DNA from: Caulobacter soli
Lineage (GTDB): Bacteria; Pseudomonadota; Alphaproteobacteria; Caulobacterales; Caulobacteraceae
Assembly: GCF_011045195.1 (NCBI RefSeq)
Contig: NZ_CP049200.1
Coordinates: forward strand, 186,001 to 250,000
Direction: 5' to 3'
DNA: 64,000 bases
Positions 1-64,000 of the stretch are shown here, in pieces; position 1 is the stretch's first letter; every line of letters starts with the position of its first letter. The notes under the pieces were generated by a model. It was not told the origin of the DNA and searched no databases. It was given only the letters and a program-made list of their open reading frames with translations. The position numbers and the translations under genes are program-made.

Positions 1-501
1 ATAGTTCTGCGGCAGAGCCTGGACGATCTGTTGGGTGGTGGCGTAGCCGCTGGCTTCGATGTCCCTGCGGGTGATGGCGATCAGGTTGGAGCCCACCGGC
101 GCCGCGCCCCGAATCCGGGTGCCGGTCACCACGATTTCCGACAGGCTTTCAGCGGCGGCGGGTTGCGGCTCCCCCGGGGCGGCGGCCTGCAGAACCAACA
201 CCGCGCCGACCGGGGTGACCTTCAGGTTCTGGCGGGCCAGCAGGGCGTCATAGGCCTGTTCGGCGGTGTAGCGGCCCTTGAGGGCCGGGGCGGTCTTGTC
301 GCGCACCAGGCTGGAGGAGACCACGACCTGGCGGCCGCTGACGCGGGCGACCTCGCCCAGGGACTTGCCCAGGGCTTGGGCGGGCAGGTCATAGTCGCGC
401 GTCGCCTCCTGGGCCGGGGCCGGCGTGGCGGCGACCAGGGCGAGGGCGGCGGCTCCGATCAACAGGCCGTGGCGATGTGAGACGTGATGGTGGTTGAACA
501 T
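1..501 (-). CDS. TonB-dependent receptor with N-terminal STN domain (partial)
   Basis: Reading the minus strand from an ATG at 501 gives an open frame that runs off the left edge, so only the N-terminal 167 residues are seen. The order is: His-rich start (MFNHHH), hydrophobic signal peptide ending near APAQE (about residue 31), an STN (secretin/TonB short N-terminal) domain (YDLPAQALGKSL to VLVLQA), then a TonB-box-like stretch (SEIVVTGTRIRG) and the start of the plug (ITRRDIEASGYATTQQIVQALPQN). STN-bearing receptors are the transducer type: substrate binding is signalled through a FecR-like protein to an ECF sigma factor. Both partners lie directly upstream in the same direction (fecR-like stop at 611, about 110 bases away). 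The ligand (iron chelate, glycan or other) cannot be read from this fragment. Confidence 0.88.
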   Translation of the reverse strand, partial: MFNHHHVSHRHGLLIGAAALALVAATPAPAQEATRDYDLPAQALGKSLGEVARVSGRQVVVSSSLVRDKTAPALKGRYTAEQAYDALLARQNLKVTPVGAVLVLQAAAPGEPQPAAAESLSEIVVTGTRIRGAAPVGSNLIAITRRDIEASGYATTQQIVQALPQNY

Positions 502-610
502 GAAAGCCCCCAAACCCAAGGACCGCGCCGATCGCGGTCTGTCTGGGGGCCTTGACGAGATCGCCGCGGGCGACCTCCCAAAAAACTTTCACGGTTTCAG
601 AGAAAATGCG

Positions 611-1585
611 TCATGCCGCCTTGCGGGCGAGCAGCAGTTCGCCCTGCGGGGTCTGGGTGAGGGTCAGGCCAAACGCGGCGGCCAGGGCCTTGGCCAGCTC
701 CTCGGGGCGCGTGACCCGGAAGCCGCCGGTGACGCGCAGGCGGCCGAGCGACGGGTCCGCCAGGCGGATCTTGCGAACTCCGTAGCGGTTGGCCTCGGCG
801 ACGACCTCGCCCAGCGGCGCGCCGTCGAAGGCGCGAAGGCCGCTGGGCCAGTCGCGGCCGGCGGTCGCGGCTGGGCGCGGCGTGGCGGCCCCGCCCTGTC
901 CGATCGTCACCTGCTGACCAGGCTGCAGACGCAGCGACCGAACCGGAATGGGGCCCGACCCGGGCTGGGCCAGGGCGATGTCGAGTCCGCCGCTCATCGC
1001 CGCGACCTCGAGGGCCTGGTCGTCTCGGCGCGCGAGGTCGAAGACCCCGCGGTCGGCGGCGATGCGGATCGCGCCGGCCCGCACCGCCACCGGGCCGGTC
1101 GTCTGAACGCGGGCCCGGCCGCGCTCCAGCCGCAGCTGCGGGCGGCCGTCTCTCGAGCCGGCGACCAGGCGGCTGTCGGTGTCCAGGGTGACCAAGATCC
1201 CGTCGGCCAGGGCCACGGTGCGGATCTCGCCGACCGCGGTGTCGTACCGCTCGCCGCCCAGGTTCGACCAGGGCGCCCGGCCCTGGATGAGAACGGCCAG
1301 GGCGATCGCGCCCGTCAGGCAGACCGCCAGGGCGCCCCACAGGGCCGGCGGCGGCCCGGCGCGGCGGGCGCGGCTGGTGCGGATGCGCAGGTCGGCCAGG
1401 CGGGAGTGGCCCAGGATCGCCGACTCGTCGAACCGCCGGACCAATTGGTCATAGGCGCGCTGGTGGACCGTCGTGGCCCGCCAGGCGTCGAAATCCTCGC
1501 GCGCGGCCTCGCCGCCGGGTCCTCGCATGCGCGCGAACCAGGCCGACGCCTCGCGGCGCAGCCGCTCTTCTTCCCCCGTGTTCAT
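611..1585 (-). CDS. FecR-family anti-sigma / transmembrane signal transducer
   Basis: 324 residues. The N-terminal cytoplasmic part (EEERLRREASAWFARMRG, then FDAWRATTVHQRAYDQLV) is the FecR-type domain that contacts the sigma factor. One membrane segment follows at about residues 81-102 (PPALWGALAVCLTGAIALAVL), then a periplasmic FecR domain (YDTAVGEIRTVALADGILVTLDTDSRL) and a C-terminal DUF4974-like region. It lies 9 bases downstream of the sigma factor gene and just upstream of the STN receptor, the classic surface-signalling order. Role inferred from family: it holds the sigma factor inactive until the STN domain of the receptor signals. Confidence 0.9.
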   Translation of the reverse strand: MNTGEEERLRREASAWFARMRGPGGEAAREDFDAWRATTVHQRAYDQLVRRFDESAILGHSRLADLRIRTSRARRAGPPPALWGALAVCLTGAIALAVLIQGRAPWSNLGGERYDTAVGEIRTVALADGILVTLDTDSRLVAGSRDGRPQLRLERGRARVQTTGPVAVRAGAIRIAADRGVFDLARRDDQALEVAAMSGGLDIALAQPGSGPIPVRSLRLQPGQQVTIGQGGAATPRPAATAGRDWPSGLRAFDGAPLGEVVAEANRYGVRKIRLADPSLGRLRVTGGFRVTRPEELAKALAAAFGLTLTQTPQGELLLARKAA

Positions 1586-1594
1586 CGCAACAGT

Positions 1595-2140
1595 CTAGAG
1601 CCGGCTCAACGCGCGGTCGATATGGGCGATGGCCTTCATCATCTGCTTTGTGACCCCGCTTTCGCTGAGACCGACGATCTGGGCGATCTCGACATAGGAC
1701 TTCCCGTCCAGTCGATGCAGCAGAAAGATCTCGCGGGTCTTTGGCTTGAGCCCCATCACCGCGGCTTCGTAACGCGCCAGGGTCTGGCGGGCGACCAGCG
1801 CCTGGTGTGGATCGCCATCGTGGGCGGGGTGGGCTTCGGGGTCGAACGGGGCGTGGCCGCGTTCGTATCGGCCCGCCGCGCTCTTGGCGCGGTCGCGCAG
1901 CAGATTGCGGGCGATGCGCTGAAGATAGGCCTCGGGATTGAGCAGCGCCTGCCTGTCCACGATCCGGGTCAGGCGCAGGAAAGCCTCCTGAGCCAGATCA
2001 TGGGCGTCCTGGTGACTGGCGCGCCGGGTCAGGAAACGGATCAGGCGCGGCGCCTGGCTCCGAAAAAGGGCGTCGAGCTGGGCGCGCCCGGCGGGAACCG
2101 GCTCGTCCGTCCGGACCGGCTCGAGGACTTCGACGGTCAT
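1595..2140 (-). CDS. ECF RNA polymerase sigma factor, FecI type
   Basis: 181 residues, the usual size. Sigma region 2 is seen at about residues 25-95 (LIRFLTRRASHQDAHDLAQEAFLRL, then NPEAYLQRIARNLLRD). Region 4 with its helix-turn-helix is at about 125-175 (LKPKTREIFLLHRLDGKSYVEIAQIVGLSESGVTKQMMKA). It is the first gene of the sigma/FecR/receptor set on the minus strand and should direct transcription of the receptor gene. No clear promoter could be assigned in the upstream 365 bases. Confidence 0.92.
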   Translation of the reverse strand: MTVEVLEPVRTDEPVPAGRAQLDALFRSQAPRLIRFLTRRASHQDAHDLAQEAFLRLTRIVDRQALLNPEAYLQRIARNLLRDRAKSAAGRYERGHAPFDPEAHPAHDGDPHQALVARQTLARYEAAVMGLKPKTREIFLLHRLDGKSYVEIAQIVGLSESGVTKQMMKAIAHIDRALSRL

Positions 2141-2505
2141 TCAAGACCGTCCTGGCGCGCCGTTCGGCCTGGCCCTTGCTGTTCCAACTCTGCCTGCACC
2201 ATCCGCCTCCTGATGAGGCGGGAACCGGCGAGGGCCGGCCCGATGAGACTCAAGCTTGAGTGAGGGGCGGCCGTCATCGACGGCGCCGCGCGCAGCACAC
2301 CGGTCGATCCGGGGCGGAGCCGGACGCGAAGCGGTTGGTTCAAGCGAGGTTCTCACGCCTCGACGCCGCGCTTTCAGCGGCGTGGCCCGAGTCTAGAACA
2401 AGGGTTTGCGGAATGGCAAGGCGGGGGATGGCGCGGGGCGCGCCGGGAGCGCGCCCGCCAAACGAAAAGGCGTGGGGCGCGCGGATCGCCTGGCCGGCGG
2501 TCGCC
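2141..2505. other. 365-base stretch without a supported gene
   Basis: Open frames here are out-of-frame readings of GC-rich DNA with no recognisable protein. Near the TetR side there is a GC hairpin, GGGCGCGC (2436-2443) with GCGCGCCC (2449-2456) and a 5-base loop. It could end the TetR transcript, although no T-run follows. The rest should hold the promoter of the sigma factor operon, but no convincing -35/-10 pair was found. Confidence 0.4.
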
Positions 2506-3117
2506 CTACGACGCCGCGGCCCCGTCGATCGCCCGCATCACGACCGGAATCATCGCCAGAAGACGTTCCTTCGACACGCCGTCGCGCGCCTGCACGGACA
2601 GGCCGTGCAGCACCGCGGCGTAGTAGTCGCCGATCATCTGGGGGTCGGCCTCGGGGTTCAACTCGCCTTCGGCCGCCGCGCGCTCGATCCGCTCCACCAA
2701 GGACGCGGTGCGGCGAAGGCGATAGTCGGCCAGCCACTGGCGCACGCCCGCGTTTTCGTTTGTGCAGTTGGTCGCCGCCGACACGACCATGCAGCCGCGC
2801 GGACGATCCTGGCTCGTGTAGGTTTCGACCGCTTCACGCAGAATGCGCTCGATCGCCCGGCGGGCGGTCGGCTCCTGCTCCAACGCCCGCGTGGCGAAAC
2901 CGCCCTCCTGCGCGTCATAGAGCGCCACGGCCTCGCGAAACAGCGCCTCCTTGGACCCGAACGCGGCGTAGATGCGGGCCGAGGCCAGACCCAGCGTCGA
3001 GACGAGATCGGCCATCGACACGCCTTCATAGCCACGCGACCAGAAGGCGTCGCGCGCCTTGGTCAGCGCCTCGTTCCGGTCGAACTCCCGCGGCCGTCCC
3101 GCCATTCGAAGCCCCAT
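2506..3117 (-). CDS. TetR/AcrR-family transcriptional repressor
   Basis: 203 residues. The N-terminal TetR helix-turn-helix is clear (GRPREFDRNEALTKARDAFW, then GVSMADLVSTLGLASARIYAAFGSKEALF, about residues 7-55). The all-helical C-terminal ligand domain is variable. It is divergent from an MFS exporter gene starting at 3209, with a 22-bp palindrome over the exporter promoter between them. That is the standard arrangement for drug-induced derepression of an efflux pump. The inducer is unknown. Confidence 0.9.
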   Translation of the reverse strand: MGLRMAGRPREFDRNEALTKARDAFWSRGYEGVSMADLVSTLGLASARIYAAFGSKEALFREAVALYDAQEGGFATRALEQEPTARRAIERILREAVETYTSQDRPRGCMVVSAATNCTNENAGVRQWLADYRLRRTASLVERIERAAAEGELNPEADPQMIGDYYAAVLHGLSVQARDGVSKERLLAMIPVVMRAIDGAAAS

Positions 3118-3138
3118 TCTTGATCAAGCAGCAAATAA

Positions 3139-3160
3139 TTGCCTTGACAGGCAAAGGCAA
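3139..3160. promoter_or_regulatory. Palindromic operator over the MFS promoter
   Basis: TTGCCTT (3139-3145), an 8-base spacer and AAGGCAA (3154-3160) form a perfect 7-bp inverted repeat between the divergent TetR and MFS genes. A TTGACA at 3144-3149 inside it is a good -35 hexamer for the MFS gene, with a weak -10 about 17 bases further on (ATTCTT, 3167-3172). A repressor bound here would occlude the -35 region. Confidence 0.6.
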
Positions 3161-3208
3161 GGCTTCATTCTTTAGTGATCGACAAAGAATCCTTGGAAAG
3201 GGAACGGC

Positions 3209-4648
3209 ATGAGCACATCGGGTCAGGCGGGGCTGACGGCGGCGACAGGGGTTGGAGCAAGACGGGGGGCGGCCCTGGCGCTGCTCGCCTACGCCCAGCT
3301 CATCTACTCGCTCGACATCAACATCGTTTTCGTGGCGCTGCCGCAGATCGGCGCGGGCCTGGGCTTTTCCGGCCAAACCCTGCAATGGGTGGTCAGCGCC
3401 TACATGGTCCTCTGCGGCGGGTTCCTGCTGTTTGGGGGGCGCGCCGCGGACCTGATCGGTCAGCGACGCATGTTCATCTTCGCGCTCTGGCTCTACGCGC
3501 TGTCGTCGCTCGCCGGCGGTCTCGCCGGGTCGCCCGGGATCATCATCGCCGCGCGCGCGGTGCAGGGGATCGGGGCGGCCTTCCTGTTCCCGGCGACGCT
3601 GTCCCTGATCAATCGCCTGTTCGCCGAAGGCCCCGCGCGCAACCGGGCGCTCGCCGTGTGGGGGGGCTCGGGCGCGAGCGGGCTGACGGTCGGCGCCTTG
3701 GCGGGCGGCTTCCTGACCGCCGCGTGGGGCTGGCCGGCCGTCTTCTACGTCAATGTCGTGCTGGCCGGCGTCGCCATTGTCGCCGCCTTCTTCGTCATTC
3801 CGCCCGACCCCAAGCGGCATGAGCGACGCAGCTTCGACCTGCCGGGCGCGCTGACGGTTTCGATCGGCGCGACGCTGCTGGTCTTCGCGCTGGTGCAGGG
3901 ACCGGAGTTCGGCTGGACATCGCCGGCGATTCTGTGGGCCCTGGCCCTCGCTGCGATCTTTCTGATCGTCTTCGCCGCGATCGAAGCGCGAAGCGCCGAT
4001 CCGCTGATGCCGCTGCGGCTGTTTCGCAACCGCAGCCTCGTCGCCGGGATGACGATCACCTTCCTCTACATGAGCACCTTCGGCGCGCTGCCTTATTTTC
4101 TGACCGTGTTCTTCCAGAACGTCCGCGGCTTCACGGCGCTTCAAACCGGCTTTGCGTTTCTCATCCCGTCCATCGCCATCGCCGCCGGGACCCAGGTCGG
4201 CGAACGGCTGGCGACGCGGTTCTCGACCCGCGCCACGCTGATCGGCGGCATGATCGTCGGGGCGTTTGGCGCGGCCTGTCTCGTCGCGGGCGCCGGCGTC
4301 GACAGCCCCTATCTGGCCATGGCGCCGGGACTGGTCCTGTCCGGCGTCGGTCAGGGCGTCGTGTGGACCGGCATGTGGATCGCCGCCGCCTCCGGCGTCC
4401 ATCACGACGAGCAAGGCGTCGCCTCGGGCATGGCGTCCACGACGCTCAGCGTCGGCAACGCCATCGGCCTGGCCGTGCTGATCGCCGCGGCCAATCGCCA
4501 TGTCGGCGGACTGTCGGGCCAGGCCCTTCGGACGGCCGTCGCGGACGGCGTCCAACTGGCGTTCTGGCTCGCGGCCGCCGGCATTCTCGTGAGCGTTCTT
4601 GCGGTGTTGGCTCTGCGTCGTCAGACGCCCGCGCCGGCCGGCGAATGA
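3209..4648 (+). CDS. MFS multidrug exporter, DHA2 (14-TM, EmrB/QacA) type
   Basis: 479 residues with about 14 hydrophobic segments. Typical signatures are seen: the N-terminal YAQLIYSLDINIVFVALPQI motif region, the loop 2-3 motif (FGGRAADLIGQRRMFI) and the antiporter motif in helix 5 (ARAVQGIGAAFLFPATLSLI). DHA2 proteins are inner-membrane proton antiporters for lipophilic drugs. The start at 3209 is preceded by AAAGGGA (about 3197-3203). Expression is probably controlled by the divergent TetR gene. The substrate is not predictable; there is no membrane-fusion or outer-membrane partner beside it. Confidence 0.9.
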   Translation: MSTSGQAGLTAATGVGARRGAALALLAYAQLIYSLDINIVFVALPQIGAGLGFSGQTLQWVVSAYMVLCGGFLLFGGRAADLIGQRRMFIFALWLYALSSLAGGLAGSPGIIIAARAVQGIGAAFLFPATLSLINRLFAEGPARNRALAVWGGSGASGLTVGALAGGFLTAAWGWPAVFYVNVVLAGVAIVAAFFVIPPDPKRHERRSFDLPGALTVSIGATLLVFALVQGPEFGWTSPAILWALALAAIFLIVFAAIEARSADPLMPLRLFRNRSLVAGMTITFLYMSTFGALPYFLTVFFQNVRGFTALQTGFAFLIPSIAIAAGTQVGERLATRFSTRATLIGGMIVGAFGAACLVAGAGVDSPYLAMAPGLVLSGVGQGVVWTGMWIAAASGVHHDEQGVASGMASTTLSVGNAIGLAVLIAAANRHVGGLSGQALRTAVADGVQLAFWLAAAGILVSVLAVLALRRQTPAPAGE

Positions 4649-4726
4649 CCTGAAGGGGGCGACCCAGGCGGCGGCTTTTCGACAAGAGGACCTGGACGCC
4701 CCTTGTCGGGCCCCTTCCCCGGGGGG

Positions 4727-5092
4727 CTAAGTCGCCGCCGCGGCGTCGAAACGCCGCCGCGCCTTGTCGATCTCGACGATGTTGGCCGACACCCAATGTC
4801 CCAGCGCCATGATCGGCTCGCGCAGGGAGTCGCCCATCGGCGTCAGCGAATATTCCACCTTGGGCGGGATGGTCGGGAACACTTGCCGGGCCACGAAGCC
4901 GTCGCGCTCCAGGCCGCGCAGGGTCAGCGTCAGCATGCGCTGGGAGATGCCGTCGATCGCGCGCTGCAGATGGCTGAACCGCATGGCGCCGTCGCCCAGC
5001 GTCATGATCGTCAGGATGCTCCACTTGTCGCCCACCCGGGCGAGGATCTCGCGCACCGGGGTGCAGCTATCAGCCGTGTGCCTTTGTTCCAA
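4727..5092 (-). CDS. HxlR-family winged-helix transcriptional regulator
   Basis: 121 residues. The HxlR signature is complete: an N-terminal cysteine (DSCTPVREILARVGDKWSIL), then MRFSHLQRAIDGISQRMLTLTLRGLERDGFV and the wing (PPKVEYSLTPMGDSL). The start chosen is a TTG at 5092, giving MEQRHTADS. It is preceded at ideal distance by AAGGAGG, and upstream ATG codons in this frame fall in the divergent gene. The single N-terminal Cys (residue 10) is where thiol- or quinone-sensing HxlR proteins carry their redox cysteine. It is divergent from an NADPH:FMN/quinone-type reductase at 5177, the pairing known for quinone-stress control in other bacteria. Confidence 0.88.
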   Translation of the reverse strand: MEQRHTADSCTPVREILARVGDKWSILTIMTLGDGAMRFSHLQRAIDGISQRMLTLTLRGLERDGFVARQVFPTIPPKVEYSLTPMGDSLREPIMALGHWVSANIVEIDKARRRFDAAAAT

Positions 5093-5140
5093 AAAAGTGC
5101 CTCCTTGTCCGATTTCCGACACCGCATCATTTGTGCGGTC

Positions 5141-5155
5141 GTTACGAAAAGTAAC
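5141..5155. promoter_or_regulatory. Candidate HxlR operator in the divergent promoter
   Basis: GTTAC (5141-5145), GAAAA, GTAAC (5151-5155) is a perfect 5-bp inverted repeat in the 84-base gap between the HxlR gene and the FMN reductase. It is placed where a repressor could block both promoters. The assignment rests on position and symmetry only. Confidence 0.45.
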
Positions 5156-5176
5156 CGGAAAAGGGTCCCCTACTCC

Positions 5177-5752
5177 ATGCTCAGGCTCGCACTCATCATC
5201 GGCAGCGCCCGCCCCAATCGCTTCGCCGACATTCCCGCCCGATGGATCGCCGCCGCCGCCGCCAAGCGCGAGGATTTCACGCTCGACGTCCTGGACCTGC
5301 GCGACCAGAACCTGCCCTTCTACGAGGAGCCGGCGCCAGCCCTGTTCACGGGCGGGGTCTTCACCGCCCCCGCAGCCGAGGCGTGGCGCCACAAGATCGG
5401 CCAGTATGACGGCTTCATCGTCACGGCCGCCGAATACAATCACGGTCCCACGGCCGTGCTGAAAAACGCCTTTGATTCCGCCGCGTTCGAGTGGCGGCGC
5501 AAGCCGATCGCGTTCGTCGGCTACGGCACCGTCGGCGGCGCGCGCGCCATCGAGCACCTGCGCGGCGTGGCGATCGAGCTCTACTTGGCGCCGATCAAGC
5601 CCGAGGTGAACATCTCCATGGAGCCGTTCCGGGGCGTTCTGCAGGAGGGCAAGAGCCTCGACGACTATCCCTATCTGGGCCAGAACCGCGATGCGCTGTT
5701 CGACGAGCTGGTATGGTGGGCCGCGGCGCTGAAGGCCGCGCGCGACGCTTAG
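5177..5752 (+). CDS. NADPH-dependent FMN reductase / quinone reductase-type flavodoxin-fold protein
   Basis: 191 residues. The flavodoxin-like fold is shown by the N-terminal phosphate loop (MLRLALIIGSARPNRFADI) and the conserved YDGFIVTAAEYNHGPTAVLKNAFD motif (about residues 75-98), which binds FMN. GYGTVGGARAIEHLR is the usual C-terminal flavin/NADPH contact region. Such proteins reduce flavins, azo dyes or quinones. The ATG at 5177 fits the family N-terminus; a longer upstream in-frame reading overlaps the regulator and is not supported. The gene ends in a strong hairpin at 5760. Confidence 0.88.
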   Translation: MLRLALIIGSARPNRFADIPARWIAAAAAKREDFTLDVLDLRDQNLPFYEEPAPALFTGGVFTAPAAEAWRHKIGQYDGFIVTAAEYNHGPTAVLKNAFDSAAFEWRRKPIAFVGYGTVGGARAIEHLRGVAIELYLAPIKPEVNISMEPFRGVLQEGKSLDDYPYLGQNRDALFDELVWWAAALKAARDA

Positions 5753-5759
5753 GCGCGCG

Positions 5760-5799
5760 GGTCCGGCCCTCTCCCGAGAGGCTCGGAGAGGGCCGGACC
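5760..5799 (+). terminator. Hairpin terminator after the FMN reductase gene
   Basis: GGTCCGGCCCTCTCC (5760-5774) and its exact complement at 5785-5799 form a 15-bp perfect stem with a 10-base loop, starting 8 bases after the stop codon. There is no T-run, which is common for hairpin terminators in high-GC alphaproteobacteria. Confidence 0.6.
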
Positions 5800-5934
5800 T
5801 GGAGAACGCTCAAGCCGACCAGGCCGACAGGAGCGTCAGCGCGATGTGGACCGGATCGTCGCCCCGTCGTCGGCGACGACGGGGGCGAGCTGATCGGTCG
5901 GCGCTGTTGCGCTTGGGAAGGGTATGGGCGGGGG

Positions 5935-6357
5935 CTAGCGAGGGTCGATCGGGGCGGCCCAGCCCCGGCCCCAGAGCACGAAGATCGACAGCGCCAGGAG
6001 GACGACATTGGCCGGCGCCAGGCTCGTCTCGCCGCGCGACAGGTGGAACGCCAGGGCGAGCGTTTGCAAAACGACGAGCCCCAGGGCGGCCGCCACGCCC
6101 AGGCGCGGCTTGATGCGGGTGGCGGCCGGCAGGAGCACGCCAAGACCGCCGGCCATGTCGACGACGCCGGTGAACAGCACCAGATGGGGATGGTCGCCGG
6201 CCCAGGGCATCATCAGCGAGAGCCTGGCCACGGGCGTGGTGAGTTTCAGGAAACCCGCCCCCACGAAGGCCACGGCGAGCAGACCTTGCACGATCCAGAG
6301 GGCGACCGACAGCAGACGGTTGGGCCGGGGGGGCGTGGAAGCGGCTTCGGCGGACAT
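5935..6357 (-). CDS. DoxX-family membrane protein
   Basis: 140 residues with four membrane segments. DoxX signatures are seen: RLLSVALWIVQGLLAVAFVGAGFLKL, then TGVVDMAGGLGVLLPAATRI. The start chosen is the ATG at 6357 (MSAEAAST), with AAAGGGA 8 bases upstream; an in-frame ATG at 6402 lacks a ribosome site. DoxX proteins are small inner-membrane proteins linked to quinone or thiol redox balance, mostly without a defined reaction. The gene is divergent from a LysR regulator at 6498, its likely controller. Confidence 0.85.
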   Translation of the reverse strand: MSAEAASTPPRPNRLLSVALWIVQGLLAVAFVGAGFLKLTTPVARLSLMMPWAGDHPHLVLFTGVVDMAGGLGVLLPAATRIKPRLGVAAALGLVVLQTLALAFHLSRGETSLAPANVVLLALSIFVLWGRGWAAPIDPR

Positions 6358-6452
6358 CGGACGTTCCCTTTCGAGCCAGCCGGATTGGGTCGCGGCTGGC
6401 ACCGAAAGCGATAGACCTTCACGATCATCCGAAATACCGATAAAGATGCGAT

Positions 6453-6471
6453 GAAATATATCTGATATTTC
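6453..6471. promoter_or_regulatory. Palindrome between DoxX and LysR genes, likely LysR operator
   Basis: GAAATAT (6453-6459), 5 bases, ATATTTC (6465-6471) is a perfect 7-bp inverted repeat in the divergent intergenic region. A further half-like GAAATAC lies at 6431. LysR proteins bind such imperfect dyads next to the divergent target promoter. Confidence 0.55.
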
Positions 6472-6497
6472 GATGATGTCGGGCGGAGAGCAGCCGG

Positions 6498-7451
6498 GTG
6501 GAGGGACTGACGCTTGATCAATTGGCGGTCTTCGCCGCCGTGGTCGACGCGGGCAGTTTTTCGGGCGCGGCGCGGCGGCTCAACCGCGCGCAATCGGCTG
6601 TCACCTACGCCGTGCAGCATCTCGAAGCGCAGACCGGGACCGAACTGTTCGACCGCTCGGCCTACCGACCCAGCCTGACCCCGGCCGGCCGTGCGCTGCT
6701 GCCGCGTGCTCGGCGGGTCCTGGAGGGCGTCGCCGATTATCGTCGCCAGGCCCGGAGCCTGCTGGCCGGGGCCGAGCCGCGGATCACCCTGGCGGTCGAT
6801 GTCGTCGCCCCGGCCGTGATCCTGACCTCGGCGCTGAAGGCCTTCAAGACCGCCTTTCCAACCGTCGAGGTCGCCATTCTGGTCCAGCCCATGGACGCCA
6901 CGCTGAGCGTCCTGCGCCAGGGGATCGCCGACATGGGGGTCATCGTCGACGTGCCCGGGACGGACCTCATGGAAGGCCTGGAGCGCGTGGCCTGCGGTCG
7001 CCTGAGCAGTTTGCTGGTCGCCGCCCCCGATCACCCCCTGGCCCGAATGAAGGGGCCCGTTCGCCGGGACGATCTGCGAGACCATGTCCAGATCCTGCTG
7101 TCGTCCGGAGCAGAGGCCAGCGGGACGAAGGACTGGGGCGGGCACGCGGTCAATCGCTGGCGCGTCAACGATCTTGGCCTAAGGCGGAGCCTGCTGCTGG
7201 AGGGCCTGGGATGGTGCAGCATGCCCCGGCATTTCGTCGCCGAGGACCTGGAGGCCGGGCGTCTCATCGCGCTTCGGCTGGATCCCAGGAGCGTCGCCGA
7301 GCAGCCTCCGGAGTTCCCGCTCAGCGTCGCCCATCTCCGGTCCAAGGTGCTGGGGCCGGCCGGCATGTGGCTGAGGAACCGCATGAGCGGGTTGGATCAG
7401 CCTGCGATCGGCTCGGAGATATCGGGCGGCGGTGCGGGGCCGGCGCTCTGA
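6498..7451 (+). CDS. LysR-family transcriptional regulator
   Basis: 317 residues, starting at a GTG (6498). The N-terminal winged helix is typical (LTLDQLAVFAAVVDAGSFSGAARRLNRAQSAVTYAVQHLEAQTGTELFDRS). The C-terminal periplasmic-binding-like effector domain follows from about residue 92. It is divergent from doxX with a palindrome between them. It also lies 250 bases upstream of the PPTase gene on the same strand, so a role in the neighbouring biosynthetic locus is possible but not shown. Confidence 0.88.
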   Translation: MEGLTLDQLAVFAAVVDAGSFSGAARRLNRAQSAVTYAVQHLEAQTGTELFDRSAYRPSLTPAGRALLPRARRVLEGVADYRRQARSLLAGAEPRITLAVDVVAPAVILTSALKAFKTAFPTVEVAILVQPMDATLSVLRQGIADMGVIVDVPGTDLMEGLERVACGRLSSLLVAAPDHPLARMKGPVRRDDLRDHVQILLSSGAEASGTKDWGGHAVNRWRVNDLGLRRSLLLEGLGWCSMPRHFVAEDLEAGRLIALRLDPRSVAEQPPEFPLSVAHLRSKVLGPAGMWLRNRMSGLDQPAIGSEISGGGAGPAL

Positions 7452-7703
7452 CCAGCGATCGTTTCAATGTCCGTCGCGGGCGGTTGGCGAACATGAAGCA
7501 CAGCTGATTTGGAGACCCGGTCGCGCCAGAAGGACGTTGCCGACCTCCAGCATCCACCCCTCCATGCCGACCTGAAAGTCTGCAGCGCCGGCCGGACAGC
7601 GCCAATTGCAACTCGGGCTCATCCTGCTCATTACCCTTATTCATTAGACGAACCCGGGACCGCGAACGGATCGTCGAATGACGATCAGGTCACTGGACAA
7701 TGC

Positions 7704-8366
7704 ATGAGCGCCGAGGACACGACGGCGATAAAGGCGATCTCGGCGTTGCGCGGACTTTTTCCTCCGGCGGTCGCTGTCGCCGCCCGCTCGATCGCGCTCG
7801 ACGCCGACGCACCGGAGGCTATACGGCGTCGGCATCGCAGGAGCGGCCGGCTTTGCGCGGCCGACGCTCTGGCGGTCCTGGCCATCTCGCCAACGCTGAG
7901 AGAACACCCCGCGCCGACCTGGCCATCGGACGCGGCAGGCAGCATCAGCCATTGCGAGGACCTGGCCTGCGCGGTTGCGGCGCAGGCCTCCCAGGTGGTC
8001 GCCCTCGGCGTCGATATCGAAGCGGCCCGCCCCTTGATCGAGGGGGCGGAACTGGTCTGCGGCGACGCGGAACTGGACCACTTCGACACCCTGCCCCCAC
8101 TCCCCGCCGGTAACTGGCCCCTACTGACGTTCTCAGCCAAGGAGGCCTTCTACAAATGCCAGTATGCGGTGACCGGCCGCCTGCTCGACTTCCGCGACTT
8201 CGAGATCCGTTTCGACATTCACGCGCCGGCGACGGGTCGCTTCACTCTGCGGCGAACCCGACCCTTGCCGATCCCCGACCACCTCGACCTGGACATCGAA
8301 GGACGCTGGGCGGCGGATCGTTCGCATGTCTACACCGCCGCCTGGATCACGCGCCCCGCGCCCTGA
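7704..8366 (+). CDS. 4'-phosphopantetheinyl transferase, Sfp/EntD superfamily
   Basis: 220 residues from the ATG at 7704. The family signatures are present: SISHCEDLACAVAA (about residues 80-93), the metal-binding LGVDIE (101-106, with D104 and E106) and FSAKEAFYKCQ (143-153, the W/F-S-x-K-E-A motif). Sfp-type enzymes move phosphopantetheine from CoA to the Ser of carrier-protein domains. The synthetase 245 bases downstream contains one carrier domain (LGGNSL) that needs this activation, which ties the gene to the locus. A longer in-frame TTG start at 7509 is possible, but the extra 65 residues do not look conserved. The ribosome site before 7704 is weak. Confidence 0.85.
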   Translation: MSAEDTTAIKAISALRGLFPPAVAVAARSIALDADAPEAIRRRHRRSGRLCAADALAVLAISPTLREHPAPTWPSDAAGSISHCEDLACAVAAQASQVVALGVDIEAARPLIEGAELVCGDAELDHFDTLPPLPAGNWPLLTFSAKEAFYKCQYAVTGRLLDFRDFEIRFDIHAPATGRFTLRRTRPLPIPDHLDLDIEGRWAADRSHVYTAAWITRPAP

Positions 8367-8611
8367 TCGAACAATTTCGGACCTCATCGTCTCAAGTCCT
8401 CGGATGCGCGCCCGGTTGCCGCACCGCAAAAGCCGATATACCCAAATAGAAATTCCAACGATCAAGCAACCGAACCTCGGTCGCAATCGAAGGATAGAAA
8501 ACTATTCATCGAATACGGGACGCAAGTCGCTGCACGACTTGGCGTGATCGCCTCCGCACAATCGAACGCGGAGATCGACGACGCACGCCAGCCACACAGA
8601 GCAAGGTGATC

Positions 8612-11600
8612 ATGACCATCTTCGCCACCGCTTCCTTCACGTCCGCCCTGGCCGGCGCGCCGCCGCAGGGGACCCTGGCCGCGCTGCTCCTCGCCCAGGC
8701 CGAGGCCGCGCCCCGCGCCGTCGCCCTCATCGAGGGCGAAGCCCGGCTTACGACCAGCGATCTCGTCGATCGCGCCAGCCGCGTCGCCGCCCAGCTGATC
8801 GCCGCGGGCGCGGTCAATGACACGGTCGTGGGCCTGTTCGCCGAGCCGTCGGCCGCCCTGATCACCGGGCTGTGGGGGATCGTGCTGTCTGGCGCGGCCT
8901 ATCTGCCGTTGGCGCCCGACTATCCCGAAGAGCGCCTGCGGCTGATGATCGAGGACAGCCGCCTGCGGATCGTGCTCTGCCAGGCCCGCTTCGCCGCCAC
9001 GGTGGAGACTTTCGCGCCGCCCGGCACGACCGTCGTGGTGATCGAGGACGCCCTGGCCGCCGGCGGCGAGGATTTGTCTCGCCGCGCGCCGGCGCTGTCG
9101 GGCCCGCGCGACCTAGCCTATGTCATCTATACCTCCGGCAGCACCGGCCGCCCCAAGGGGGTGATGATCGAGCAGGCCAGCATCGTAGGGCAACTGCGAT
9201 GGCTGGCGCGCGAACACGGCCTCGTCCCCGGCCAGATCCTTCTGCAAAAGACGCCGATCAGCTTCGACGCGGGCCAGTGGGAGCTTCTGGCCCCGGCCCT
9301 GGGCGTCACCATTGTGGTCGCCCCGCCGGGCGCCCATCGCGATCCCGACCTGCTCATCGACCTGGTGGTCAGCCATGGGGTCACCCTGCTGCAGGTGGTC
9401 CCTACCCTGCTGCGGGCCCTGGTCGAGACCGAGCGACTGGACCGCTGCCACACGCTGGCGCGAGTCTTCAGCGGCGGAGAGGCGCTGTCCAACGGCCTGG
9501 CCCGCGCCACGTTGGACGCCCTGCCCTGGGCCAGCCTGATCAATCTCTACGGCCCGACCGAGTGCACCATCAACAGCTCCAGCTGGCGCGTCGAGCCAAG
9601 CGCCCTCAGCGATCCGGCCGCGTCGGTGAGCATTGGCCGCCCAGTCGCCGATACGACCTACCATGTCCTCGACGCCGACCGCCGGCCCGTGGCGCCCGGC
9701 GCCGTGGGCGAGCTGTGGATCGGCGGCGCGCAGCTGGCGCGGGGCTATCTTCACCGGCCCGACCTGACGGCCGACCGCTTCATCCTCGATCCCTTCCGAC
9801 CGGGCGTCGCCGACGCGCGCCTCTACCGGTCCGGCGACCTGGTCTTCGCCGCGCCCGACGGCGCCGTACAGTTCGTGGGCCGCGCCGACGACCAGGTGAA
9901 GATCCGAGGCTTCCGCATCGAGCTGGATGAGGTGCGCCTTGCCATCGAGGCCCACGACTGGGTCAAGACCGCCGTCGTCGTCGCTCAGGACGACGCTCGC
10001 GGCGACAAGAACCTGATCGCCTATGTCGAACTCAGCCCGCGCGAGGCGGCGCTGATGGACCAGGGCCGGGCCGGCGCTCATCACCAATCCAAGGCCAGCC
10101 GCCTGCAGGTCCGGGCCCAGCTCTCCAATCCCGGCCTCAAGCGCGACGCCGAATTGGACGGCCTCGTCAGCATCGACCTGCCTGGCGACCAGGCCTCTCC
10201 CGCCCAACGCCGCCGCGCCTTCGCCCGCAAGACCTATCGCTTCTTCGAAGGCGGAGCTGCGGCCCTGACCGAGGTCGAGGCGCTGCTGAGGCCCAAACCC
10301 GTCTTGGTCGCACCCCGTGCGCCTGAAGGCGTCTCCTTGTCCGAACTGGGGACTTTGCTGCGCGAGTTTGGCCAGCACCACAGCCCCGAGCGGCTGCTGC
10401 CCAAATACGCCTATGCCTCCCCCGGCGCGCTGTACGCGGTGCAACTGCACCTGGAAATCACAGGCGTGACGGGCCTGGCCGACGGAACCTATTACTACCA
10501 TCCGGTCGATCACCGGCTCGTCCGGGTGGCGAAGGCGACCTCGTCCGCGCCGGGCGTCACGGTGCATCTGGTGGGCCGCCGCCCGGCGATTTCGGCGGTC
10601 TATCGCAGCAACGTCCAGGAGGTCCTGGAATTGGAGGCGGGCCACCTGTTGGGCCTGTTCGACGACGTGCTGGGCGAGCAGGGCCTGGCGATCGGGACGC
10701 CGGCCGAGCACCACCCGGTCGCCGCCGCCCTGACCACCAGCCAAGACGACGTCTATCTGGGCGCGTTCCCCCTGACCTCGCTGGGCGCGCCTGCGCAGGC
10801 GCGGCATCTCGTCGCCCACGTCCAGTCGCTGGACGGACGCCTTGAGGGCCTGACGCCGGGCCAGCATCGGCTGGGCGCCGACGGCGCCTTCGTCCGCGTC
10901 GCCGAGGGCCAGATCGAACGCAAGCACGTCATCGCCATCAACCAGCAGGTCTATGACCGGGCCAGCTTCGGCCTGACCCTGACCAGCGACAACCCGCAAG
11001 CCTGGCTGCGCTACATCGAGCTGGGCCGGTGGCTGCAGCGTCTTCAGCAGAACGGCCTGTCCCTGGGGCTGATGTCGTCGGGCTATTCGTCCAGGACCAG
11101 CGAGGACCTGCCGTCGGCCCGTCGCATCGCCGCCCTGCTGGGCCGCGAGGTCGGCGCCTCCTACTTCTGCGTCGGCGGACGGCTGTCTCAGAGCCAGATC
11201 GACAGCCAGGGCATGAACGAGGACGCCGTGCACATGCAGGGCCCGGCCGAGCTGATCGCCGCCGACCTGCGCCGGCTCCTGCCGCCTTACATGGCCCCCA
11301 GCCGCCTGGTCATCCTCGACGCCCTGCCCTTGACCGCCAACGGCAAGGTCGACCGCAAGGCGCTGGAGGCCCGCCGCGACCTGCTGGGCGGGACCGACGC
11401 CCGTCCGCACGTGGCGCCCCGCACCCCCGGCGAAGAAACGATCGAGGCGATCTGGCGCACGGCCCTCAAACGGGACCAGGTTTCGGTCGAGGACGACTTC
11501 TTCGCCCTGGGCGGCAACTCCCTGACCGCGGTGTCGCTGATCCACCGGATCAACGCGGCCCTCGGCGCGCGACTGAAGCTGCAGGCGCTGTTCGAAGCCC

Positions 11601-12478
11601 CGACGATCGCCGCCCTGGCCCGCAAGGTCGAGGCGGGCGAGGAGCACCAGGCCTCGCGCGCCGCGCCGCTGCGGGCGCATGGGACCGGCCGTCCGGTCTT
11701 CTGCTGGCCGGGCCTGGGCGGCTATCCGATGAACTTGCGCGCGCTGGCCAGGGGCCTCGGCGGCGAGCGTCGGGTCTTCGGCCTGCAGGCGCTGGGGATC
11801 AACGCCGGCGAGGTCCCGCACGGCGACATCCAGGCCATGGCCGCCGCCGATATCGAGACCCTTCGCAAGATCCAGCCCTCGGGCCCCTACACCCTCTGGG
11901 GTTATTCCTTCGGCGCGCGCGTGGCCTTCGAGACCGCCTACCAGCTGGAACAGGCCGGCGAGACGGTGGAGGCCCTGCACCTGATCGCGCCGGGCTCGCC
12001 CAGGCTGGACCTGCCAGCGACGCCCGCCGGCCCGCGCTACGACAATCCCAGCTATCAGGCGATCCTGTTCTCGGTTTACGCCGGCGCCCTGGATCATCCG
12101 GACCTGGCCGCCTGGCAAGTCGAGGTCCGCGACGACGCCAGCCTGGCCGCCTTCGTCTCGGCGCGCTTTGGCCTGGACGCCGACCTGGCCGTGCGCATCG
12201 CCGCCATCGTCCGGGCCACCTACCAGTTCCGCTACAGCTTCGAGGAGCTGGATCGCCGCCGCATCGCCGCGCCTGTCACCCTGATCAAGGCCCGAGGCGA
12301 CGACTACGCCTTCATCGAGGGCGTCAGCGGCTACAGCGCGACGCCGCCCAGGGTGATCGAGCTGGATGTCGACCACTACGCCTTGCTCAAGCCCGATGGC
12401 GTCGCGGCCCTGGCTCGCGCTCTGGCTGAACCTGCCCGCATCGTCCCCATCCCCATACGCGTCGTCGAGGAGGTCTGA
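8612..12478 (+). CDS. indC: Indigoidine-synthetase-type NRPS (A-Ox-T-TE)
   Basis: 1288 residues; ATG at 8612 with AAGG at 8603. Adenylation domain: YVIYTSGSTGRPKGV (about 170), SFDAGQWELL (about 217), LYGPTE (about 312), YRSGDL (about 404), GFRIELDEV (about 432) and the late LTANGKVDRK (about 907). Between the last two motifs about 430 residues are inserted that look like an FMN-dependent SagB-type oxidase (Ox) domain, including DGTYYYHPVDHRLV and LGLMSSGYSSRTSEDLPSARRI. Then come a carrier domain (DDFFALGGNSLTA, Ser near 969) and a thioesterase (GYSFGA near 1096, His in DVDHYALL near 1253). This order and length are those of BpsA/IndC, which cyclise and oxidise L-Gln. Reading the specificity positions against GrsA by eye gives D-A-W-Q-F-G-L-I-N-K, which fits glutamine. 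The product could be indigoidine, or the synthetase could feed a minimycin-like C-nucleoside (see neighbours). Confidence 0.93.
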   Translation: MTIFATASFTSALAGAPPQGTLAALLLAQAEAAPRAVALIEGEARLTTSDLVDRASRVAAQLIAAGAVNDTVVGLFAEPSAALITGLWGIVLSGAAYLPLAPDYPEERLRLMIEDSRLRIVLCQARFAATVETFAPPGTTVVVIEDALAAGGEDLSRRAPALSGPRDLAYVIYTSGSTGRPKGVMIEQASIVGQLRWLAREHGLVPGQILLQKTPISFDAGQWELLAPALGVTIVVAPPGAHRDPDLLIDLVVSHGVTLLQVVPTLLRALVETERLDRCHTLARVFSGGEALSNGLARATLDALPWASLINLYGPTECTINSSSWRVEPSALSDPAASVSIGRPVADTTYHVLDADRRPVAPGAVGELWIGGAQLARGYLHRPDLTADRFILDPFRPGVADARLYRSGDLVFAAPDGAVQFVGRADDQVKIRGFRIELDEVRLAIEAHDWVKTAVVVAQDDARGDKNLIAYVELSPREAALMDQGRAGAHHQSKASRLQVRAQLSNPGLKRDAELDGLVSIDLPGDQASPAQRRRAFARKTYRFFEGGAAALTEVEALLRPKPVLVAPRAPEGVSLSELGTLLREFGQHHSPERLLPKYAYASPGALYAVQLHLEITGVTGLADGTYYYHPVDHRLVRVAKATSSAPGVTVHLVGRRPAISAVYRSNVQEVLELEAGHLLGLFDDVLGEQGLAIGTPAEHHPVAAALTTSQDDVYLGAFPLTSLGAPAQARHLVAHVQSLDGRLEGLTPGQHRLGADGAFVRVAEGQIERKHVIAINQQVYDRASFGLTLTSDNPQAWLRYIELGRWLQRLQQNGLSLGLMSSGYSSRTSEDLPSARRIAALLGREVGASYFCVGGRLSQSQIDSQGMNEDAVHMQGPAELIAADLRRLLPPYMAPSRLVILDALPLTANGKVDRKALEARRDLLGGTDARPHVAPRTPGEETIEAIWRTALKRDQVSVEDDFFALGGNSLTAVSLIHRINAALGARLKLQALFEAPTIAALARKVEAGEEHQASRAAPLRAHGTGRPVFCWPGLGGYPMNLRALARGLGGERRVFGLQALGINAGEVPHGDIQAMAAADIETLRKIQPSGPYTLWGYSFGARVAFETAYQLEQAGETVEALHLIAPGSPRLDLPATPAGPRYDNPSYQAILFSVYAGALDHPDLAAWQVEVRDDASLAAFVSARFGLDADLAVRIAAIVRATYQFRYSFEELDRRRIAAPVTLIKARGDDYAFIEGVSGYSATPPRVIELDVDHYALLKPDGVAALARALAEPARIVPIPIRVVEEV

Positions 12479-12481
12479 CCG

Positions 12482-12715
12482 ATGCCCCACGTCAACATCA
12501 AGCACTTCCCCCGCGACCTCGATCCCGAGGCCCAGAAGGCCCTGGTCGAGGGGCTCGTCGGCTTGATCACCCAGGCGTTCGACGTGAGCGAGACCACCGT
12601 CTCCGTCGCTCTCGAACCCGTGGAGCCCGCAGCCTGGCGCGATCGCGTGGTGCTTCCTGAATTGCACAACCGGTCCGACCTGCTGGCGCGCCGTCCCGCC
12701 TACGACATCGCCTGA
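12482..12715 (+). CDS. 4-oxalocrotonate tautomerase-family enzyme (PptA-like)
   Basis: 77 residues. After Met removal the catalytic N-terminal proline (MPHVNIK) is present. The short beta-alpha-beta fold ([15 protein letters not shown], then [13 protein letters not shown]) resembles PptA/YdcE. It starts 3 bases after the NRPS stop and is followed 11 bases later by the PsuG-like gene, so it is surely cotranscribed. Family members catalyse keto-enol tautomerisation. A role on the unstable aminated glutarimide or oxazine intermediate made by the synthetase is an inference; I do not recall a tautomerase in published indigoidine clusters. Confidence 0.85.
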
Positions 12716-12726
12716 AAGAGGACGCC

Positions 12727-13704
12727 ATGCCCCAGATCGATCCTCAGCGCCTGGCCGAGCGGCTTGTCCTGGCGCCCGAGGTCCACGCCGCGCTGGCGTC
12801 CGGCCGCCCCGTCGTGGCGCTGGAATCCAACGTCATCACCCATGGTCTGCCCTATCCCGACAATGTCGAGACCGCCTTGGCCGTCGAGGCCGCCGTGCGG
12901 GCCGGCGGCGCGGTTCCGGCCACGATCGCCATCGAGGACGGCCACCTGCTGGTGGGCCTGGATCGCGAGACGATCCAGCGCTTCGCCACCGAGCCCGGCA
13001 TCCCCAAGGTGTCCAGCCGCGACCTGCCTTTCGCCCTGGCGCGCGGCGGCAAGGGCGCGACCACCGTCGCCTCGTCTCTGGCCATCGCCGAGCTGGCGGG
13101 CATCGCCGTCTTCGCCTCGGCCGGGATCGGCGGCGTGCATCGCGGCGCGGCCCAGAGCTGGGACGTCTCGGCCGATCTCGTGCAGTTCACCCGCTCGAAG
13201 GTCGCCGTGGTCTGCGCCGGGGCCAAGACGATCCTGGACCTGGGCCTGACCGTCGAGGTGCTGGAGACGCAAGGCGTGCCGCTGGTCACCTACGGCTTCG
13301 ACGAGGTGCCGGCCTTCTATTGCCGCTCCAGCGGCGTGCCGAGCCCGCAGCGTCTTGACGACATGGCCACCATCGCCAGGGCCGTCGACCTGCACTGGGC
13401 CCTGGGCGGAACCGGCGGCGTGCTGGTGGCCGCGCCGATCCCCGAGGCCGACGCCTTGGACGGCGAGGCCATCGAGACGGCCATTCTTGACGCCATCGCC
13501 GCCGCCGAGGCCGAAGGGATAGCCGGCGCGGGCCTGACCAAGCGGCTGATGCGGGCGGTCGACGCGGCCACCGACGGCCGCTCGTCCAGGGCGAACGCCG
13601 CCGTGCTGGTCCACACCGCCCATCTGGGCGGCAGGCTGGCGGCGGCCTATGCGGCCCTGGCGCCCAGCCGGCCGCAACGCGCCGCCGCGGGGGTGCTGGC
13701 CTGA
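12727..13704 (+). CDS. psuG: Pseudouridine-5'-phosphate glycosidase family protein (PsuG / IndA-like)
   Basis: 325 residues, full family length. Conserved blocks: [17 protein letters not shown] (about residue 29, with the catalytic Glu), [28 protein letters not shown] (about 95-120, with Lys), [13 protein letters not shown] (about 160, the Lys that forms a Schiff base with ribose) and the C-terminal [10 protein letters not shown] (Asn). PsuG reversibly cleaves or forms the C-C bond between ribose-5-phosphate and uracil. In indigoidine/minimycin clusters the homologue (IndA/MinB) is thought to join ribose-5-phosphate to the synthetase-derived heterocycle. Its place in this operon and the absence of a PsuK kinase argue for that biosynthetic role rather than pseudouridine breakdown. 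Confidence 0.9.
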
Positions 13705-14900
13705 TGAGCGCTAACGTCGTCGAGGCGCTGCTGGCCGACCGCGCCTACCACATCGAATTCAACGGCCATCTGACCAACCACGCCAAGCACGCGGTCGTCG
13801 CCCTGGCCGGCCTGGGGGCCGCGCCCGAGCAGGTGCGGGCCTATTACGAGAACTACGCCCGGCTGACGACCTACGGCTACGGCCTGGAGCCGGCCCGCAC
13901 ATCGGACCTGGTGGTCACCCGCGAGACCTGGCGAGACTTCCTGGGCCGGCGGCGGGGCTTTTCGGCCCTGTGCGCCTTCTTCGACGCCGAGGCGCAACGC
14001 CTGGGCCTGGACGGCGTGGTGGCGATCTACGGCCCCGAACTCCTGACCGGTTGGATCGGCGCCTTCACCCACGCCACCATCCACCTGGGCTGGGCGCTGG
14101 ACGCCGGCGGCCGCTGGATGGCGATCGAAGGCTTGGCCTACATGGTCTTCACCCACGTCCCGGCCCATGCCGAGCGCGCCGCGCCCGACCCGGCCGCCGC
14201 CGCCGACGCATCGCCCCATGACAGCCTGCTGCGGATCGCCCGGACCTGGCATGCCGATCCGTCGGTGGCGCAACAGGTGCAGGCGGCCCTGGCCGACACC
14301 GCCTCGCCCGCCGCCCGCGCGATCCATCCGGAACTGGCGCGCTCGGGTCTGCAATACCGCATCGCCCGCAGCGCCGCCCAGGGCCACCCGCTGATCTACG
14401 GCCTGGCGCCCTGGGCGTCGCGCCCGCCGCAAGCCGAGGACTGGGAGGCGCTGTTCGAGGCCGTCACCCTGCTCTATCTGGCCTTCCCCGGCGACTTCGT
14501 GCTGCTGCACCTGATCACCGCCCTGCACGCGGTGGAGACCATCGCCGCGCGCCTGGCGCCGACGGAGGCCCTCGCCGCCTACCAGGGCTACTGGGTCGGG
14601 GCGCTGGGCGTGGCTTTCGGCGAGAAGCTGATCCCCAAGCCGGAAAAGCTGGAGGCCCTGGCCAAGGCCCTTCAGGGACGCGACGACCTGGAAAGTCCCG
14701 AGCGGGCCGCCGATTGGCGCGCGACCATCGATCGCGCCGTGCTGGAGGAGGAGGAGCACAATCCCAAGCTCGCCTACGTCCTGCAAAAGCTGTGGCGACG
14801 ATCCGGCGGGCGGACGCTCTATCGCGTCGCCGCGGCCCAGTTCACCAAGACCCCGCTTCTGCCCCCCAGCTTCGAGCAGCCGGCCGACGACGAGGCCTGA
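13704..14900 (+). CDS. DUF4243 / questin oxidase-like protein
   Basis: 398 residues. It starts with an ATG sharing its A with the TGA of the preceding gene (TGATG), so it is translationally coupled. The family N-terminus is recognisable: YHIEFNGHLTNHAKHAVVALAGLGA (His- and Asn-rich), then YYENYARLTTYGYGLEPA. Histidines recur through the protein (GAFTHATIHLGWALDAG, LLHLITALHAVETI), consistent with a His-rich oxygenase fold. Fungal questin oxidase is the named family member; the bacterial reaction is not established in my knowledge. In Streptomyces minimycin-type clusters I recall a DUF4243 domain, partly fused to a HAD phosphatase; here it stands alone. Likely role: oxidative remodelling of the ring or of the C-nucleoside. 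Confidence 0.82.
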   Translation: MSANVVEALLADRAYHIEFNGHLTNHAKHAVVALAGLGAAPEQVRAYYENYARLTTYGYGLEPARTSDLVVTRETWRDFLGRRRGFSALCAFFDAEAQRLGLDGVVAIYGPELLTGWIGAFTHATIHLGWALDAGGRWMAIEGLAYMVFTHVPAHAERAAPDPAAAADASPHDSLLRIARTWHADPSVAQQVQAALADTASPAARAIHPELARSGLQYRIARSAAQGHPLIYGLAPWASRPPQAEDWEALFEAVTLLYLAFPGDFVLLHLITALHAVETIAARLAPTEALAAYQGYWVGALGVAFGEKLIPKPEKLEALAKALQGRDDLESPERAADWRATIDRAVLEEEEHNPKLAYVLQKLWRRSGGRTLYRVAAAQFTKTPLLPPSFEQPADDEA

Positions 14901-14911
14901 AGGAGACCGCC

Positions 14912-15595
14912 ATGCCCCTGGATCAAGCGCCCGTCTTGTCCCGTCCGTCGATCGAGGCGGGCCTTCTGGTGTTGCCCCAGACACGGCAGCTGCGCGCCCT
15001 CCATACGGTCGTCCGCGACCGCACCGCCTCGCGCGCCGCCTTCGTGCACTACAGCGGCCGCATCATCCGCCTGCTGCTGGAAAACGCCCTGGGCCTGCTG
15101 CCGCTGGAGCCCAAGACCGTCGAGACGCCCGTCGGCCGCACATACGAGGGCCTGGCCTTCGCCGAGCACATCTGCGGGGTGTCGGTGATCCGAGCCGGCG
15201 AGAGCATGGAAGGCGAGCTGCGCGCCATCATTCCCGGCGTGCGTATCGGCAAGATCCTGATCCAGCGCGACAAGGTCACCAAGGCGCCGCGCTTCTACTA
15301 CCAGAACCTGCCGGCCGACATCGCCGACCGCCAGGTGCTGCTTCTGGACCCCATGCTGGCCACCGGCGGCACCGCCCTGGCGGCGGTCGAGCTGCTGCTG
15401 CAACAGGGCGTGCTCGAGGAGAACATCGTGTTCGTGGCGTTCATCGCCGCGCCTGAAGGCGTGGCGGCCCTGGCCGGCCGATACCCCAAACTGCGGATCG
15501 TCACGTCGGCGATCGAGGAGCGGCTGAACGAAAACGCCTACATGCTGCCGGGCATCGGCGATTTCGGCGACCGCTACTTCGGCTCGCCCGCCTGA
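14912..15595 (+). CDS. upp: Uracil phosphoribosyltransferase
   Basis: 227 residues. The ATG at 14912 has a strong AAGGAG at 14900-14905; longer in-frame readings lie inside the upstream gene. The PRPP-binding motif is seen in VLLLDPMLATGGTALAAVE (about residues 143-161). The C-terminal uracil-binding GIGDFGDRYFG is also present. The enzyme makes UMP from uracil and PRPP. As last gene of the synthetase operon it matches MinD of the minimycin cluster, for which raising the UMP pool was described as self-resistance against the toxic nucleotide analogue. It could also simply salvage uracil; a second housekeeping upp elsewhere in the genome would favour the resistance role. Confidence 0.9.
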   Translation: MPLDQAPVLSRPSIEAGLLVLPQTRQLRALHTVVRDRTASRAAFVHYSGRIIRLLLENALGLLPLEPKTVETPVGRTYEGLAFAEHICGVSVIRAGESMEGELRAIIPGVRIGKILIQRDKVTKAPRFYYQNLPADIADRQVLLLDPMLATGGTALAAVELLLQQGVLEENIVFVAFIAAPEGVAALAGRYPKLRIVTSAIEERLNENAYMLPGIGDFGDRYFGSPA

Positions 15596-16047
15596 GCCGC
15601 CGGCGCCCGGCGCAGTCGCCGCGGCGCGTTCGGAGTGTTGGCCAGCCAGATCCCGGCGACAATCAGGCCCGCCCCGGCCAAGCGCACCAGGGTGCGTCCA
15701 TCGATGGCCGCGCCGAGATTGCTGATCACCACGCCGGTCAGCATCTGGGCGCCGACCACCAGGCCGGCGGTGCGGCTGGCGCCCAGCCGAACCACCACAT
15801 GGCTGTTGAGCGCCACGAAGGCTACGCCGAGCACGCCGCCGATCCAGGCGAACCAGGGCGCCGGGCCGACGTGAAAGGCTCCGACGCCTTGCAGCGCCAT
15901 CGGAGCCGACAGGAAGACAAAGCCCACGACGTGGTTCCAAAGCGAGGCCCTCAAGGGACCGTCGCGACGCCCCAGGTGGCCGTTGACGGCGCGGCTGAGG
16001 CCGATGCACAAGCCGTTGGACAGGGCCAGAAGGACGGCGGTCAGCAT
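15574..16047 (-). CDS. Half-size DMT transporter (DUF606/YdcZ), subunit 2
   Basis: 157 residues with five membrane helices and the DUF606 N-terminus (LLALSNGLCIGLSRAVNGHLG, typical G/N-rich helix 1, then LWNHVVGFVFLS). Such five-helix proteins are half a drug/metabolite transporter and often come as unlike pairs. Here the partner lies 1 base upstream. The 3' end overlaps the convergent uracil phosphoribosyltransferase gene by 22 bases. The context suggests export of the product of the synthetase operon (MinT-like role), which is an inference. Confidence 0.82.
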   Translation of the reverse strand: MLTAVLLALSNGLCIGLSRAVNGHLGRRDGPLRASLWNHVVGFVFLSAPMALQGVGAFHVGPAPWFAWIGGVLGVAFVALNSHVVVRLGASRTAGLVVGAQMLTGVVISNLGAAIDGRTLVRLAGAGLIVAGIWLANTPNAPRRLRRAPAAQAGEPK

Positions 16048-16048
16048 G

Positions 16049-16519
16049 TCAGCCCGCCGCCGCGATGATGACGAGGCTGCCGGTCAGCACCAGTCCCAGT
16101 CCCAGCAATCCGCCGGTCGTGGGCGCGCGCCGCTCCAGACCCAGCCAGCCGAACCGATCGGCCGCGACGCCGAACAGCATCTGTCCGGCCAGCATCAGGG
16201 CCAGGGTTCCCGAAAAGCCCAGCGGCCCGTTGACGGTGATCGCCGCCAGCAGGACCGTTAGGGCGCCGGGCACGCCGCCCAGATAGATCCAGCGCGGCCA
16301 GCGTCCGCCGGCAGGCGCCGGAACCGAGACCGGCCTGGAGCGAGCCCAGACCAGCACCGCGGTCAGCGCCACGACGGCGCCGACGCCGTGGGCGATCCAG
16401 GACGCGAAAAGGGGTGTCGAGAAGTGCGCCAGCCGGCTGTTGAAGGCGATCATCGTGGCCAGCACAACGCCGGCCAGCAGGGCCAGGACGGTTTCGGAGG
16501 CGACGGGCTTAGGCACCAA
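16049..16519 (-). CDS. Half-size DMT transporter (DUF606/YdcZ), subunit 1
   Basis: 156 residues, five hydrophobic segments, same family as the next gene (LALLAGVVLATMIAFNSRLAHF, then FASWIAHGVGAVVALTAVLV). The start overlaps the end of the HD hydrolase gene by 11 bases, so HD, subunit 1 and subunit 2 form one minus-strand operon. The tandem, diverged pair probably makes an antiparallel heterodimer in the inner membrane. Confidence 0.82.
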   Translation of the reverse strand: MVPKPVASETVLALLAGVVLATMIAFNSRLAHFSTPLFASWIAHGVGAVVALTAVLVWARSRPVSVPAPAGGRWPRWIYLGGVPGALTVLLAAITVNGPLGFSGTLALMLAGQMLFGVAADRFGWLGLERRAPTTGGLLGLGLVLTGSLVIIAAAG

Positions 16520-17087
16520 ACAGCCCCTCCTGACGCGCGACCGCTAGCCGCGCCTCGATATGCGTCCAGAGGCGGGGGCACCCTCGGCGGATCGGCTCGG
16601 CGACGCGCGCCACCACGCGCTCGTGGCTGATGCCGTTCTCGCGCCAGCTCTGGCCGTTGTTGGCGAGATTCAGCAGCACCGGCATGGCTCGGTCGATGGC
16701 GTGGGCGAAGCGCGCCTCCGGCGTCTCCTCGTCCTCGAACTCGTCCCAGAGCGCCACCAGCGCCTGGGCCTGGGTTTCCGGCAGGACGCCGAAGATCCGC
16801 TCCACGGCCCGCCGCTCGGCCGCCTTGCGCTCGGAAAGGCCGGTCTCGACAAAGGCCATGACGTCGCCGGTGTCGATCTCGCCCACGTCGTGCACCAACA
16901 GCAGCGACACCACGCGCGGCAGGTCCACCGGCTGGGCGGCGTAGGGCTGCAGGGCCGCCGCCGCCAGGGCGATCTGCCAGCTATGCTCGGCCGGGTTCTC
17001 GTAACGATCGAGGCCCAGGGGTTTGACCTTGCGGGTCACGCCCTTGAGCTTGTCCAGTTCGAGGATGAATCCGATCACGTCGTCCAT
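16509..17087 (-). CDS. HD-domain phosphohydrolase (YfbR-like 5'-nucleotidase)
   Basis: 192 residues. The metal ligands of the HD superfamily are clear: H35 in PAEHSWQ, H66-D67 in LLVHDVGEIDTGD with the YfbR-type E70 and D72, and a later Asp in AHAIDRAMP. YfbR-like members dephosphorylate nucleoside 5'-monophosphates. It is first in the operon with the two exporter halves, facing the synthetase operon. I infer that it removes the 5'-phosphate from the C-nucleoside product, the job done in Streptomyces by the HAD phosphatase domain of MinC, which is missing here. Confidence 0.85.
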   Translation of the reverse strand: MDDVIGFILELDKLKGVTRKVKPLGLDRYENPAEHSWQIALAAAALQPYAAQPVDLPRVVSLLLVHDVGEIDTGDVMAFVETGLSERKAAERRAVERIFGVLPETQAQALVALWDEFEDEETPEARFAHAIDRAMPVLLNLANNGQSWRENGISHERVVARVAEPIRRGCPRLWTHIEARLAVARQEGLFGA

Positions 17088-17164
17088 GGCGTCCTCGCGC
17101 GGCGAGGCTCGATCATCGGCCCTGTCCGCCCTTCGGCGGAAGACCGACCGTGGTCCACAAAGAG

Positions 17165-17205
17165 CGGACGTGATCGTCCGAAGTCATGGCCCACCGCAAT
17201 TGCGG
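17165..17205. promoter_or_regulatory. Two palindromes in the HD|LysR divergent promoter region
   Basis: CGGACG-TGAT-CGTCCG (17165-17180) and CCGCAATTGCGG (17194-17205, a perfect 12-bp palindrome) lie between the HD/DMT operon (minus) and the LysR gene (plus). They are the best candidates for binding sites of the LysR protein encoded at 17324, which would then control the export/nucleotidase operon. The evidence is symmetry and position only. Confidence 0.45.
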
Positions 17206-17323
17206 AGGCAGCATTGGCGCAACGCAATCTTGTGTTGAGTAAACGTCACTTGTCTCCGCGCCCGCGACTGCGTCTCTAATGCCTGCGAGGGCCGTCGCAG
17301 ACAGTCGCAGCAAGGACCCCCGC

Positions 17324-18241
17324 GTGGACAATTTCGGCCAGTTGAACGTCTTCATCCAGGCCGCCGAGACCCGCAACTTCACCTTGGCGGGACGCAATCT
17401 CGGCATTTCGTCGTCGGGCGTCGGCAAGGCCGTCGCCAGGCTGGAGGAGCGCCTGGGGGTCAGGCTCTTTCATCGCAGCACACGCTCGATCGCCCTGACG
17501 CCGGAGGGGGAGCTGTTCCTGGAGCGTTGCCAACGCATCCAGGGCGAGATCGCCCAGGCCGAGGCCGAGCTGACCGAAGGCCAGGGCGCTCCACGCGGCC
17601 GCCTGCGGGTCAGCTTGCCGCTGGTGGGCATGCTGATGATGCCGGCCCTGACCGGCTTCATGCGGGCCTATCCGTCCGTCGAGCTCGACCTGGATTTCAC
17701 CGACCGCATCGTCGACCTGATCAACGAAGGCTTCGACGTGGTGGTGCGCACCGGCGACGCCAGCGACTCCCAGTTGATCACCCGCACCCTGGGCGCCTTC
17801 GGCCACCTGCTGGTCGGCGCCCCGGCCTATTTCGAACGCAACGGCCTGCCCCAGATTCCCGAGGACCTGGCGTCCCACGCCTGCCTGCACCACAAATACC
17901 CCGCCACCGGCAAGCTGGCCCCCTGGCGCCTGCTTCGCGACAACGTCGAACTGACGCTCGAGCTTCCCCGCAGCGTGGTCGCCAGCACAATCGAGCCTCT
18001 GGTGCATATGGCCGAACAAGGCATGGGGGTGGCCTGCCTGCCCGACTACGCCGTCCACGCCCAGCTTCGCGACGGGCGCCTGGTCTCGGTGCTGGACGCG
18101 CATGTCGCCCATCGCGGGGTCTTCCGGGCGCTGTGGCCGCAGAGCCGCTTCAACTCGCCCAAGGTCAAGCTGTTTGTCGACTTCCTGGCCGGCGCCCTGC
18201 TGCCCGTGCAGCCGGCCCCCCAACGTCTCAGCGCCGCATAG
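17324..18241 (+). CDS. LysR-family transcriptional regulator (DmlR/YhjC-like)
   Basis: The helix-turn-helix is at the N-terminus (FGQLNVFIQAAETRNFTLAGRNLGISSSGVGKAVARLEERLGVRLFHR), followed by the effector domain (RLRVSLPLVGMLMMPAL onward). The GTG at 17324 (VDNFGQL) has AAGGA at 17312 and gives 305 residues of normal family layout; an ATG at 17279 would add 15 unconserved residues. The gene is divergent from the HD/DMT operon and upstream, same strand, of the LLM monooxygenase, so it may control either side. A short dyad, GCGGAC-N6-GTCCGC at 18241-18258, follows its stop. Confidence 0.87.
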   Translation: MDNFGQLNVFIQAAETRNFTLAGRNLGISSSGVGKAVARLEERLGVRLFHRSTRSIALTPEGELFLERCQRIQGEIAQAEAELTEGQGAPRGRLRVSLPLVGMLMMPALTGFMRAYPSVELDLDFTDRIVDLINEGFDVVVRTGDASDSQLITRTLGAFGHLLVGAPAYFERNGLPQIPEDLASHACLHHKYPATGKLAPWRLLRDNVELTLELPRSVVASTIEPLVHMAEQGMGVACLPDYAVHAQLRDGRLVSVLDAHVAHRGVFRALWPQSRFNSPKVKLFVDFLAGALLPVQPAPQRLSAA

Positions 18242-18344
18242 CGGACCAATCTGTCCGCAATAACCGGACGACTACCGGGATTATCGACCGACCGGGCGAC
18301 GCCTAGGGTCCGCCTCCCCCATCCGGGGACGGCAAGGAGATCCG

Positions 18345-19703
18345 ATGCGCCGGCGCGGCGAGACCATGATCCTGGGACTGTTCGTGCATCCTGCCGGCCA
18401 CCACGTGGCCGCCTGGCGCGATCCGGCCGCCTGGACGTTGCGCCAGTTGCACGAGCACGTCGCCCTGGCCCGGATGGCCGAGGCGGCCGGCCTTGACCTC
18501 TACTTCCTCGCCGACTTCGTTGAGGTGCAGCTGGAGTCGATCGAGGCCGCCGGCCGCAAGGCCCACAACGGCGTCTACGGCTTCGAGCCGCTGACCCTGC
18601 TGTCGGCCCTGGCCGCGACGACCCGCAGCATCGGCCTGGTCGCCACCGCCTCGACCAGTTTTTCGGACCCGTATGTTCTGGCGCGCCAGGTCGCCTCGCT
18701 CGACCATCTCAGCGGCGGACGAGCCGGCTGGAACGCGGTGACCTCGGCCGATCCGGGCGCGGCCTTCAACTTCGGACACCAAAGCCCCCTGCCCCACGCC
18801 GCGCGCTACGCCCGCGCCCAGGAGTTCGTCGACGTCGCCCAGGGCCTTTGGGACAGTTGGGACGACGACGCCTTCGTCGAGGATCGCGCCACGGGCCGGT
18901 TCTTCGATCCCGCCGGCTTGCGCCGCCTCGACCATGTCGGCGACCATTTCCGGGTGCGCGGTCCGCTGAACATTCCCCGGCCTCCACAAGGCCGGCCGAT
19001 CGTCGTGCAGGCCGGAAGCTCCGAAGCCGGCAAGGCCCTGGCCGCTCGCACGGCCGACCTGGTCTTCACCGCCCAGTCCAGTCCCGCGACCGCGACGGCC
19101 TTCTACGCCGACCTGAAGGGCCGCTTGCCCGCCCACGGCCGGCGGCCCGGCGATCTCAAGATCCTGCCCGGCCTCGTGCCGATCGTCGCCGCCACTCGCG
19201 CGGAGGCCCAGACCAAGCTGGAAAAACTGCAGGTCCTGGTCGATCCCGTGGTCGGCCTGGACCTCCTGCGCAACCTTTCGGGCGGCGCACCGCTGCCCCC
19301 GCTGGATCTCGACGCGCCCCTGCCGCCGCGCCCGCCCTCGGAGACCGCCCAAGGCCGCCAGTCCCTGGTGCTGGACCTGGCCCGGCGCGAGGGCCTGAAC
19401 GTGCGCGAGCTTTATCTGCGCCTGGCCCCAGGACGCGGCCACGGGCAGGTCGTCGGCGATCCAGGGGATGTGGCCGACGCCATGCAGCATCTGTTCGAGA
19501 CCCACGGCTGCGACGGCTTCAACCTGATGCCGGCGGTGCTGCCCGGCGGCCTGACGGACTTCATCGACCTGGTGCTGCCCGAACTGGCGCGCCGAGGACT
19601 GGTTGGCGAGCGCCCCGACGGCGTCACGCTGCGTGAACGGCTGGGCCTAGCCCGCCCGGCCTGGCCACGGGACGAAACGAAGGCGCGCAGCGCCGCGTCT
19701 TGA
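18345..19703 (+). CDS. LLM-class FMN-dependent monooxygenase (NtaA/SnaA/DmoA family)
   Basis: 452 residues; ATG at 18345 behind AAGGAG. Family hallmarks: ILGLFVHPAGHHVAAWRDP at the N-terminus, YFLADFVEVQ, FEPLTLLSALAATTRSIGLVATASTSFSDPYVLARQVASLDHLSGGRAGWNAVTS (about residues 85-135) and RPIVVQAGSSEAGKALAART. These are TIM-barrel, flavin-using oxygenases that work with a separate FMN reductase and attack nitrilotriacetate, dimethyl sulfide, dibenzothiophene sulfones or similar. It heads a run with a TonB receptor, an MDR oxidoreductase and an SsuA-like binding protein, which suggests scavenging of an organosulfur or amine compound. The substrate is not identifiable from sequence. Confidence 0.9.
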   Translation: MRRRGETMILGLFVHPAGHHVAAWRDPAAWTLRQLHEHVALARMAEAAGLDLYFLADFVEVQLESIEAAGRKAHNGVYGFEPLTLLSALAATTRSIGLVATASTSFSDPYVLARQVASLDHLSGGRAGWNAVTSADPGAAFNFGHQSPLPHAARYARAQEFVDVAQGLWDSWDDDAFVEDRATGRFFDPAGLRRLDHVGDHFRVRGPLNIPRPPQGRPIVVQAGSSEAGKALAARTADLVFTAQSSPATATAFYADLKGRLPAHGRRPGDLKILPGLVPIVAATRAEAQTKLEKLQVLVDPVVGLDLLRNLSGGAPLPPLDLDAPLPPRPPSETAQGRQSLVLDLARREGLNVRELYLRLAPGRGHGQVVGDPGDVADAMQHLFETHGCDGFNLMPAVLPGGLTDFIDLVLPELARRGLVGERPDGVTLRERLGLARPAWPRDETKARSAAS

Positions 19704-19783
19704 CCCGTCCACGCCTTCCATATTGCCCTCCCGCTGCGACGCGCCGGGAGCCAAAACGCGTGCCTGAAGATCAATAATTCCTT

Positions 19784-19797
19784 GTTATTTCAATAAC
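19784..19797. promoter_or_regulatory. Palindrome GTTATT-TC-AATAAC upstream of TonB receptor
   Basis: A perfect 6-bp inverted repeat sits in an AT-rich patch (about 19770-19805) about 78 bases before the receptor start, in DNA otherwise very GC-rich. Candidate operator or promoter core; the binding factor is unknown. Confidence 0.4.
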
Positions 19798-19874
19798 TTA
19801 TATTTCTCATCCTCGTTTGCTTCCTGCGCTGCCGCATGGAATTCCCCTGGACCGCAAGCAGTACGGGGGATCCT

Positions 19875-22181
19875 ATGCGACACATCCAAGCGCCGGCGCA
19901 TATGCGCCTGAAGCTCCGCCTCGCCGCCGGCGCGGCTATGGCCCTGGTGGGCCTTTCCGCGACCCAAGCGGCCGACACGCTCGCGCCGGACTCGGCCGAC
20001 GCCTCGACCACCGAGGTCGACAGGGTTCTCGTCACCGCCGCGCGCCAGGCCGAGCGCAAGGCGGCCCTCGCCCAGAGCGACCCGGCCTCGATCTCGGTGC
20101 TGACCGCCGAGCGCCTGGACCAGCGCGGCGTGGCCAGCACGCTGGACCTCGTCAACCTGACCCCCAACCTCTACCAGCCGCGCAACACCATGAGCTATTC
20201 GGCCGCCCAGTACTTCCTGCGCGGCATCGGCGAGCTGGACGCCCAGGGCGAACCCTCGGTCGGCACCTTCGTCGACGGCGTCTACATCACCCGCAATCTG
20301 GGGGCGATGCAGGAGCTGCTGGACATCGCCGACATCCAGATCGACCGGGGCCCGGTCATCCATCTGGGCCACCAGGTGGAAGGCGGCGCGGTGCGGCTGA
20401 CCACCGTGGTCCCCGACAACCAGGTCCGGCGCGAACTGCTGGCCGGCTATGGCTCGTTCGACGAGGTCAAGCTGGGCGGCCTGATCAGCGGCCCGCTCGT
20501 GGAGGACAAGGTCTATGGCAGCTTCGCCATCAGCCGCCACCAGCGCGACGGGATCGACGTCAACCGCACCCTGAACCGGCGCGAGAACAACATCGCCCTC
20601 ACCCAGGCCCGGGCCAAGCTGCGGTTCACGCCGACGGCGGACCTGGACTTCACCCTGGCGGTGGACGGCGCGGCCGATGACAGCCTCAACCGCGGCTACG
20701 GCGACCTGCGCAACGCCGACCAGTTCGGCCTCTACTCGCCGATCTATCCGAAGAACCGCTACCGCCAGGCCGGGGTGACGGCGACCACGCTCTATCGCCT
20801 CTCGCCCGCCTACCAGCTGTCCAGCGTCACGGCCTGGCGAGTGTTCGAGGACCACGCCAACTACGACAACACCGGCGACCGCTTCGCCCGCAATTCCTCG
20901 CCCCTGCGCTATTACGACAACGCCTGGTCCCAGGACCTGAAGCTGACGGGGACTACGGGCAAGGCCCATGTCGTGGCCGGGGTCTACCTGCTTTACGAGG
21001 ACTGGATCACGCGGCGCAACGTCAACGCCTCGACCACCTTTTCCGGCACGCCCAACCGGATCGTCTTCACCCCGGTCAACGCCGCCATCGACCAGAAGAC
21101 CTACAACGCCGCGGCCTATCTCCAGACCGACTACGAGGTCTCCCCGCGCCTGAGCGTGACGGCGGGCCTGCGCTACAATCTCGAGCGCCACACCACCGAG
21201 CAGACGCTGAGCTGGCTGATCGCCGGCGGCGACCACACCATCACCGTCACGGACGTCTCGCAGGTCGCCGACGAGTTGAACATCCTCTACGGCTCGCCGG
21301 CCGCGCAGGCCTGGCATGTGAAGGCTCACAAGAGCTGGACACAGTTGCTGCCGCGCCTGTCGGCGACGTTCCAGGCCGCGCCGGGCGTCAAGGCCTACGC
21401 CTCGATCAGCCAAGGCGCCAAGTCGGGCGGTTTCGACTTCCGGGCCAACAGTCCCGGCAATTCGCGGCAAGCCACGACGCCCTACGCGCCCGAGAAGGTC
21501 ACCACCTACGAGGCGGGCGTGAAGAGTGATTTTTCCGGCGGCCGGGTGCGCCTGAACGGCGCGGTGTTCTGGAACGACTTCAAGGACATCCAGATCAGCG
21601 CCTATGATCCGTTGACGGCGATGAGCCGGCGCTTCAACGCCGGCGACGGTCACTCGGTCGGGATCGAGCTGGAGGCCGCCGCCCAGGTGACCGCCGCCTG
21701 GAGCCTGGACGCCACCGCCTCCTGGCTGGACACCGAACTGGACACCTATCGCGGAACCTACAGCCAGATCGTGCTGGCCGGCGGCGACGTCTTGCCGACC
21801 GCCGCCCACTCAGGTTCGCCCCTGCCCAACGCTCCGAAGTTCCAGGGCCGGATCGCCAGCGACTACCGTTTGCCTGTGAGCCTCCCCGGCGAACTGTCGC
21901 TGGGCGTCGACCTCTCCTATCAGGGCTCAACCTTCCTGACCTCGGCCGCCAGCCGCTACAACCGCATGCCGCCGCAAACGACGCTGGACGCGGCCCTGCG
22001 CTGGAAGAGCCCCGATGGAACCTGGCGGGCGGCGTTGCGCGGCCGCAACCTGCTGAACCGCCGCTACCTGGTCTGGTCGGGCCTGGGGACCACGAACGGG
22101 ACGCCGGCCTATCCCACCTTCTACTCGGCCAGCTGGACCGACCCGCGCACCGTCTATCTCGAGGTTCGCCACAGCTTCTGA
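19875..22181 (+). CDS. TonB-dependent outer-membrane receptor with atypical plug
   Basis: 768 residues from the ATG at 19875 (MRHIQAP), with a GGGGGA ribosome site. There is a signal peptide (LRLAAGAAMALVGLSATQA), a TonB-box region (VDRVLVTAARQAERK), the plug, a beta barrel and a terminal aromatic residue (YLEVRHSF). Barrel repeats such as KAYASISQGAKSGGFDFR and TTYEAGVKSDFSGGRVRLNGAVFWNDFKDIQ are typical. The usual plug motif (GPQGTLYGRNTxGGA) is replaced here by RGPVIHLGHQVEGGAVRL, about residue 155. The barrel belongs to the group often annotated as vitamin B12/ferric type but is found with many substrates. It follows the LLM monooxygenase and precedes an oxidoreductase, so its ligand is probably the substrate of those enzymes. 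Confidence 0.9.
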   Translation: MRHIQAPAHMRLKLRLAAGAAMALVGLSATQAADTLAPDSADASTTEVDRVLVTAARQAERKAALAQSDPASISVLTAERLDQRGVASTLDLVNLTPNLYQPRNTMSYSAAQYFLRGIGELDAQGEPSVGTFVDGVYITRNLGAMQELLDIADIQIDRGPVIHLGHQVEGGAVRLTTVVPDNQVRRELLAGYGSFDEVKLGGLISGPLVEDKVYGSFAISRHQRDGIDVNRTLNRRENNIALTQARAKLRFTPTADLDFTLAVDGAADDSLNRGYGDLRNADQFGLYSPIYPKNRYRQAGVTATTLYRLSPAYQLSSVTAWRVFEDHANYDNTGDRFARNSSPLRYYDNAWSQDLKLTGTTGKAHVVAGVYLLYEDWITRRNVNASTTFSGTPNRIVFTPVNAAIDQKTYNAAAYLQTDYEVSPRLSVTAGLRYNLERHTTEQTLSWLIAGGDHTITVTDVSQVADELNILYGSPAAQAWHVKAHKSWTQLLPRLSATFQAAPGVKAYASISQGAKSGGFDFRANSPGNSRQATTPYAPEKVTTYEAGVKSDFSGGRVRLNGAVFWNDFKDIQISAYDPLTAMSRRFNAGDGHSVGIELEAAAQVTAAWSLDATASWLDTELDTYRGTYSQIVLAGGDVLPTAAHSGSPLPNAPKFQGRIASDYRLPVSLPGELSLGVDLSYQGSTFLTSAASRYNRMPPQTTLDAALRWKSPDGTWRAALRGRNLLNRRYLVWSGLGTTNGTPAYPTFYSASWTDPRTVYLEVRHSF

Positions 22182-22227
22182 CGCGCTCCCGAACGATCCA
22201 TCCCCCGACATCCCAAGAAGACCCGCC

Positions 22228-23232
22228 ATGACCTCGAAACACCGCATCGCCCGAGAGGTGCACATCGTCCGCCGCCCCGACGGCCCCCTGAGCGCCGATG
22301 ACTTCGTCGTCGCCGAACAGCCCTTGGCCGATCTCGCGCCGGGCGAGTTCCTGATCGCCAACCGGCTGCTGTCGATCGATCCGGTCCGGCGGGTGTTCTT
22401 CGCCAACGGAACCGCGCCGCTGAACGCGGGCCTGCACAGCTTCGCGATCGGCCAGGTGCTGGAGTCGCGCCATCCCGACTACGCGCCCGGCGAGATCGTC
22501 GGCCACTATCGGGGCCTGCGCGACCTGGCCATCGGCCGGGGCGAGGAGACTCGAAAGATCCCGGTCGGCGAGGATCCGCTGGAATGGCACATGGGCCCGC
22601 TCGGGGTCGGGGGCTTCTTCGCCTATGTCGGCCTGATCGAGGCGGCCCGCGTCCGCCCCGGCGAAAGCGTACTGGTCTCCTCGGCCGCCGGCTCGGTAGG
22701 AAGCCTGGCCGCGCAGCTGGCCCGGCTGATCGGCTGTCGGGTGGTGGCGACGGTCGGCTCCCCCGACAAGCAGGCCTGGCTGACCGACGTGGCCGGGGTG
22801 GAGAGGGTGATCGACTACAAGCGCGGCGATTGGCGCGAACGTCTGGCCGCGGCCCTCCCCGATGGCCTGGACGTCTACTTCGACAATGTTGGCGGCGCCC
22901 AGCTGGACGCGGCCCTGTCGCTGATCAACCCCCATGGCCGGGTCGCGGTCTGCGGCATGGTCTCGACCTATGACAGCGTCGCCCCCTTCTCGGAGCGGGC
23001 CGGCGCCTGGACCTGGCGGATGATGACATCCCAGGTGGAGCTGAAATCCTATCATGTGCGCGACCATCAGCGGCTGTGGCCCGCCTTCCAGCGCAGCGTC
23101 GGCGACTGGCTGCGCAGCGGCGCAATCAGAACGGAGACTCAGGTGCTCGACAGCCTGGAGGCGGTCCCCCAGGCGTTCGTCGACCTGATCGCCGGCAAGG
23201 GGCTGGGCAAGACCGTGGTGCGCCTGTCATGA
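22228..23232 (+). CDS. Zinc-free MDR oxidoreductase (NADP-dependent, prostaglandin/alkenal reductase type)
   Basis: 334 residues. An N-terminal GroES-like part (FVVAEQPLADLAPGEFLIANRLLSIDPVRR) is followed by the nucleotide-binding Rossmann domain (VLVSSAAGSVGSLAAQLARLIGCRVVATVGS, about residues 149-180). VDVYFDNVGGAQLDAAL-type sequence is the usual MDR signature for this CurA/leukotriene-B4-dehydrogenase branch. No zinc cysteines are seen. It reduces activated C=C or carbonyl bonds with NADPH. It overlaps the next gene by 4 bases (ATGA). Confidence 0.88.
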   Translation: MTSKHRIAREVHIVRRPDGPLSADDFVVAEQPLADLAPGEFLIANRLLSIDPVRRVFFANGTAPLNAGLHSFAIGQVLESRHPDYAPGEIVGHYRGLRDLAIGRGEETRKIPVGEDPLEWHMGPLGVGGFFAYVGLIEAARVRPGESVLVSSAAGSVGSLAAQLARLIGCRVVATVGSPDKQAWLTDVAGVERVIDYKRGDWRERLAAALPDGLDVYFDNVGGAQLDAALSLINPHGRVAVCGMVSTYDSVAPFSERAGAWTWRMMTSQVELKSYHVRDHQRLWPAFQRSVGDWLRSGAIRTETQVLDSLEAVPQAFVDLIAGKGLGKTVVRLS

Positions 23233-24155
23233 GCCGTTCGATCTCCCGCCGCGCGATCCTGGCCGCCCCGCTGTGGTTGGCCGCCTGCAGGGGCGCCTCG
23301 GCGCCGGTGCTGCGGGTCGGCGCCCTGACAGGCCCCGCGCGGGCGACGCTGGAAGCGTCGAATGCGCTCGTCGGCGCGCCCTACACGATCCTTTGGAGCA
23401 GCTTTTCCACCGGGCAGGACCTTCTTGAGGCCATGGCCGCCGACGCCGTCGATGTGGGCACAACCGGGGACGCCTCATTCCAGTTTGGCTTCCAGGCCGG
23501 CAAGCCGATCAAAACCGTCCAGGCCCAGCGCGCCGAGGACGTGGCCGGCGCGTCGGGCGTGCTCGTGCCGAAAGGTTCGACAATCCATGGCCCGGCCGAT
23601 CTGAAGGGCCGACGCATCGCCGTCCCGCGCGGCTCGGCGGGTCACTTGCTGGTCTTGCGCGCCCTGGCCAAGGCCGGTCTCTCGCCGTCGGACGTCGACT
23701 GGGCCTTCCTGTCGCCCGCCGAGGGCAAAGCCGCCCTGGCCGCCGGCGCGGTCGACGGCTGGGCCACCTGGCCGCCGTTCATCGGCACGGCGCTCCTGCA
23801 CGATCCGGTGCGCCTGGGCGTCGACGGCCTGGGGCTGGTGCGCAACTACCTGCTGCAGGTCGCCTCCGAGCGCGCGATCGCCGAGCGGCGCCCGCTGCTG
23901 AAGGATTTCCTTGCGCGGGTGGCGCGGGCAGCGGCCTGGACGAACGATCATCCCGGCGTTGCGGCTAAGGCCCTGGCTGAGACGACGGGCGCACCCGAGG
24001 ACGTCGCCCGATACACGGTCGACCGCCAGCATTGGCGTCCAGCCCCGCTGGATGAAGATTTCCTCGTCTATCAAGCGGGCTTGGCCGCGACCTTCCGCGG
24101 GGCCGGTGCTTTGGCCGCAGGTCGCCCCGTCCAGCAGGCCTTTCTTTCGCTCTGA
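23229..24155 (+). CDS. SsuA/TauA-type ABC substrate-binding lipoprotein
   Basis: 308 residues from the ATG in the ATGA overlap. The N-terminus MSRSISRRAILAAPLWLAACRG has a twin-Arg-like SRR and a lipobox (LAAC), predicting a periplasmic lipoprotein. The body has the NMT1/SsuA pattern (SSFSTGQDLLEAMAADAVDVGTTGD, KGSTIHGPADLKGRRIAVPRGSAGHLLVLRAL, then WATWPPF). Family members bind aliphatic sulfonates, taurine or nitrate-like ligands. No permease or ATPase gene lies next to it: the following gene belongs to the defence island on the other strand. It may use a transporter elsewhere, or the ABC genes were lost when the island inserted. Confidence 0.87.
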   Translation: MSRSISRRAILAAPLWLAACRGASAPVLRVGALTGPARATLEASNALVGAPYTILWSSFSTGQDLLEAMAADAVDVGTTGDASFQFGFQAGKPIKTVQAQRAEDVAGASGVLVPKGSTIHGPADLKGRRIAVPRGSAGHLLVLRALAKAGLSPSDVDWAFLSPAEGKAALAAGAVDGWATWPPFIGTALLHDPVRLGVDGLGLVRNYLLQVASERAIAERRPLLKDFLARVARAAAWTNDHPGVAAKALAETTGAPEDVARYTVDRQHWRPAPLDEDFLVYQAGLAATFRGAGALAAGRPVQQAFLSL

Positions 24156-24320
24156 GCTGTCTCAAATCTGCAGCCGCGGGCCGGCGGACGAGACTGCGCC
24201 ACTAGCCGACTCTCAGATCGCGCCAGAAACACGACCTTGGCCCCGGCGCTGCAAAAGCGATGAAATATCCAAGTCAGACGTTGCAACCGTTGATGCAAGC
24301 TTCTTTGCGCGCGGTCTTAA

Positions 24321-24959
24321 CTAGGGCAATTCGAATTCTGCTGCTGCAGTCGCAAGCTCTTTAAGCATCGCGCTATTGGCCCTGCCCAGCCAATGCACCT
24401 TAACCGTCATCTGCGCAGAAATGTGCGCAGCGACACCGTTACAAAGCCACCGAAGCATCCGAACGCGCTGTTTATCATCCTTCACATTGAATCCGTCGTA
24501 GTCGTTCGAATTCACACGAAGCATTTCATCCACCAGCGCGCGATCAAGTACAAAGCTATGCGCAACCTGATTGCGAATCTTGTTCAGACGCTCGATCGTC
24601 GGCAGTAGGAGCGCGTCGGTGGCTCCGAGCCCAAGGAGATAGGCGACCTCAATCTTATTAGCGAACGAAAATTTCCGCAGGTGTGCGCTATCAACAAGAA
24701 TGTCAGAAACGCACCTAATATACTCCCCAACCGCATACTCAACGATCAAGTGAGCTTTCAGAATTGCATACTCTAAATTTGCACCTCTAGGGAATTGCGT
24801 CTTTATGAGGCTTGCGAGTTCGCCGGCAATTTCGTCCGCTAGGTGCTGCCGTTCCTGATCCGAAACCACATGTTCTGGACTAGATTTGAGAAAATGGCCC
24901 TTTTGATGGAAATCATGCGCCGTTCGTAAAGTCGGCCGCTCGCGTCGTATCTGCCGCAT
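24321..24959 (-). CDS. Uncharacterised HEPN-like protein
   Basis: 212 residues, mostly helical, not assigned to a named family by me. The R-x4-H motif (KIRNQVAHSF, about residue 130), set after ATDALLLPTIERLN, is the HEPN RNase/nucleotidyl-binding signature (R-N-x3-H). The preceding KFSFANKIEVAYLLG also fits HEPN-type proteins of the DUF4145/MAE kind. Codon use is visibly less GC-rich than that of its neighbours, which points to recent acquisition. It lies downstream of the ABC-three-component operon on the same strand, with a 120-base gap. It may be a further effector or an independent toxin-like gene. The start is uncertain; the first ATG is used. Confidence 0.65.
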   Translation of the reverse strand: MRQIRRERPTLRTAHDFHQKGHFLKSSPEHVVSDQERQHLADEIAGELASLIKTQFPRGANLEYAILKAHLIVEYAVGEYIRCVSDILVDSAHLRKFSFANKIEVAYLLGLGATDALLLPTIERLNKIRNQVAHSFVLDRALVDEMLRVNSNDYDGFNVKDDKQRVRMLRWLCNGVAAHISAQMTVKVHWLGRANSAMLKELATAAAEFELP

Positions 24960-25079
24960 ACTCTTCGCGCCCTTCCGCCCGCAAGCTCGCTTAAAACTAC
25001 GCTACAGCATCACAGAGCCGAGATTCCGCTCAAGGCGCAGCCGGTCTCGCACAGGGGATTGGTCGGCCCGAGAACAGAG

Positions 25080-27116
25080 TCACCTAAGGAGCGGCTGTAG
25101 GATGAACCCATCGAAATTGATGACATTCGCTTCCTCGCCCACGGCCGCTTTTACCGCTGGCAAGGGTTCCGATGTCGAGATGATGATTTGTCGACCAGGA
25201 CTCTTGTCACGAGCGCCGTCTTTCAAGAATGCGTAGAGGCTACTCGCATCGATCTCCTGTTGCCCCGGTTCGTCATAGACGACTAGGCCGGCGTGATTTC
25301 TCGCAAGCTGCAGGAGCGAGAGGTAATAGGCCCACTTGAGACGGATGCCGTCGCTGGCGGAGACCTCGAACGTGATCTCCTTCTCGACAACATCACCATC
25401 CTCGTCGCGGGTCAGAGCAAGAGGTCGCTGGTTTTCAAGCGACAGTATGATCTCTGACGGCTGGAACGATCGGAAGCCGTAGGCCTGAATCCGACGTTGG
25501 ATGGCGTCCTGCAGCGCGTAGATCTTGGTGCTGTCGTTGTTGGTCAGATTGTCGGGCGGCGTCGCCTTTAGCTCCTCTTGCAGGCGGCTCCAGACCTGGG
25601 CGATCGCTTGGAGTTCTTCCGAGGCGATGATCGCCGCTTCCTCGAACGACGTCGCGCGCTCCAGGAAGGCTTGAAGACGAACGATCTCCTCGATCACGAT
25701 TCTGGACGGGGCCTTGCTGGGTTGCAGGATTGCCTGGCGAAGACTGCGCAGCTCCGACTGCGCCTCCCGCAGTTCATCGTCCCTGGCCCTAAACCTTGCG
25801 TAGCAGTCCTTGACGCGCTCGTTCGCGCTATCGAGCCCGACCCTGTAGAGCTCGATCTGGGACTTCACGAAGGAGATATTTTCCTCAAGGCCCATGCCGA
25901 CGGCCTCGACCGCCGGGAGAAGCTCACTGGAAACATCTTGGTGACAGGTTGGGCAGACATGTTCCCCGGCCGCATGGCCAAGGTCGGAGCCCAACCGCCG
26001 CAGTTTCAGCGCATCCTCGTTGCGCTTCAGATCTTGCTGGAGCGACTCCAGACGTGCGCGCAGTGCCCGTTGTTCCTGTTCCTCCAGATTGGCTTCGGAC
26101 CGGAGGGCTTCTAGCTGGGCGCTCAGCCGGTCAATGTCCGTGCGTACGACCTCTAGCCTCTCCAGCATCTCGGGCACCGCAGCTTCGGTGTCCTCGATGG
26201 GGGTCTCCTCCAGTTCGGTCACCCGAGCTTTTGCGACACGGACGGCTTCATCGATAGCAACCCACTCGCCGTCCCGCAGAATTTCCAAGCGCAGTTCGGG
26301 CGCGATGGCGAACTCCGCGGTCGGCGCGGTGGGAATGCCTCTGAGACGACCGACACGCTGAGCGATGTCTTCCAGGGCGCCCCGGCGCTGCGTCCACCGG
26401 ACAAGCTCCGTCGAGATCGCGTTTCGCAGTTCTGTGCGGCGGCGACGAATTTTGCCGACGTCTAGGTCCAGCAAGAACTCCATCACCCGTCTGGCGACAT
26501 CCTGAATTTTCAGGAACGTTGGGAAAGGTCCCTGGATCGTCGACCACCCGCGCTTTTGCTCCACGAAGAGCATGGGAAAGATCGCTTCGAGGTAGAGCGG
26601 CGACTCTGTGCCGTCGAACCGGGGCACCTTGGGCAGGGTCCAGCCGATAAAACCCGCGAGGTAGGTATAGAACCCGTCTTCGGCCTGCGCTGAACCGCGG
26701 TCGATGGCGTAGAAGTCGCGCGGGTTCGACCTGGTCCCTCCGCTGGCGAGGCCCGGCCCCGCCCAGGTCTGGATCAGCTTCCGATCTTTTCCCCCGACGA
26801 TATCCCGCCGCACGATGATCGACTGGCCCTTGGCGTTGCGGATTTCGATTTCCACGTAGGACTCGATGACAAGTTCATACTCATCATCCTTCCGTGGATG
26901 GATACGTTCGCGCATTGCGTAGGGTAGCGGAACGTCCAGTTGCGGCCCCAGCGATCGTTCCAGGCCCAGTGCATAGATGATGGCTTGCAGGGAGGTCGAT
27001 TTCCCCGAGGTGTTTCCCGCCTGGATGACGTTCAAGCCCGCTCTGAACGGCATGTCGGCGCCGTAAATTCTGTTCGCAGTGATCGAACGGAGCCGCAGGT
27101 GCGAGATATGGATCAT
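25080..27116 (-). CDS. ABC-three-component system: Rad50/SMC-like ATPase
   Basis: 678 residues. Walker A is at residues 34-41 (GNTSGKST, K39), right after a short N-terminal strand. The Walker B region LVVYDEPGQQEID is near 611. In between lies a long coiled coil (about 270-580) interrupted by a zinc-hook-like HVCPTCHQD near 386, as in Rad50. C-terminal SASDGIRLKWAYYLSLLQLA matches the signature/Q-loop region of these ATPases. It overlaps the middle-component gene by 4 bases (27113-27116) and is last in the three-gene operon. In ABC-3C systems, described from comparative genomics as conflict systems, the ATPase senses or loads on nucleic acid and drives the partner effector. No phage assay is known to me for this version. 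Confidence 0.85.
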   Translation of the reverse strand: MIHISHLRLRSITANRIYGADMPFRAGLNVIQAGNTSGKSTSLQAIIYALGLERSLGPQLDVPLPYAMRERIHPRKDDEYELVIESYVEIEIRNAKGQSIIVRRDIVGGKDRKLIQTWAGPGLASGGTRSNPRDFYAIDRGSAQAEDGFYTYLAGFIGWTLPKVPRFDGTESPLYLEAIFPMLFVEQKRGWSTIQGPFPTFLKIQDVARRVMEFLLDLDVGKIRRRRTELRNAISTELVRWTQRRGALEDIAQRVGRLRGIPTAPTAEFAIAPELRLEILRDGEWVAIDEAVRVAKARVTELEETPIEDTEAAVPEMLERLEVVRTDIDRLSAQLEALRSEANLEEQEQRALRARLESLQQDLKRNEDALKLRRLGSDLGHAAGEHVCPTCHQDVSSELLPAVEAVGMGLEENISFVKSQIELYRVGLDSANERVKDCYARFRARDDELREAQSELRSLRQAILQPSKAPSRIVIEEIVRLQAFLERATSFEEAAIIASEELQAIAQVWSRLQEELKATPPDNLTNNDSTKIYALQDAIQRRIQAYGFRSFQPSEIILSLENQRPLALTRDEDGDVVEKEITFEVSASDGIRLKWAYYLSLLQLARNHAGLVVYDEPGQQEIDASSLYAFLKDGARDKSPGRQIIISTSEPLPAVKAAVGEEANVINFDGFILQPLLR

Positions 27117-27595
27117 TTCGCTTTCCTTGCCGCGCTCAAGACTGCGGTGACCATCGTCTCGGTCATCGTCTTTGCGTATTTCGCCAGTACGTCCTTTTCG
27201 GACGTAAGCAGATCAGCGTCGCGCGTCAGGGCGTCGAAAAGGCGCACGCCTTGTGCGGTCAGTTGCAGGGCGGATCGATCCGCCGTCGTCGTCCACCCAG
27301 CGAGCTTGTCGCCGACGACGAAATCCACGGCCCGCCCAAAAGCCGGCTCGACGCGAAAGGTCCAGGGCATCCTTCCGGGCTTGGCCTTCACGACAAGCTC
27401 GAGGAGGTGCTCCGAACGCGACGCCCTGATCGCATCGTTCAAGATGTGAAGCTTGGCCAAGGAGGCCTGCTTTGCGCGTGAATAGCCAAGCATGAGGACG
27501 ATGATCGAGACCCGCCATTCGATGCGCAGATCGCCAGGCACGGCGATCGGACGGCTCCGAAAGGAGAAGCGCTCGGGCTGCAAGCTCAGTGTCAT
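27113..27595 (-). CDS. ABC-three-component system: middle component
   Basis: 160 residues, starting at the ATG at 27595 that overlaps the upstream stop (ATGA). A longer ATG start at 27637 would run into the nuclease gene and is not needed. The sequence (RPIAVPGDLRIEWRVSIIVLMLGYSRAKQASLAKLHILNDAIR, then LTAQGVRLFDALTRD) matches the small helical middle components of ABC-3C operons. It contains winged-helix-like stretches but has no known catalytic motif. It likely couples the ATPase to the nuclease. Confidence 0.78.
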   Translation of the reverse strand: MTLSLQPERFSFRSRPIAVPGDLRIEWRVSIIVLMLGYSRAKQASLAKLHILNDAIRASRSEHLLELVVKAKPGRMPWTFRVEPAFGRAVDFVVGDKLAGWTTTADRSALQLTAQGVRLFDALTRDADLLTSEKDVLAKYAKTMTETMVTAVLSAARKAK

Positions 27596-28524
27596 TGGTC
27601 GTCGTCCGGGAAGTCCAGCGGACACCGGATGAGCCAATCGCCGATCGTACCCATGGCCACGGTCGTGGCGAAGGAACCGGAGATGTCAGGCAGGTCCTTT
27701 TGGAGGGCCGCTTCAAGCCGATTTAGGCTTTCCTGCAGTTGCTGACCGGGAAGGTCCGAGGCCGCGCCCACTGCGGCCAGACGCTGTTCCTCGGCGTCCA
27801 GGACTTGGATGGAACGATCCCAAAGCGCCGGATGATTGAGTTTCAGTTCGGCCAGGGCGTTCTCGCGATAGAGGTGCGCTCGGATAAAGGCGTCCCGCCT
27901 CTTGCGGATCTGGTCTGGCTTCATCGTCGCCTTGAAGCCGCGATTGAGCTTCTCCGTGATCCGCTTTCCGATGTCGCCGTCCTGCTCGACAGCGATGTCG
28001 AGCGCAGGGTCTTGCGCCGGCATCTTCATCGGCATGGCGCCCTGTTGGCGCAGCATCTCGATCTCGGTGACGAAGTCGTCCTGGCAATGCACCAAGGCCT
28101 CGAAGTTGTCGGCCAGGAACGGCAGCTTCAGGTCACGGATCTCGATGCCTCGGTCCCGTGCCGCGGCCACCACGTCCTTGTTGTCTAGGAAGGGGCACAA
28201 AAGAATCCAGCGATCGATCTTCAAGCCCGTGAGGATCTCGCCCAACTTGTCCTTGTTAGCCTGCAGCTTGTTGAGGTCACGCCGCGCCTTTGATTTTTGC
28301 GCGATTGCGGCCTTGCCGACGTCGGCGGTCTCCTCTGGCGCGTAACATTGGTAGAGCACCCCGCCCTTCCCGCCGTCCTTATCGAGACAGATGAATTCCA
28401 GACCCGCGTCGCCCCCGACATGGTCTGGGACAGGCTGAACGTGCTGGTGGCCGTGGCGCAACTGGACGAGTTGCAGCGCGTAACGCTGCCATTCGTGTCC
28501 ATCCCAAGCTCGTCGATAACTCAT
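27592..28524 (-). CDS. ABC-three-component system: REase-like effector
   Basis: 310 residues, first gene of the operon. The N-terminal ~110 residues look like a restriction-endonuclease fold: GHEWQRYALQLVQ, then HVGGDAGLEFICLD (acidic motif) and VLYQCYAPEE (the Q-x-K/Y-type strand), followed by KARRDLNKLQANKDKL and the helical DRWILLCPFLDNKDVV. The GD-G...YQCYA pair is the form seen in ABC-3C nucleases. The C-terminal half is helical and of unknown role. Predicted action: cleavage of nucleic acid once the ATPase is triggered. Confidence 0.72.
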   Translation of the reverse strand: MSYRRAWDGHEWQRYALQLVQLRHGHQHVQPVPDHVGGDAGLEFICLDKDGGKGGVLYQCYAPEETADVGKAAIAQKSKARRDLNKLQANKDKLGEILTGLKIDRWILLCPFLDNKDVVAAARDRGIEIRDLKLPFLADNFEALVHCQDDFVTEIEMLRQQGAMPMKMPAQDPALDIAVEQDGDIGKRITEKLNRGFKATMKPDQIRKRRDAFIRAHLYRENALAELKLNHPALWDRSIQVLDAEEQRLAAVGAASDLPGQQLQESLNRLEAALQKDLPDISGSFATTVAMGTIGDWLIRCPLDFPDDDQ

Positions 28525-28789
28525 CCAACCCCCAGCGCTGGAAGTGGTAGAGCTTCAATTAGGGGATGCAAGAAAAATCAACCGCACGCATCACGGGGAA
28601 AAGACACGACGGGTCGCTCCTGACGCTACGGATCAGGCCCATCCGCCAAGCCTAAATCACCGGTCGAACGGGCCAAACTCAATTTGGCATTGGCCAGGTC
28701 AATACCCTCTCCCGTAAGCTGCGCCATACCCCTATATGTTGCAACAAAGCTTACCTGCCCGACTAAGGCGACCCGCAACGAGAACCCCG

Positions 28790-29488
28790 ATGCCCACCTT
28801 CACGCCCATTGGCGGGTGGATGGCCTTTCAGCACCTCGACCACGGCCATCCCCTCGATCACGCCTTCACCCTAGCCTACAAGATGACCGACGATCCTGCG
28901 GAGATGTGGAGCGGTCGGTTCGTCCGCTTCAAGGACAAGGACCAAAAGGCGTTGTATGGCGCGGCGAAGGTGCTGAAACCCGCCATGACGGGGCTCTTTG
29001 CGTCGCTTAAATTGAACGTCGCGCGCACGGTGATCCTGCCAGCGCTCTCGTCAACGGAGAAGCTCGCGGATCCGAACCGCCACGTCCCGCGCTTGGCCAC
29101 GGCGGTGGGAAAGGAACTCGGCTGCGCCGTGAACATGACAGCCGTGTCGAAGGATCCTCACCCGTCCCTGCACAAGGTTCCTGCGGCTGAACGGATCGCG
29201 ACACTAGAGAAGGCGAACTACACAGCCCAAGCAATCGACGCTGACATCGTCGTCGTTCTCGACGACTTCATCACCCAAGGGGCCACCCTCGGCATCACCG
29301 CCCGACAACTCAAAGCCGCCAACCCGAAGCTGACCGTGCTTGGCGTCGCCTTGGGCAAGACAGAGCGCCGAGCTTACTGGGCCGATCGCGGCATTGCCCT
29401 TTCCAACCAGCACGTTCCCGCCGATTGGGATGGGCTATGGGCGCAGGGCGAAGCATTCTACGATAACAAGGTGAAAACTGGATCCTGA
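28790..29488 (+). CDS. Phosphoribosyltransferase-like protein (defence-associated)
   Basis: 232 residues from the ATG at 28790. The PRPP loop is seen as DADIVVVLDDFITQGATLG (about residues 151-169), with RLATAVGKELGCAVNM upstream in the style of ComF-type PRTases. There is no zinc finger. It starts a three-gene operon with a DprA-like gene 3 bases downstream and a HAD gene. A salvage role is unlikely in this company; PRTase-plus-DprA pairs recur in conflict-system surveys. Divergent from the ABC-3C operon, with a 265-base promoter region between them. Confidence 0.75.
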   Translation: MPTFTPIGGWMAFQHLDHGHPLDHAFTLAYKMTDDPAEMWSGRFVRFKDKDQKALYGAAKVLKPAMTGLFASLKLNVARTVILPALSSTEKLADPNRHVPRLATAVGKELGCAVNMTAVSKDPHPSLHKVPAAERIATLEKANYTAQAIDADIVVVLDDFITQGATLGITARQLKAANPKLTVLGVALGKTERRAYWADRGIALSNQHVPADWDGLWAQGEAFYDNKVKTGS

Positions 29489-29491
29489 GGC

Positions 29492-30448
29492 ATGGCGCGC
29501 CATTCACCTTCCTCCGTGGCTCTCCTCGCGCTGATGAAGCTGCAGGGCGTGGGCCGTCGCAAGGCGCTGCAGGTCGCCGGCGGTGTGAGCCCCACCGCGA
29601 CCTGGACGGACTATCTTGAAATGGTTCTCGAGCGCGCCGCGCGCGAGCGGCTGCCCGCGAGCGATCTACGCGTCGCCTGGAGCCGAGCCGAAGAGCAGCT
29701 GGAACAAAGCGCCGAAGCGGGCATCGTTGCCTTCTCGATCTATGACGAGGGCTATCCAGCTCAACTGAAGACCATTCCTGATCCCCCTGCGGTCCTCTAC
29801 GTGAAGGGTTCGACCGAAGCGTTGCATGACCCAAGGGCGATCGCCATCATCGGCACGCGCGAACCGACCCCATTTGGCGAGGAAGTGGCGCGTCGATCCG
29901 GCCGTACGGTCGCGGAGCGCGGCGTCGTGGTGATTAGCGGGCTTGCCCACGGATGCGACACCCTCGCCCATGAGGGATGTCTGGACGCCAAGGGAGCCGG
30001 TGTAGCCGTCCTGGCCCACGGCCTTGAGAAGGTCTACCCGGCCGCCAACAGGAAGCTGGCGGAACGACTGTTGGAATTCCAAGGTTGCCTGGTCAGCGAA
30101 TATCCGATCGGCATGACGCCCATGCGCACCGCCTTCGCGGAGCGTGATCGTATCCAGAGCGGACTTTCGCGCGCCGTGTTCGTGATCGAAACCGATGTGA
30201 AGGGCGGCACCATGCACACCGTTCGCTTCGCAAGTGACCAGAAGCGCCAGCTTGCCTGTGTCGACCATCCAGTCAAATGGCGGCATGAGGATAAGACCAA
30301 GGGAAACCAGCAACTCATTCGCGAACGACGAGCCGCTCCCATCGCTGACGGCGCCGCGCTCGCCGCCTTCCTCGACCAGATTGCCGCATTGCCAACCGTG
30401 GACCAACAGGCTTCGGCCAAGCCGGTTCAAACAGGCTTCGCCTTCTAG
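29492..30448 (+). CDS. dprA: DprA/Smf-like SLOG-domain protein (short, defence-type)
   Basis: 318 residues. A helix-hairpin-helix-like N-terminus (LLALMKLQGVGRRKALQVAGG) precedes the Rossmann-like DprA core (AIAIIGTREPTPFGEEVARRSG, about 110-130; VVISGLAHGCDTLAHEGCLD, about 145-164; GLEKVYPAANRKLAERLLE). It ends soon after the core and lacks the C-terminal winged helix of many housekeeping DprA proteins. It sits between PRTase and HAD genes with almost no gaps. Established DprA loads RecA on single-stranded DNA in transformation; in this operon a role in sensing foreign DNA or a nucleotide signal is an inference. Confidence 0.85.
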   Translation: MARHSPSSVALLALMKLQGVGRRKALQVAGGVSPTATWTDYLEMVLERAARERLPASDLRVAWSRAEEQLEQSAEAGIVAFSIYDEGYPAQLKTIPDPPAVLYVKGSTEALHDPRAIAIIGTREPTPFGEEVARRSGRTVAERGVVVISGLAHGCDTLAHEGCLDAKGAGVAVLAHGLEKVYPAANRKLAERLLEFQGCLVSEYPIGMTPMRTAFAERDRIQSGLSRAVFVIETDVKGGTMHTVRFASDQKRQLACVDHPVKWRHEDKTKGNQQLIRERRAAPIADGAALAAFLDQIAALPTVDQQASAKPVQTGFAF

Positions 30449-30946
30449 ATGGTGATCTTCGATTTCGATCTGACGCTGGTCGATACAGGCCCCGTGGAAA
30501 TGCTGCGCCAGCGGCGTCAATGGCGTGACGTAATGGCGGCCGCGTCGAGGCTTCAAGTCTACGATGGCGTCCACGACGTCATCGGCGCGCTGCACACCGC
30601 CGGCCGCCCCATGGCGATACTCACGAAGAGCCCGAGCATGGTGCCGGAGCACTTCGTGAAACTTCACCGTTGGCCGATCCCCACCATCCTCGGCTACCAT
30701 CAAGTCACCCAGCGGAAGCCTCATCCTGAAGGCATTCTTCTGGCCATGCGCCAAGCCGGCGCCGTGCCGGAAGAGGTTGTGCATGTTGGCGACAGAGCCG
30801 ATGACACCCTCGCGGCGAAGGCGGCCGGTGTGACGGCCATCGGTGCCGCATGGGGCTTGGCCGATTCTTCCGAACTTGCTGCGTCCAATCCCGACCATCT
30901 CTTCCAGACAGTCGGGGAGTTAGCGGCCTTCTTGAACTCCCGCTAG
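30449..30946 (+). CDS. HAD-superfamily hydrolase
   Basis: 165 residues. All four HAD motifs are visible: I in FDFDLTLVDT (nucleophile D5), II in AILTKSP, III in RKPHPEG and IV in HVGDRADDTLAAKAAG. The cap is small, as in phosphoglycolate phosphatase-like enzymes. The ATG follows the stop of the dprA gene directly (TAGATG). It may hydrolyse a phosphorylated nucleotide or sugar made by the PRTase partner. The operon ends at the edge of the island, 4 bases before a broken epimerase gene. Confidence 0.85.
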   Translation: MVIFDFDLTLVDTGPVEMLRQRRQWRDVMAAASRLQVYDGVHDVIGALHTAGRPMAILTKSPSMVPEHFVKLHRWPIPTILGYHQVTQRKPHPEGILLAMRQAGAVPEEVVHVGDRADDTLAAKAAGVTAIGAAWGLADSSELAASNPDHLFQTVGELAAFLNSR

Positions 30947-30949
30947 TCA

Positions 30950-31210
30950 GCAACAGTTGTCGACCGTCTTTGGCGTCATAGGCGACGATGTCCACCAAGG
31001 CGTCGGCGCCGGCTCCCACCGCGCGCCGCAAAGCCTGTTCGTCTCGGCGATCGGCCGTGACAAGGCGGGCGCCGAGCTTGAGAAGCTCCTGCGGGACGGG
31101 GCGGTCGCACGACTGACGACCGCGACCTCCCAACCCGCCGCCAGAAGTCGCGCAGCCGCCGCGACCCCGATCTGGCCGGCGCCCCCAAGGACAATCGCCG
31201 AGCGCGCCAT
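30950..31210 (-). pseudogene. Truncated, frameshifted NAD-dependent epimerase/reductase remnant
   Basis: From 31210 the minus strand gives MARSAIVLGGAGQIGVAAAARLLAAGWEVAVVSR, the Rossmann start of an NAD(P)-epimerase. The frame is lost near 31105-31110 (a G seems to be missing) and continues in another frame as RPVPQELLKLGARLVTADRRD, then ADALVDIVAYDAKDGRQLL. Homology stops at about 30950, directly against the end of the HAD gene. About 90 N-terminal residues of a roughly 300-residue protein remain. The simplest reading is that the defence island replaced the rest of the gene. Confidence 0.7.
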
Positions 31211-31238
31211 TCCTGTCCCTCGCTTCGCCATGCAGCAT

Positions 31239-31570
31239 AGGCTCGGACCAAGAGACGCGATTTATGAGAAGTTGGAAGCGGACGGATCATCGATCGTCAT
31301 CATTGGGCCAGTCCGGACTTCGAGAAGGCGCAGGCGTCCGCTCGGGATCGAAAGTGTACCGGCGCCCGCTTGAAGAGCCGGCATGATCGCGCTGCGCCGA
31401 CCGAAGGTTGGGGCTGGGGCTCGAGCGGGTTGCGTATTTTCGCTGTGATCGAAGCTGTGCTTTTTTGACCCGGGCGCAACCCTGCCCGGCCAGATCGCGT
31501 GCGTCCGCCCCGTCCAAAGTCCGACACGATCGACCGCCACGATCGGACGATGACGGCAAGAGGGCATGGG
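31239..31570. other. 332-base intergenic stretch
   Basis: Both strands show only short GC-shadow frames. It should contain the promoter of the membrane protein gene starting at 31571. No clear operator or terminator was seen. Confidence 0.35.
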
Positions 31571-32392
31571 ATGAAGGTGGGCTGGCGGTTCAAGGGCTCG
31601 TTGATGGCGATGGGAGTCATCGCCCTGGCCGTGATCGGGCTGGTGTCGGCCGATGTCGGCTGCACGGCCGTGGGCGGAACGCGCGGCGCCTGCGGTGGGG
31701 TGACGGCGTTCGCCAAGGCGCTGGGGCCCTGGCAAACCTTGCTGACCGGAGCCTTCGCCTTGATCGCCGCGGCCTTCGCCGGCTGGTACGTGCTGTTGCA
31801 GGTCTCGCTGGCCGACCGGCAGGAGGCCGGACGGATCCTGCGCCGTCACCGGGCGCAGACGGCGGTCATGCCCTTGGTGCTGAGCTCGGTCTGCGACTAT
31901 GTCGAGCAGAGCGTGGAAGCCTATCACTACGCCTACGGGCTCAAGGCCGCCGGCCAGGCCCTGACGCGCGATCGCTTTCTCAACATCGACCTGCCGGAGC
32001 TTGATCCCAGCGTCGCCGCCGGGCTTCGCGACATGATCGAGGCCTCTCCCGAAACCGAGGATGTGTCGGCCTATGTCGAACTGTTGTCGGACCTGCAGAC
32101 CCACGCGGCGCGTTGGCGAGGGTTCCGGTCTGACCTGGGCAAGAACGACGAGGGCCCGTCCCTGAGGGAGATCGGAAACGAGATCGCCGAGGCTGCGGCG
32201 ATCTACGCCCAGGCGAGCAATCTGTTCGATCACGTCCGGCCGGCCAGCCAGGTCGGGATCGGCGATCGCGCGCCGACCACGGCGGCGCGCGCGCTGGTTC
32301 TGCTCGGCGTCTACGAGAATGTGCCCGAGGCTTATGACGTGGCCCGGGCCTTCGATGGCGCGGCGACGGGCCGGCCCTCGCCGCGGGCCTAA
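31571..32392 (+). CDS. Two-helix membrane protein of unknown function
   Basis: 273 residues from the ATG at 31571 (MKVGWRFKG), with AGGGC ahead of it; ATG codons at 31499 and 31550 are less likely. Two hydrophobic helices are seen (about residues 9-27, SLMAMGVIALAVIGLV, and 47-68, LLTGAFALIAAAFAGWYVLL), separated by a short periplasmic loop with two cysteines (VGCTAVGGTRGACGG). A cytoplasmic mainly helical domain follows (LADRQEAGRILRRHRAQTAV). I do not recognise the family. The layout resembles small membrane sensors with a four-helix cytoplasmic part. Confidence 0.6.
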   Translation: MKVGWRFKGSLMAMGVIALAVIGLVSADVGCTAVGGTRGACGGVTAFAKALGPWQTLLTGAFALIAAAFAGWYVLLQVSLADRQEAGRILRRHRAQTAVMPLVLSSVCDYVEQSVEAYHYAYGLKAAGQALTRDRFLNIDLPELDPSVAAGLRDMIEASPETEDVSAYVELLSDLQTHAARWRGFRSDLGKNDEGPSLREIGNEIAEAAAIYAQASNLFDHVRPASQVGIGDRAPTTAARALVLLGVYENVPEAYDVARAFDGAATGRPSPRA

Positions 32393-32470
32393 GACTGAGA
32401 CGCACTAGATCATGGTCGGCTGGCGGCCTCAATGAACTTGACCTTGGCGATGGCTGGGGTGTTGTCGGTC

Positions 32471-33547
32471 ATGGCCTCGACCCGAGATGAATTTTCCTCG
32501 TCCATTGTCCGCGCGCTGGCCTTGCGCGCGGCTTTCCGCTGCTCTTTGTGTGACGGGCCGACGGTCGGGCCAAGCGACGACGGGGTGATGGGCGTCGCCA
32601 CGACCGGCGTCGCCGCCCACATTTGCGCGGCCGCGCCCGGCGGCCCGCGCTACGACCCCCTCATGACGCCGAGCGCCCGCGGCGCGTTCGACAACGGCAT
32701 CTGGCTCTGCGCCAATCATGCGAGCCTGGTGGACCGGGACGTGACGACCTACACAGTCGAGGTCCTGGCGCGCTTGAAGCGCGACCATGAAAGACGCTGC
32801 CGGCGGGCCCAGCAGTCGGGCGGCGCCCGGCCGGCGCCGATGCTTGAGCTCTTGGCCTTCGGTCCCACGGTGATCGGCTATGGCGAACTGGTTCGCGCGC
32901 AGGGTTCGATCTGGACGTTCAGGGTCGAGCATTTCGTTCTCGGCGATCTCGCCGCTCTGGTTTTGCAGTCGGAGGCTTTCGACGCCGCCACGCCCTACGA
33001 GCGCTATGTCGTCGTCAACAGTCTGGGCGACGGCAGATCGCTCGCCGCGCCGCTGATCATCGAGAAGGCCAGCGGAGCCGTCTTGGTGACCGCCCATGTG
33101 GAGGCGCGGTTCCCTCGCCTGGCCGCCCGCGCCCTGCCGCGCGACGTCGCGCTTTCAGCCGCGCACGATCTTTCGGTTCAGGGCGGCGCCGTCGCCATGG
33201 TCAGCGGGCTCATGGCGCTGCCGCAAAGGATCCTGTCCTGTCTTTCGATGCGCCGCGGCGAAAGCCCCTTCCATCAAGATTTCGGCTCTCGGTTCTCCGA
33301 ATATCTCACCCTCTTCTCCGGCACGCCGTGGCTGGATGATCTGCTGAAGCTGGAAGTGGTTCGCCTGGCTTCCATCCCCTACGCCGATCCCGTCCTGGGC
33401 CAGGCTTACACGCCTCTGCAAGCGGTCGAACAGGTGACGGCCGTGACGATCCTCGGTTCGGCGGCCAACGGACGCCTGCCGGTGCGGCTTGAGCTGCAGG
33501 TCGCCGGCGAAGGCCCGTGGTCCCGCGATCTGGCGATCTTTGTCTAG
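32471..33547 (+). CDS. HNH-like nuclease domain protein, otherwise uncharacterised
   Basis: 358 residues from the ATG at 32471; an ATG at 32432 would add 13 residues and neither has a good ribosome site. The first ~110 residues carry an HNH-like finger: CSLC (C-x2-C), then TGVAAHICAAAPGGPRYDPLM and GAFDNGIWLCANHASLVDRD. This spacing of Cys, His, Asn and His is shared with HNH domains in defence-associated proteins. The remaining ~250 residues have no recognised domain. Two hairpin terminators follow (33554 and 33638). Confidence 0.6.
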   Translation: MASTRDEFSSSIVRALALRAAFRCSLCDGPTVGPSDDGVMGVATTGVAAHICAAAPGGPRYDPLMTPSARGAFDNGIWLCANHASLVDRDVTTYTVEVLARLKRDHERRCRRAQQSGGARPAPMLELLAFGPTVIGYGELVRAQGSIWTFRVEHFVLGDLAALVLQSEAFDAATPYERYVVVNSLGDGRSLAAPLIIEKASGAVLVTAHVEARFPRLAARALPRDVALSAAHDLSVQGGAVAMVSGLMALPQRILSCLSMRRGESPFHQDFGSRFSEYLTLFSGTPWLDDLLKLEVVRLASIPYADPVLGQAYTPLQAVEQVTAVTILGSAANGRLPVRLELQVAGEGPWSRDLAIFV

Positions 33548-33553
33548 CGCGGA

Positions 33554-33569
33554 GCGCCCTTTGGGGCGC
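33554..33569 (+). terminator. Short hairpin after the HNH-like gene
   Basis: GCGCCC-TTTG-GGGCGC immediately downstream of the stop at 33547; 6-bp stem, 4-base loop. Weak on its own; a better terminator follows at 33638. Confidence 0.4.
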
Positions 33570-33637
33570 CGCACCGGCTTGGGGGCCGACAACATTCCAG
33601 GAGCGTGGGCGCGTGCGCGGGCGGCTTCCGTCATGGC

Positions 33638-33657
33638 AAAGCCCCATTTGGGGTTTT
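33638..33657 (+). terminator. Rho-independent-like terminator AAAGCCCC-ATTT-GGGGTTTT
   Basis: An 8-bp stem (with one G-T) and a run of T on the plus strand. The 19-base core (33635-33653, GGCAAAGCCCCATTTGGGG) is repeated as its exact reverse complement at 51809-51827. Confidence 0.6.
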
Positions 33658-33733
33658 GGGGTGACCAGCGGCAGTTACGGCCAAGTGGGTTTGGTTTCCG
33701 TCGCCGGCCGCGTGGTGCGGACGGGCGCGTGCG

Positions 33734-34213
33734 TCAGGTGAAAGTTGTGCGCCCCGCCGTCAGCAACGCTTTGCCGATCGGCCTGACCGGCTCGCTGCGC
33801 AGGACGACCGAGGTGGTCACCGCCCCGAACTGGCCGATGGCGTCGATGATCGCTGGCAGGTCGCCCGGCAAGGAGACGACGGCCTTGAGCACGAAGCAGT
33901 CGTCGCCGGTCACCCTGTGGACTTCGACGATGTTGGGCAGGCGGGCGAATTGCTCCAGGCAGGCGCGGATGTGCTCGTGCACGGTTTTCAGCCGGATGAT
34001 GGCGGTCATCCCCAGGCCCAGGGCCTGAGGATCGATCCGTGCGCCGTAGCCGGTGATGATGCCGCGCTCCTCCAGCCGCTTGACGCGCTCGGACATCGCC
34101 GGCTGCGACAGTCCGACCTTGCGGCCCAGCTCGGAGAGCGGCGTGCGGCCGTCCTGCTGCAGCAGCTCCAATATCCCGATGTCCTTGGCGTCCAGCCCGC
34201 TTCCGATCGCCAT
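33734..34213 (-). CDS. Lrp/AsnC-family transcriptional regulator
   Basis: 159 residues. The N-terminal helix-turn-helix is standard (LDAKDIGILELLQQDGRTPLSELGRKVGLSQPAMSERVKRLEERGII). The C-terminal RAM/AsnC effector domain follows (GLGMTAIIRLKTVHEHIRACLEQFARLPNIVEVHRVTGDDCFVLKAV). It is divergent from a glutathione S-transferase gene at 34327, its likely target. The gap has AT-rich dyads (GATATC near 34232) that could be its site. Confidence 0.9.
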   Translation of the reverse strand: MAIGSGLDAKDIGILELLQQDGRTPLSELGRKVGLSQPAMSERVKRLEERGIITGYGARIDPQALGLGMTAIIRLKTVHEHIRACLEQFARLPNIVEVHRVTGDDCFVLKAVVSLPGDLPAIIDAIGQFGAVTTSVVLRSEPVRPIGKALLTAGRTTFT

Positions 34214-34326
34214 CCTTGCCTCATGACCTTGATATCATCGGTATAATCGCGCTCTTGCCGATGACTGACCATGCCCTTCGCGCTCGATCTTGGCCATTCT
34301 GCGCGGACGGACCGTGGAGGTGACAT

Positions 34327-34950
34327 GTGAGACTGATCGGAATGCTGGACTCGCCCTATGTGCGGCGGGTGGCGATCTCGCTGAGATTGATGGACTTGGC
34401 GTTCGACCACGAGCCTGTCTCGGTGTTTCGAGCCTACGACGCGTTCGCGGCGATCAACCCGGTCGTCAAGGCCCCGACCCTGGTCACCGACGCCGGCGTC
34501 GTGCTGATGGATTCCAGCCTGATCCTCGAGCATCTTGAACGGCTTGTCCCGCTGGACAGGGGGTTGAACCCCGTCGACATCGGCGACCATGTTCGCGCCC
34601 AGCGGATCATCGGCCTGGCCTTGGCGGCCTGCGAGAAAACCGTCCAATTGGTCTACGAGTTCAACCTGCGGCCGGAGGAGAGGCGGCACCAGCCTTGGGT
34701 CGAGCGGGTGCGCGAGCAGTTGGGGGAAGCCTACCGGTTGCTCGAGCTCGAAGCGGCTGGCGGTCCGCTCCGGCTGCCGGACGGGCGGGCCTCGCAGGCC
34801 GGGGTCACAGCGGCGGTGGCCTGGAGCTTCACCGATTTCGCCTTGCCCAAGGCGATCGAAGCGATCGAGGCGCACGAGCATCCGGCGCTGGCCGACTGGG
34901 CTCGACAGGCCGAGGGTTCGCCAGATTTCCAGGCGACGCCGATCGGCTAG
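34327..34950 (+). CDS. Glutathione S-transferase family protein
   Basis: 207 residues, GTG start at 34327 with GGAGGTG just upstream. The N-terminal thioredoxin-like domain has the glutathione-binding pattern (MRLIGMLDSPYVRRVAISLRLM with Ser9 and Pro10, NPVVKAPTLVTDAGVVLMDSSLILEHLE). The C-terminal helical domain starts near residue 90 (AQRIIGLALAACEKTVQLVYE). It probably conjugates or isomerises small electrophiles. Likely controlled by the divergent Lrp-type regulator. Confidence 0.88.
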   Translation: MRLIGMLDSPYVRRVAISLRLMDLAFDHEPVSVFRAYDAFAAINPVVKAPTLVTDAGVVLMDSSLILEHLERLVPLDRGLNPVDIGDHVRAQRIIGLALAACEKTVQLVYEFNLRPEERRHQPWVERVREQLGEAYRLLELEAAGGPLRLPDGRASQAGVTAAVAWSFTDFALPKAIEAIEAHEHPALADWARQAEGSPDFQATPIG

Positions 34951-35009
34951 GCTCGTCGGATGACCATGGGCAAAGCGGCCCTGAGCTCAGACTCCTGACG
35001 CGGGGGCGG

Positions 35010-35936
35010 TCATGGGGTTTGGCCGGCCTCGCGAGCGAGTTGGGCCAGATGGGTTTCGCAAGCTGTACAGACCAGATCGCGCAAGGCCGTGGCCCTGGCC
35101 AATAGCCATTCAAGCTCTTCGACGCTGATCTCGTACTGGTCGGAATAGCGGGCTTCGACATAGGCGCGCTTGAGGTGTTCGAAACGGCGACGGTCTTCGC
35201 GCTGCGCGCGGGGCCAGGCGGCGACGAGGCTCGGCTCGTGGTCCTCGGCCAAGGACCGCAGGAACTTGATATTGTGCGAGCGAGGAAAGTAGAGGGTCCG
35301 GACGAGCAGGTAGGTGATGTAGGCAGCCTCGACAGACTGATGAAGCGAGAACGCAGCTTCATTCCGCCAGTCAGCATCGGATGTGCCTTTGGCCGCCTGC
35401 TCGACGGCGGTTTGCCATTTTAGATCTACTCGCTTCAACGACTTGGCGAAGTAGTCGGAAGCCAGCTCCAACACCTCTTGCGGCGACTGAGGCTGCGGCG
35501 CGCTGAAGGGATGACCCGGCGCGTCGTAGAGCGCAACGCCGTCGCGCACGATCTCGCTGAAGAAGTACTGGCCCTTGGCCAGGGCCTGGTTCACCTCGGC
35601 CAGGTCATGGACGATGATGTTGACGATGCGGCCGATGGAGGCGTCGTGCAGGATCTTCTGCTCGGTCACCCACCAGTAGTCGGCGATGTCGGTCAGTTTC
35701 TCGTCGCTGACGACGACCAGCAGGTCGAAGTCCGACAGGTAGCCGTTCTGCGGCTCGTCGACGAAGTCGCCGCGCGCGTAGCTGCCGAACAGGATGATCT
35801 TGTAGATCTTGGCGCCGCGACGCCACGGCTGGGTGCCGCCGGCCACCGCGTCCTCGAAACCGCGCAGCAGCAGGCCGGTGATCCGGTGCAGCTCGTCCTG
35901 CTGGATGGCGGGGAGGTGTTCGAGATTCGACTTCAT
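35010..35936 (-). CDS. Nucleotidyltransferase-HEPN fusion protein (MNT-HEPN type)
   Basis: 308 residues from the ATG at 35936; an in-frame ATG at 35981 is less likely. The N-terminal pol-beta-like nucleotidyltransferase has the GS motif (ILFGSYARGDF, G51-S52) and the D-x-D pair (LSDFDLLVVV, D69 and D71). A C-terminal HEPN domain spans about 170-300 (LELASDYFAKSLKRVDLKW, then EAAFSLHQSVEAAYITYLLVRTLY). In two-gene MNT/HEPN systems the transferase adenylylates and silences the HEPN RNase; here both parts are in one chain. It follows the large ATPase-nuclease gene on the same strand after 106 bases, so the two may act together. Confidence 0.85.
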   Translation of the reverse strand: MKSNLEHLPAIQQDELHRITGLLLRGFEDAVAGGTQPWRRGAKIYKIILFGSYARGDFVDEPQNGYLSDFDLLVVVSDEKLTDIADYWWVTEQKILHDASIGRIVNIIVHDLAEVNQALAKGQYFFSEIVRDGVALYDAPGHPFSAPQPQSPQEVLELASDYFAKSLKRVDLKWQTAVEQAAKGTSDADWRNEAAFSLHQSVEAAYITYLLVRTLYFPRSHNIKFLRSLAEDHEPSLVAAWPRAQREDRRRFEHLKRAYVEARYSDQYEISVEELEWLLARATALRDLVCTACETHLAQLAREAGQTP

Positions 35937-36042
35937 CAGGTCTTGAGTCTCGCCGAGCCGGAGGGGTGGAACAAGCCGCATCGGCGATCTGGTCGTTTTT
36001 TATCGGCCGGGATCTCGCCAGGACGTCCTGCCCTTTGACGGC

Positions 36043-39000
36043 CTACGGCGTCTTTGGCGCCTTGGGAGGCTTCTTTGGCTCGGCGCGGGGCGTGGTCTTC
36101 CGGCCGCCCCTGGGCGGCTTGGCCGCGGGCGCGGCCGCTTGGGCCCTGGCGCGCGCCTGGGCCTTCTGTTCGAGCTTGGCCTTGGCCCTGGCGACGACGA
36201 CGGCCGGGCGGCTGAGGTCCATCACCACGACCGTGACCCGCTCGCGGTCCTGGCCCTTGAGGCCGGCGTCCAGCGCCGCCTTCAGCGCCGCCGCCGAGGT
36301 CGGGGTCTTGCCGCGCGGCGGCTTGATCGCCGCCCGGTTTCGGCCTCGGCCGGTCCAGATCGCCAGATAGATCCCCACGCCGCTGGCCCGGTAGTCGTCG
36401 GCGTAACGCCGGCTCAGCTGGCTGGCGGCGGCGGTCCACAATTCCGGATTGTCGTCGAGCTTGACCTCGATGGGGAACATCGCCGCGTGGGATTCAACGG
36501 TGATGTCGATGCGGTCATCGTTGGCCGTGGCGTCCTCGGCCCGCAGGGCGAAGGGCAGGAGGCGCGGCTCCAGATCGTCCAGCAGGATGTTGCGGCACTC
36601 GGGTTCGCCCTTGATGCGGTCGGCGATCAGCACCCCGTCCTCGGTCTTGAGGTTCCAGAACTTGCGCCAGCCCGTGCCCCGGCGGCGATAGCGCTGCTCC
36701 AGATCCTCCAGTTCCGCGGCCACCGTGGCCACCGCGTCGGCGACGGTGGCCGCCGGTCCGCCCAACAGGCCGGCGCTGATCGCCTTGAGGTCGCGTTCGG
36801 TCAGTTCCCGCTCGCGCGCGGTCTCGCCGGCCGAGATGGCCCCTTGCCGCAATAGATCGGCGTAGGCGGTCATCTCGGGCTTGCCCGCCAGTCCCTCGAG
36901 CCGGTCGCGCGCCCAGGGCGTGCCCAGCCGAGTCAGCAGGCCGATCAGTTCGGCCACGTGCTCGGCGCCGTCCCAGGGGTTGGTCGACCCGCCCCGGCGC
37001 CGGGGCGTCGGCGTGGGTGGAAACCGGGGGGCCAGCGCTTCGAGCAGGTCGGCCAGCTGCGACGGCGACATCGCGCGCCATCTTTGAGGTCCGTGGTCGA
37101 CGCGCAGCGTCGCGATCGCCGCCCAGGCGCTCTTCCGATCGGCGGTCGTCAGCCAGGCGGTGAAGATCTTTCCGGCGTCGGCGGGATCGAGCAACCAGGC
37201 CAGCGCCGTCCAGCGGGCGCGGATGTCCTTGTTGAGCGTCTTGTCGGCCAGGAAGCGTACGGCCGCCTCGGCGACGCCGCCGTCCGGTTCGTCCCGCAGA
37301 AGGGCGTGGAAGAGTTCGTGGGCGCTGGCCGGGCCGCAATGGGGACAGGCGCTGAGAAGCTTCAGCGCCCAGTCGCGGCGAACGGGCGCGAACTCCGCGC
37401 TGTGGGCCAGCCCATGCAGGCCCATGACGTGGTCGTCGCCGTCGGCCAAGGCCGGCCCGGCATAGGCGAAATATCCCGCCTCGGCCGTCGCGGGCCGGGT
37501 CGCCAGCAGCCGACCCGGCCAGGACGCCGGACCCAGATCCTGGCCGCTATAGGGATCGTTCGCGCCGCGGCCGTCACAGATCCAGGCCCGTAACAGCCAT
37601 CCGGCCAGATCGTCGGGAATGAGATCGGCGTTTTCGATCGCGGCCGGATCCTGGCTGTGCAGCAGCTCGATCGCCGCCAGGGCGGCCAGGCGGGTGTCGT
37701 CGTCGGCCGGCTTGGCCTTGGGCAGGCCGGCGATCAGATCGGCCGCGACGGCGGCGGCCAGCGTGTCGCCCAGGCCGGCCGCGAGGTTGTCGAAGCGCCG
37801 TTCGGACGACAAGGACCCAATGCGCGCCCCTTCCAGATAGCCGGCCGACAGCTGGCCGATCCAGGCCAGGGCGCGCTGATCGCTCCAGTCGCGCAGGCCT
37901 GGCCGCGCCGCCTCGACGGCGATCCGCGCGTCGTTGAGCGTCGCTTGGACCTTCTGCTGCTCGCGGGCGTCACGCTGGGCGTGCGCCGCGGCCCACGTCG
38001 CGCTTTGCCGGCGACGAGCCGGCGCGCTGGCCAGGGCCTGGCGCAGTCCGGCGAACGCCGGGTCGCTGGTCAGCAGGCCGGTGATCTCGGCCTCCAGGCC
38101 GGGGGGCAGCGGGCGGTTGAAGGTCCCATGGACGATGCAGTCCAGCAGCGCGGCCACCTTGGCGGGGCGGGTCTGGGTCTTGGCCAGGGCGAGGATGGAC
38201 GGCCACAGGCGCTCGTCGTTCTCCAAAAAGCCGTCGATTTCGAAGACATCGTTGAAGCGCGTCCAGAGATCCTCGACCCGTCCGGGGACCACCTGTCTTT
38301 CGAAAAGCTTGAACGCGGCGGTGTCGTTGGCGTCGCGCACCGCCAGCAGGCGCAGGCGGTCGCCTTTGGACAAGGTCATCGACAGGACCTGGGCCTGATG
38401 CAGGCCGATCAGGCGATCGTCGGTGAAGGCCGAGACCTGGTCGCGCAGCAGGCGGGAGAGCACGCGCGCCAGGGCGCGCTCGCGCTCGCTGTCGCGCGCC
38501 CGCCGGGCGGCGCTGGCCCGTCGCCCGGCGATGGCCGCCAGAAGCCGGTCGAGCAGAAGGGGCCATTCCTGATCGGCCATGTGATCGAACGAGAAGGCCA
38601 GGCGTCCGCCGATGTCGTCGGGTCGGCGCGCCAGCAGGGTCTGGGCCACCATGGCGGCGGTGGGCGAAATGGCCCGCAGGATGGCGCTGCGCAGAATGAA
38701 CGCCCGGTCCTCGCCGCCGCCGTCGTTCAGGCTTTGGAGCAAGGCGAGGATCGGCGCGGGGGCCCCGCCGGCCAGCCGATAGGCCTGGACGGCGCTCGCG
38801 CGGACATTGACCTCGGCCGTGGCGTCGAGCGCCAGGGCCAGGAAACTCGACATGAGACTGGCCGGCGCCGCGGCCGCGCCCGCCCCGTCCAGCAGGCGGC
38901 GCTTCAGATTGACCGCGACCTCGGGATCGCCCAGCAGGGCTTTGATCCTGGGGGCGGTATGGTCGTCGATCAGCAGGCGCCAGCGATCCTCCCCGCCGAT

Positions 39001-40155
39001 CAGGCCCGACAGGCGGCTGTCGCGGCGATAGTGCGCGTCCAAGGCCTGGAGCAGGTCAAGCTTCTGCCCGCCGGTCAGGAGGCTCAGGTCGCCGTGGGTC
39101 ACCAGGCCCACCGGGTCGGCCGCCACCCAGGCGCGCGCCCGGGCCGGCGCCATCCGGTTGACGGTCCAGGCGAACAGGCCCCGCAGGCTGGTGGGCGGCC
39201 GGCCGTCGCTGGAGAACATCATCGCCCGAACCCGCCGCTCGGCCAGGGCCGTGGTCATGTTGGCCCCCAGCCAGCGGCCGGCCAGATATTCGGCGACGGT
39301 CCGGTGGGCCGGCTGCACGCGATGCAGTTCGGTTCCCGTGAAGGCGCGGGTCCGCAGGGCGGCGCGCAGATTGTCCGGCGTGATCGCCGGGCCGGTCGGC
39401 GACGCAAGCTCGCGTCCGTCCGAGGCGGTGTCGTCCTGGCCGGCGATCAGCATCGCGGCCGACGCCCAACCCGCCGGCGCCATCAAGGTCTCGACGGTCT
39501 CGGGCCGCCGGCGCTCGGCGTGAACGCGGTTGGCCTCTTCCAAGGCCACCCGCATGGCCTGGTCGAACATCTCGGTGCGGCCCGACGGCCAACCGCGCTC
39601 CACGGCCATGGCCAGCAGCGTCAGGTCGTTGGGGTTCTTGAGCATGTCCCCCAGACCGCGGGCGCGGGCCTCGGCCACGAAGCCGGCCGGGTCCGGCGCA
39701 AGATCCTGCAGGACGGCCAAGGCGCCGGCCTCGTCGAGCGGTCTGAGCCGGACCACCCGGACGGCGTTCTGGCCGTAAAGGTCATTCAGGTCGTCGACAA
39801 CGGCTTGCCCCGGCCAGTCCTGCGCCCGGCAGCTGAGCACGACCTGCGGTTTGCCCGCTTCTTCCAGACGACCGACGATGCGGTCCCAGGCCTGATGACT
39901 TTCGCCGGGCGCTTCGTCGATGGCGTCGATCCGCCATGGAGCGCCGGCCGGCAGCGGGAGATCGATGACACGACTGGCGCGGCGATAGAGCTCCAGCGGT
40001 CCCAGGCTTCTCAAAAGCTGGGTCTTGCCGGCCCCGGGGTCGGCCAGAACGATCAGCACGGGCGCGGTCTGGAAGTCGGCTATCGGGCCATTGGGACCCA
40101 GCAAGGCGCCGGTGCGGGGATCGATGGCTTCAACAAAGCGGTGGGCGTTGCCCAT
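36043..40155 (-). CDS. Large STAND/NACHT-like P-loop ATPase with C-terminal PD-(D/E)XK-like domain
   Basis: 1370 residues from the ATG at 40155 (MGNAHRFV), with GGAG upstream; an ATG at 40212 is less supported. Walker A is at 38-45 (ADPGAGKT, K44) and Walker B at 76-82 (IDAIDEA). Sensor-like VVLSCRAQDWPG and the HRTVAEYLAGRWL winged-helix motif (near 290) are typical of STAND/NACHT ATPases. The middle ~900 residues are helical repeats rich in Ala/Leu. Near 1215-1233 the pattern DDRIDITVESHAAMFPIEVK gives D...E-V-K, the core of a PD-(D/E)XK nuclease. The last ~50 residues are Lys/Arg/Pro-rich (possible DNA-binding tail). The overall plan (sensor repeats, ATPase, nuclease) resembles Avs-type antiphage proteins with a different domain order. 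No close named family is claimed. Confidence 0.8.
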   Translation of the reverse strand: MGNAHRFVEAIDPRTGALLGPNGPIADFQTAPVLIVLADPGAGKTQLLRSLGPLELYRRASRVIDLPLPAGAPWRIDAIDEAPGESHQAWDRIVGRLEEAGKPQVVLSCRAQDWPGQAVVDDLNDLYGQNAVRVVRLRPLDEAGALAVLQDLAPDPAGFVAEARARGLGDMLKNPNDLTLLAMAVERGWPSGRTEMFDQAMRVALEEANRVHAERRRPETVETLMAPAGWASAAMLIAGQDDTASDGRELASPTGPAITPDNLRAALRTRAFTGTELHRVQPAHRTVAEYLAGRWLGANMTTALAERRVRAMMFSSDGRPPTSLRGLFAWTVNRMAPARARAWVAADPVGLVTHGDLSLLTGGQKLDLLQALDAHYRRDSRLSGLIGGEDRWRLLIDDHTAPRIKALLGDPEVAVNLKRRLLDGAGAAAAPASLMSSFLALALDATAEVNVRASAVQAYRLAGGAPAPILALLQSLNDGGGEDRAFILRSAILRAISPTAAMVAQTLLARRPDDIGGRLAFSFDHMADQEWPLLLDRLLAAIAGRRASAARRARDSERERALARVLSRLLRDQVSAFTDDRLIGLHQAQVLSMTLSKGDRLRLLAVRDANDTAAFKLFERQVVPGRVEDLWTRFNDVFEIDGFLENDERLWPSILALAKTQTRPAKVAALLDCIVHGTFNRPLPPGLEAEITGLLTSDPAFAGLRQALASAPARRRQSATWAAAHAQRDAREQQKVQATLNDARIAVEAARPGLRDWSDQRALAWIGQLSAGYLEGARIGSLSSERRFDNLAAGLGDTLAAAVAADLIAGLPKAKPADDDTRLAALAAIELLHSQDPAAIENADLIPDDLAGWLLRAWICDGRGANDPYSGQDLGPASWPGRLLATRPATAEAGYFAYAGPALADGDDHVMGLHGLAHSAEFAPVRRDWALKLLSACPHCGPASAHELFHALLRDEPDGGVAEAAVRFLADKTLNKDIRARWTALAWLLDPADAGKIFTAWLTTADRKSAWAAIATLRVDHGPQRWRAMSPSQLADLLEALAPRFPPTPTPRRRGGSTNPWDGAEHVAELIGLLTRLGTPWARDRLEGLAGKPEMTAYADLLRQGAISAGETARERELTERDLKAISAGLLGGPAATVADAVATVAAELEDLEQRYRRRGTGWRKFWNLKTEDGVLIADRIKGEPECRNILLDDLEPRLLPFALRAEDATANDDRIDITVESHAAMFPIEVKLDDNPELWTAAASQLSRRYADDYRASGVGIYLAIWTGRGRNRAAIKPPRGKTPTSAAALKAALDAGLKGQDRERVTVVVMDLSRPAVVVARAKAKLEQKAQARARAQAAAPAAKPPRGGRKTTPRAEPKKPPKAPKTP

Positions 40156-41243
40156 GAGGGTCTCCGTGCGCGGCGCCGGCGAAGCTGTAGTGTCGCCGCG
40201 CTTGCCCCGCAACTGACGGGCGAGCGCGCGCCCTCAAGGGCGCGGAGACTTTTAAGGGCCGGGGTGAACTTCAGGGCCTCGGCCGCCTCGGCGCCGATCT
40301 GCCCTTGGGTCAGCGTCTTGATGGGCCAGCGCGCTTCTTGCGCTGCAGGCCGATCGGATCCAGAGCCCCGGTGCGGGCGACGATGTCCGCGCCGTCGCTT
40401 GCGGTCGGCCGTCTCGTGGAGCGCGATCGGAAAAGGACTCCGGCGTCACCCTGCCCCGTCGAGGCGCCGACGCGGGACAAGTCCCGCGCGCGCAGTGCGT
40501 CGTCGGCCGCGACCGCGCCGGGCGTTGAGAAGATGCTTGAAGAACATCCGCCAACGTCTTTAGCGCAAGCCTGGACATGCACGTTGGCCACCCGGGCGGA
40601 GAGGTCGATTCCTCATGGGGGATTTGGAACGGGCCGATCGTGAGGCCGACGACGCATTGTTATTCTAGGTTGCATGCAGAGCTCTGCCAATACCGCAGAA
40701 CTGCGGTATCGGGCGGCGGCGGCGTTCGCCGTGACGAGGCTACGGCGGCCCGAACCGAGGGATCACCGGTGTCCGCCGGCGCGCTCGGCGTCCGGCCACG
40801 CGATCGCCCGCCGGCCAGCCGGTATGCGCCTGTATGGAAAACAGTTGTGCATTTTTTGTCGATTTACGCCGACGGGGATCGTGCCAAGACTCCTGGCCGA
40901 CACGTCGGCGTTCTGGGTCACGAGACGCGGTGAAAGTCGGTTTCTGCAATGAGAAGGGCTGCTCGGCGGCGTTCCGATGTCCCACGCATCGATTTTCGCA
41001 AACCGCGTCAGCCGCCCTCAGATCAAGAGCGGAACCGGTGAAAAGGACCGGCGGGAGGCCTTAGGCGTCAAGACGAGATGAGGGACGTTTCGGCGGCCGC
41101 AGGAGACGTTCCGACGAAACGGGCAGCCTTGCTTTCCGCCGTTTGAAAACGATGGCGGGCGCGGTGCGATGGAGGAGCCGATTTCGGCGACCCTTCGCCC
41201 GGTGGAAACGAAATATAACGGCTAAAGCCGAAGCATCGGGGAG
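40156..41243. other. About 1.1 kb without a supported gene
   Basis: Many short frames exist on both strands, none with a recognisable protein. On the minus strand near 40240-40320 a run reading PIKTLTQGQIGAEAAEALKF looks protein-like and could be a fragment of a lost gene just upstream of the ATPase. The right half carries the GGAAAACAGTTGT element (40836) that probably belongs to the SnoaL-like gene at 41250, about 400 bases downstream. A long leader or a small unannotated RNA is possible. Confidence 0.4.
40836..40851 (+). promoter_or_regulatory. GGAAACAGTTGT element, copy 1
   Basis: GGAAAACAGTTGTGCA followed by a T-run and GATTTACGCCGAC. The next ~50 bases align well with the copy at 43408. 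It faces the SnoaL-like/Rieske genes. Likely a promoter or operator of the catabolic regulon. Confidence 0.6.
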
Positions 41244-41249
41244 ATGATC

Positions 41250-41765
41250 GTGTCATTGTCTGGTTCGCTAGACCTGGATTCCATGATTGAGCGCCAGAAT
41301 CTGAACGATCTTCTTGTCGGTCGATGGTGCCTTGGCGCGGATACATTGAACTGGAAGCTCTATCGCAGCGCGTTCGACGATGCCGTGGAGATGGATTTTC
41401 CGGATGCGTCGAATCCGAGCGTTAGTTCATCTCGCGTGTGGCGCATTGACGAATGGATCGCCTACGCGCGTCTGCTCGAAGGTTTCGACGTCACGCAGCA
41501 TTACCTTTCCAATTTTCGGTATCAGGTAACCGAGAGCGCTGCGGAAGTATCGACTTACCTGATCGCCGAACATCATTTGGGCGGCCGCCATTTCACGCTC
41601 GGGGGGCAGTCAACCCATACGCTGAAGCGCGGCGCCGAGGGCTGGAAGGTCGTCAAGGTCGCCTTGACGCCGTGGTGGACCAGAGGCGACCAGACGCTTC
41701 CCGCCGAGGCGGGCGCGCGTTACGCCGCCGGGCAGGCCGCTCGCAGCGCAACGGCGATCTTGTGA
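41250..41765 (+). CDS. NTF2-like (SnoaL-type) protein
   Basis: 171 residues if the GTG at 41250 is used; GGGGAG lies 6 bases upstream, whereas the ATG at 41244 sits against that ribosome site. The N-terminus IERQNLNDLLVGRWCLGADTLNWKLYRSAFDDAVEMDF is the start of the SnoaL_4 fold (conical alpha+beta barrel), and the C-terminal strands follow (HFTLGGQSTHTLKRGAEGWKVVKVALTPWW). Members act as small-molecule cyclases, dehydratases or oxygenase accessory subunits. It precedes a Rieske oxygenase by 175 bases on the same strand, so the two likely act on one compound. Confidence 0.8.
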   Translation: MSLSGSLDLDSMIERQNLNDLLVGRWCLGADTLNWKLYRSAFDDAVEMDFPDASNPSVSSSRVWRIDEWIAYARLLEGFDVTQHYLSNFRYQVTESAAEVSTYLIAEHHLGGRHFTLGGQSTHTLKRGAEGWKVVKVALTPWWTRGDQTLPAEAGARYAAGQAARSATAIL

Positions 41766-41940
41766 CCGCGAGCACAGCCTTCGCCGCGCCAGGTTGGACC
41801 GATGGCGAGCGCCGAACAGAGCAAACAGCCCGCCCATGTCGCGGGCCGGAATGCGGAGCGGCGAGGCTTCGGGCGCCGCCTGGTCTCGGCGGCCCGACGG
41901 CGCCAAGGCCGCGTCCCCACACGATTGGAGAGGATTGATT

Positions 41941-43029
41941 ATGACATCAACGTCAACACGACCGACTGAACGGCTCGAAGGCTATATCTACAACGCCTGG
42001 TACATGGCCGGCTGGGTCAGCGAGCTCGACGCCGATAAGTCGACCGCGAGAATCCTCAACGAACCCCTCGTGCTCTATCGGACGGCGGCCGGCCGATGGG
42101 TGGCGTTCGAGGATCTATGCCCGCACAAGCTGGTGCCGCTCTCGTTCGGCAAACGGATCGGCGATTGTCTGCGTTGCGGCTACCATGGCCTGAAATTCGA
42201 CGAAGACGGCCGCTGCGTCGAGATTCCGGGCCAAGCGATCATCCCCCCGAGCGTGCGCGTGCGCACCTACCCGGCCGTCGAAAAACATGGCGGCGTCTGG
42301 ATCTGGATGGGCGACCCCGAGCGCGCCGACGAAGGCGCGCTGCCCGCCATCATCGGCGAGGGGGACGCGGGCTATCAGGTGTTTTCCCAGACGACCGACA
42401 TCGACGGCTCGGCGCGGATGCTCTGGGACAATCTGTTGGACCTGACCCATATTCCATTTCTGCATTTCGACAGCCTCATCGGGGGCGACCCATCGGCCGC
42501 CGCGGCTATTTTCGCCGCTGAAGTCGCCAAGAATTCAACGCCCCACGACCGCGGCATCGCCATGGATTCGTGGCATATTTTCCCAGGGCGACCCGACTTG
42601 CTCGGGCACGGCCGCCCGCTCGAAGAACACGCGATCACCGATTTTTCGGCGCCCGGCGTGCTGACCATCAACATCGACAGCTACGAGGTCGGCATCCGCG
42701 AAGCCTTCCCCCAGGGAGACATCCCGGCCGACAGGTTGCTGCTGCAAGCCTCCGGCTGCCAGATCGTCGTCCCGGTCACGGAAAGCACGTGCAAGGTCTT
42801 CCACAACTCGGGCAACTGGGACAAGGCGCCGCCGGACGAGGGCCGCAAGCTCAGAAATGCAAAGGCGATCATCGAAGACAAATTGATGATCGAGGCGCAG
42901 CAGGCCTCGATGCGCGCCAATCCCCAGGCCAGGCCCTTGATGCTCTCGATGGATCGCAATGTCGCGCGCTTCAGATCGATCATGTCCCGACTGGTCGAGC
43001 AGGACGCCCAGGTGTTGGCGGCGCAGTGA
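41941..43029 (+). CDS. Rieske non-heme iron oxygenase (VanA/phthalate-4,5-dioxygenase-like alpha subunit)
   Basis: 362 residues; ATG at 41941 after GAGAGG. The Rieske [2Fe-2S] ligands are C60-x-H62 and C79-x2-H82 (EDLCPHKLVPL and CLRCGYHGLKFD). The mononuclear iron site is in WDNLLDLTHIPFLHFDSL (about residues 159-178, with the two His). Single-component-type oxygenases of this branch do O-demethylation or ring hydroxylation and need a separate reductase, which is not next to it. It forms a unit with the SnoaL-like gene upstream and ends in a strong hairpin at 43096. Confidence 0.9.
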   Translation: MTSTSTRPTERLEGYIYNAWYMAGWVSELDADKSTARILNEPLVLYRTAAGRWVAFEDLCPHKLVPLSFGKRIGDCLRCGYHGLKFDEDGRCVEIPGQAIIPPSVRVRTYPAVEKHGGVWIWMGDPERADEGALPAIIGEGDAGYQVFSQTTDIDGSARMLWDNLLDLTHIPFLHFDSLIGGDPSAAAAIFAAEVAKNSTPHDRGIAMDSWHIFPGRPDLLGHGRPLEEHAITDFSAPGVLTINIDSYEVGIREAFPQGDIPADRLLLQASGCQIVVPVTESTCKVFHNSGNWDKAPPDEGRKLRNAKAIIEDKLMIEAQQASMRANPQARPLMLSMDRNVARFRSIMSRLVEQDAQVLAAQ

Positions 43030-43095
43030 GGTCGCGATAGGCGCGCCTAGCCGCCTTGGTCCGATCTCGAGAATCCTGATCGATGTCGGCCGGTC

Positions 43096-43129
43096 GCGGC
43101 CCCGACGGTCCCATGACCGTCGGGGCCGC
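43096..43129 (+). terminator. Hairpin terminator after the Rieske gene
   Basis: GCGGCCCCGACGGT (43096-43109) pairs perfectly with 43116-43129; 14-bp stem, 6-base loop, no T-run. Confidence 0.65.
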
Positions 43130-43633
43130 AGGCCTCAGTGCGAAGGATTGATCCGCGAGGCCGAAACGCCGGCCCCGCGCAAGGCGTCCCACGCGCAGCT
43201 TGGGCCTTGCACGGCGTCCGCGCTCGCGCCGACCACCTGCCGGTTCATCGGTGTTTCCACCCGGTAAGAGTCAATCTCCAATTGTTCATCGCAACATAAA
43301 GGTCCTTGAGTAGAGCAAAGCACTCTGCTTTGGGGCCGCGCAGCCTTGTTTCGCCCGCGTTTCACGACAGACCGTCAGAGTCTGAACCGCGCGCGGCGCG
43401 CCTCATAGGAAACAGTTGTCCATTTTTGGCCGGTTTACCCCCGCGCGGTTCGTGGCAGATTCGCCTCATCTTGCGGGTGTCTGTGATCGGACTGCCTCCA
43501 GGATGCAAATTCACAACGAAAAGACCCAGGCGCGAGCACTCCAACACTAAAATGCGGCGATCATACTCGCCGGCGCCAAACAAAGGCGCGTTGGAAGTCT
43601 TGCAAGATCTGGGGTGAAACAAGGGACGAAAAG
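43130..43633. other. About 500 bases between the Rieske terminator and the next gene
   Basis: No supported gene. It contains the second GGAAACAGTTGT element (43408-43422), about 212 bases before the SnoaL-like start codon, and AT-rich DNA near 43270-43310. The region looks like a long leader or control region. Confidence 0.4.
43408..43422 (+). promoter_or_regulatory. GGAAACAGTTGT element, copy 2
   Basis: GGAAACAGTTGTCCA followed by TTTTTGGC and CGGTTTACC, aligning with copy 1 for roughly 55 bases with few differences. Positioned upstream of the SnoaL-like gene at 43634. Confidence 0.6.
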
Positions 43634-44047
43634 TTGTCGATCCAGGAAGAGAACAAGGCGGCCGTTCGTCGCTTCAACAAGGATTTCGTCGAAACGGGCG
43701 ACCGCGCGATTTTCGACGAGCTGGTCGCGGAAGATTTCCAGGACCACGCCGGGCCCGGCGGCGCGCCGGCCGGACGGGAAGCGGCGTTCATGTTCTTCAC
43801 CGTGTTTCGCGGCGCCTTCCCTGACTTGAAAGTGGTTGTCCACGATCAGTACGCCGAGCGCGACGCGGTCATCACCCGGAAGTCCTATCAGGGCACGCAT
43901 CTGGGAGACTTCATGGGCATGCCGGCGTCCAACAGGGTCATCGACGTCTCGGTCATCGACATCCTTCGACTGCGCGACGGCAAGCAGGTCGAGCATTGGG
44001 CCAACGCCGACATGGCGGGCCTGATGCAGCAGCTCAAGCCGGCCTAG
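43634..44047 (+). CDS. SnoaL-like polyketide cyclase / ester cyclase family protein
   Basis: 137 residues. The TTG at 43634 has AAGGGA at 43621 and gives the normal family start (SIQEENKAAVRRFNKDFVETGDRAIFDELVAEDFQDHAGP). SnoaL signatures follow: FPDLKVVVHDQYAERDAVITRKSYQGTH and GKQVEHWANADMAGLMQQL. It belongs to the SnoaL/ester cyclase group of aldol cyclases and related isomerases. Separate in sequence from the SnoaL-like protein at 41250. Confidence 0.87.
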   Translation: MSIQEENKAAVRRFNKDFVETGDRAIFDELVAEDFQDHAGPGGAPAGREAAFMFFTVFRGAFPDLKVVVHDQYAERDAVITRKSYQGTHLGDFMGMPASNRVIDVSVIDILRLRDGKQVEHWANADMAGLMQQLKPA

Positions 44048-44259
44048 TCCAGATCGTCGAGGTCGGTCATGGCTTCGATGACGGCGTCTCCACGACCACA
44101 ACCGCCGAGATCTGATCGATGGTCTCCGGCGGCGAGTGCGAAACGATCGCGTTACAGAAATGGGTTGGATTTCGCGTTAATAATCACGCGATGCCCGACT
44201 GACGAAGCCTAGAAAATTAAATAAACGCCGAAAAGGCGATAACATTGAGGGAGGGTACT

Positions 44260-46491
44260 ATGAATATCGCTTCATCCGCGTTTACCGGAAAGAAGGCCGG
44301 TCTCGTCCTGGGCTGCAGCCTCGCCGCGCTGTGCTGGGCCGCCGGGGCCCAGGCCCAGGCCCAGGCGCCCGCCGCGCCGTCGGCTCCGGCCCAAGCTCCG
44401 AAGGTCGTCGACGACACCAGCATCGAAGAGATCATCGTCACGGCCCAACGCCGTGAGGAGCGCCTGCAGGACGTTCCGATCGCCGTCGCGGCGGTCACCG
44501 GCCAGCAGCTGGAAAAGCAGGGCATCCTGACGACCAACGATCTGGGACGCGCGGTGCCCAGCGCGACCATCACCAATTTCTCGGGCTATGTGGTTCCGCG
44601 CATCCGCGGCGTCGGCAACAGCGTCATCGGCCCGGGTTATGAAGGCGGCGTGGCGACCTATATCGACGGCGTCTACATCGCCTCGGCGCCCGCTTCGCTG
44701 CTCGCGCTGCACAATATCGAGCGGATCGAAGTGCTGAAGGGGCCTCAGGGCACGCTGTTTGGCCGCAACGCGACCGGCGGCCTCATCCAGGTCGTCACCC
44801 ATACGCCGTCCGCCGATCCCAGCGGCACGATCGAAATCGGGGCCGGCAACTACCAAACGGCCACTGCCGACGTCTACGTGACCGGCGGCCTGGGCGGCTC
44901 GGTGGCGGCCGACTTCGCCGGCCATGTGGGCGGTCAGGGCAAGGGCTACGGCGTCAACCGGTTCAACGGCAAGGACGTCTACAAGGCCAATGACGACATC
45001 GCCGTTCGGACTTCGCTGCTCTACACGCCGGGCGACAACACCGCGATCCGTCTCAGCGCCGACTACCAGAAGAACAACGGCTCGCTGTACACCTCCAGCC
45101 AGCTGGCGCCCGGCACGGGCTCGCCGCTTCCGCAAGGCTACATCAACTCCGCCTGGGACATTAACGCCGATCTGGACCCCTATTCGACCTACGAAGGGGG
45201 CGGGGTTTCCGTGCGGATCGACCAGACGCTGGGGTTTGGCCATCTGTCGAGCATCACCGCGTATCGCAAGTCCGACAACGCGGTCTTCTCCGACATCGAC
45301 TCCACCCCGACCCCGGCGGTCGGGATCTCGACCCACCAATATGATCATCAGTTCAGCCAGGAGCTGCAGCTGTCGTCGGGCGCGACCTCGCCGATCCAGT
45401 GGGTGACCGGCCTGTATTATTTCCAGAGCGCCGGGCGCTTCGATCCGGTCAAGGCCATGCTCTTTGGTCCCTTCCAGCAGCCCTCGCCGCTGGGGACCAT
45501 CGGCACGTCGTACACCTATGGCAATCAACGGGTCGACGCCCTGGCGGGCTACGCTCAGGCGACCGCGGCGATCGCCGACCAGACCAATCTGACCGTGGGC
45601 CTTCGCTACTCGACGGAACGGCACCGGTTGGATGCGTCCCAATCGTTCGACGTCGTCGGCGGTCCGTCCAACGTCCCGCTGCCCGCCATTCCCAATCAGT
45701 CCAAGCGCTATTCGGATCCGACCTGGCGCATCTCGCTGGATCATCGCTTCTCGCCGGAGGCCATGGTCTACGCCTCCTACAATCGCGGCTTCAAGAGCGG
45801 CGGCTACAACGTGCCCTCGCCCGCCGCCCCCGCCTTCGCGCCTGAAACGCTCGACGCCTATGAGGTCGGCTTGAAGAGCGATCTGTTCAATCGCCGCTTC
45901 CGCCTCAACGCGGCGGCCTTCTATTACGACTACAAGAACCTGCAGGTGCTGAAGGCGGACGGCGTCGTGACCACGGTCTATAACGGCGCGGCCTCGACCG
46001 TCTACGGCCTCGACCTGGACTTCGAGGCGCGCCTGAGCTCCAACTTCACGCTCAGCGGCGGCGCCACCCTGCTGCATGATCGGTTCACCGATTTTCCCGC
46101 CGCCATCATCGCCAACCAGGTCCCTGGCGGCGTGGTCACGACCATCGGATCGGCCAAGGGCAATCGCCTGCCGCAGACCCCCGATTTCGCGGCGACGGTG
46201 ACCGCGGACTACCACGTGCCGACCAGCTTCGGCGCGGTGGGCGCGAACGTCAGCTACAGCTATAATGACGGCTACTACAGCCAGCCGGACAATATCCTGC
46301 GCCAGCCGAGCTACAATACAGTCGCCGCCACCCTTCGCATGGAGCTGCCTCACGGCATCGGTCTGCGGCTGTGGGGACGCAATCTCACCAACGCCAAGAT
46401 CACCCAGAACCTCAGCGCCGGGACGTTGAACAGCGTCGTCACCTACGCCGCGCCGCGCACCTTCGGCCTGACCGTGAGCGCCGATTTCTAA
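44260..46491 (+). CDS. TonB-dependent outer-membrane receptor
   Basis: 743 residues from the ATG at 44260 (MNIASSAF), with GAGGGAGGG upstream. Signal peptide (AGLVLGCSLAALCWAAGAQAQAQ), Ala/Pro-rich linker, TonB box (IEEIIVTAQRREERLQDVPIAV), a plug with the standard LKGPQGTLFGRNATGGLIQVVTH motif, a barrel (MVYASYNRGFKSGGYNVPS) and the C-terminal TFGLTVSADF. This iron-complex/nutrient receptor class is very large in Caulobacterales and sphingomonads, where many members import aromatic or sugar compounds. Its place between the oxygenase and the CoA ligase suggests uptake of the substrate of this cluster. Confidence 0.92.
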   Translation: MNIASSAFTGKKAGLVLGCSLAALCWAAGAQAQAQAPAAPSAPAQAPKVVDDTSIEEIIVTAQRREERLQDVPIAVAAVTGQQLEKQGILTTNDLGRAVPSATITNFSGYVVPRIRGVGNSVIGPGYEGGVATYIDGVYIASAPASLLALHNIERIEVLKGPQGTLFGRNATGGLIQVVTHTPSADPSGTIEIGAGNYQTATADVYVTGGLGGSVAADFAGHVGGQGKGYGVNRFNGKDVYKANDDIAVRTSLLYTPGDNTAIRLSADYQKNNGSLYTSSQLAPGTGSPLPQGYINSAWDINADLDPYSTYEGGGVSVRIDQTLGFGHLSSITAYRKSDNAVFSDIDSTPTPAVGISTHQYDHQFSQELQLSSGATSPIQWVTGLYYFQSAGRFDPVKAMLFGPFQQPSPLGTIGTSYTYGNQRVDALAGYAQATAAIADQTNLTVGLRYSTERHRLDASQSFDVVGGPSNVPLPAIPNQSKRYSDPTWRISLDHRFSPEAMVYASYNRGFKSGGYNVPSPAAPAFAPETLDAYEVGLKSDLFNRRFRLNAAAFYYDYKNLQVLKADGVVTTVYNGAASTVYGLDLDFEARLSSNFTLSGGATLLHDRFTDFPAAIIANQVPGGVVTTIGSAKGNRLPQTPDFAATVTADYHVPTSFGAVGANVSYSYNDGYYSQPDNILRQPSYNTVAATLRMELPHGIGLRLWGRNLTNAKITQNLSAGTLNSVVTYAAPRTFGLTVSADF

Positions 46492-46507
46492 AGCCGACCG
46501 AACCTGG

Positions 46508-46538
46508 AGCGTCGGGCCTCGCGCAGAGGTCCGACGCT
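46508..46538 (+). terminator. Hairpin terminator after the TonB receptor
   Basis: AGCGTCGGGCCTC (46508-46520) pairs with GAGGTCCGACGCT (46526-46538) with a single G-T pair; 5-base loop, then TTCGTTC. Confidence 0.6.
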
Positions 46539-46684
46539 TCGTTCAAGCAGGGACGGGTCGCGCCCGGCGCTTCCGCCGCGTCCAGGGCCGCCGACGCCGT
46601 CGCCACACCCAGGCCCGCCCGCCCGCCCGGCGGGTCGGGCGCCATAGATCAACACCACGCCGCTCGGCGTGCAGAGGAGACAAC

Positions 46685-47089
46685 ATGCAATCGGTGAACG
46701 CCGTGATCCTGGTCACGCTCCTGTCGCTGGCGATGTATCTGTGGACCTCGATGCGGGTGGCCACCGCGCGGGCGCGGCACAACATCGTCGCCCCGGCCGT
46801 GACCGGCCATCCCGAATTCGAGCGGGCCTATCGCGTGCAGATCAATACGCTTGAGTGGCTGCCCCTGTATCTGCCGTCCTTGTGGATCTTCGCCTATTAC
46901 TGGAACGGCGCGGTGGCCGCCGCGGCCGGCCTGGTCTGGATCCTTGGCCGTTTCCTGTACGCCTTGGCCTATGTGAAGGACCCCAAGGCGCGCGCCGCGG
47001 GCTTTGGCGTGCAGACGCTGGCGACGGCGGTCCTGTTCTTCGGCGCCGTGGGCAAGGCCGTCGAGCAGATCATCGTGCACGGCCTCTAA
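46685..47089 (+). CDS. MAPEG-family membrane protein
   Basis: 134 residues, four membrane helices. MAPEG signatures are seen: TRARHNIVAPAVTGHPEFERAYRVQINTLEWLPLYLPSLW (the E-R-x-x-R-x-Q-x-N-x-x-E core) and GLVWILGRFLYALAYVKDP. Members are membrane glutathione transferases/peroxidases. ATG at 46685 behind GAGGAGA. It could handle reactive intermediates of the pathway, along with the DsbA/FrnE-type protein. Confidence 0.88.
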   Translation: MQSVNAVILVTLLSLAMYLWTSMRVATARARHNIVAPAVTGHPEFERAYRVQINTLEWLPLYLPSLWIFAYYWNGAVAAAAGLVWILGRFLYALAYVKDPKARAAGFGVQTLATAVLFFGAVGKAVEQIIVHGL

Positions 47090-47148
47090 GCGCGTCGGCG
47101 AGCGCGGCGAGACGCCGTCTCCAACCGGCGTCGCCACGTCACGGTTTG

Positions 47149-47162
47149 GGAAACAGTTGTCC
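47149..47162 (+). promoter_or_regulatory. GGAAACAGTTGT element, copy 3
   Basis: GGAAACAGTTGTCC, 74 bases before the VOC gene start. The match to copy 2 is exact over 14 bases; the following bases are less similar than in copies 1 and 2. Confidence 0.6.
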
Positions 47163-47235
47163 GAAAGCCGTCGTGGACAGCCTTGGCGCCCCAGCACAAT
47201 TTCCCGATCATTCCACTCCGCAAAGCAGGTCGAAC

Positions 47236-47721
47236 ATGTCATCTGAAAAGGCCAAGGTCGGCGATGTAAAGAGCGCGGACCAGGACGGCGTCATGACCGG
47301 GGTCGGCTATGTGCGACTGCCGGCCCACGACATTCATGAACTGGCCGAATTCTACAAGGCGACGTTCGGCATGCAGCAGATCGGGGCGTTCCACGACCAT
47401 TTGATCATGCTCAATGTGGGCAAGACCGTCGAGGAGGCCATCGCCAATCCCGCGCCCCGTGTCATCGTCGACCGACGCATGAAGTCCAACCAAGGCTACG
47501 GGGTCAACGACAACAACTGCTGGTGCTTCATGACCCGAGGCATGCAGCATGTCATTCGTCGGGCCGAGAAAAACGGCGCCACCGTGGTGATGGAGCCCTA
47601 CCCGATCGCCTCGACGACCTCGATCGTCGTGGGCAAGTTCCGCGATCCGTCCGGCAATCTGATCGAGATGACGGAAGTGGGAACGGACACGCCGGAACGG
47701 CTCTACATCGGCCAGAACTGA
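47236..47721 (+). CDS. VOC (glyoxalase/dioxygenase-fold) family protein
   Basis: 161 residues from the ATG at 47236. A single VOC module: GVGYVRLPAHDIHELAEFYKATFGM, then VNDNNCWCFMTRGMQHVIRRAEKNGATVVMEP and VGKFRDPSGNLIEMTEVG, with the metal-type Glu near the end. An early His lies in the first strand region. VOC enzymes include ring-cleaving dioxygenases, isomerases and lyases; this short single-module form is more like glyoxalase or epimerase members. It is transcribed with the CoA ligase gene 150 bases downstream or from its own GGAAACAGTTGT promoter. Confidence 0.82.
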   Translation: MSSEKAKVGDVKSADQDGVMTGVGYVRLPAHDIHELAEFYKATFGMQQIGAFHDHLIMLNVGKTVEEAIANPAPRVIVDRRMKSNQGYGVNDNNCWCFMTRGMQHVIRRAEKNGATVVMEPYPIASTTSIVVGKFRDPSGNLIEMTEVGTDTPERLYIGQN

Positions 47722-47874
47722 CCGGCTGGCCGGGGCGCGCATCAGGCGATCGAGCCGACCCGCCCCGGTCGGACACTGGTCTTTCAGCGCCAAGGGTCGG
47801 AATGAATAATTGACCGACCGGACGTTCAAATATTATTCTCCGCCTAGAGTTTGCAAGACGCGTGGGAGGCGACC

Positions 47875-49164
47875 TTGAATCCAGAACGCCAGTATCGCCT
47901 CGACCCCGCCCTCGACCTGGCCGGACTGCGCGCCTTGCAGCTGGCCCGCCTGCGCGACACCCTGGGACATGTCTACGCCCACAACGCCCACTACCGCGCC
48001 GCCTTCGACGCGGCGGGGGTTTCGCCCGACGACTTGCGGGCGCTGAGCGATCTGGCGCGGTTCCCCTTCACCACCAAGGCGGACCTGCGGGCCAACTATC
48101 CCTTTGGCCTGTTCAGCGTTCCCCAGGCGGAGGTCGCCCGCCTCCACGCCTCGTCGGGAACGACCGGCCAGCCCACGGTGGTCGGCTACACCAAGGCGGA
48201 CCTGGAGACCTGGGCGGGCCTGGTGGCGCGGTCGATCTTCGCCGCCGGCGGCAAGCCGGGCATGAAGGTCCACATCGCCTACGGCTATGGCCTGTTCACC
48301 GGCGGGCTGGGCGCGCACTACGGCGCCGAGGCCGCCGGCTGCACGGTCATTCCGATGTCGGGCGGCCAGACCGAAAAGCAGGTCCAGCTGATCCTCGACT
48401 TCAAACCTGAGATCATCATGGTCACGCCCAGTTACATGCTGGCGATCCTCGACGAGTTTCGGCGCATCGGCGTGGATCCCCGCTCCAGTTCCTTGCGCAT
48501 CGGCATCTTCGGCGCCGAGCCCTGGACCCACGCCATGCGTCTGGAGATCGAGGCCGCCTTCGACTTGCAGGCCGTCGACATCTACGGCCTGTCCGAAGTG
48601 ATGGGGCCGGGCGTGGCCAGCGAATTCGCCGGCGACCGCAGCGGCCCCACCATCTGGGAGGATCATTTCCTTCCCGAGATCATCGACCCGGAAACGGGCG
48701 CGGTCTTGCCGGACGGCGAGTCCGGCGAGCTGGTCTTCACCACCCTGACCAAACAGGCCATGCCGGTGATCCGCTATCGCACGCGGGACCTGACGCGTCT
48801 GATGCCGGGCGCGCAGACCCTTCTGCGCCGGATCGACAAGATCATCGGGCGCTCCGACGACATGCTGATCATTCGCGGCGTCAACGTCTTTCCCAGCCAG
48901 ATCGAGGAGCTGGTTCTGCGCTGCCCCGGCTTGGCGCCGCATTTTGAAATCGAGCTGTCGCGGCCCGGACGCCTGGACCAGGTCAAGATCCAGGTCGAGG
49001 CCAGCCCGACCGCCCCGCCGGGACCGGGCGAGCAGTCCAGGCTCGTCGCGTTGATCAAGGAGGTGATCGGCGTCACCGCCGCCGTCGAGATCGTGCCGCC
49101 CGGATACCTGCCGCGCTCGACCGGAAAGCGCCAGCACGTGCGCGATCTGCGCGCCCGCGCCTAG
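47875..49164 (+). CDS. paaK: Phenylacetate-CoA ligase family protein
   Basis: 429 residues from the TTG at 47875, behind GGGAGG; a TTG at 47851 is also in frame. PaaK layout: FPFTTKADLRANYPFGLFSVP, the P-loop-like LHASSGTTGQPTVVGYT (about residues 90-107), SGGQTEKQVQLILDFKPEIIMVTPSYML, IFGAEPWTHAMR, YGLSEVMGPGVASEF and the C-terminal domain with DMLIIRGVNVFPSQIEE. It activates an aromatic acid to its CoA thioester with ATP. The exact acid is not known: the standard Paa genes (paaABCDE) are absent, so a homologue acting on another aryl acid is as likely. Confidence 0.9.
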   Translation: MNPERQYRLDPALDLAGLRALQLARLRDTLGHVYAHNAHYRAAFDAAGVSPDDLRALSDLARFPFTTKADLRANYPFGLFSVPQAEVARLHASSGTTGQPTVVGYTKADLETWAGLVARSIFAAGGKPGMKVHIAYGYGLFTGGLGAHYGAEAAGCTVIPMSGGQTEKQVQLILDFKPEIIMVTPSYMLAILDEFRRIGVDPRSSSLRIGIFGAEPWTHAMRLEIEAAFDLQAVDIYGLSEVMGPGVASEFAGDRSGPTIWEDHFLPEIIDPETGAVLPDGESGELVFTTLTKQAMPVIRYRTRDLTRLMPGAQTLLRRIDKIIGRSDDMLIIRGVNVFPSQIEELVLRCPGLAPHFEIELSRPGRLDQVKIQVEASPTAPPGPGEQSRLVALIKEVIGVTAAVEIVPPGYLPRSTGKRQHVRDLRARA

Positions 49165-49173
49165 GAGGCTCCC

Positions 49174-49335
49174 ATGACCTCGGGCCAGCTTCGTGATCTC
49201 GCCGAGACCCCGCGCCCCGACGCCGACTGGATCGAGGCGGCCAGGATCGCCCTGCTGGAAGCGGCCGCGAGGCTGGAGGCCTCGGAGCTGGCGTCGGCGG
49301 ACGCGCTGGAGCTGGCTCGCATCTTCGGCGGTTGA
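49174..49335 (+). CDS. Small acidic helical protein downstream of the CoA ligase
   Basis: 53 residues (MTSGQLRDLAETPRPDADW at the start, ARIFGG at the end), too short for ordinary ORF cut-offs. AGGAGG lies at ideal distance before the ATG at 49174, 9 bases after the ligase stop, so it is likely cotranscribed and translated. The Ala/Glu/Leu content predicts one or two helices. No homology recognised; it may be a small partner of the ligase. Confidence 0.5.
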   Translation: MTSGQLRDLAETPRPDADWIEAARIALLEAAARLEASELASADALELARIFGG

Positions 49336-49561
49336 CGGCTGGTCAGGGCGACTTCAGATCAAGGCTCTGGCTCAGGGCGAGTTTCGGCGCAGCGACCGGA
49401 TTCGAGGCGGCGTAGTTCAGCGGGCGCCGCCGCCCCCGACACGTCCCCGGCGGCCCATGGGATGGAGGTCCTTTCGGCCTGACGTTGTCGTCGGTGGTCC
49501 GGGGCTCGGCCGGCGCCGCGTGGACGCCGGACCGGCCCCAATCCTCGATCGCGGGAGGAAG

Positions 49562-50182
49562 TTATCGCGTCGCCAGGCGCAGGGCCTGGACGATCGCCTC
49601 GTCCTGGACCGGGGTGACGACGCCGTTGACGACGAGATGGGGCACGCTCTTGACCCCGGCCGCCTTCGAGGCGGCGGCGGCCTGGCGCGTCACGGCGATC
49701 TGGTCGGGCGATGAAACCGCCGCGCGCGCCTCTTGCCGGGTGAAGCCATGGGCCGAGGCGATGTCGGCCAGCACGTCCAGGTCGCCGATATTGCGCTGCT
49801 CGAGGAAATAGGCCGAGGCCAGGGCCGTCGCCAGCGCGTGCTGAGTTCCCAGCGGGCGGGCCAGGCGGATGAGCGTATGTCCGGCCGCGGTGGGATACAT
49901 CCAAGGCTGCTTGCTCATGTCCAGATCAAGGCCGACGCCGCGCGCCTCCGCCTCCGGCCGCGCGAACATGGTCTTGGGGTCGAAGCTGCCGAACCGGGCC
50001 TTCAGGATGTCGGCGATCAGAACGCCGCCCTCGGGGCAATCGGGATCCAGAAAGACCGGGTGATGTTCAAGGTCGATGTCGGCCTGGCTGAACTGCTCTT
50101 GAAGAACATTGTCCAGCCTCTTGGCGCCGATCAGGCACCAGGGACAAACGAAGTCGCTATAGAGATCGATCTTAATCGTCAT
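49562..50182 (-). CDS. DsbA-family oxidoreductase, FrnE-like
   Basis: 206 residues from the ATG at 50182 (MTIKIDLYSDF); an ATG at 50200 is also in frame. The thioredoxin-fold active site is FVCPWC (C13-P-W-C16). The helical insert and the cis-Pro region (GVKSVPHLVVNGVV) are the DsbA/FrnE pattern. No signal peptide is seen, so it is cytoplasmic, as FrnE proteins are. Members include polyketide-pathway FrnE, 2-hydroxychromene-2-carboxylate isomerase relatives and stress disulfide isomerases. The GGAAATCAGTTGT element on its upstream side ties it to the catabolic regulon. Confidence 0.87.
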   Translation of the reverse strand: MTIKIDLYSDFVCPWCLIGAKRLDNVLQEQFSQADIDLEHHPVFLDPDCPEGGVLIADILKARFGSFDPKTMFARPEAEARGVGLDLDMSKQPWMYPTAAGHTLIRLARPLGTQHALATALASAYFLEQRNIGDLDVLADIASAHGFTRQEARAAVSSPDQIAVTRQAAAASKAAGVKSVPHLVVNGVVTPVQDEAIVQALRLATR

Positions 50183-50395
50183 GACTCTTCTCTTTGACAT
50201 CTAGGGCGAGCCGGGCCGGATCGGCGCCGCCAGTCTCGCCGAGCGCCCCGTCCGCTCCCGGTCTTTTCTTTTGCAATCTCGCGGCGCGCGAACATCGTCC
50301 CGCCGCAAGCCCGCGAGGGCGCGAACGACGGCGAGGGCGCCGCCCGCCGGGCGCTATGTTGCGGAAGGCGGCGAACGCGGAGAAGGCGCGGAAAA

Positions 50396-50411
50396 CACAC
50401 AACTGATTTCC
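50396..50411 (-). promoter_or_regulatory. GGAAACAGTTGT element, copy 4 (minus strand)
   Basis: On the minus strand this reads GGAAATCAGTTGTGTG followed by TTTT, close to copy 1. It points toward the DsbA/FrnE gene about 214 bases downstream. Confidence 0.55.
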
Positions 50412-50582
50412 ATATTCATCCCCTTGGCCGGGCCGTTCCGTCGCCTATGGCGCGCGGCCCCCGCGGTCGGATGTGCGGCGGCCGGCTCCAACGGATTTCC
50501 CGCGCCGGGGCGGAGCATGGACGCCGTCGGCGAACCTCGACGCGGCGACAGATCGCGCTCGCTTCGAACGGAATATTGTTTA

Positions 50583-50605
50583 TTGTCGACAAGTTGCAAC
50601 GACAA
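50583..50605. promoter_or_regulatory. TTGTCG-N11-CGACAA palindrome before the LysR gene
   Basis: Perfect 6-bp arms (50583-50588 and 50600-50605) in an AT-rich patch 25 bases upstream of the LysR start. It is well placed for autoregulation by the LysR protein. Confidence 0.5.
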
Positions 50606-50629
50606 CAAAGGGGGGCGGCGCAGGATCAT

Positions 50630-51649
50630 ATGATTGACCTGAACGATCTTTATCTGTTCTCGAAGGTCGTCGAGCATCAGGGCATAACCGCGGCCGCCGG
50701 CGCCTTGGGCATGGCCCGCTCAAAAGTGTCCCGGCGCATCACCGGGCTCGAGGAACGGCTCGGGACGATCCTGATCCATCGCTCGACGCGCCATTTCGCG
50801 GTCACCGATCTGGGGCGCGAGTTCAACGAGCATTGCCTGGCGATGATGGCCGCGGCCCATTCGGCGGCCGATTGCGTAGCCCAGGCCCAAGCCGCGCCAA
50901 ACGGGGTGATCCGGATCCATTGCCCGACCATGCTGGCGCAGTTCGTCATCGGGCCGCTGTTGCCGGCCTTCATGAAGGCCTACCCCGAAATCCGCATCGC
51001 CCTCGATACGGATAATCGCGAGGTCAATATCGAGGAGAATTTCGACCTCGAGATCCGCATCCGGCACATGCCTTACGAGGATTCCAGCCAGATTGTCCGC
51101 CCCCTGGGCATCTACCAGCCCCTGCTGGTCGCAAGTCCGGCGTTCCTCGACGAGCATGGCCGTCCTGAGTCGCCCAACGATCTGGCGACCATGGCGACGA
51201 TCAGCCATTCCTCGCCGCAGGGCCCCCATGTCTGGTCGCTGGTCGACCCGGACCATCACGAGGTGCAGGTCAAGCACAACCCGGTTCTGATCGTCGACGA
51301 GTTCGTCGTCATTCGTCTGGCCGCCCTCCAGGGGCTGGGCGTCACCTTGTTGCCCCTGGGCCTGTGCCGCGATGACCTGCGCAACGGCGCTCTGGAAATC
51401 GTGCTGCCGCAGTACTTGTCCATCTTGACCGAGCTTCACGTCACCTTTCCCTCCCGTCGCGGCATCCTGCCGGCCGTTCGGCATTTCATCGACTATCTTG
51501 GCAAGCACTGCTCGGGGGACCTGGAGCGTCACCAGATCATGCAGGGCGTCCGGGGCGGCCGGCGCGAGAAGAGCCGGTTCTGGGTTAGCCGGATCCCGGT
51601 CTCCGAGCTTGTCTTCCCAACCCCGCGCTTGGCGCGCGAGGCCGGCTAG
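50630..51649 (+). CDS. LysR-family transcriptional regulator of the catabolic region
   Basis: 339 residues from the ATG at 50630; longer in-frame readings are unsupported. The helix-turn-helix is LNDLYLFSKVVEHQGITAAAGALGMARSKVSRRITGLEERLGTILIHRSTR. The effector domain includes FVIGPLLPAFMKAYPEIRIALDTDN and ALQGLGVTLLPLGLCRDDL. About 30 residues beyond the normal LysR end (REKSRFWVSRIPVSEL) are unusual. It is the only regulator between 41 and 52 kb and thus the best candidate to bind the GGAAACAGTTGT elements. Confidence 0.88.
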   Translation: MIDLNDLYLFSKVVEHQGITAAAGALGMARSKVSRRITGLEERLGTILIHRSTRHFAVTDLGREFNEHCLAMMAAAHSAADCVAQAQAAPNGVIRIHCPTMLAQFVIGPLLPAFMKAYPEIRIALDTDNREVNIEENFDLEIRIRHMPYEDSSQIVRPLGIYQPLLVASPAFLDEHGRPESPNDLATMATISHSSPQGPHVWSLVDPDHHEVQVKHNPVLIVDEFVVIRLAALQGLGVTLLPLGLCRDDLRNGALEIVLPQYLSILTELHVTFPSRRGILPAVRHFIDYLGKHCSGDLERHQIMQGVRGGRREKSRFWVSRIPVSELVFPTPRLAREAG

Positions 51650-51651
51650 AT

Positions 51652-51698
51652 CGGCCAGGCGGCCAGGCGGCCAGGCGGCCAGGCGGCCAGGCGGCCAT
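51652..51698. repeat. 8-bp tandem repeat (CGGCCAGG)n
   Basis: Five exact copies of CGGCCAGG plus a partial sixth, starting just after the stop of the LysR gene. A simple repeat prone to slippage; it lies outside coding sequence. Confidence 0.85.
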
Positions 51699-51874
51699 GG
51701 CCTGGGGCGCGGGCCGTGCTTCGGTCAAGCCAACTCCATCGTCGGCGCGGGCGCGCGTCATGCCGTCCAGCCCGGGCGCCGGCTTCGAGCCTGCGAATCT
51801 TTCCAACACCCCAAATGGGGCTTTGCCCCGGCGCAGCACGGCCGCGGACGGCGGCGGCTCGCGCCGGTCAAAAA

Positions 51875-51906
51875 GGAAGGGCCACCGGTCTCCCGATGGC
51901 CCTTCC
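51875..51906 (-). terminator. Strong rho-independent terminator of the 40-residue basic protein gene
   Basis: GGAAGGGCCA (51875-51884) pairs perfectly with TGGCCCTTCC (51897-51906); read on the minus strand the hairpin is followed by TTTTT. It begins about 22 bases after the stop at 51928. A second terminator-like core (CCCCAAATGGGG, 51809-51820) lies beyond it. Confidence 0.75.
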
Positions 51907-51927
51907 CGTTCAGGCGATGTCTGATCG

Positions 51928-52050
51928 TTACTCGGGCTTGTGTCCGCGCGGACGGGGGAAGCGGCGGGTGTGCTTGCAGACCACTTCATGGCCGCCGTGG
52001 CGGATGCGGTCATAGGTGCGTACGCGGACGCGGGGCGTCTTGCTGAGCAT
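51928..52050 (-). CDS. 40-residue Arg-rich basic protein
   Basis: Begins MLSKTPRVRVRTYDR and ends FPRPRGHKPE. Eleven Arg, plus Lys and His, make it very basic, like small ribosome-associated or nucleic-acid-binding proteins; a Cys and several His (GGHEVVCKHTRR) might bind metal. An AGGA lies about 9 bases before the ATG at 52050, and a strong terminator follows the stop. That pairing is the main reason to call it real. No family recognised. Confidence 0.5.
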   Translation of the reverse strand: MLSKTPRVRVRTYDRIRHGGHEVVCKHTRRFPRPRGHKPE

Positions 52051-52438
52051 GGTCGTAAATCCTGAAGGCCACTCGGGCCGTTGCAATTTTCGACCGCCGG
52101 ACGCATCTTCCGATTTGCAGAAGGGAATGCGATGCGCCGGCGATCGGTGCTGACCATTCACGGGAAAGGGTCGTTGGCTTTGGTCAGCGGCCCTTTTTCG
52201 TGGCCCCTGCCCTGCGGTCGCGTCCGTGATCTCCAGCGCGCCGTCTAAACGTTCGTGATCTCGTCGGCGTCTCCGTGGCTCGCCGTTCGAATCGAACGAC
52301 CTGCTGACCTGTAAAATGGCATACTTGGCCAGCCTAAACGATGGTCGACACCGCCAGAGTACCGGATACATCGCATGTTTTTGTGGAGAAGGCGCGGTTG
52401 GTGTTGGGTCGGCAGGTCTTTGAGGGTACTGCTAGGCG
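52051..52438. other. 388-base stretch without a supported gene
   Basis: Contains a hairpin-like AAAGGG...CCCTTTTT (about 52165-52198) that reads as a terminator on the plus strand. A TTCGAATC near 52290 resembles a tRNA T-loop, but no tRNA fold can be built around it. Confidence 0.35.
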
Positions 52439-53005
52439 ATGGAAGATCTGAAGCGTCTACTGCAGGAGCGACAAGTCCAGCTCGCCTACGAGCTTGATAA
52501 GGTTGCGGAAATGATTGCTCTTTTGGAGGCTTCGGCCGGAACGGCGCCGCCGGCGCTCACGTCCTGGTTCTGGGCGGACCTGATCGATCTTGTCCACAAG
52601 GCGTCCACAGGTATTGAGGATACGCCGAGAACTTTACGGGAACAGATTGCGACGAGCGGTCGCCCTGTGGATACATTCCAATCCAAGAGCGCGCCGCGTA
52701 TCCCCGCGCCGCCCCCCAGAACCAAGACCCAGTCAAATCCCAAGCCCGCCCTGGTCCTCAACATGGTCGAGCAGATTCTCAAATACCAAGCCCACCCGCT
52801 CAACCGCACCGAACTGCTCAAGGAGCTGGCCAGCCGTGACCTGGTGATTGGCGGCTACAATCCGTCCAAGGTGCTGGGCACCACCCTGTGGCGCGCCCGC
52901 GACAGGTTCGTGAGCATTCCGCAGTTTGGCTATTGGTTCGCCGGCCGCGCCTATCCCCCGGCCAACTATTTCCCCAACGGCCAGTTTGGCGCTGACTACG
53001 ACTAG
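52439..53005 (+). CDS. Uncharacterised protein with C-terminal winged-helix-like domain
   Basis: 188 residues. The N-terminus is a coiled-coil-like helix (MEDLKRLLQERQVQLAYELDKVAEMIALLE), the middle is a Pro-rich linker (RIPAPPPRTKTQSNPKP). The C-terminal ~75 residues (NMVEQILKYQAHPLNRTELLKELASRD, then GTTLWRARDRFVSIPQFGYWF) have the pattern of a HARE-HTH/HB1-type winged helix. That suggests DNA binding. GC content is lower than that of its neighbours. It overlaps the convergent hydrolase gene by 4 bases. Confidence 0.6.
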   Translation: MEDLKRLLQERQVQLAYELDKVAEMIALLEASAGTAPPALTSWFWADLIDLVHKASTGIEDTPRTLREQIATSGRPVDTFQSKSAPRIPAPPPRTKTQSNPKPALVLNMVEQILKYQAHPLNRTELLKELASRDLVIGGYNPSKVLGTTLWRARDRFVSIPQFGYWFAGRAYPPANYFPNGQFGADYD

Positions 53006-53859
53006 CTGGGCGTCCCGCCTTCATCGGCGGAGCGCGCCGGGCGCTCCTCGGCCCGGGCCTCGGCCAGGAACGACGTCACCGTCCGCAGCACGGCCTCGGG
53101 CCTTTCGCGGTGAGGAACGTGGCCGCAGGTCTCGAACACCGTCATCTGGGTCATCGCGTGCGGCAGGCCCGCGATGCGCTCGGGAAAGGCGGTGGAGCCG
53201 AACTCATCCAGGTCGCCGTGCATCGCCAGGACGGGACAGGTCACGGCCCGTAGATCGTCATCCAACGACCAGTCGGCGAACCGCGGCGCCAGCCAGGTCT
53301 CGGTCCAGGCGTCGAGCACCCATTGTGCCTTGGGCCCGTGATAGCGCGCCAACCGCTCGACCTGCTCGGGCGCGGCGAAGGCGGCCTTGGCCTGACGGAT
53401 GCCGGCCAGCGTGCGATCCTCGACAAAGGCCTGGGCGGACTCGGTGATCACGGCCCGGCAGCGACCGTCCGAGGCGGCGGCCGCCGCCACCGCCATGGCG
53501 CCGCCGACGCTGTGGCCAAACAGGATGTGGTCCTTCAGGCCCAGGTGCGTCGTCACGGCGGCCAGGCCGCCGGCCGCCTCCTCGCGGATGAAGTCGAAGC
53601 TGAGCTTTCCGGGATGGAGGGCCGATCGGCCAAAGCCCAGACGGTCATAGGCGACGACGGCAAGGCCCGAGGCTTGCGCGAGCTTCTCAGGAAAATCCCG
53701 CCAAAGCTCGACGCAACCTAGTGAGTCGTGGAGGAGGACGATCGTCCTATCCTCGGCCCGCGCACGGGAGCCGCCCCAGGCCCGGGCGAAGAGCGGTCCC
53801 CGCGGCGTCTCGACGAAGAGATCCTCGACAGGGAGGGCGACGGCCTGCTCAGACGACAC
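53002..53859 (-). CDS. Alpha/beta-hydrolase
   Basis: 285 residues. Fold and catalytic elements: TIVLLHDSLGCVELW (oxyanion region), nucleophile elbow GHSVGGAM (about residue 116), an acid in HGDLDEFGS and the catalytic His in ETCGHVPHRERPEAV near the end. The lid is helical. Typical of small-ester, epoxide or lactone hydrolases; the substrate is not predictable. Convergent with the winged-helix gene. Confidence 0.85.
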   Translation of the reverse strand: MSSEQAVALPVEDLFVETPRGPLFARAWGGSRARAEDRTIVLLHDSLGCVELWRDFPEKLAQASGLAVVAYDRLGFGRSALHPGKLSFDFIREEAAGGLAAVTTHLGLKDHILFGHSVGGAMAVAAAAASDGRCRAVITESAQAFVEDRTLAGIRQAKAAFAAPEQVERLARYHGPKAQWVLDAWTETWLAPRFADWSLDDDLRAVTCPVLAMHGDLDEFGSTAFPERIAGLPHAMTQMTVFETCGHVPHRERPEAVLRTVTSFLAEARAEERPARSADEGGTPS

Positions 53860-54190
53860 TCAAAGACTCCGGCCTTGCGTTCGCGACGCGCGGCGCCTGG
53901 CGCCCGCGCAGCGATCCAGAGCCGCCGCAGGCCGCCAACGCCGCAATTGGCGTCTGTATAATGGGATTGTCGGGTCGTCGACCAGGTTGGCGCCGTGGCG
54001 GGTGCTTTGAGCTTGAACGTTCCGCCGCAGGCCGCCTCGGGTTAGATGGGCATTGTAGCGATCCATGCCGATTGGCGAGCGCTTTGTGGTGGATAAGTCG
54101 CCCCTCAGACGCCGATGAGGCTCGCGCGAAAACCCTTTGAAAACCTAGTTTGGGCAGGATGGGCCTTCAGATTGAACCAAGGGTTTGGTC
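53860..54190. other. 331-base stretch without a supported gene
   Basis: Only short GC-shadow frames are seen. It should hold promoters for the hydrolase (minus) and the CZB protein (plus). Confidence 0.35.
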
Positions 54191-54553
54191 ATGGACCTTC
54201 AGGAACAGGCGCGTCTTCACGGACAGGTCCGCGACGCGCTGCAAGCGGCGATCGACGGGCAAGACGGGCTCGATATCGCCGCGTTCAAGTCGGATCGCCA
54301 GTGCGAGACAGGCTGCTGGCTGCATGGCGAGGGACAAAGGCGCTGGGCGGGAAACCACGCCTTTCTCGGTTTGATGGAAGCCCATAGGGCCTTTCATGCA
54401 GCGGCCGGCTCGGTCGCTGACCAGATCAACCGCGGCCGCCACGCTGAAGCCCAGCGCGCGCTTCGCAACGGCGCGCCGCTGGCCATGGCGCTGAGCGATC
54501 TGAACGCGGCGTTTCGGCGCATGAAGGCCACGCGCGAGAATGTGGCCGCCTAG
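54191..54553 (+). CDS. Stand-alone CZB (chemoreceptor zinc-binding) domain protein
   Basis: 120 residues. The CZB zinc ligands are visible in order: His in RLHGQVRDALQAAI, Cys in DRQCETGCWLHGEG, His in MEAHRAFH and the following H (H-C-H-H pattern). CZB domains sense zinc or hypochlorous acid in chemoreceptors and diguanylate cyclases; here there is no attached output domain. It may act in trans on a chemoreceptor or cyclase. Confidence 0.8.
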   Translation: MDLQEQARLHGQVRDALQAAIDGQDGLDIAAFKSDRQCETGCWLHGEGQRRWAGNHAFLGLMEAHRAFHAAAGSVADQINRGRHAEAQRALRNGAPLAMALSDLNAAFRRMKATRENVAA

Positions 54554-54560
54554 GCCCGGG

Positions 54561-54826
54561 TCAGTCGTCTAGCGGAGCCTGCGCCGCGTCGACCTGGCCG
54601 ATCAGGCGCGCGCCGTCACGGGTGATCAACGCGATCACCGGCTCGTCCCGCCACATCTCCACCGCCTGGGCGCCGGCGTGTTCGCGAAGGAGCGCAAGGG
54701 CGCGGACCCGGATCGCATGGGCCGCAGCGCGACGATGTCGACCGCCGTGGCGACCTGGTTCTCCGCGAGGCGCACGAAGGTGCAGGTGACAGAGGCCCAT
54801 GTCGCGAGCTTCGCAGGCTCGGCCAT
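54561..54826 (-). pseudogene. Frameshifted small gene of unknown function
   Basis: From the ATG at 54826 the frame reads MAEPAKLATWASVTCTFVRLA, then VDIVALR. It goes out of register near 54719-54726, after which another frame continues sensibly as AHAIRVRALALLREHAG, then WRDEPVIALITRDGARLIG, up to the stop at 54561. One extra G would restore an ~87-residue protein. This is either a real decay event or a sequencing slip. Family not recognised. Confidence 0.5.
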
Positions 54827-55018
54827 GATGGCGGCCGAAATCCAAGCCCGGCGTTAGGTTCGTCTCGCTGAGGGCGCGGGCGGGGAAACGCCGCGGAATT
54901 CTGTCCCGCGAGCGCTTCGCGATTGGGTCCAGCCGGCGCGTCAGTTTAGGGCCCGGCTCAGATTTCCAATCCTATGTTCGGACGTTTCAGACCTTTCCAG
55001 GCAGCGAGCGCCGGACCC

Positions 55019-55537
55019 CTACGGGGGCAGAACGGGATCAATTGTTCTCGGACGAATGATCGGGAGGGAGACCACGCCGCAAACCAAGCCCGCAAACGCG
55101 GCGATCAGTGTAATTGATCGTTCCGTATCCGATGTCGTCGAAATCCCGCCCAAAGACATCGATGCTGCCCCACCAATGGTCGCGACCACCAAATAGAGCC
55201 ATCGCTTTCCAAGCCTGAGCGATGCGATCGCGCAAATTGCGGCCAGAGCGAAGCCGCAAACGGCGGACCAAAGTGACCCCGCCGCCAAAGGCAGCAAAGC
55301 CAAAGTCATCAACAGGGCGACGACCAGGGAAACCAATCCGCCCCGCGCGTTGGCCATGCACAGGCATATTGCCGGGCCCAGGACGGCGAATAAGCCAACG
55401 ACTGCGGCGGACCGCTTCAGTGACAGCCACGGGATCATGTAGCCATGTCCATCAACACAAGTGAAGGTTGTGTAAAGATTTGCCAGCCCGGGGACCAAAC
55501 GTGCCGCGCCGCTGTCGATGGGGGCCTCCAAAGCCAT
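55019..55537 (-). CDS. Integral membrane protein of unknown function
   Basis: 172 residues with about five hydrophobic helices (SAAVVGLFAVLGPAICLCMA, GLVSLVVALLMTLALLPLA, AVCGFALAAICAIASL, LYLVVATIGGAASM, ITLIAAFAGLVCGVVSLPI). No catalytic motif. The start at 55537 is uncertain; an internal ATG at 55438 (MIPWLSLKRS) is equally possible. Coding DNA is less GC-rich than its surroundings. Confidence 0.55.
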   Translation of the reverse strand: MALEAPIDSGAARLVPGLANLYTTFTCVDGHGYMIPWLSLKRSAAVVGLFAVLGPAICLCMANARGGLVSLVVALLMTLALLPLAAGSLWSAVCGFALAAICAIASLRLGKRWLYLVVATIGGAASMSLGGISTTSDTERSITLIAAFAGLVCGVVSLPIIRPRTIDPVLPP

Positions 55538-55819
55538 CTAGGCCCGCTCCGAAAATCGCTCGAACGCGCTGATCCGGCGAGGACCAGGTGGGCTCTACTC
55601 TGAGCCTGGTCGAACCAGGTTGGCGTATTCGACGAGGTGATCGGCCGTGGACGTCCCGCCGCTATCGTCGAAATAGGCTGTCAGCACGAGGGGGCGCCGG
55701 TCGGACGGATCGAGGTCATGTACGCTTCCCCGTGGGATCATGAGCCCTGCTGATCTACCAAGCCGGCTTGGGGCGGCGAAATATAATATGGCCAAGCGGT
55801 CGACAGGGCTGGAGAACAG

Positions 55820-56875
55820 ATGAGCGGGATGGATCCGGGCGCCGAGGTTCGCAAGGCGGAATACTATCAGCACATCGACATGGGCTTCCTGAACCGGCGA
55901 TTGTGTTTGTCGTCCTTGCCGCCCGATCTGCGCGATGAGTTCGCCCAGCTCGCCCGGCCGGGCGATGATCACCTCACCAGCCTTGGCAACGACCACCTGC
56001 TGGTGACGATGGCTCTGGACATGGCCGACGCCGCGGACGCGCCGACCTTGCTGGAAGCCCTGGCGCGGGGAAAGCCTCGGCAGGTCTTTCGCAGCACCGA
56101 GCGGCTGGCCCCGTGCCCGGAGGTCTATGACCAGGCGCGGGTCAGCCAGGGCGTGCTGCTGGATGTGGAGTTCGGCAAGCCCGTAACGCTGGCCTATCAC
56201 ACCAGTCACATCTGCGCCGACACCGGTCGGATGACCTTGGCCCAGGGCGCCGAAGGCGGCTACCGCGAAGCGATGCTGGGCCTGCTGCACGATCGCGGCG
56301 ACCGCTTCGAGATCGAGCCGATCGTCATGGGCGCGCCGACCCTCGAGCACCCGCGCAATCGGGGGGAAGGCCTGGCCTGGATGGGGCAGGATTACGGGGA
56401 GATCCTGGCCGAAGACATCGATCAGTTCGCCAGGCTGACGTCGGTGACCCCGGCCTCGGCCGAGGAATGGATGGAGGTGATGAAGGCCGTGCCCGAGGAG
56501 GCGGTCAAGCAGGCCTTCGCCAAGCTGTTGAACGAGCCGACCAAGAAGGATTGGGGCGGCGAGTTCAACGATCATTTCTCCTGCGCCGTCACCGTGGCCG
56601 ATCGCCGCCGCACGGCCGCCTTCCTGCTGAAGGGCCCTACGAACTTTCGGGAGATGACCCTGGAGATGTGCGGCAAGCGCGCCGATCAGGTCTATCGGCT
56701 GGTCAATTCCGGCGCCGACATCTCGATCGTTCAACATGCGCATCTGATTGGCGAAGTCGTCCGCGGGACGCTTCGGGGCCTGACGGTGCATCCTGGGCGG
56801 CCGCGGTTCTATTGCGTCATCGACGGCCAGACCACCTACCGCATCCTCAAGGCCTACGATCTGCTGCCCGACTAG
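55820..56875 (+). CDS. Uncharacterised protein with restriction-endonuclease-like C-terminal domain
   Basis: 351 residues; ATG at 55820 after GGAGAACAG. The first ~220 residues are not recognised. The last ~120 have the pattern KKDWGGEFNDHFSCAV, then RRTAAFLLKGPTNFREMTLEMCG and PRFYCVIDGQTTYRIL. The conserved Glu/Asp followed by F-L-x-K is consistent with a PD-(D/E)XK-type nuclease core, as in several defence-linked hypothetical proteins. It is convergent with a large DUF4209/HEPN-like gene. Confidence 0.6.
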   Translation: MSGMDPGAEVRKAEYYQHIDMGFLNRRLCLSSLPPDLRDEFAQLARPGDDHLTSLGNDHLLVTMALDMADAADAPTLLEALARGKPRQVFRSTERLAPCPEVYDQARVSQGVLLDVEFGKPVTLAYHTSHICADTGRMTLAQGAEGGYREAMLGLLHDRGDRFEIEPIVMGAPTLEHPRNRGEGLAWMGQDYGEILAEDIDQFARLTSVTPASAEEWMEVMKAVPEEAVKQAFAKLLNEPTKKDWGGEFNDHFSCAVTVADRRRTAAFLLKGPTNFREMTLEMCGKRADQVYRLVNSGADISIVQHAHLIGEVVRGTLRGLTVHPGRPRFYCVIDGQTTYRILKAYDLLPD

Positions 56876-56948
56876 GGCTGGGACGTCGCCCTCGCACGGC
56901 GCGCACGCGATGGGCGCAACGCAAAACGCCTCCGCCGATCGGCCGGCG

Positions 56949-58814
56949 CTATTCGGTCGCTGATCGGATCGCCGGCGCCACGAGCGCGTCCCAGTCCTGC
57001 AGCAAGGGCACGCAGACCAGCTGATAGATCAGCCAGCAGCCATAGACCGCGTCGTCGCCGAAACATCCTCCCGCGCCGAGCGTCCCGTGGGCCACCGAAT
57101 GGCGCAGGGCCGTGCCCGGGCGGTGATGAAACAGAAGCTCCAGTTCCAGCACCACCTCCGGGGGCAGGCGCGTCTCCAGCTGGTGGCGGAAGCGTCCCAG
57201 CAGAGCGGGCAATCCGACATCTTCTTCGGTCATGTCGTCAAACTCGATCGACGGATCATGGCCGGCCTGGCGCAGGATATAGCGTAGGCCCGGTTCCAGC
57301 TGCGGCGTCAGGAGGTGAACGGCCGACCGGTAGTCGCCCTGGATCAACCGGGCCAGGCCCTGGCTGACCAGGCGGACCTGTTCCAACCGCACAAAGGGCG
57401 AGGCCTGGACGATCGGGACGAAGCACCGCTCGTCGATGTTGAACCGCTCGACGAGGGAATGACGCGCCGGTTCGAAGCGCGTGGCCAGAATCCAGCGGCG
57501 ATAGACGCCTTCCTGGTCGTTGATCGTGGCCTTGAACCACTCTTCGCTCGGCTCCTCGCCGGACGTCGCCCCCGGAGCATGGGCCGCGTTGCGGCCGTCC
57601 TGGTCGGAGAAAACCCTCGACATCATCGCGCTGATCGGCGCGGTCTCGAGCGACTGGAGGGCCTGGGCCCGAAGTCGGGCGATCGGCCTGGGCTTGGAAA
57701 TCACCGCCAACTGCTTGAGCGCGGCCGGAAGGTCCAGCGGATCGAAGACCCGTAGGAAGGCGTCACGGTCCTCGCCGATGTCCATCGGGACCGAAAAGCT
57801 TCCGAACTCCCCAAGGCTATCCTCCTGGAGATCGCGAAGCTCCCGGCGGAGCGTCTTGCGCAACTCGGCGGTGTCGGGGATGTGGCGCAGCGAAAAGAGC
57901 GCGGTCTGGACCCAATGGGCCTCGGCGCCGGCCGAACTGACCTGGCCGCGCATGGCCAGGAGCTGATCAACGGCCGCCAGCCGGCATCGACGGGCCGCCT
58001 CCTGATCGCCGGCCTGTTCATGGAGATCGGCGGCCGCGTCGAGCACGTCGCCATTGGCGAAGGCCGCGGTCTTGGAGCCGTTCTTGGCCACAACCGCCTC
58101 CAAGGCCTTGGCGGCCTCGGCCGGATCGAAGAGTTCGTAGTGCAGTCCAAGCCGGGCGACCTTGAGCGCCAGCGGGGCGAAACCCGCCTCGCGGGCGGTC
58201 AGCCAAAGCTGGCCAAAACCTTCCACCAGGCCGCCAGGCCAGACACCCGTCTTGTGGGTGCGGCGCGCCAGGTAGAAGGCGCGCTCGTATAGATCGAGCG
58301 CCTCGTGCGACGCCCTTTGCTCGATCCCATGGCGCGCCTTAGCGGCGCCCTCGACGAGGCGTCGCGCGGCCTCGACATAGCCGTCGATCGCGATCTTGGC
58401 GGCCTTTCCGAGCTTGCGATCCAGCGACCACGCGATGTCGCCCAGGCGCGCTTTCAGCCCTGGATGGGCGACCAAGCCCGCCAGCTCGCCGAGCACCCGC
58501 GCTTGGTCGGGGCTGAAATCCTCCAGCACGGGTCTACGGTAGGTGTTGGAGGCGTACCGGGCCCGCCAGGCCTCGCCCTTTTCAGACGGCCGCAGCACGA
58601 GGGAAGCGGCCCCGCTGAGCAGCCGAAGACCGTTCGCACGGCCGCTCTCGATGGCGTCCGGCGACAAGGCCAGCTGCATCAGGGCGCGCTCCAGGTCCTG
58701 GACGTTGACCGTCTCGAAAGGCGCGCAGATCGTCTCGATGGTGTGAAGATCAAAGGCCTCGAACGGCGTGAACGGCGGCGGCCAGCCTGATGGGGCAGTC
58801 TCGTCATCAGCCAT
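56949..58814 (-). CDS. DUF4209-like HEPN protein
   Basis: 621 residues from the ATG at 58814 (MADDETAPSG), with GGAAG adjacent; an ATG at 58856 is also in frame. The protein is helical throughout (ARRCRLAAVDQLLAM). The C-terminus carries FHHRPGTALRHSVAHGTLGAGG, near residue 585, an R-x4-H HEPN motif set in the P-G-x-R-x-x-x-A-H-G context of DUF4209 proteins. Such proteins are often found near defence genes, and the fold is that of HEPN RNases. Its exact role is unknown. Confidence 0.65.
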   Translation of the reverse strand: MADDETAPSGWPPPFTPFEAFDLHTIETICAPFETVNVQDLERALMQLALSPDAIESGRANGLRLLSGAASLVLRPSEKGEAWRARYASNTYRRPVLEDFSPDQARVLGELAGLVAHPGLKARLGDIAWSLDRKLGKAAKIAIDGYVEAARRLVEGAAKARHGIEQRASHEALDLYERAFYLARRTHKTGVWPGGLVEGFGQLWLTAREAGFAPLALKVARLGLHYELFDPAEAAKALEAVVAKNGSKTAAFANGDVLDAAADLHEQAGDQEAARRCRLAAVDQLLAMRGQVSSAGAEAHWVQTALFSLRHIPDTAELRKTLRRELRDLQEDSLGEFGSFSVPMDIGEDRDAFLRVFDPLDLPAALKQLAVISKPRPIARLRAQALQSLETAPISAMMSRVFSDQDGRNAAHAPGATSGEEPSEEWFKATINDQEGVYRRWILATRFEPARHSLVERFNIDERCFVPIVQASPFVRLEQVRLVSQGLARLIQGDYRSAVHLLTPQLEPGLRYILRQAGHDPSIEFDDMTEEDVGLPALLGRFRHQLETRLPPEVVLELELLFHHRPGTALRHSVAHGTLGAGGCFGDDAVYGCWLIYQLVCVPLLQDWDALVAPAIRSATE

Positions 58815-58997
58815 CTTCCGATCCCGACCATGGCGGCTTGCGGCAAGGGTCGCCAAGCGCGTGAAGCCTCACCCTATCAGCCTGGACTTGCGGCGCATCC
58901 GGGCGCCGGCAAAATTCGGGAGCGTCAAAGAGGCGTCAACGCGGCGCCGTCATCGCGTCCCGCTTGTCAGGCCGCGCTCAACGCCGGCGGGACCTCG

Positions 58998-59843
58998 TCA
59001 TCGCTCAAGGCGCTCGACAAGGCCACGCCCCGTCGGGGTCAGGTCGATGCTGGTCTTCAGGGCCGAGAGCTGGGCGCAATCGGCGTCGATCTGCTTGATC
59101 CGCCTTTGGGCATGGGCGTGGTCGGCCGGCGAGAGCGCGTCGGCGGCGAGCGCCGCGCGCAGGAAGTCCTGCACGACCCGAAAGACGTAGAGGCCGTGAA
59201 GGAGGCCCTGGGTTGGGCGCGGCCGGTTTTGCCAGGGCGAATGGTGTTCGAAAACGCCGCCGACGACCAAGGGCGCGACATCCTCGATCAGGCTCAGCTG
59301 CAGGTGCATGGCCTCGTGCAGCACGCCTTCGGCCAGTCGGATCGGGGGGACCTCGTCTTCCGGCGCGTGAGCGCCGATGAAGATCGACAGCGGCACGTCC
59401 GGGTCGCTGAAGCCGCTGTCGTAATCCGGACCGGTGACGGCCAGGGGCGTGACCGACCAGACCAAGGACCGGACGGCCGCGCCGACCGGGGCGACCGTGT
59501 CCAACACCACCATCGCCCGGGCCAGGGCGGCCTCGAAGGCGCTCGCCGAGAACGTCTCGGGCGGCGGCTGCAGGCCCAGCGCCCCATAGCGGCGGCGCAT
59601 GGTCGCATCGAAGAGGTCCAGCCGCACCGGGTGAGCCCAGGCGAGCCCCGTCAACGCCACGCCGTGGCGCTGGGCGGTTGGATCGCCGGCGACGACGCGA
59701 GAAACCCCATAGGTCTCGGCGTCGATCCCGATCCGCGCCAGGCCCGACCAGGCGTGGGCGGCCAGGTCGCTGGCCAAGCCCTCGTACCAGCGCGCCGAGG
59801 AAGCATTCAGCGCCGCGTGGATCCGGACCTGCAGGCGGGTCAA
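58998..59843 (-). CDS. HExxH-motif peptide hydroxylase of the RiPP operon
   Basis: 281 residues. The TTG at 59843 overlaps the upstream stop (TTGA) and is the coupled start. The key motif is AEGVLHEAMHLQL (HEAMH, about residues 175-179), with a later His in VFEHHSPWQNRPRPTQGLLHGLYVF. This is the pattern of HExxH proteins found beside radical SAM RiPP enzymes and recently recognised as alpha-ketoglutarate-dependent peptide beta-hydroxylases rather than peptidases. Last gene of the four-gene operon. It may hydroxylate the core peptide after ring formation. Confidence 0.8.
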   Translation of the reverse strand: MTRLQVRIHAALNASSARWYEGLASDLAAHAWSGLARIGIDAETYGVSRVVAGDPTAQRHGVALTGLAWAHPVRLDLFDATMRRRYGALGLQPPPETFSASAFEAALARAMVVLDTVAPVGAAVRSLVWSVTPLAVTGPDYDSGFSDPDVPLSIFIGAHAPEDEVPPIRLAEGVLHEAMHLQLSLIEDVAPLVVGGVFEHHSPWQNRPRPTQGLLHGLYVFRVVQDFLRAALAADALSPADHAHAQRRIKQIDADCAQLSALKTSIDLTPTGRGLVERLER

Positions 59844-60418
59844 GCCGCCTTCCGATAGGTGTAGACCAGGGTGTCACGCTGGCCGGCGTGGATGGTCGAC
59901 ACCGCATGGTGCGAGCGCTCGGAGATCTCGAAGCCGAAGGCGCTGCGATGGGCTGGCAACAGCACGTCGGTCACGCTGGCCGGGTCGTCCTCGCAGAACA
60001 GCATCAGCAGACCGCCCTGCTCGACGCTCCAGCCGCGATTGAGCTGAACGACGAGGCGGTGGCTTTCGGCCTCGCCGATATAGTCGTTGTGGACGCGGAT
60101 GGTCTGGCCCGCGACCAGGCGGTGCGCGCACACGTCGACCAATTGCAGCTTCGGGGCGCGCAGGCGGGCCGACAGCTCCTCGCCGATCCGGGCGATCACC
60201 GGCGCGGAGACCAGCTGAGCAATGGCGCCCGGCGCCGAGCAGGCGAGGATGGAAAACTCGTGCTGCTCGTAGAACGAGGCGATGCGCAGCTTCCACGGCG
60301 CGTCAGCGTCGAGCCAGTCGAGCATGGCGTCCGCGGTCGCCTCGCTCAGCAGGTCGGCGACCCGAAAATGAGGGAACGGTGTGTCGCGGGTTTCGGCGTT
60401 CGTGAAATCGGGGGTCAT
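59840..60418 (-). CDS. yhhC: 2OG-Fe(II) oxygenase of the cyclophane RiPP operon (YhhC-like)
   Basis: 192 residues; the ATG at 60418 shares one base with the radical SAM stop. It has the double-stranded beta-helix core: the iron pair H-x-D in IRVHNDYIGEAESHRLVVQLNR, GGLLMLFCED and the distal His in ERSHHAVSTIHAG, followed by RDTLVYTYR (Arg for 2-oxoglutarate). The sequence resembles the SM-20/prolyl hydroxylase group. From memory, NCBI protein families include a cyclophane-RiPP oxygenase YhhC adjacent to YhhB and YhhA; gene order and family match here. Confidence 0.85.
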   Translation of the reverse strand: MTPDFTNAETRDTPFPHFRVADLLSEATADAMLDWLDADAPWKLRIASFYEQHEFSILACSAPGAIAQLVSAPVIARIGEELSARLRAPKLQLVDVCAHRLVAGQTIRVHNDYIGEAESHRLVVQLNRGWSVEQGGLLMLFCEDDPASVTDVLLPAHRSAFGFEISERSHHAVSTIHAGQRDTLVYTYRKAA

Positions 60419-61533
60419 CAGGCCGCGATCCGCGAGGCGATCTGCGCGCGCATATGGTCGATCAGGCGCTTCTGGTCGGCGCAGAAGACGCTGGGGTTGT
60501 CCAGTCCGCGCGCGGCGCTCCAACGATGGGTCGGCATGCCGCCGCCGCAGATCTTCAGGTCCGGGCAGGCGCGGCACTCAGGGGCCGAGGGGCGCTGGGC
60601 CTGGTGATAGGCGATGAAGTCGGGCGCGCCGACCAAGACGCGCAGATCGTCGAAGACGGTCCAGGTCTTGTCGAACCGGTCGCTGCCATTGGCCGACTTG
60701 AGGGTGTCGTTCTTGGTGAGCGTGCCGTCGGTCTCCACCACCAGAATTCCGTAGTCGTCCTCGCCGATCCCCTCCTTGACCGAGCGCCCGCCCAGCAGGA
60801 GGCGCATCATGTCGTCGAGCAGGCGGATGCGGATCGGCGCGGGATCGGCCAGATAGGCGTCGAGCATGCGGACCATCCAGTCGCCGTATTCGGTGGACGT
60901 CAGGCTGGCCTTGCCCATGGGCAGGGTGTCATGGTTGCCGTCGCGATAGAGGAAGTCGACGCTCGGCGTGCCGGTGGCCTTGAAGAAATCGTAGACCTCC
61001 CGCGGATCGGCGGCCAGATCAACGACGCACAGCAGGCCCGACAGCATCGCCTCGCCCTGCGGATGGGCCAGGACGCGATCGATGGCGGCGACCACCTTGG
61101 CGTGGGAGGCGCGGCCGCGCAGGTCGGGACGATGCTGGTCATGGACCGCGGCCGGACCGTCCAGGCTGATGCTGACGCCGACGTCGTGGCGCGCGCAGAT
61201 GTCGAGGACCTGATCGGAGAGCAGCAGGCCGTTGGTCTGGACGTGCAGGCCGATCGGCGAGGGCAGGCGCCGGCGCAGGGTCGCGCAGATCTTGTCGAAC
61301 CGCGCCGCCCCCACAAGCAGCGGCTCGCCGCCATGGAAGACGATGCTGAACGGCTTGGCCTGGACGGCGAACAATTCGGCCAGGCGATCGGCCAGGGCCT
61401 CGATGGTCGCCTCGCTGACCAGCTTGGGCTGACGACGCCAGGCGTCGTCGCCCATGTTGTAGACGTAGCAATAGTCGCAATTGAGGTTGCAGCGGCTCGC
61501 CAGCTTGACGAGGACCGTGTCGATTTCGACCAT
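60418..61533 (-). CDS. yhhB: Radical SAM/SPASM cyclophane-forming peptide maturase (YhhB-like)
   Basis: 371 residues. The radical SAM cluster is C15-x3-C19-x2-C22 (ASRCNLNCDYCYVYN), the SAM contact is VFHGGEPLLVG, and GVSISLDGP is typical of peptide maturases. The SPASM-type C-terminus has cysteines in PECRACPDLKICGGG and NPSVFCADQ for auxiliary clusters. These enzymes install three-residue cyclophanes (aromatic ring to a beta carbon two residues on). It starts 20 bases after the precursor gene. Confidence 0.9.
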   Translation of the reverse strand: MVEIDTVLVKLASRCNLNCDYCYVYNMGDDAWRRQPKLVSEATIEALADRLAELFAVQAKPFSIVFHGGEPLLVGAARFDKICATLRRRLPSPIGLHVQTNGLLLSDQVLDICARHDVGVSISLDGPAAVHDQHRPDLRGRASHAKVVAAIDRVLAHPQGEAMLSGLLCVVDLAADPREVYDFFKATGTPSVDFLYRDGNHDTLPMGKASLTSTEYGDWMVRMLDAYLADPAPIRIRLLDDMMRLLLGGRSVKEGIGEDDYGILVVETDGTLTKNDTLKSANGSDRFDKTWTVFDDLRVLVGAPDFIAYHQAQRPSAPECRACPDLKICGGGMPTHRWSAARGLDNPSVFCADQKRLIDHMRAQIASRIAA

Positions 61534-61553
61534 GATACGTGCCCGGACGGGAC

Positions 61554-61712
61554 CTAGCGGTTGTGGCGGTTGTGCATGCGGTTGTAGGCGCTGGGCGTGC
61601 TGACGGCGTTGTTGCGCACTTCCTGCATCAGGCGCTGCAGGGCGGCGCTGTCGAGCTTGAGCGAACCGGTCGCGGCGGTCGGCTCGACGGGACGAGCGGG
61701 GGCGGCGTTCAT
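61554..61712 (-). CDS. yhhA: RiPP precursor peptide (YhhA-like, three cyclophane triads)
   Basis: 52 residues; ATG at 61712 with AAGGAG 7 bases upstream. A leader (MNAAPARPVE to about residue 40, with the helical SAALQRLMQEVRNN as likely recognition part) is followed by the C-terminal core YNRMHNRHNR. That is three aromatic-Asn-Arg triads at Y43-N44-R45, H47-N48-R49 and H50-N51-R52. The layout matches substrates of three-residue cyclophane synthases, and the Y-H-H order matches the YhhA name. Predicted product: a peptide with three Tyr/His-to-Arg cyclophanes, further oxidised. No protease or exporter lies in the operon. Confidence 0.85.
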   Translation of the reverse strand: MNAAPARPVEPTAATGSLKLDSAALQRLMQEVRNNAVSTPSAYNRMHNRHNR

Positions 61713-61744
61713 GATCGGACTCCTTGCGGCTGATCGAACGCCAC

Positions 61745-62030
61745 CGATAGCACGAGTTCGATTTGTTTGAAAATCACGTAAATCATTGTAAAGTTAAGAA
61801 TTATTCGCATTTTTTCTCATCATAATTAAACAACGTTTATGAAGGTTTCGGCAATTCAAAAATGAAATTCCTATTTGGAAATTAGAAATTAAAATAAAGA
61901 TAGGAATATTAAAAATTATTACGCCGAAAATTGGTATTGAAATTTGATGTATACTTACATGTAATATCTTATTTCATAAGAAATATTGTATTTAGGCTGA
62001 AAGTTTGATGCGGAAGGCCAATTTTAGGAG
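61745..62030. other. AT-rich block upstream of the RiPP operon
   Basis: About 285 bases of mostly A and T (runs such as AATTAAAATAAAGATAGG and TATACTTACATGTAATA) in a genome region otherwise very GC-rich. No protein is encoded. It lies directly upstream of the precursor gene and so holds its promoter; it may be a target for an AT-binding nucleoid protein (GapR or MucR type in alphaproteobacteria) or a relic of transfer. Confidence 0.7.
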
Positions 62031-62032
62031 AT

Positions 62033-62071
62033 CGTCGTGCGGGGCCCGCTGTCCTGGCGCCCCGCACGACG
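62033..62071. terminator. Perfect 13-bp hairpin at the edge of the AT-rich block
   Basis: CGTCGTGCGGGGC (62033-62045) pairs exactly with GCCCCGCACGACG (62059-62071); 13-base loop. There is no T-run on either side. It could end transcripts coming from the AT-rich region or insulate the ptuA-like gene starting at 62136. Confidence 0.5.
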
Positions 62072-62135
62072 TCCTCAGAGCCAAGGCTCTCGCCGATCGC
62101 TAACGTCAGCGCGGTTTGCATGCTAGACCGCCCCC

Positions 62136-63554
62136 ATGGCTGACGATTTCAGATTCCTAGGACTGACGCTCGAGAACATGCGGGCGTTCGGGCCTGCTCA
62201 GAAGCTCGACTTGGCCGGCTTGGACGGCGCGCCCGCCCGATGGTGTGTGATTCTCGGCGAGAACGGCGTCGGTAAGACCACGACCATGCAGGCGCTGGCG
62301 ATGATGCGGCCAGTCCCCGCCTTCAAGCGGGGAGACGATGGACAAGTGATTGCGCTGGCGGTGACCGATGGCGATCTGCCCGATCCCGACTTCGTCGAAC
62401 CTGATGTTTTCGACTACGACAACGAGCGCATCGAAGGCTTGGTGCGACGCCACGCCGATCGGGTCAGCGCCCGAATGACGGCGGTGCTCAGGGATACGAC
62501 CGGACGCGAGATCGAGATCGGCTTCGATTGCGTCGTCGAGAACGGCGAACTGCAGACAGCAACGCTCCAGCAGCAGCATGAAAGCCTGAAGGCGGAAGGG
62601 CCGTTGATCATCGGCTATGGCGCGTCACGGCATCTGGGCTCTCGAAATATGAACAGCGTGTCGGACAATCGGCCGACCGAGGGGCTGTTCAATGATCTCG
62701 TCGAGCTGGTCGACGCCGACGAGGTGATGGAGTTTCTGCATCATGCCGAGCTGTCCGCGAGAGTCGCCTTGGAAACGGACGCCGGCAACGAAGAGCTGCG
62801 CCGTGACCACCATCGCGTGTCGCGGTTTTTCGGTGGGCTCAAGAACGCGATCGCCAAGGTCATCCCGCATCTTGAACCCGCCGATATCTCGATCGTCATG
62901 CCAAGGCTTACGGGCTCGACCAGTCGGACCGGCATGCGCGTCAGAACCGCGTCCGGTGAAGTGCCCATGGCCGAGCTTAGCCTGGGGTATCGTGTCACCA
63001 TCTCCTGGATCGTCGATCTGGCCTGGACGCTCTTTCAGCGCCGGCCGGACAGTCCGTCGCCCTTTGACGAAAGCGCGATCGTACTTGTCGATGAGATCGA
63101 TCTGCATCTGCATCCTCGATGGCAGCGCGAAATCCGTCACCACCTGCTCGACGTCTTCAAGAATGTGCAGTTCATCGTCACCAGCCATAGCCCAATCATC
63201 GCCCAGGAAGGGATCGCGCAGGGCGATCCGGTCTCCGTCGTGCGGCTGGAGGGCGACCACGCGACGATCCTCAATCGCCCCCTGCCTTCCAAACCGTGGC
63301 GTTATGATGAGGTGCTCGGCAGCCGCGCGTTCAATGAACTGATCGGCGCGGACCTGCGGTCGGAGGCCTTGCTCATCGAACGCAGGGCCTTGCTGCGTAA
63401 GCGGGAGCTGACCCCGGAGGAGGACGCGCGCTTAGACGCCTTGAACGCGATCATCCATGATCTGCAGGCTCCCGACGCGCCGTATGACGCGGCGTTCGAC
63501 AAGTTGATGGGGCGGGTCGTCGAGCTGGAAAAGCAGCTCGCCGCCAAGTCATGA
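62136..63554 (+). CDS. ptuA: AAA/ABC-type ATPase of a Septu-like defence system (PtuA)
   Basis: 472 residues. Walker A is at 41-48 (GENGVGKT, K47), close to the N-terminus as in RecF/OLD-like ATPases (FRFLGLTLENMRAFGP before it). The signature-like MAELSLGYRVTISWIVDLAW precedes Walker B (AIVLVDEIDLHLHPRWQ, about 313-329), then FIVTSHSPIIAQE. The C-terminal ~100 residues are helical. The HNH gene starts inside its stop codon. PtuA/PtuB pairs (Septu) protect against phage; the ATPase controls the PtuB nuclease. Naming rests on this pairing plus sequence style. Confidence 0.83.
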   Translation: MADDFRFLGLTLENMRAFGPAQKLDLAGLDGAPARWCVILGENGVGKTTTMQALAMMRPVPAFKRGDDGQVIALAVTDGDLPDPDFVEPDVFDYDNERIEGLVRRHADRVSARMTAVLRDTTGREIEIGFDCVVENGELQTATLQQQHESLKAEGPLIIGYGASRHLGSRNMNSVSDNRPTEGLFNDLVELVDADEVMEFLHHAELSARVALETDAGNEELRRDHHRVSRFFGGLKNAIAKVIPHLEPADISIVMPRLTGSTSRTGMRVRTASGEVPMAELSLGYRVTISWIVDLAWTLFQRRPDSPSPFDESAIVLVDEIDLHLHPRWQREIRHHLLDVFKNVQFIVTSHSPIIAQEGIAQGDPVSVVRLEGDHATILNRPLPSKPWRYDEVLGSRAFNELIGADLRSEALLIERRALLRKRELTPEEDARLDALNAIIHDLQAPDAPYDAAFDKLMGRVVELEKQLAAKS

Positions 63555-64000
63555 TCCGGATCGCTCGCACCGCGGCGCCGGCGGCCCTGACGCGGCTGGG
63601 CGCGAACTGGGCCAAGGCGCACGAAGAGGCGTTCCTGCAGGCGCCGCAGGCCTATCTGGACGGCGACCAGAGTCTGCCGGTCAAGGTCCATGTCTATGGA
63701 CATGATGATGTTCGCATCGCTCTGCGCGACATGCAGCACAGCAAGTGCTGCTACTGCGAAGTTCACATGGACGAATATATGGCGCGCCACGTGGAGCATT
63801 GGCGGCCCAAAGGCGGGGTTTGTCAGGATCGCGACGGGCCCGAGCTCAAACCCGGTTACTATTGGCTGGCCTATGACTGGGACAATCTGCTTTTGGCCTG
63901 CGTCGTGTGCAACTCGCTCAACAAGGGCACCCAATTTCCATTGCGCGATCCGACGCGGCGCGCGCGCAGTCATCTCGACGTCCTGGCCGACGAGGCGCCG
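63551..64000 (+). CDS. ptuB: HNH endonuclease of the Septu-like system (PtuB), partial
   Basis: Starts at 63551, overlapping the ATPase stop by 4 bases (ATGA), and runs off the right edge after 150 residues. The HNH finger is in HSKCCYCEVHMDEYMARHVEHWRPKGG (Cys pair and VEH, about residues 62-88) and YDWDNLLLACVVCNSLNKG (Asn and second Cys pair, about 109-127). This is the PtuB/TIGR02646 arrangement, with the ATPase upstream as expected. Confidence 0.85.
   Translation, partial: MIRIARTAAPAALTRLGANWAKAHEEAFLQAPQAYLDGDQSLPVKVHVYGHDDVRIALRDMQHSKCCYCEVHMDEYMARHVEHWRPKGGVCQDRDGPELKPGYYWLAYDWDNLLLACVVCNSLNKGTQFPLRDPTRRARSHLDVLADEAP

Follow-up and report, generated by a model that had tools for sequence, protein, structure and literature searches.

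The window analysed here, a 64,000-nucleotide stretch of the Caulobacter soli genome (5.68 Mb in two contigs) corresponding to positions 186001-250000 of contig C2, contains a gene cluster that probably directs the synthesis of minimycin (oxazinomycin), or of a C-nucleoside very close to it, with an HD-domain protein as the predicted last-step phosphatase. A minimycin-type cluster had been proposed at this site in a preliminary description of the sequence, and the proposal is backed by gene content, domain composition, tree placement and the co-occurrence of the same genes elsewhere.

The cluster extends from a PPTase gene at 7704 to the start of the HD-domain gene at 17087. The plus strand encodes, in order, an Sfp-type PPTase (7704..8366; Pfam 4PPT_N, 5e-12, and ACPS, 2.6e-12), a 1290 aa single-module A-Ox-T-TE synthetase of the MinA/BpsA/IgiD type (8606..12478; AMP-binding, PP-binding and Thioesterase), a 77 aa PptA-like tautomerase, Tau (12482..12715; Tautomerase, 5.7e-6), a C-glycosidase of the MinB/IndA type falling in the biosynthetic clade of the tree described below (12727..13704; Indigoidine_A, 9.8e-109), a DUF4243/questin-oxidase-type oxidase predicted to be an iron oxygenase (13704..14900; Questin_oxidase, the same family as DUF4243, 4.7e-38) and a second, MinD-like uracil phosphoribosyltransferase (UPRT; 14912..15595; UPRTase, 1.9e-76). 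The minus strand encodes an HD_3/YfbR-like HD-domain hydrolase (16509..17087; HD_3, 6.3e-46), followed by subunits b (16049..16519; DMT_YdcZ, 1.2e-27) and a (15574..16047; DMT_YdcZ, 5.7e-25) of a YdcZ-type DMT exporter, the ends of these genes overlapping or almost touching. All these family assignments are Pfam matches above the cut-offs, except for the Ox part of the synthetase. As the preliminary description had it, the genes form two convergent operons, the final plus-strand gene ending at 15595 and the minus-strand operon at 15574; the PPTase, synthetase, glycosidase, DUF4243 oxidase, UPRT, exporter pair and hydrolase were all found where it had placed them, its list of genes falling short only in omitting the 77 aa tautomerase. 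A promoter scan of the cluster found no sigma-70-like site, and a terminator scan found five terminator-like sites against 3.5 expected.

In the proposed pathway, the PPTase would charge the synthetase, which would activate L-glutamine, oxidise it and free it as a cyclised intermediate; this could either couple to give blue indigoidine or be tautomerised by Tau. The IndA/MinB-type enzyme would then link the intermediate to ribose 5-phosphate via a C-C bond, the DUF4243 oxygenase would rebuild the ring to an oxazine, and the monophosphate would be dephosphorylated by the HD-domain protein rather than by the HAD domain of MinC. The nucleoside would then be exported by the YdcZ pair, with the second UPRT helping to sustain UMP levels in the face of the toxic analogue. 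The order of the steps and the logic of self-protection follow a review of the min cluster, to the extent of its description (PMC8724604), whilst what is made, what the HD protein does and how the genes are regulated are what we infer from sequence.

According to that review, the min cluster of Streptomyces hygroscopicus JCM 4712 encodes MinA, Tau, MinB, MinC (HAD plus DUF4243) and MinD, with self-protection provided by a phosphatase, a transporter and the UPRT (PMC8724604). The A-Ox-T-TE synthetase, tautomerase, C-glycosynthase, DUF4243 oxidase and UPRT are common to min and the window; hence the gene by gene match to min that had been suggested holds for MinA, Tau, MinB, the DUF4243 half of MinC and MinD, but not for the HAD half of MinC, which is absent, an HD protein being found instead. 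The window also differs from min in that Tau is separate, DUF4243 stands alone, the cluster has its own PPTase, and the exporter and phosphatase genes lie in the opposite operon, alongside a LysR gene. The exporter is a YdcZ pair, the type of MinT being absent from the review's description (PMC8724604). A locus of the min form in S. hygroscopicus ATCC 21589 (L020) comprises a 1395 aa synthetase plus Tau frame, a 317 aa MinB, a 626 aa HAD and DUF4243 protein and a UPRT, to which the best segments from the window are 51% (synthetase), 46% (Tau), 68% (IndA), 51% (DUF4243) and 71% (UPRT) identical. Min/ind-type loci with a YdcZ pair, as in Streptomyces griseocarneus, Zooshikella, Photorhabdus and some Nonomuraea, have the same genes as the window, including the pair; however, they differ in having the HAD gene directly upstream of the pair, in that their genes were found on one strand and in that no linked PPTase was found.

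An alignment scan of genome contigs with DUF4243 retrieved 66 loci, 54 of which have the full set of synthetase, IndA and DUF4243, in hosts that, judging by the tree labels, include Actinomycetota, Pseudomonadota and a cyanobacterium. This recurrence indicates that the gene set is not a chance grouping. Among the other 12 loci, L028 is a short contig with no synthetase within it, no IndA was found in L034, and L064 has matches to DUF4243, UPRT, YdcZ and HAD, some of them broken. DUF4243 is alone in eight loci, some of which are short contigs (L032, L035, L037, L041, L047, L055, L061 and L067); relatives lacking the other cluster genes include those in L032, L035, L037 and L047 (a Nitrosomonas bin, Photorhabdus heterorhabditis, a Chloroflexi bin and a proteobacterial bin). 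Two Streptomyces loci, L060 (approximately 3.4-11.2 kb) and L114 (approximately 7.9-16 kb), have a synthetase, a tautomerase and DUF4243, with IndA, HAD and UPRT absent within the available stretch. Hence DUF4243 next to a synthetase is no proof of a C-nucleoside, and in these two loci it may act on a product of another kind.

The glutamine-type A-Ox-T-TE synthetase characteristic of min is present in the window on the evidence of both domains and motifs. At what we take to be the code positions of the A domain the protein reads DAWQFGLINK, presumably specifying glutamine, as it does in 41 of 62 aligned rows. Ser972 of the T domain and Ser1101 of the TE domain are kept in all 62 rows, and the alignment shows that the TE His is retained, together with the Ox residues that hardly vary among the relatives; the Ox part itself has no Pfam match and was identified by aligning these relatives. 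The preliminary description had named a defective Ox domain as grounds for doubting its proposal, and with the code, the T and TE residues and the Ox residues all intact, those grounds fall away. The tree of synthetases is of the quick kind and carries a long-branch warning. The Ox part was found in three of the 75 genomes of the genus, including that of the window. A search of the window's own genome found the PPTase to be its sole gene with the ACPS fold, besides one that reads as AcpS, and we propose that it would activate the synthetase; among the 54 full loci, a PPTase is linked to the cluster only in both Caulobacter loci and one Erwinia bin. Tau matches PRK01271 (7.7e-21) with 74.4 bits, which is under the cut-off of 83 for that family; it is found in 53 of the 54 full clusters, being fused to the synthetase in 15 of the 54 and encoded by a separate gene here.

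Synthetases of the same type are used by pigment clusters, and the locus might be one of these, with the synthetase making blue indigoidine and the glycosidase, oxidase and UPRT just modifying or detoxifying by-products. Loci of Leisingera and Rhizobium do have a synthetase and a tautomerase with none of IndA, DUF4243 and UPRT, and related clusters in myxobacteria, some with a discrete tautomerase, have been published as indigoidine clusters (PMC12766979). Nevertheless, IndA, DUF4243 and a phosphatase accompany the synthetase in all 54 full loci, and UPRT in 48 of them, whilst in min, as the review has it, one synthetase supplies both indigoidine and minimycin (PMC8724604), such that a pigment cluster seems very improbable. 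The igi locus of Roseobacter resembles the window in having a synthetase gene followed by a tautomerase gene, but the available description also lists a dehydrogenase (igiB), an arylmalonate-decarboxylase-like protein (igiC), an MFS/CynX transporter (igiE) and a TetR regulator (igiR) (PMC5014874), none of which is found among the ten genes at 6498-17087 or as the LysR gene; the igi-type locus examined is without IndA, DUF4243 and UPRT. A pigment-only reading of the igi kind was therefore rejected, as the gene set does not fit it.

The C-glycosidase was placed in a tree of 86 rows, in which a branch with support of 100/100 divides 53 cluster rows, along with the C-glycosynthase AlnA, from 32 rows from other loci. 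The non-cluster side includes E. coli PsuG and two Caulobacteraceae rows; the protein of the window groups first with the cluster proteins of the two other Caulobacter, then with three from Streptomyces clusters (96/86). Lying on the opposite side of this branch, it groups neither with the PF04227 proteins of other alphaproteobacteria nor with housekeeping PsuG, where 'housekeeping' means rows from a genome search rather than from a DUF4243 locus and implies no more; the grouping with PsuG that the preliminary description had held would tell against its reading is thus not what the tree gives. Omitted from the tree were three cluster fragments shorter than 200 aa (L033, L058 and L063) and six repeats of the Caulobacter loci; 34 genomes of the class have PF04227, and loci were obtained from 30 of these, including the window's own. 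In what we take to be E. coli PsuG numbering, the residues at E31, K93, D149, K166 and N289 are conserved, whilst position 130 is Ser in 53 of 53 cluster rows and Thr in all 32 others and in AlnA. This Ser/Thr difference may mark biosynthetic as opposed to degradative C-glycosidases for the purposes of genome mining. No second PF04227 match was found anywhere in the genome, and in the family the domain occurs in five of 390 genomes, three of these being the cluster copies.

The DUF4243 protein shares a fold with questin-oxidase-type iron oxygenases (BTG13, AflY and PaD). Its putative metal-site residues, set against what we take to be the metal ligands of BTG13, are aligned and invariant, although part of this alignment is insignificant alone; H58F and T299V of BTG13 appear as mutants in PDB titles. 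OzmD acts as a non-heme iron oxygenase. The search with the DUF4243 protein scored 7992 candidates and gave 388 matches, the best 120 of the 388 being used. Fusions of DUF4243 with UPRT, with HAD and with a YdcZ protein occur in proteins from elsewhere (P0049, P0079 and P0089), and these fusions support one shared pathway. The cluster UPRT is a second copy in the genome, 36% identical to the other, which is on contig C1, and its best segments are 61-74% identical to those of the Streptomyces cluster loci.

A product other than minimycin, for example because the last phosphatase differs or works at another stage, would accord with the absence here of a HAD domain, which all 52 other full clusters have, and with the variability of the gene set evident from a Streptomyces lavendulae CCM 3239 locus that has IndA and UPRT with no DUF4243 or HAD. 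However, the cluster keeps, in conserved form, both of the enzymes that would determine the ring and the C-C bond, namely the DUF4243 and MinB-type proteins, and we think such a C-nucleoside unlikely. The S. lavendulae synthetase locus (L112) also has tautomerase, EamA transporter, alkene reductase and ribose-phosphate diphosphokinase genes, and perhaps encodes another C-nucleoside.

Within the minimycin-type reading, the distinguishing feature of the window is its phosphatase. Every one of the 52 full loci outside Caulobacter has a HAD phosphatase and none has the HD protein, whereas in both Caulobacter full loci, as in the cluster of the window, the HD protein is present and no HAD phosphatase was found among the cluster genes. 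A profile of HD relatives (P0121-P0240) matches the two Caulobacter loci only, out of 71 loci. YdcZ genes are missing from 26 of the 54 full loci; where non-Caulobacter full loci have the pair, the HAD gene is directly upstream of it in 19 of 26 cases and not in the other seven. This is the position that the HD gene occupies in both Caulobacter loci. Residues H35, H66, D67, E70 and D132 of the HD protein are invariant across 27 aligned relatives, and its sequence matches in the PDB are a 'predicted metal-dependent phosphohydrolase' (3kh1), HDDC2 and YfbR. The label 'nucleotidase' given to it previously is suggested by HD_3 together with a weaker YfbR-like match (8.3e-10). We infer that the HD protein took over the last dephosphorylation, the step that the HAD half of MinC would otherwise perform. 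Speaking against this, YfbR acts specifically on 2'-deoxynucleotides, and the monophosphate of minimycin is a ribonucleotide.

Divergent from the HD-exporter operon is a gene for a LysR-type regulator (17279..18241, plus strand; HTH_1 and LysR_substrate), which is found in the same place, 90-92% identical, in the two other Caulobacter loci. The HD and exporter genes probably lie in one operon under this divergent gene, although control by LysR is our guess, prompted by the divergent layout and by its being kept in all three genomes. The whole region belongs to a 16.4 kb block common to three Caulobacter: blastn aligns 7752-24155 with Caulobacter sp. D5 at 82.9% DNA identity, this longer alignment (locus L002) defining the ends of the block, and 7938-24115 with C. 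vibrioides T5M6 at 81.6%. Beyond the block, over approximately 7 to 18 kb per side, blastn aligns none of the equivalent flanks of the three genomes with one another; flanks that do not correspond share short matches. The part of the block at 17279-24155 contains genes for the LysR protein, a luciferase-like monooxygenase, a TonB receptor, a zinc dehydrogenase and an NMT1-like binding protein, a group that accompanies the cluster in the three genomes and is cluster-free in a fourth, G205. G205 is without a PF14027 match; there, the right-hand portion of the block (17152-24155) aligns at 82% and adjoins an HD gene fragment (89% over 83 bases, and 62% over residues 15-67). This fragment lies next to the LysR gene, as would be expected had the cluster been lost from that genome.

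The same fragment, in a genome with no cluster, could be taken to mean that the HD gene is a mere neighbour outside the pathway and that a general HAD phosphatase performs the last step. The MinC HAD domain does have four matches in the genome, the strongest being on the other contig (34% identity, E 2.3e-21), such that a HAD from elsewhere could do the dephosphorylation, and HD_3 relatives are numerous (3982 proteins at E <= 0.001, the best 120 of the 3982 being at least 69% identical). However, HD orthologues (89%) are confined to the two other cluster-bearing genomes of the genus, giving three of 75 genomes with the window's own; amongst the remaining 72, two have weak or partial matches (36%, and 68% over 41 residues). 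The HD gene also overlaps the start of an exporter gene and sits in the HAD slot, and the fragment in G205 is compatible with loss of the cluster. A mere neighbour is therefore somewhat doubtful, and recruitment of the HD protein to the pathway remains our preferred reading.

Contig C2 is 420,517 bases long and is probably a plasmid or second replicon, since the only match in the genome to the replication initiator family PF10134 (RPA) is at C2 278801-279499; the contig also bears a stretch barely above the ParB family cut-off. Directly past the shared block, the G+C content drops from approximately 0.70 to 0.57-0.65 (window 24001-32000), and this stretch, which is possibly a separate insertion, encodes a protein that weakly matches AAA_23 (25080-27116, minus strand). 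A weak match to the HAD half of MinC (25% identity, E 8.6e-9) is found at 30509-30934 on the plus strand, beyond the shared block and some 13 kb away from the cluster. A broader proposal, the case for which appears evenly balanced, is that an unrelated HD protein acting on a C-ribonucleotide has replaced the HAD phosphatase, that it forms one LysR-controlled operon with the exporter, and that the 16.4 kb unit moves between unrelated sites, here a 420 kb plasmid.

The cluster is found in three of the 75 genomes of the genus, the other two being D5 and T5M6. Across the family, PF14027 is found in four of 390 genomes, namely those of the window and of two congeners, and a fourth whose protein is distant (27% identity). 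Plasmid records matching the synthetase number 2678; five among the matches listed were examined, two of these being without annotation. The cluster type is already known outside Caulobacter, chiefly in Streptomyces: minimycin has also been called by antiSMASH in Burkholderia gladioli (PMC12702040), and minimycins are among the products predicted for Photorhabdus (PMC11194217), as far as these reports describe. In a limited collection of literature searched for minimycin or indigoidine with Caulobacter, no earlier description in Caulobacteraceae was found, in keeping with the preliminary description; the paper examined among those matching indigoidine and Caulobacter reports bacteria without NRPS genes (PMC10008586).

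Caulobacter joins the likely makers of a C-nucleoside antibiotic. The apparent exchange of HD for HAD offers a naturally occurring test of the pathway's phosphatase requirement, in which an HD-domain protein may act on a C-ribonucleotide.
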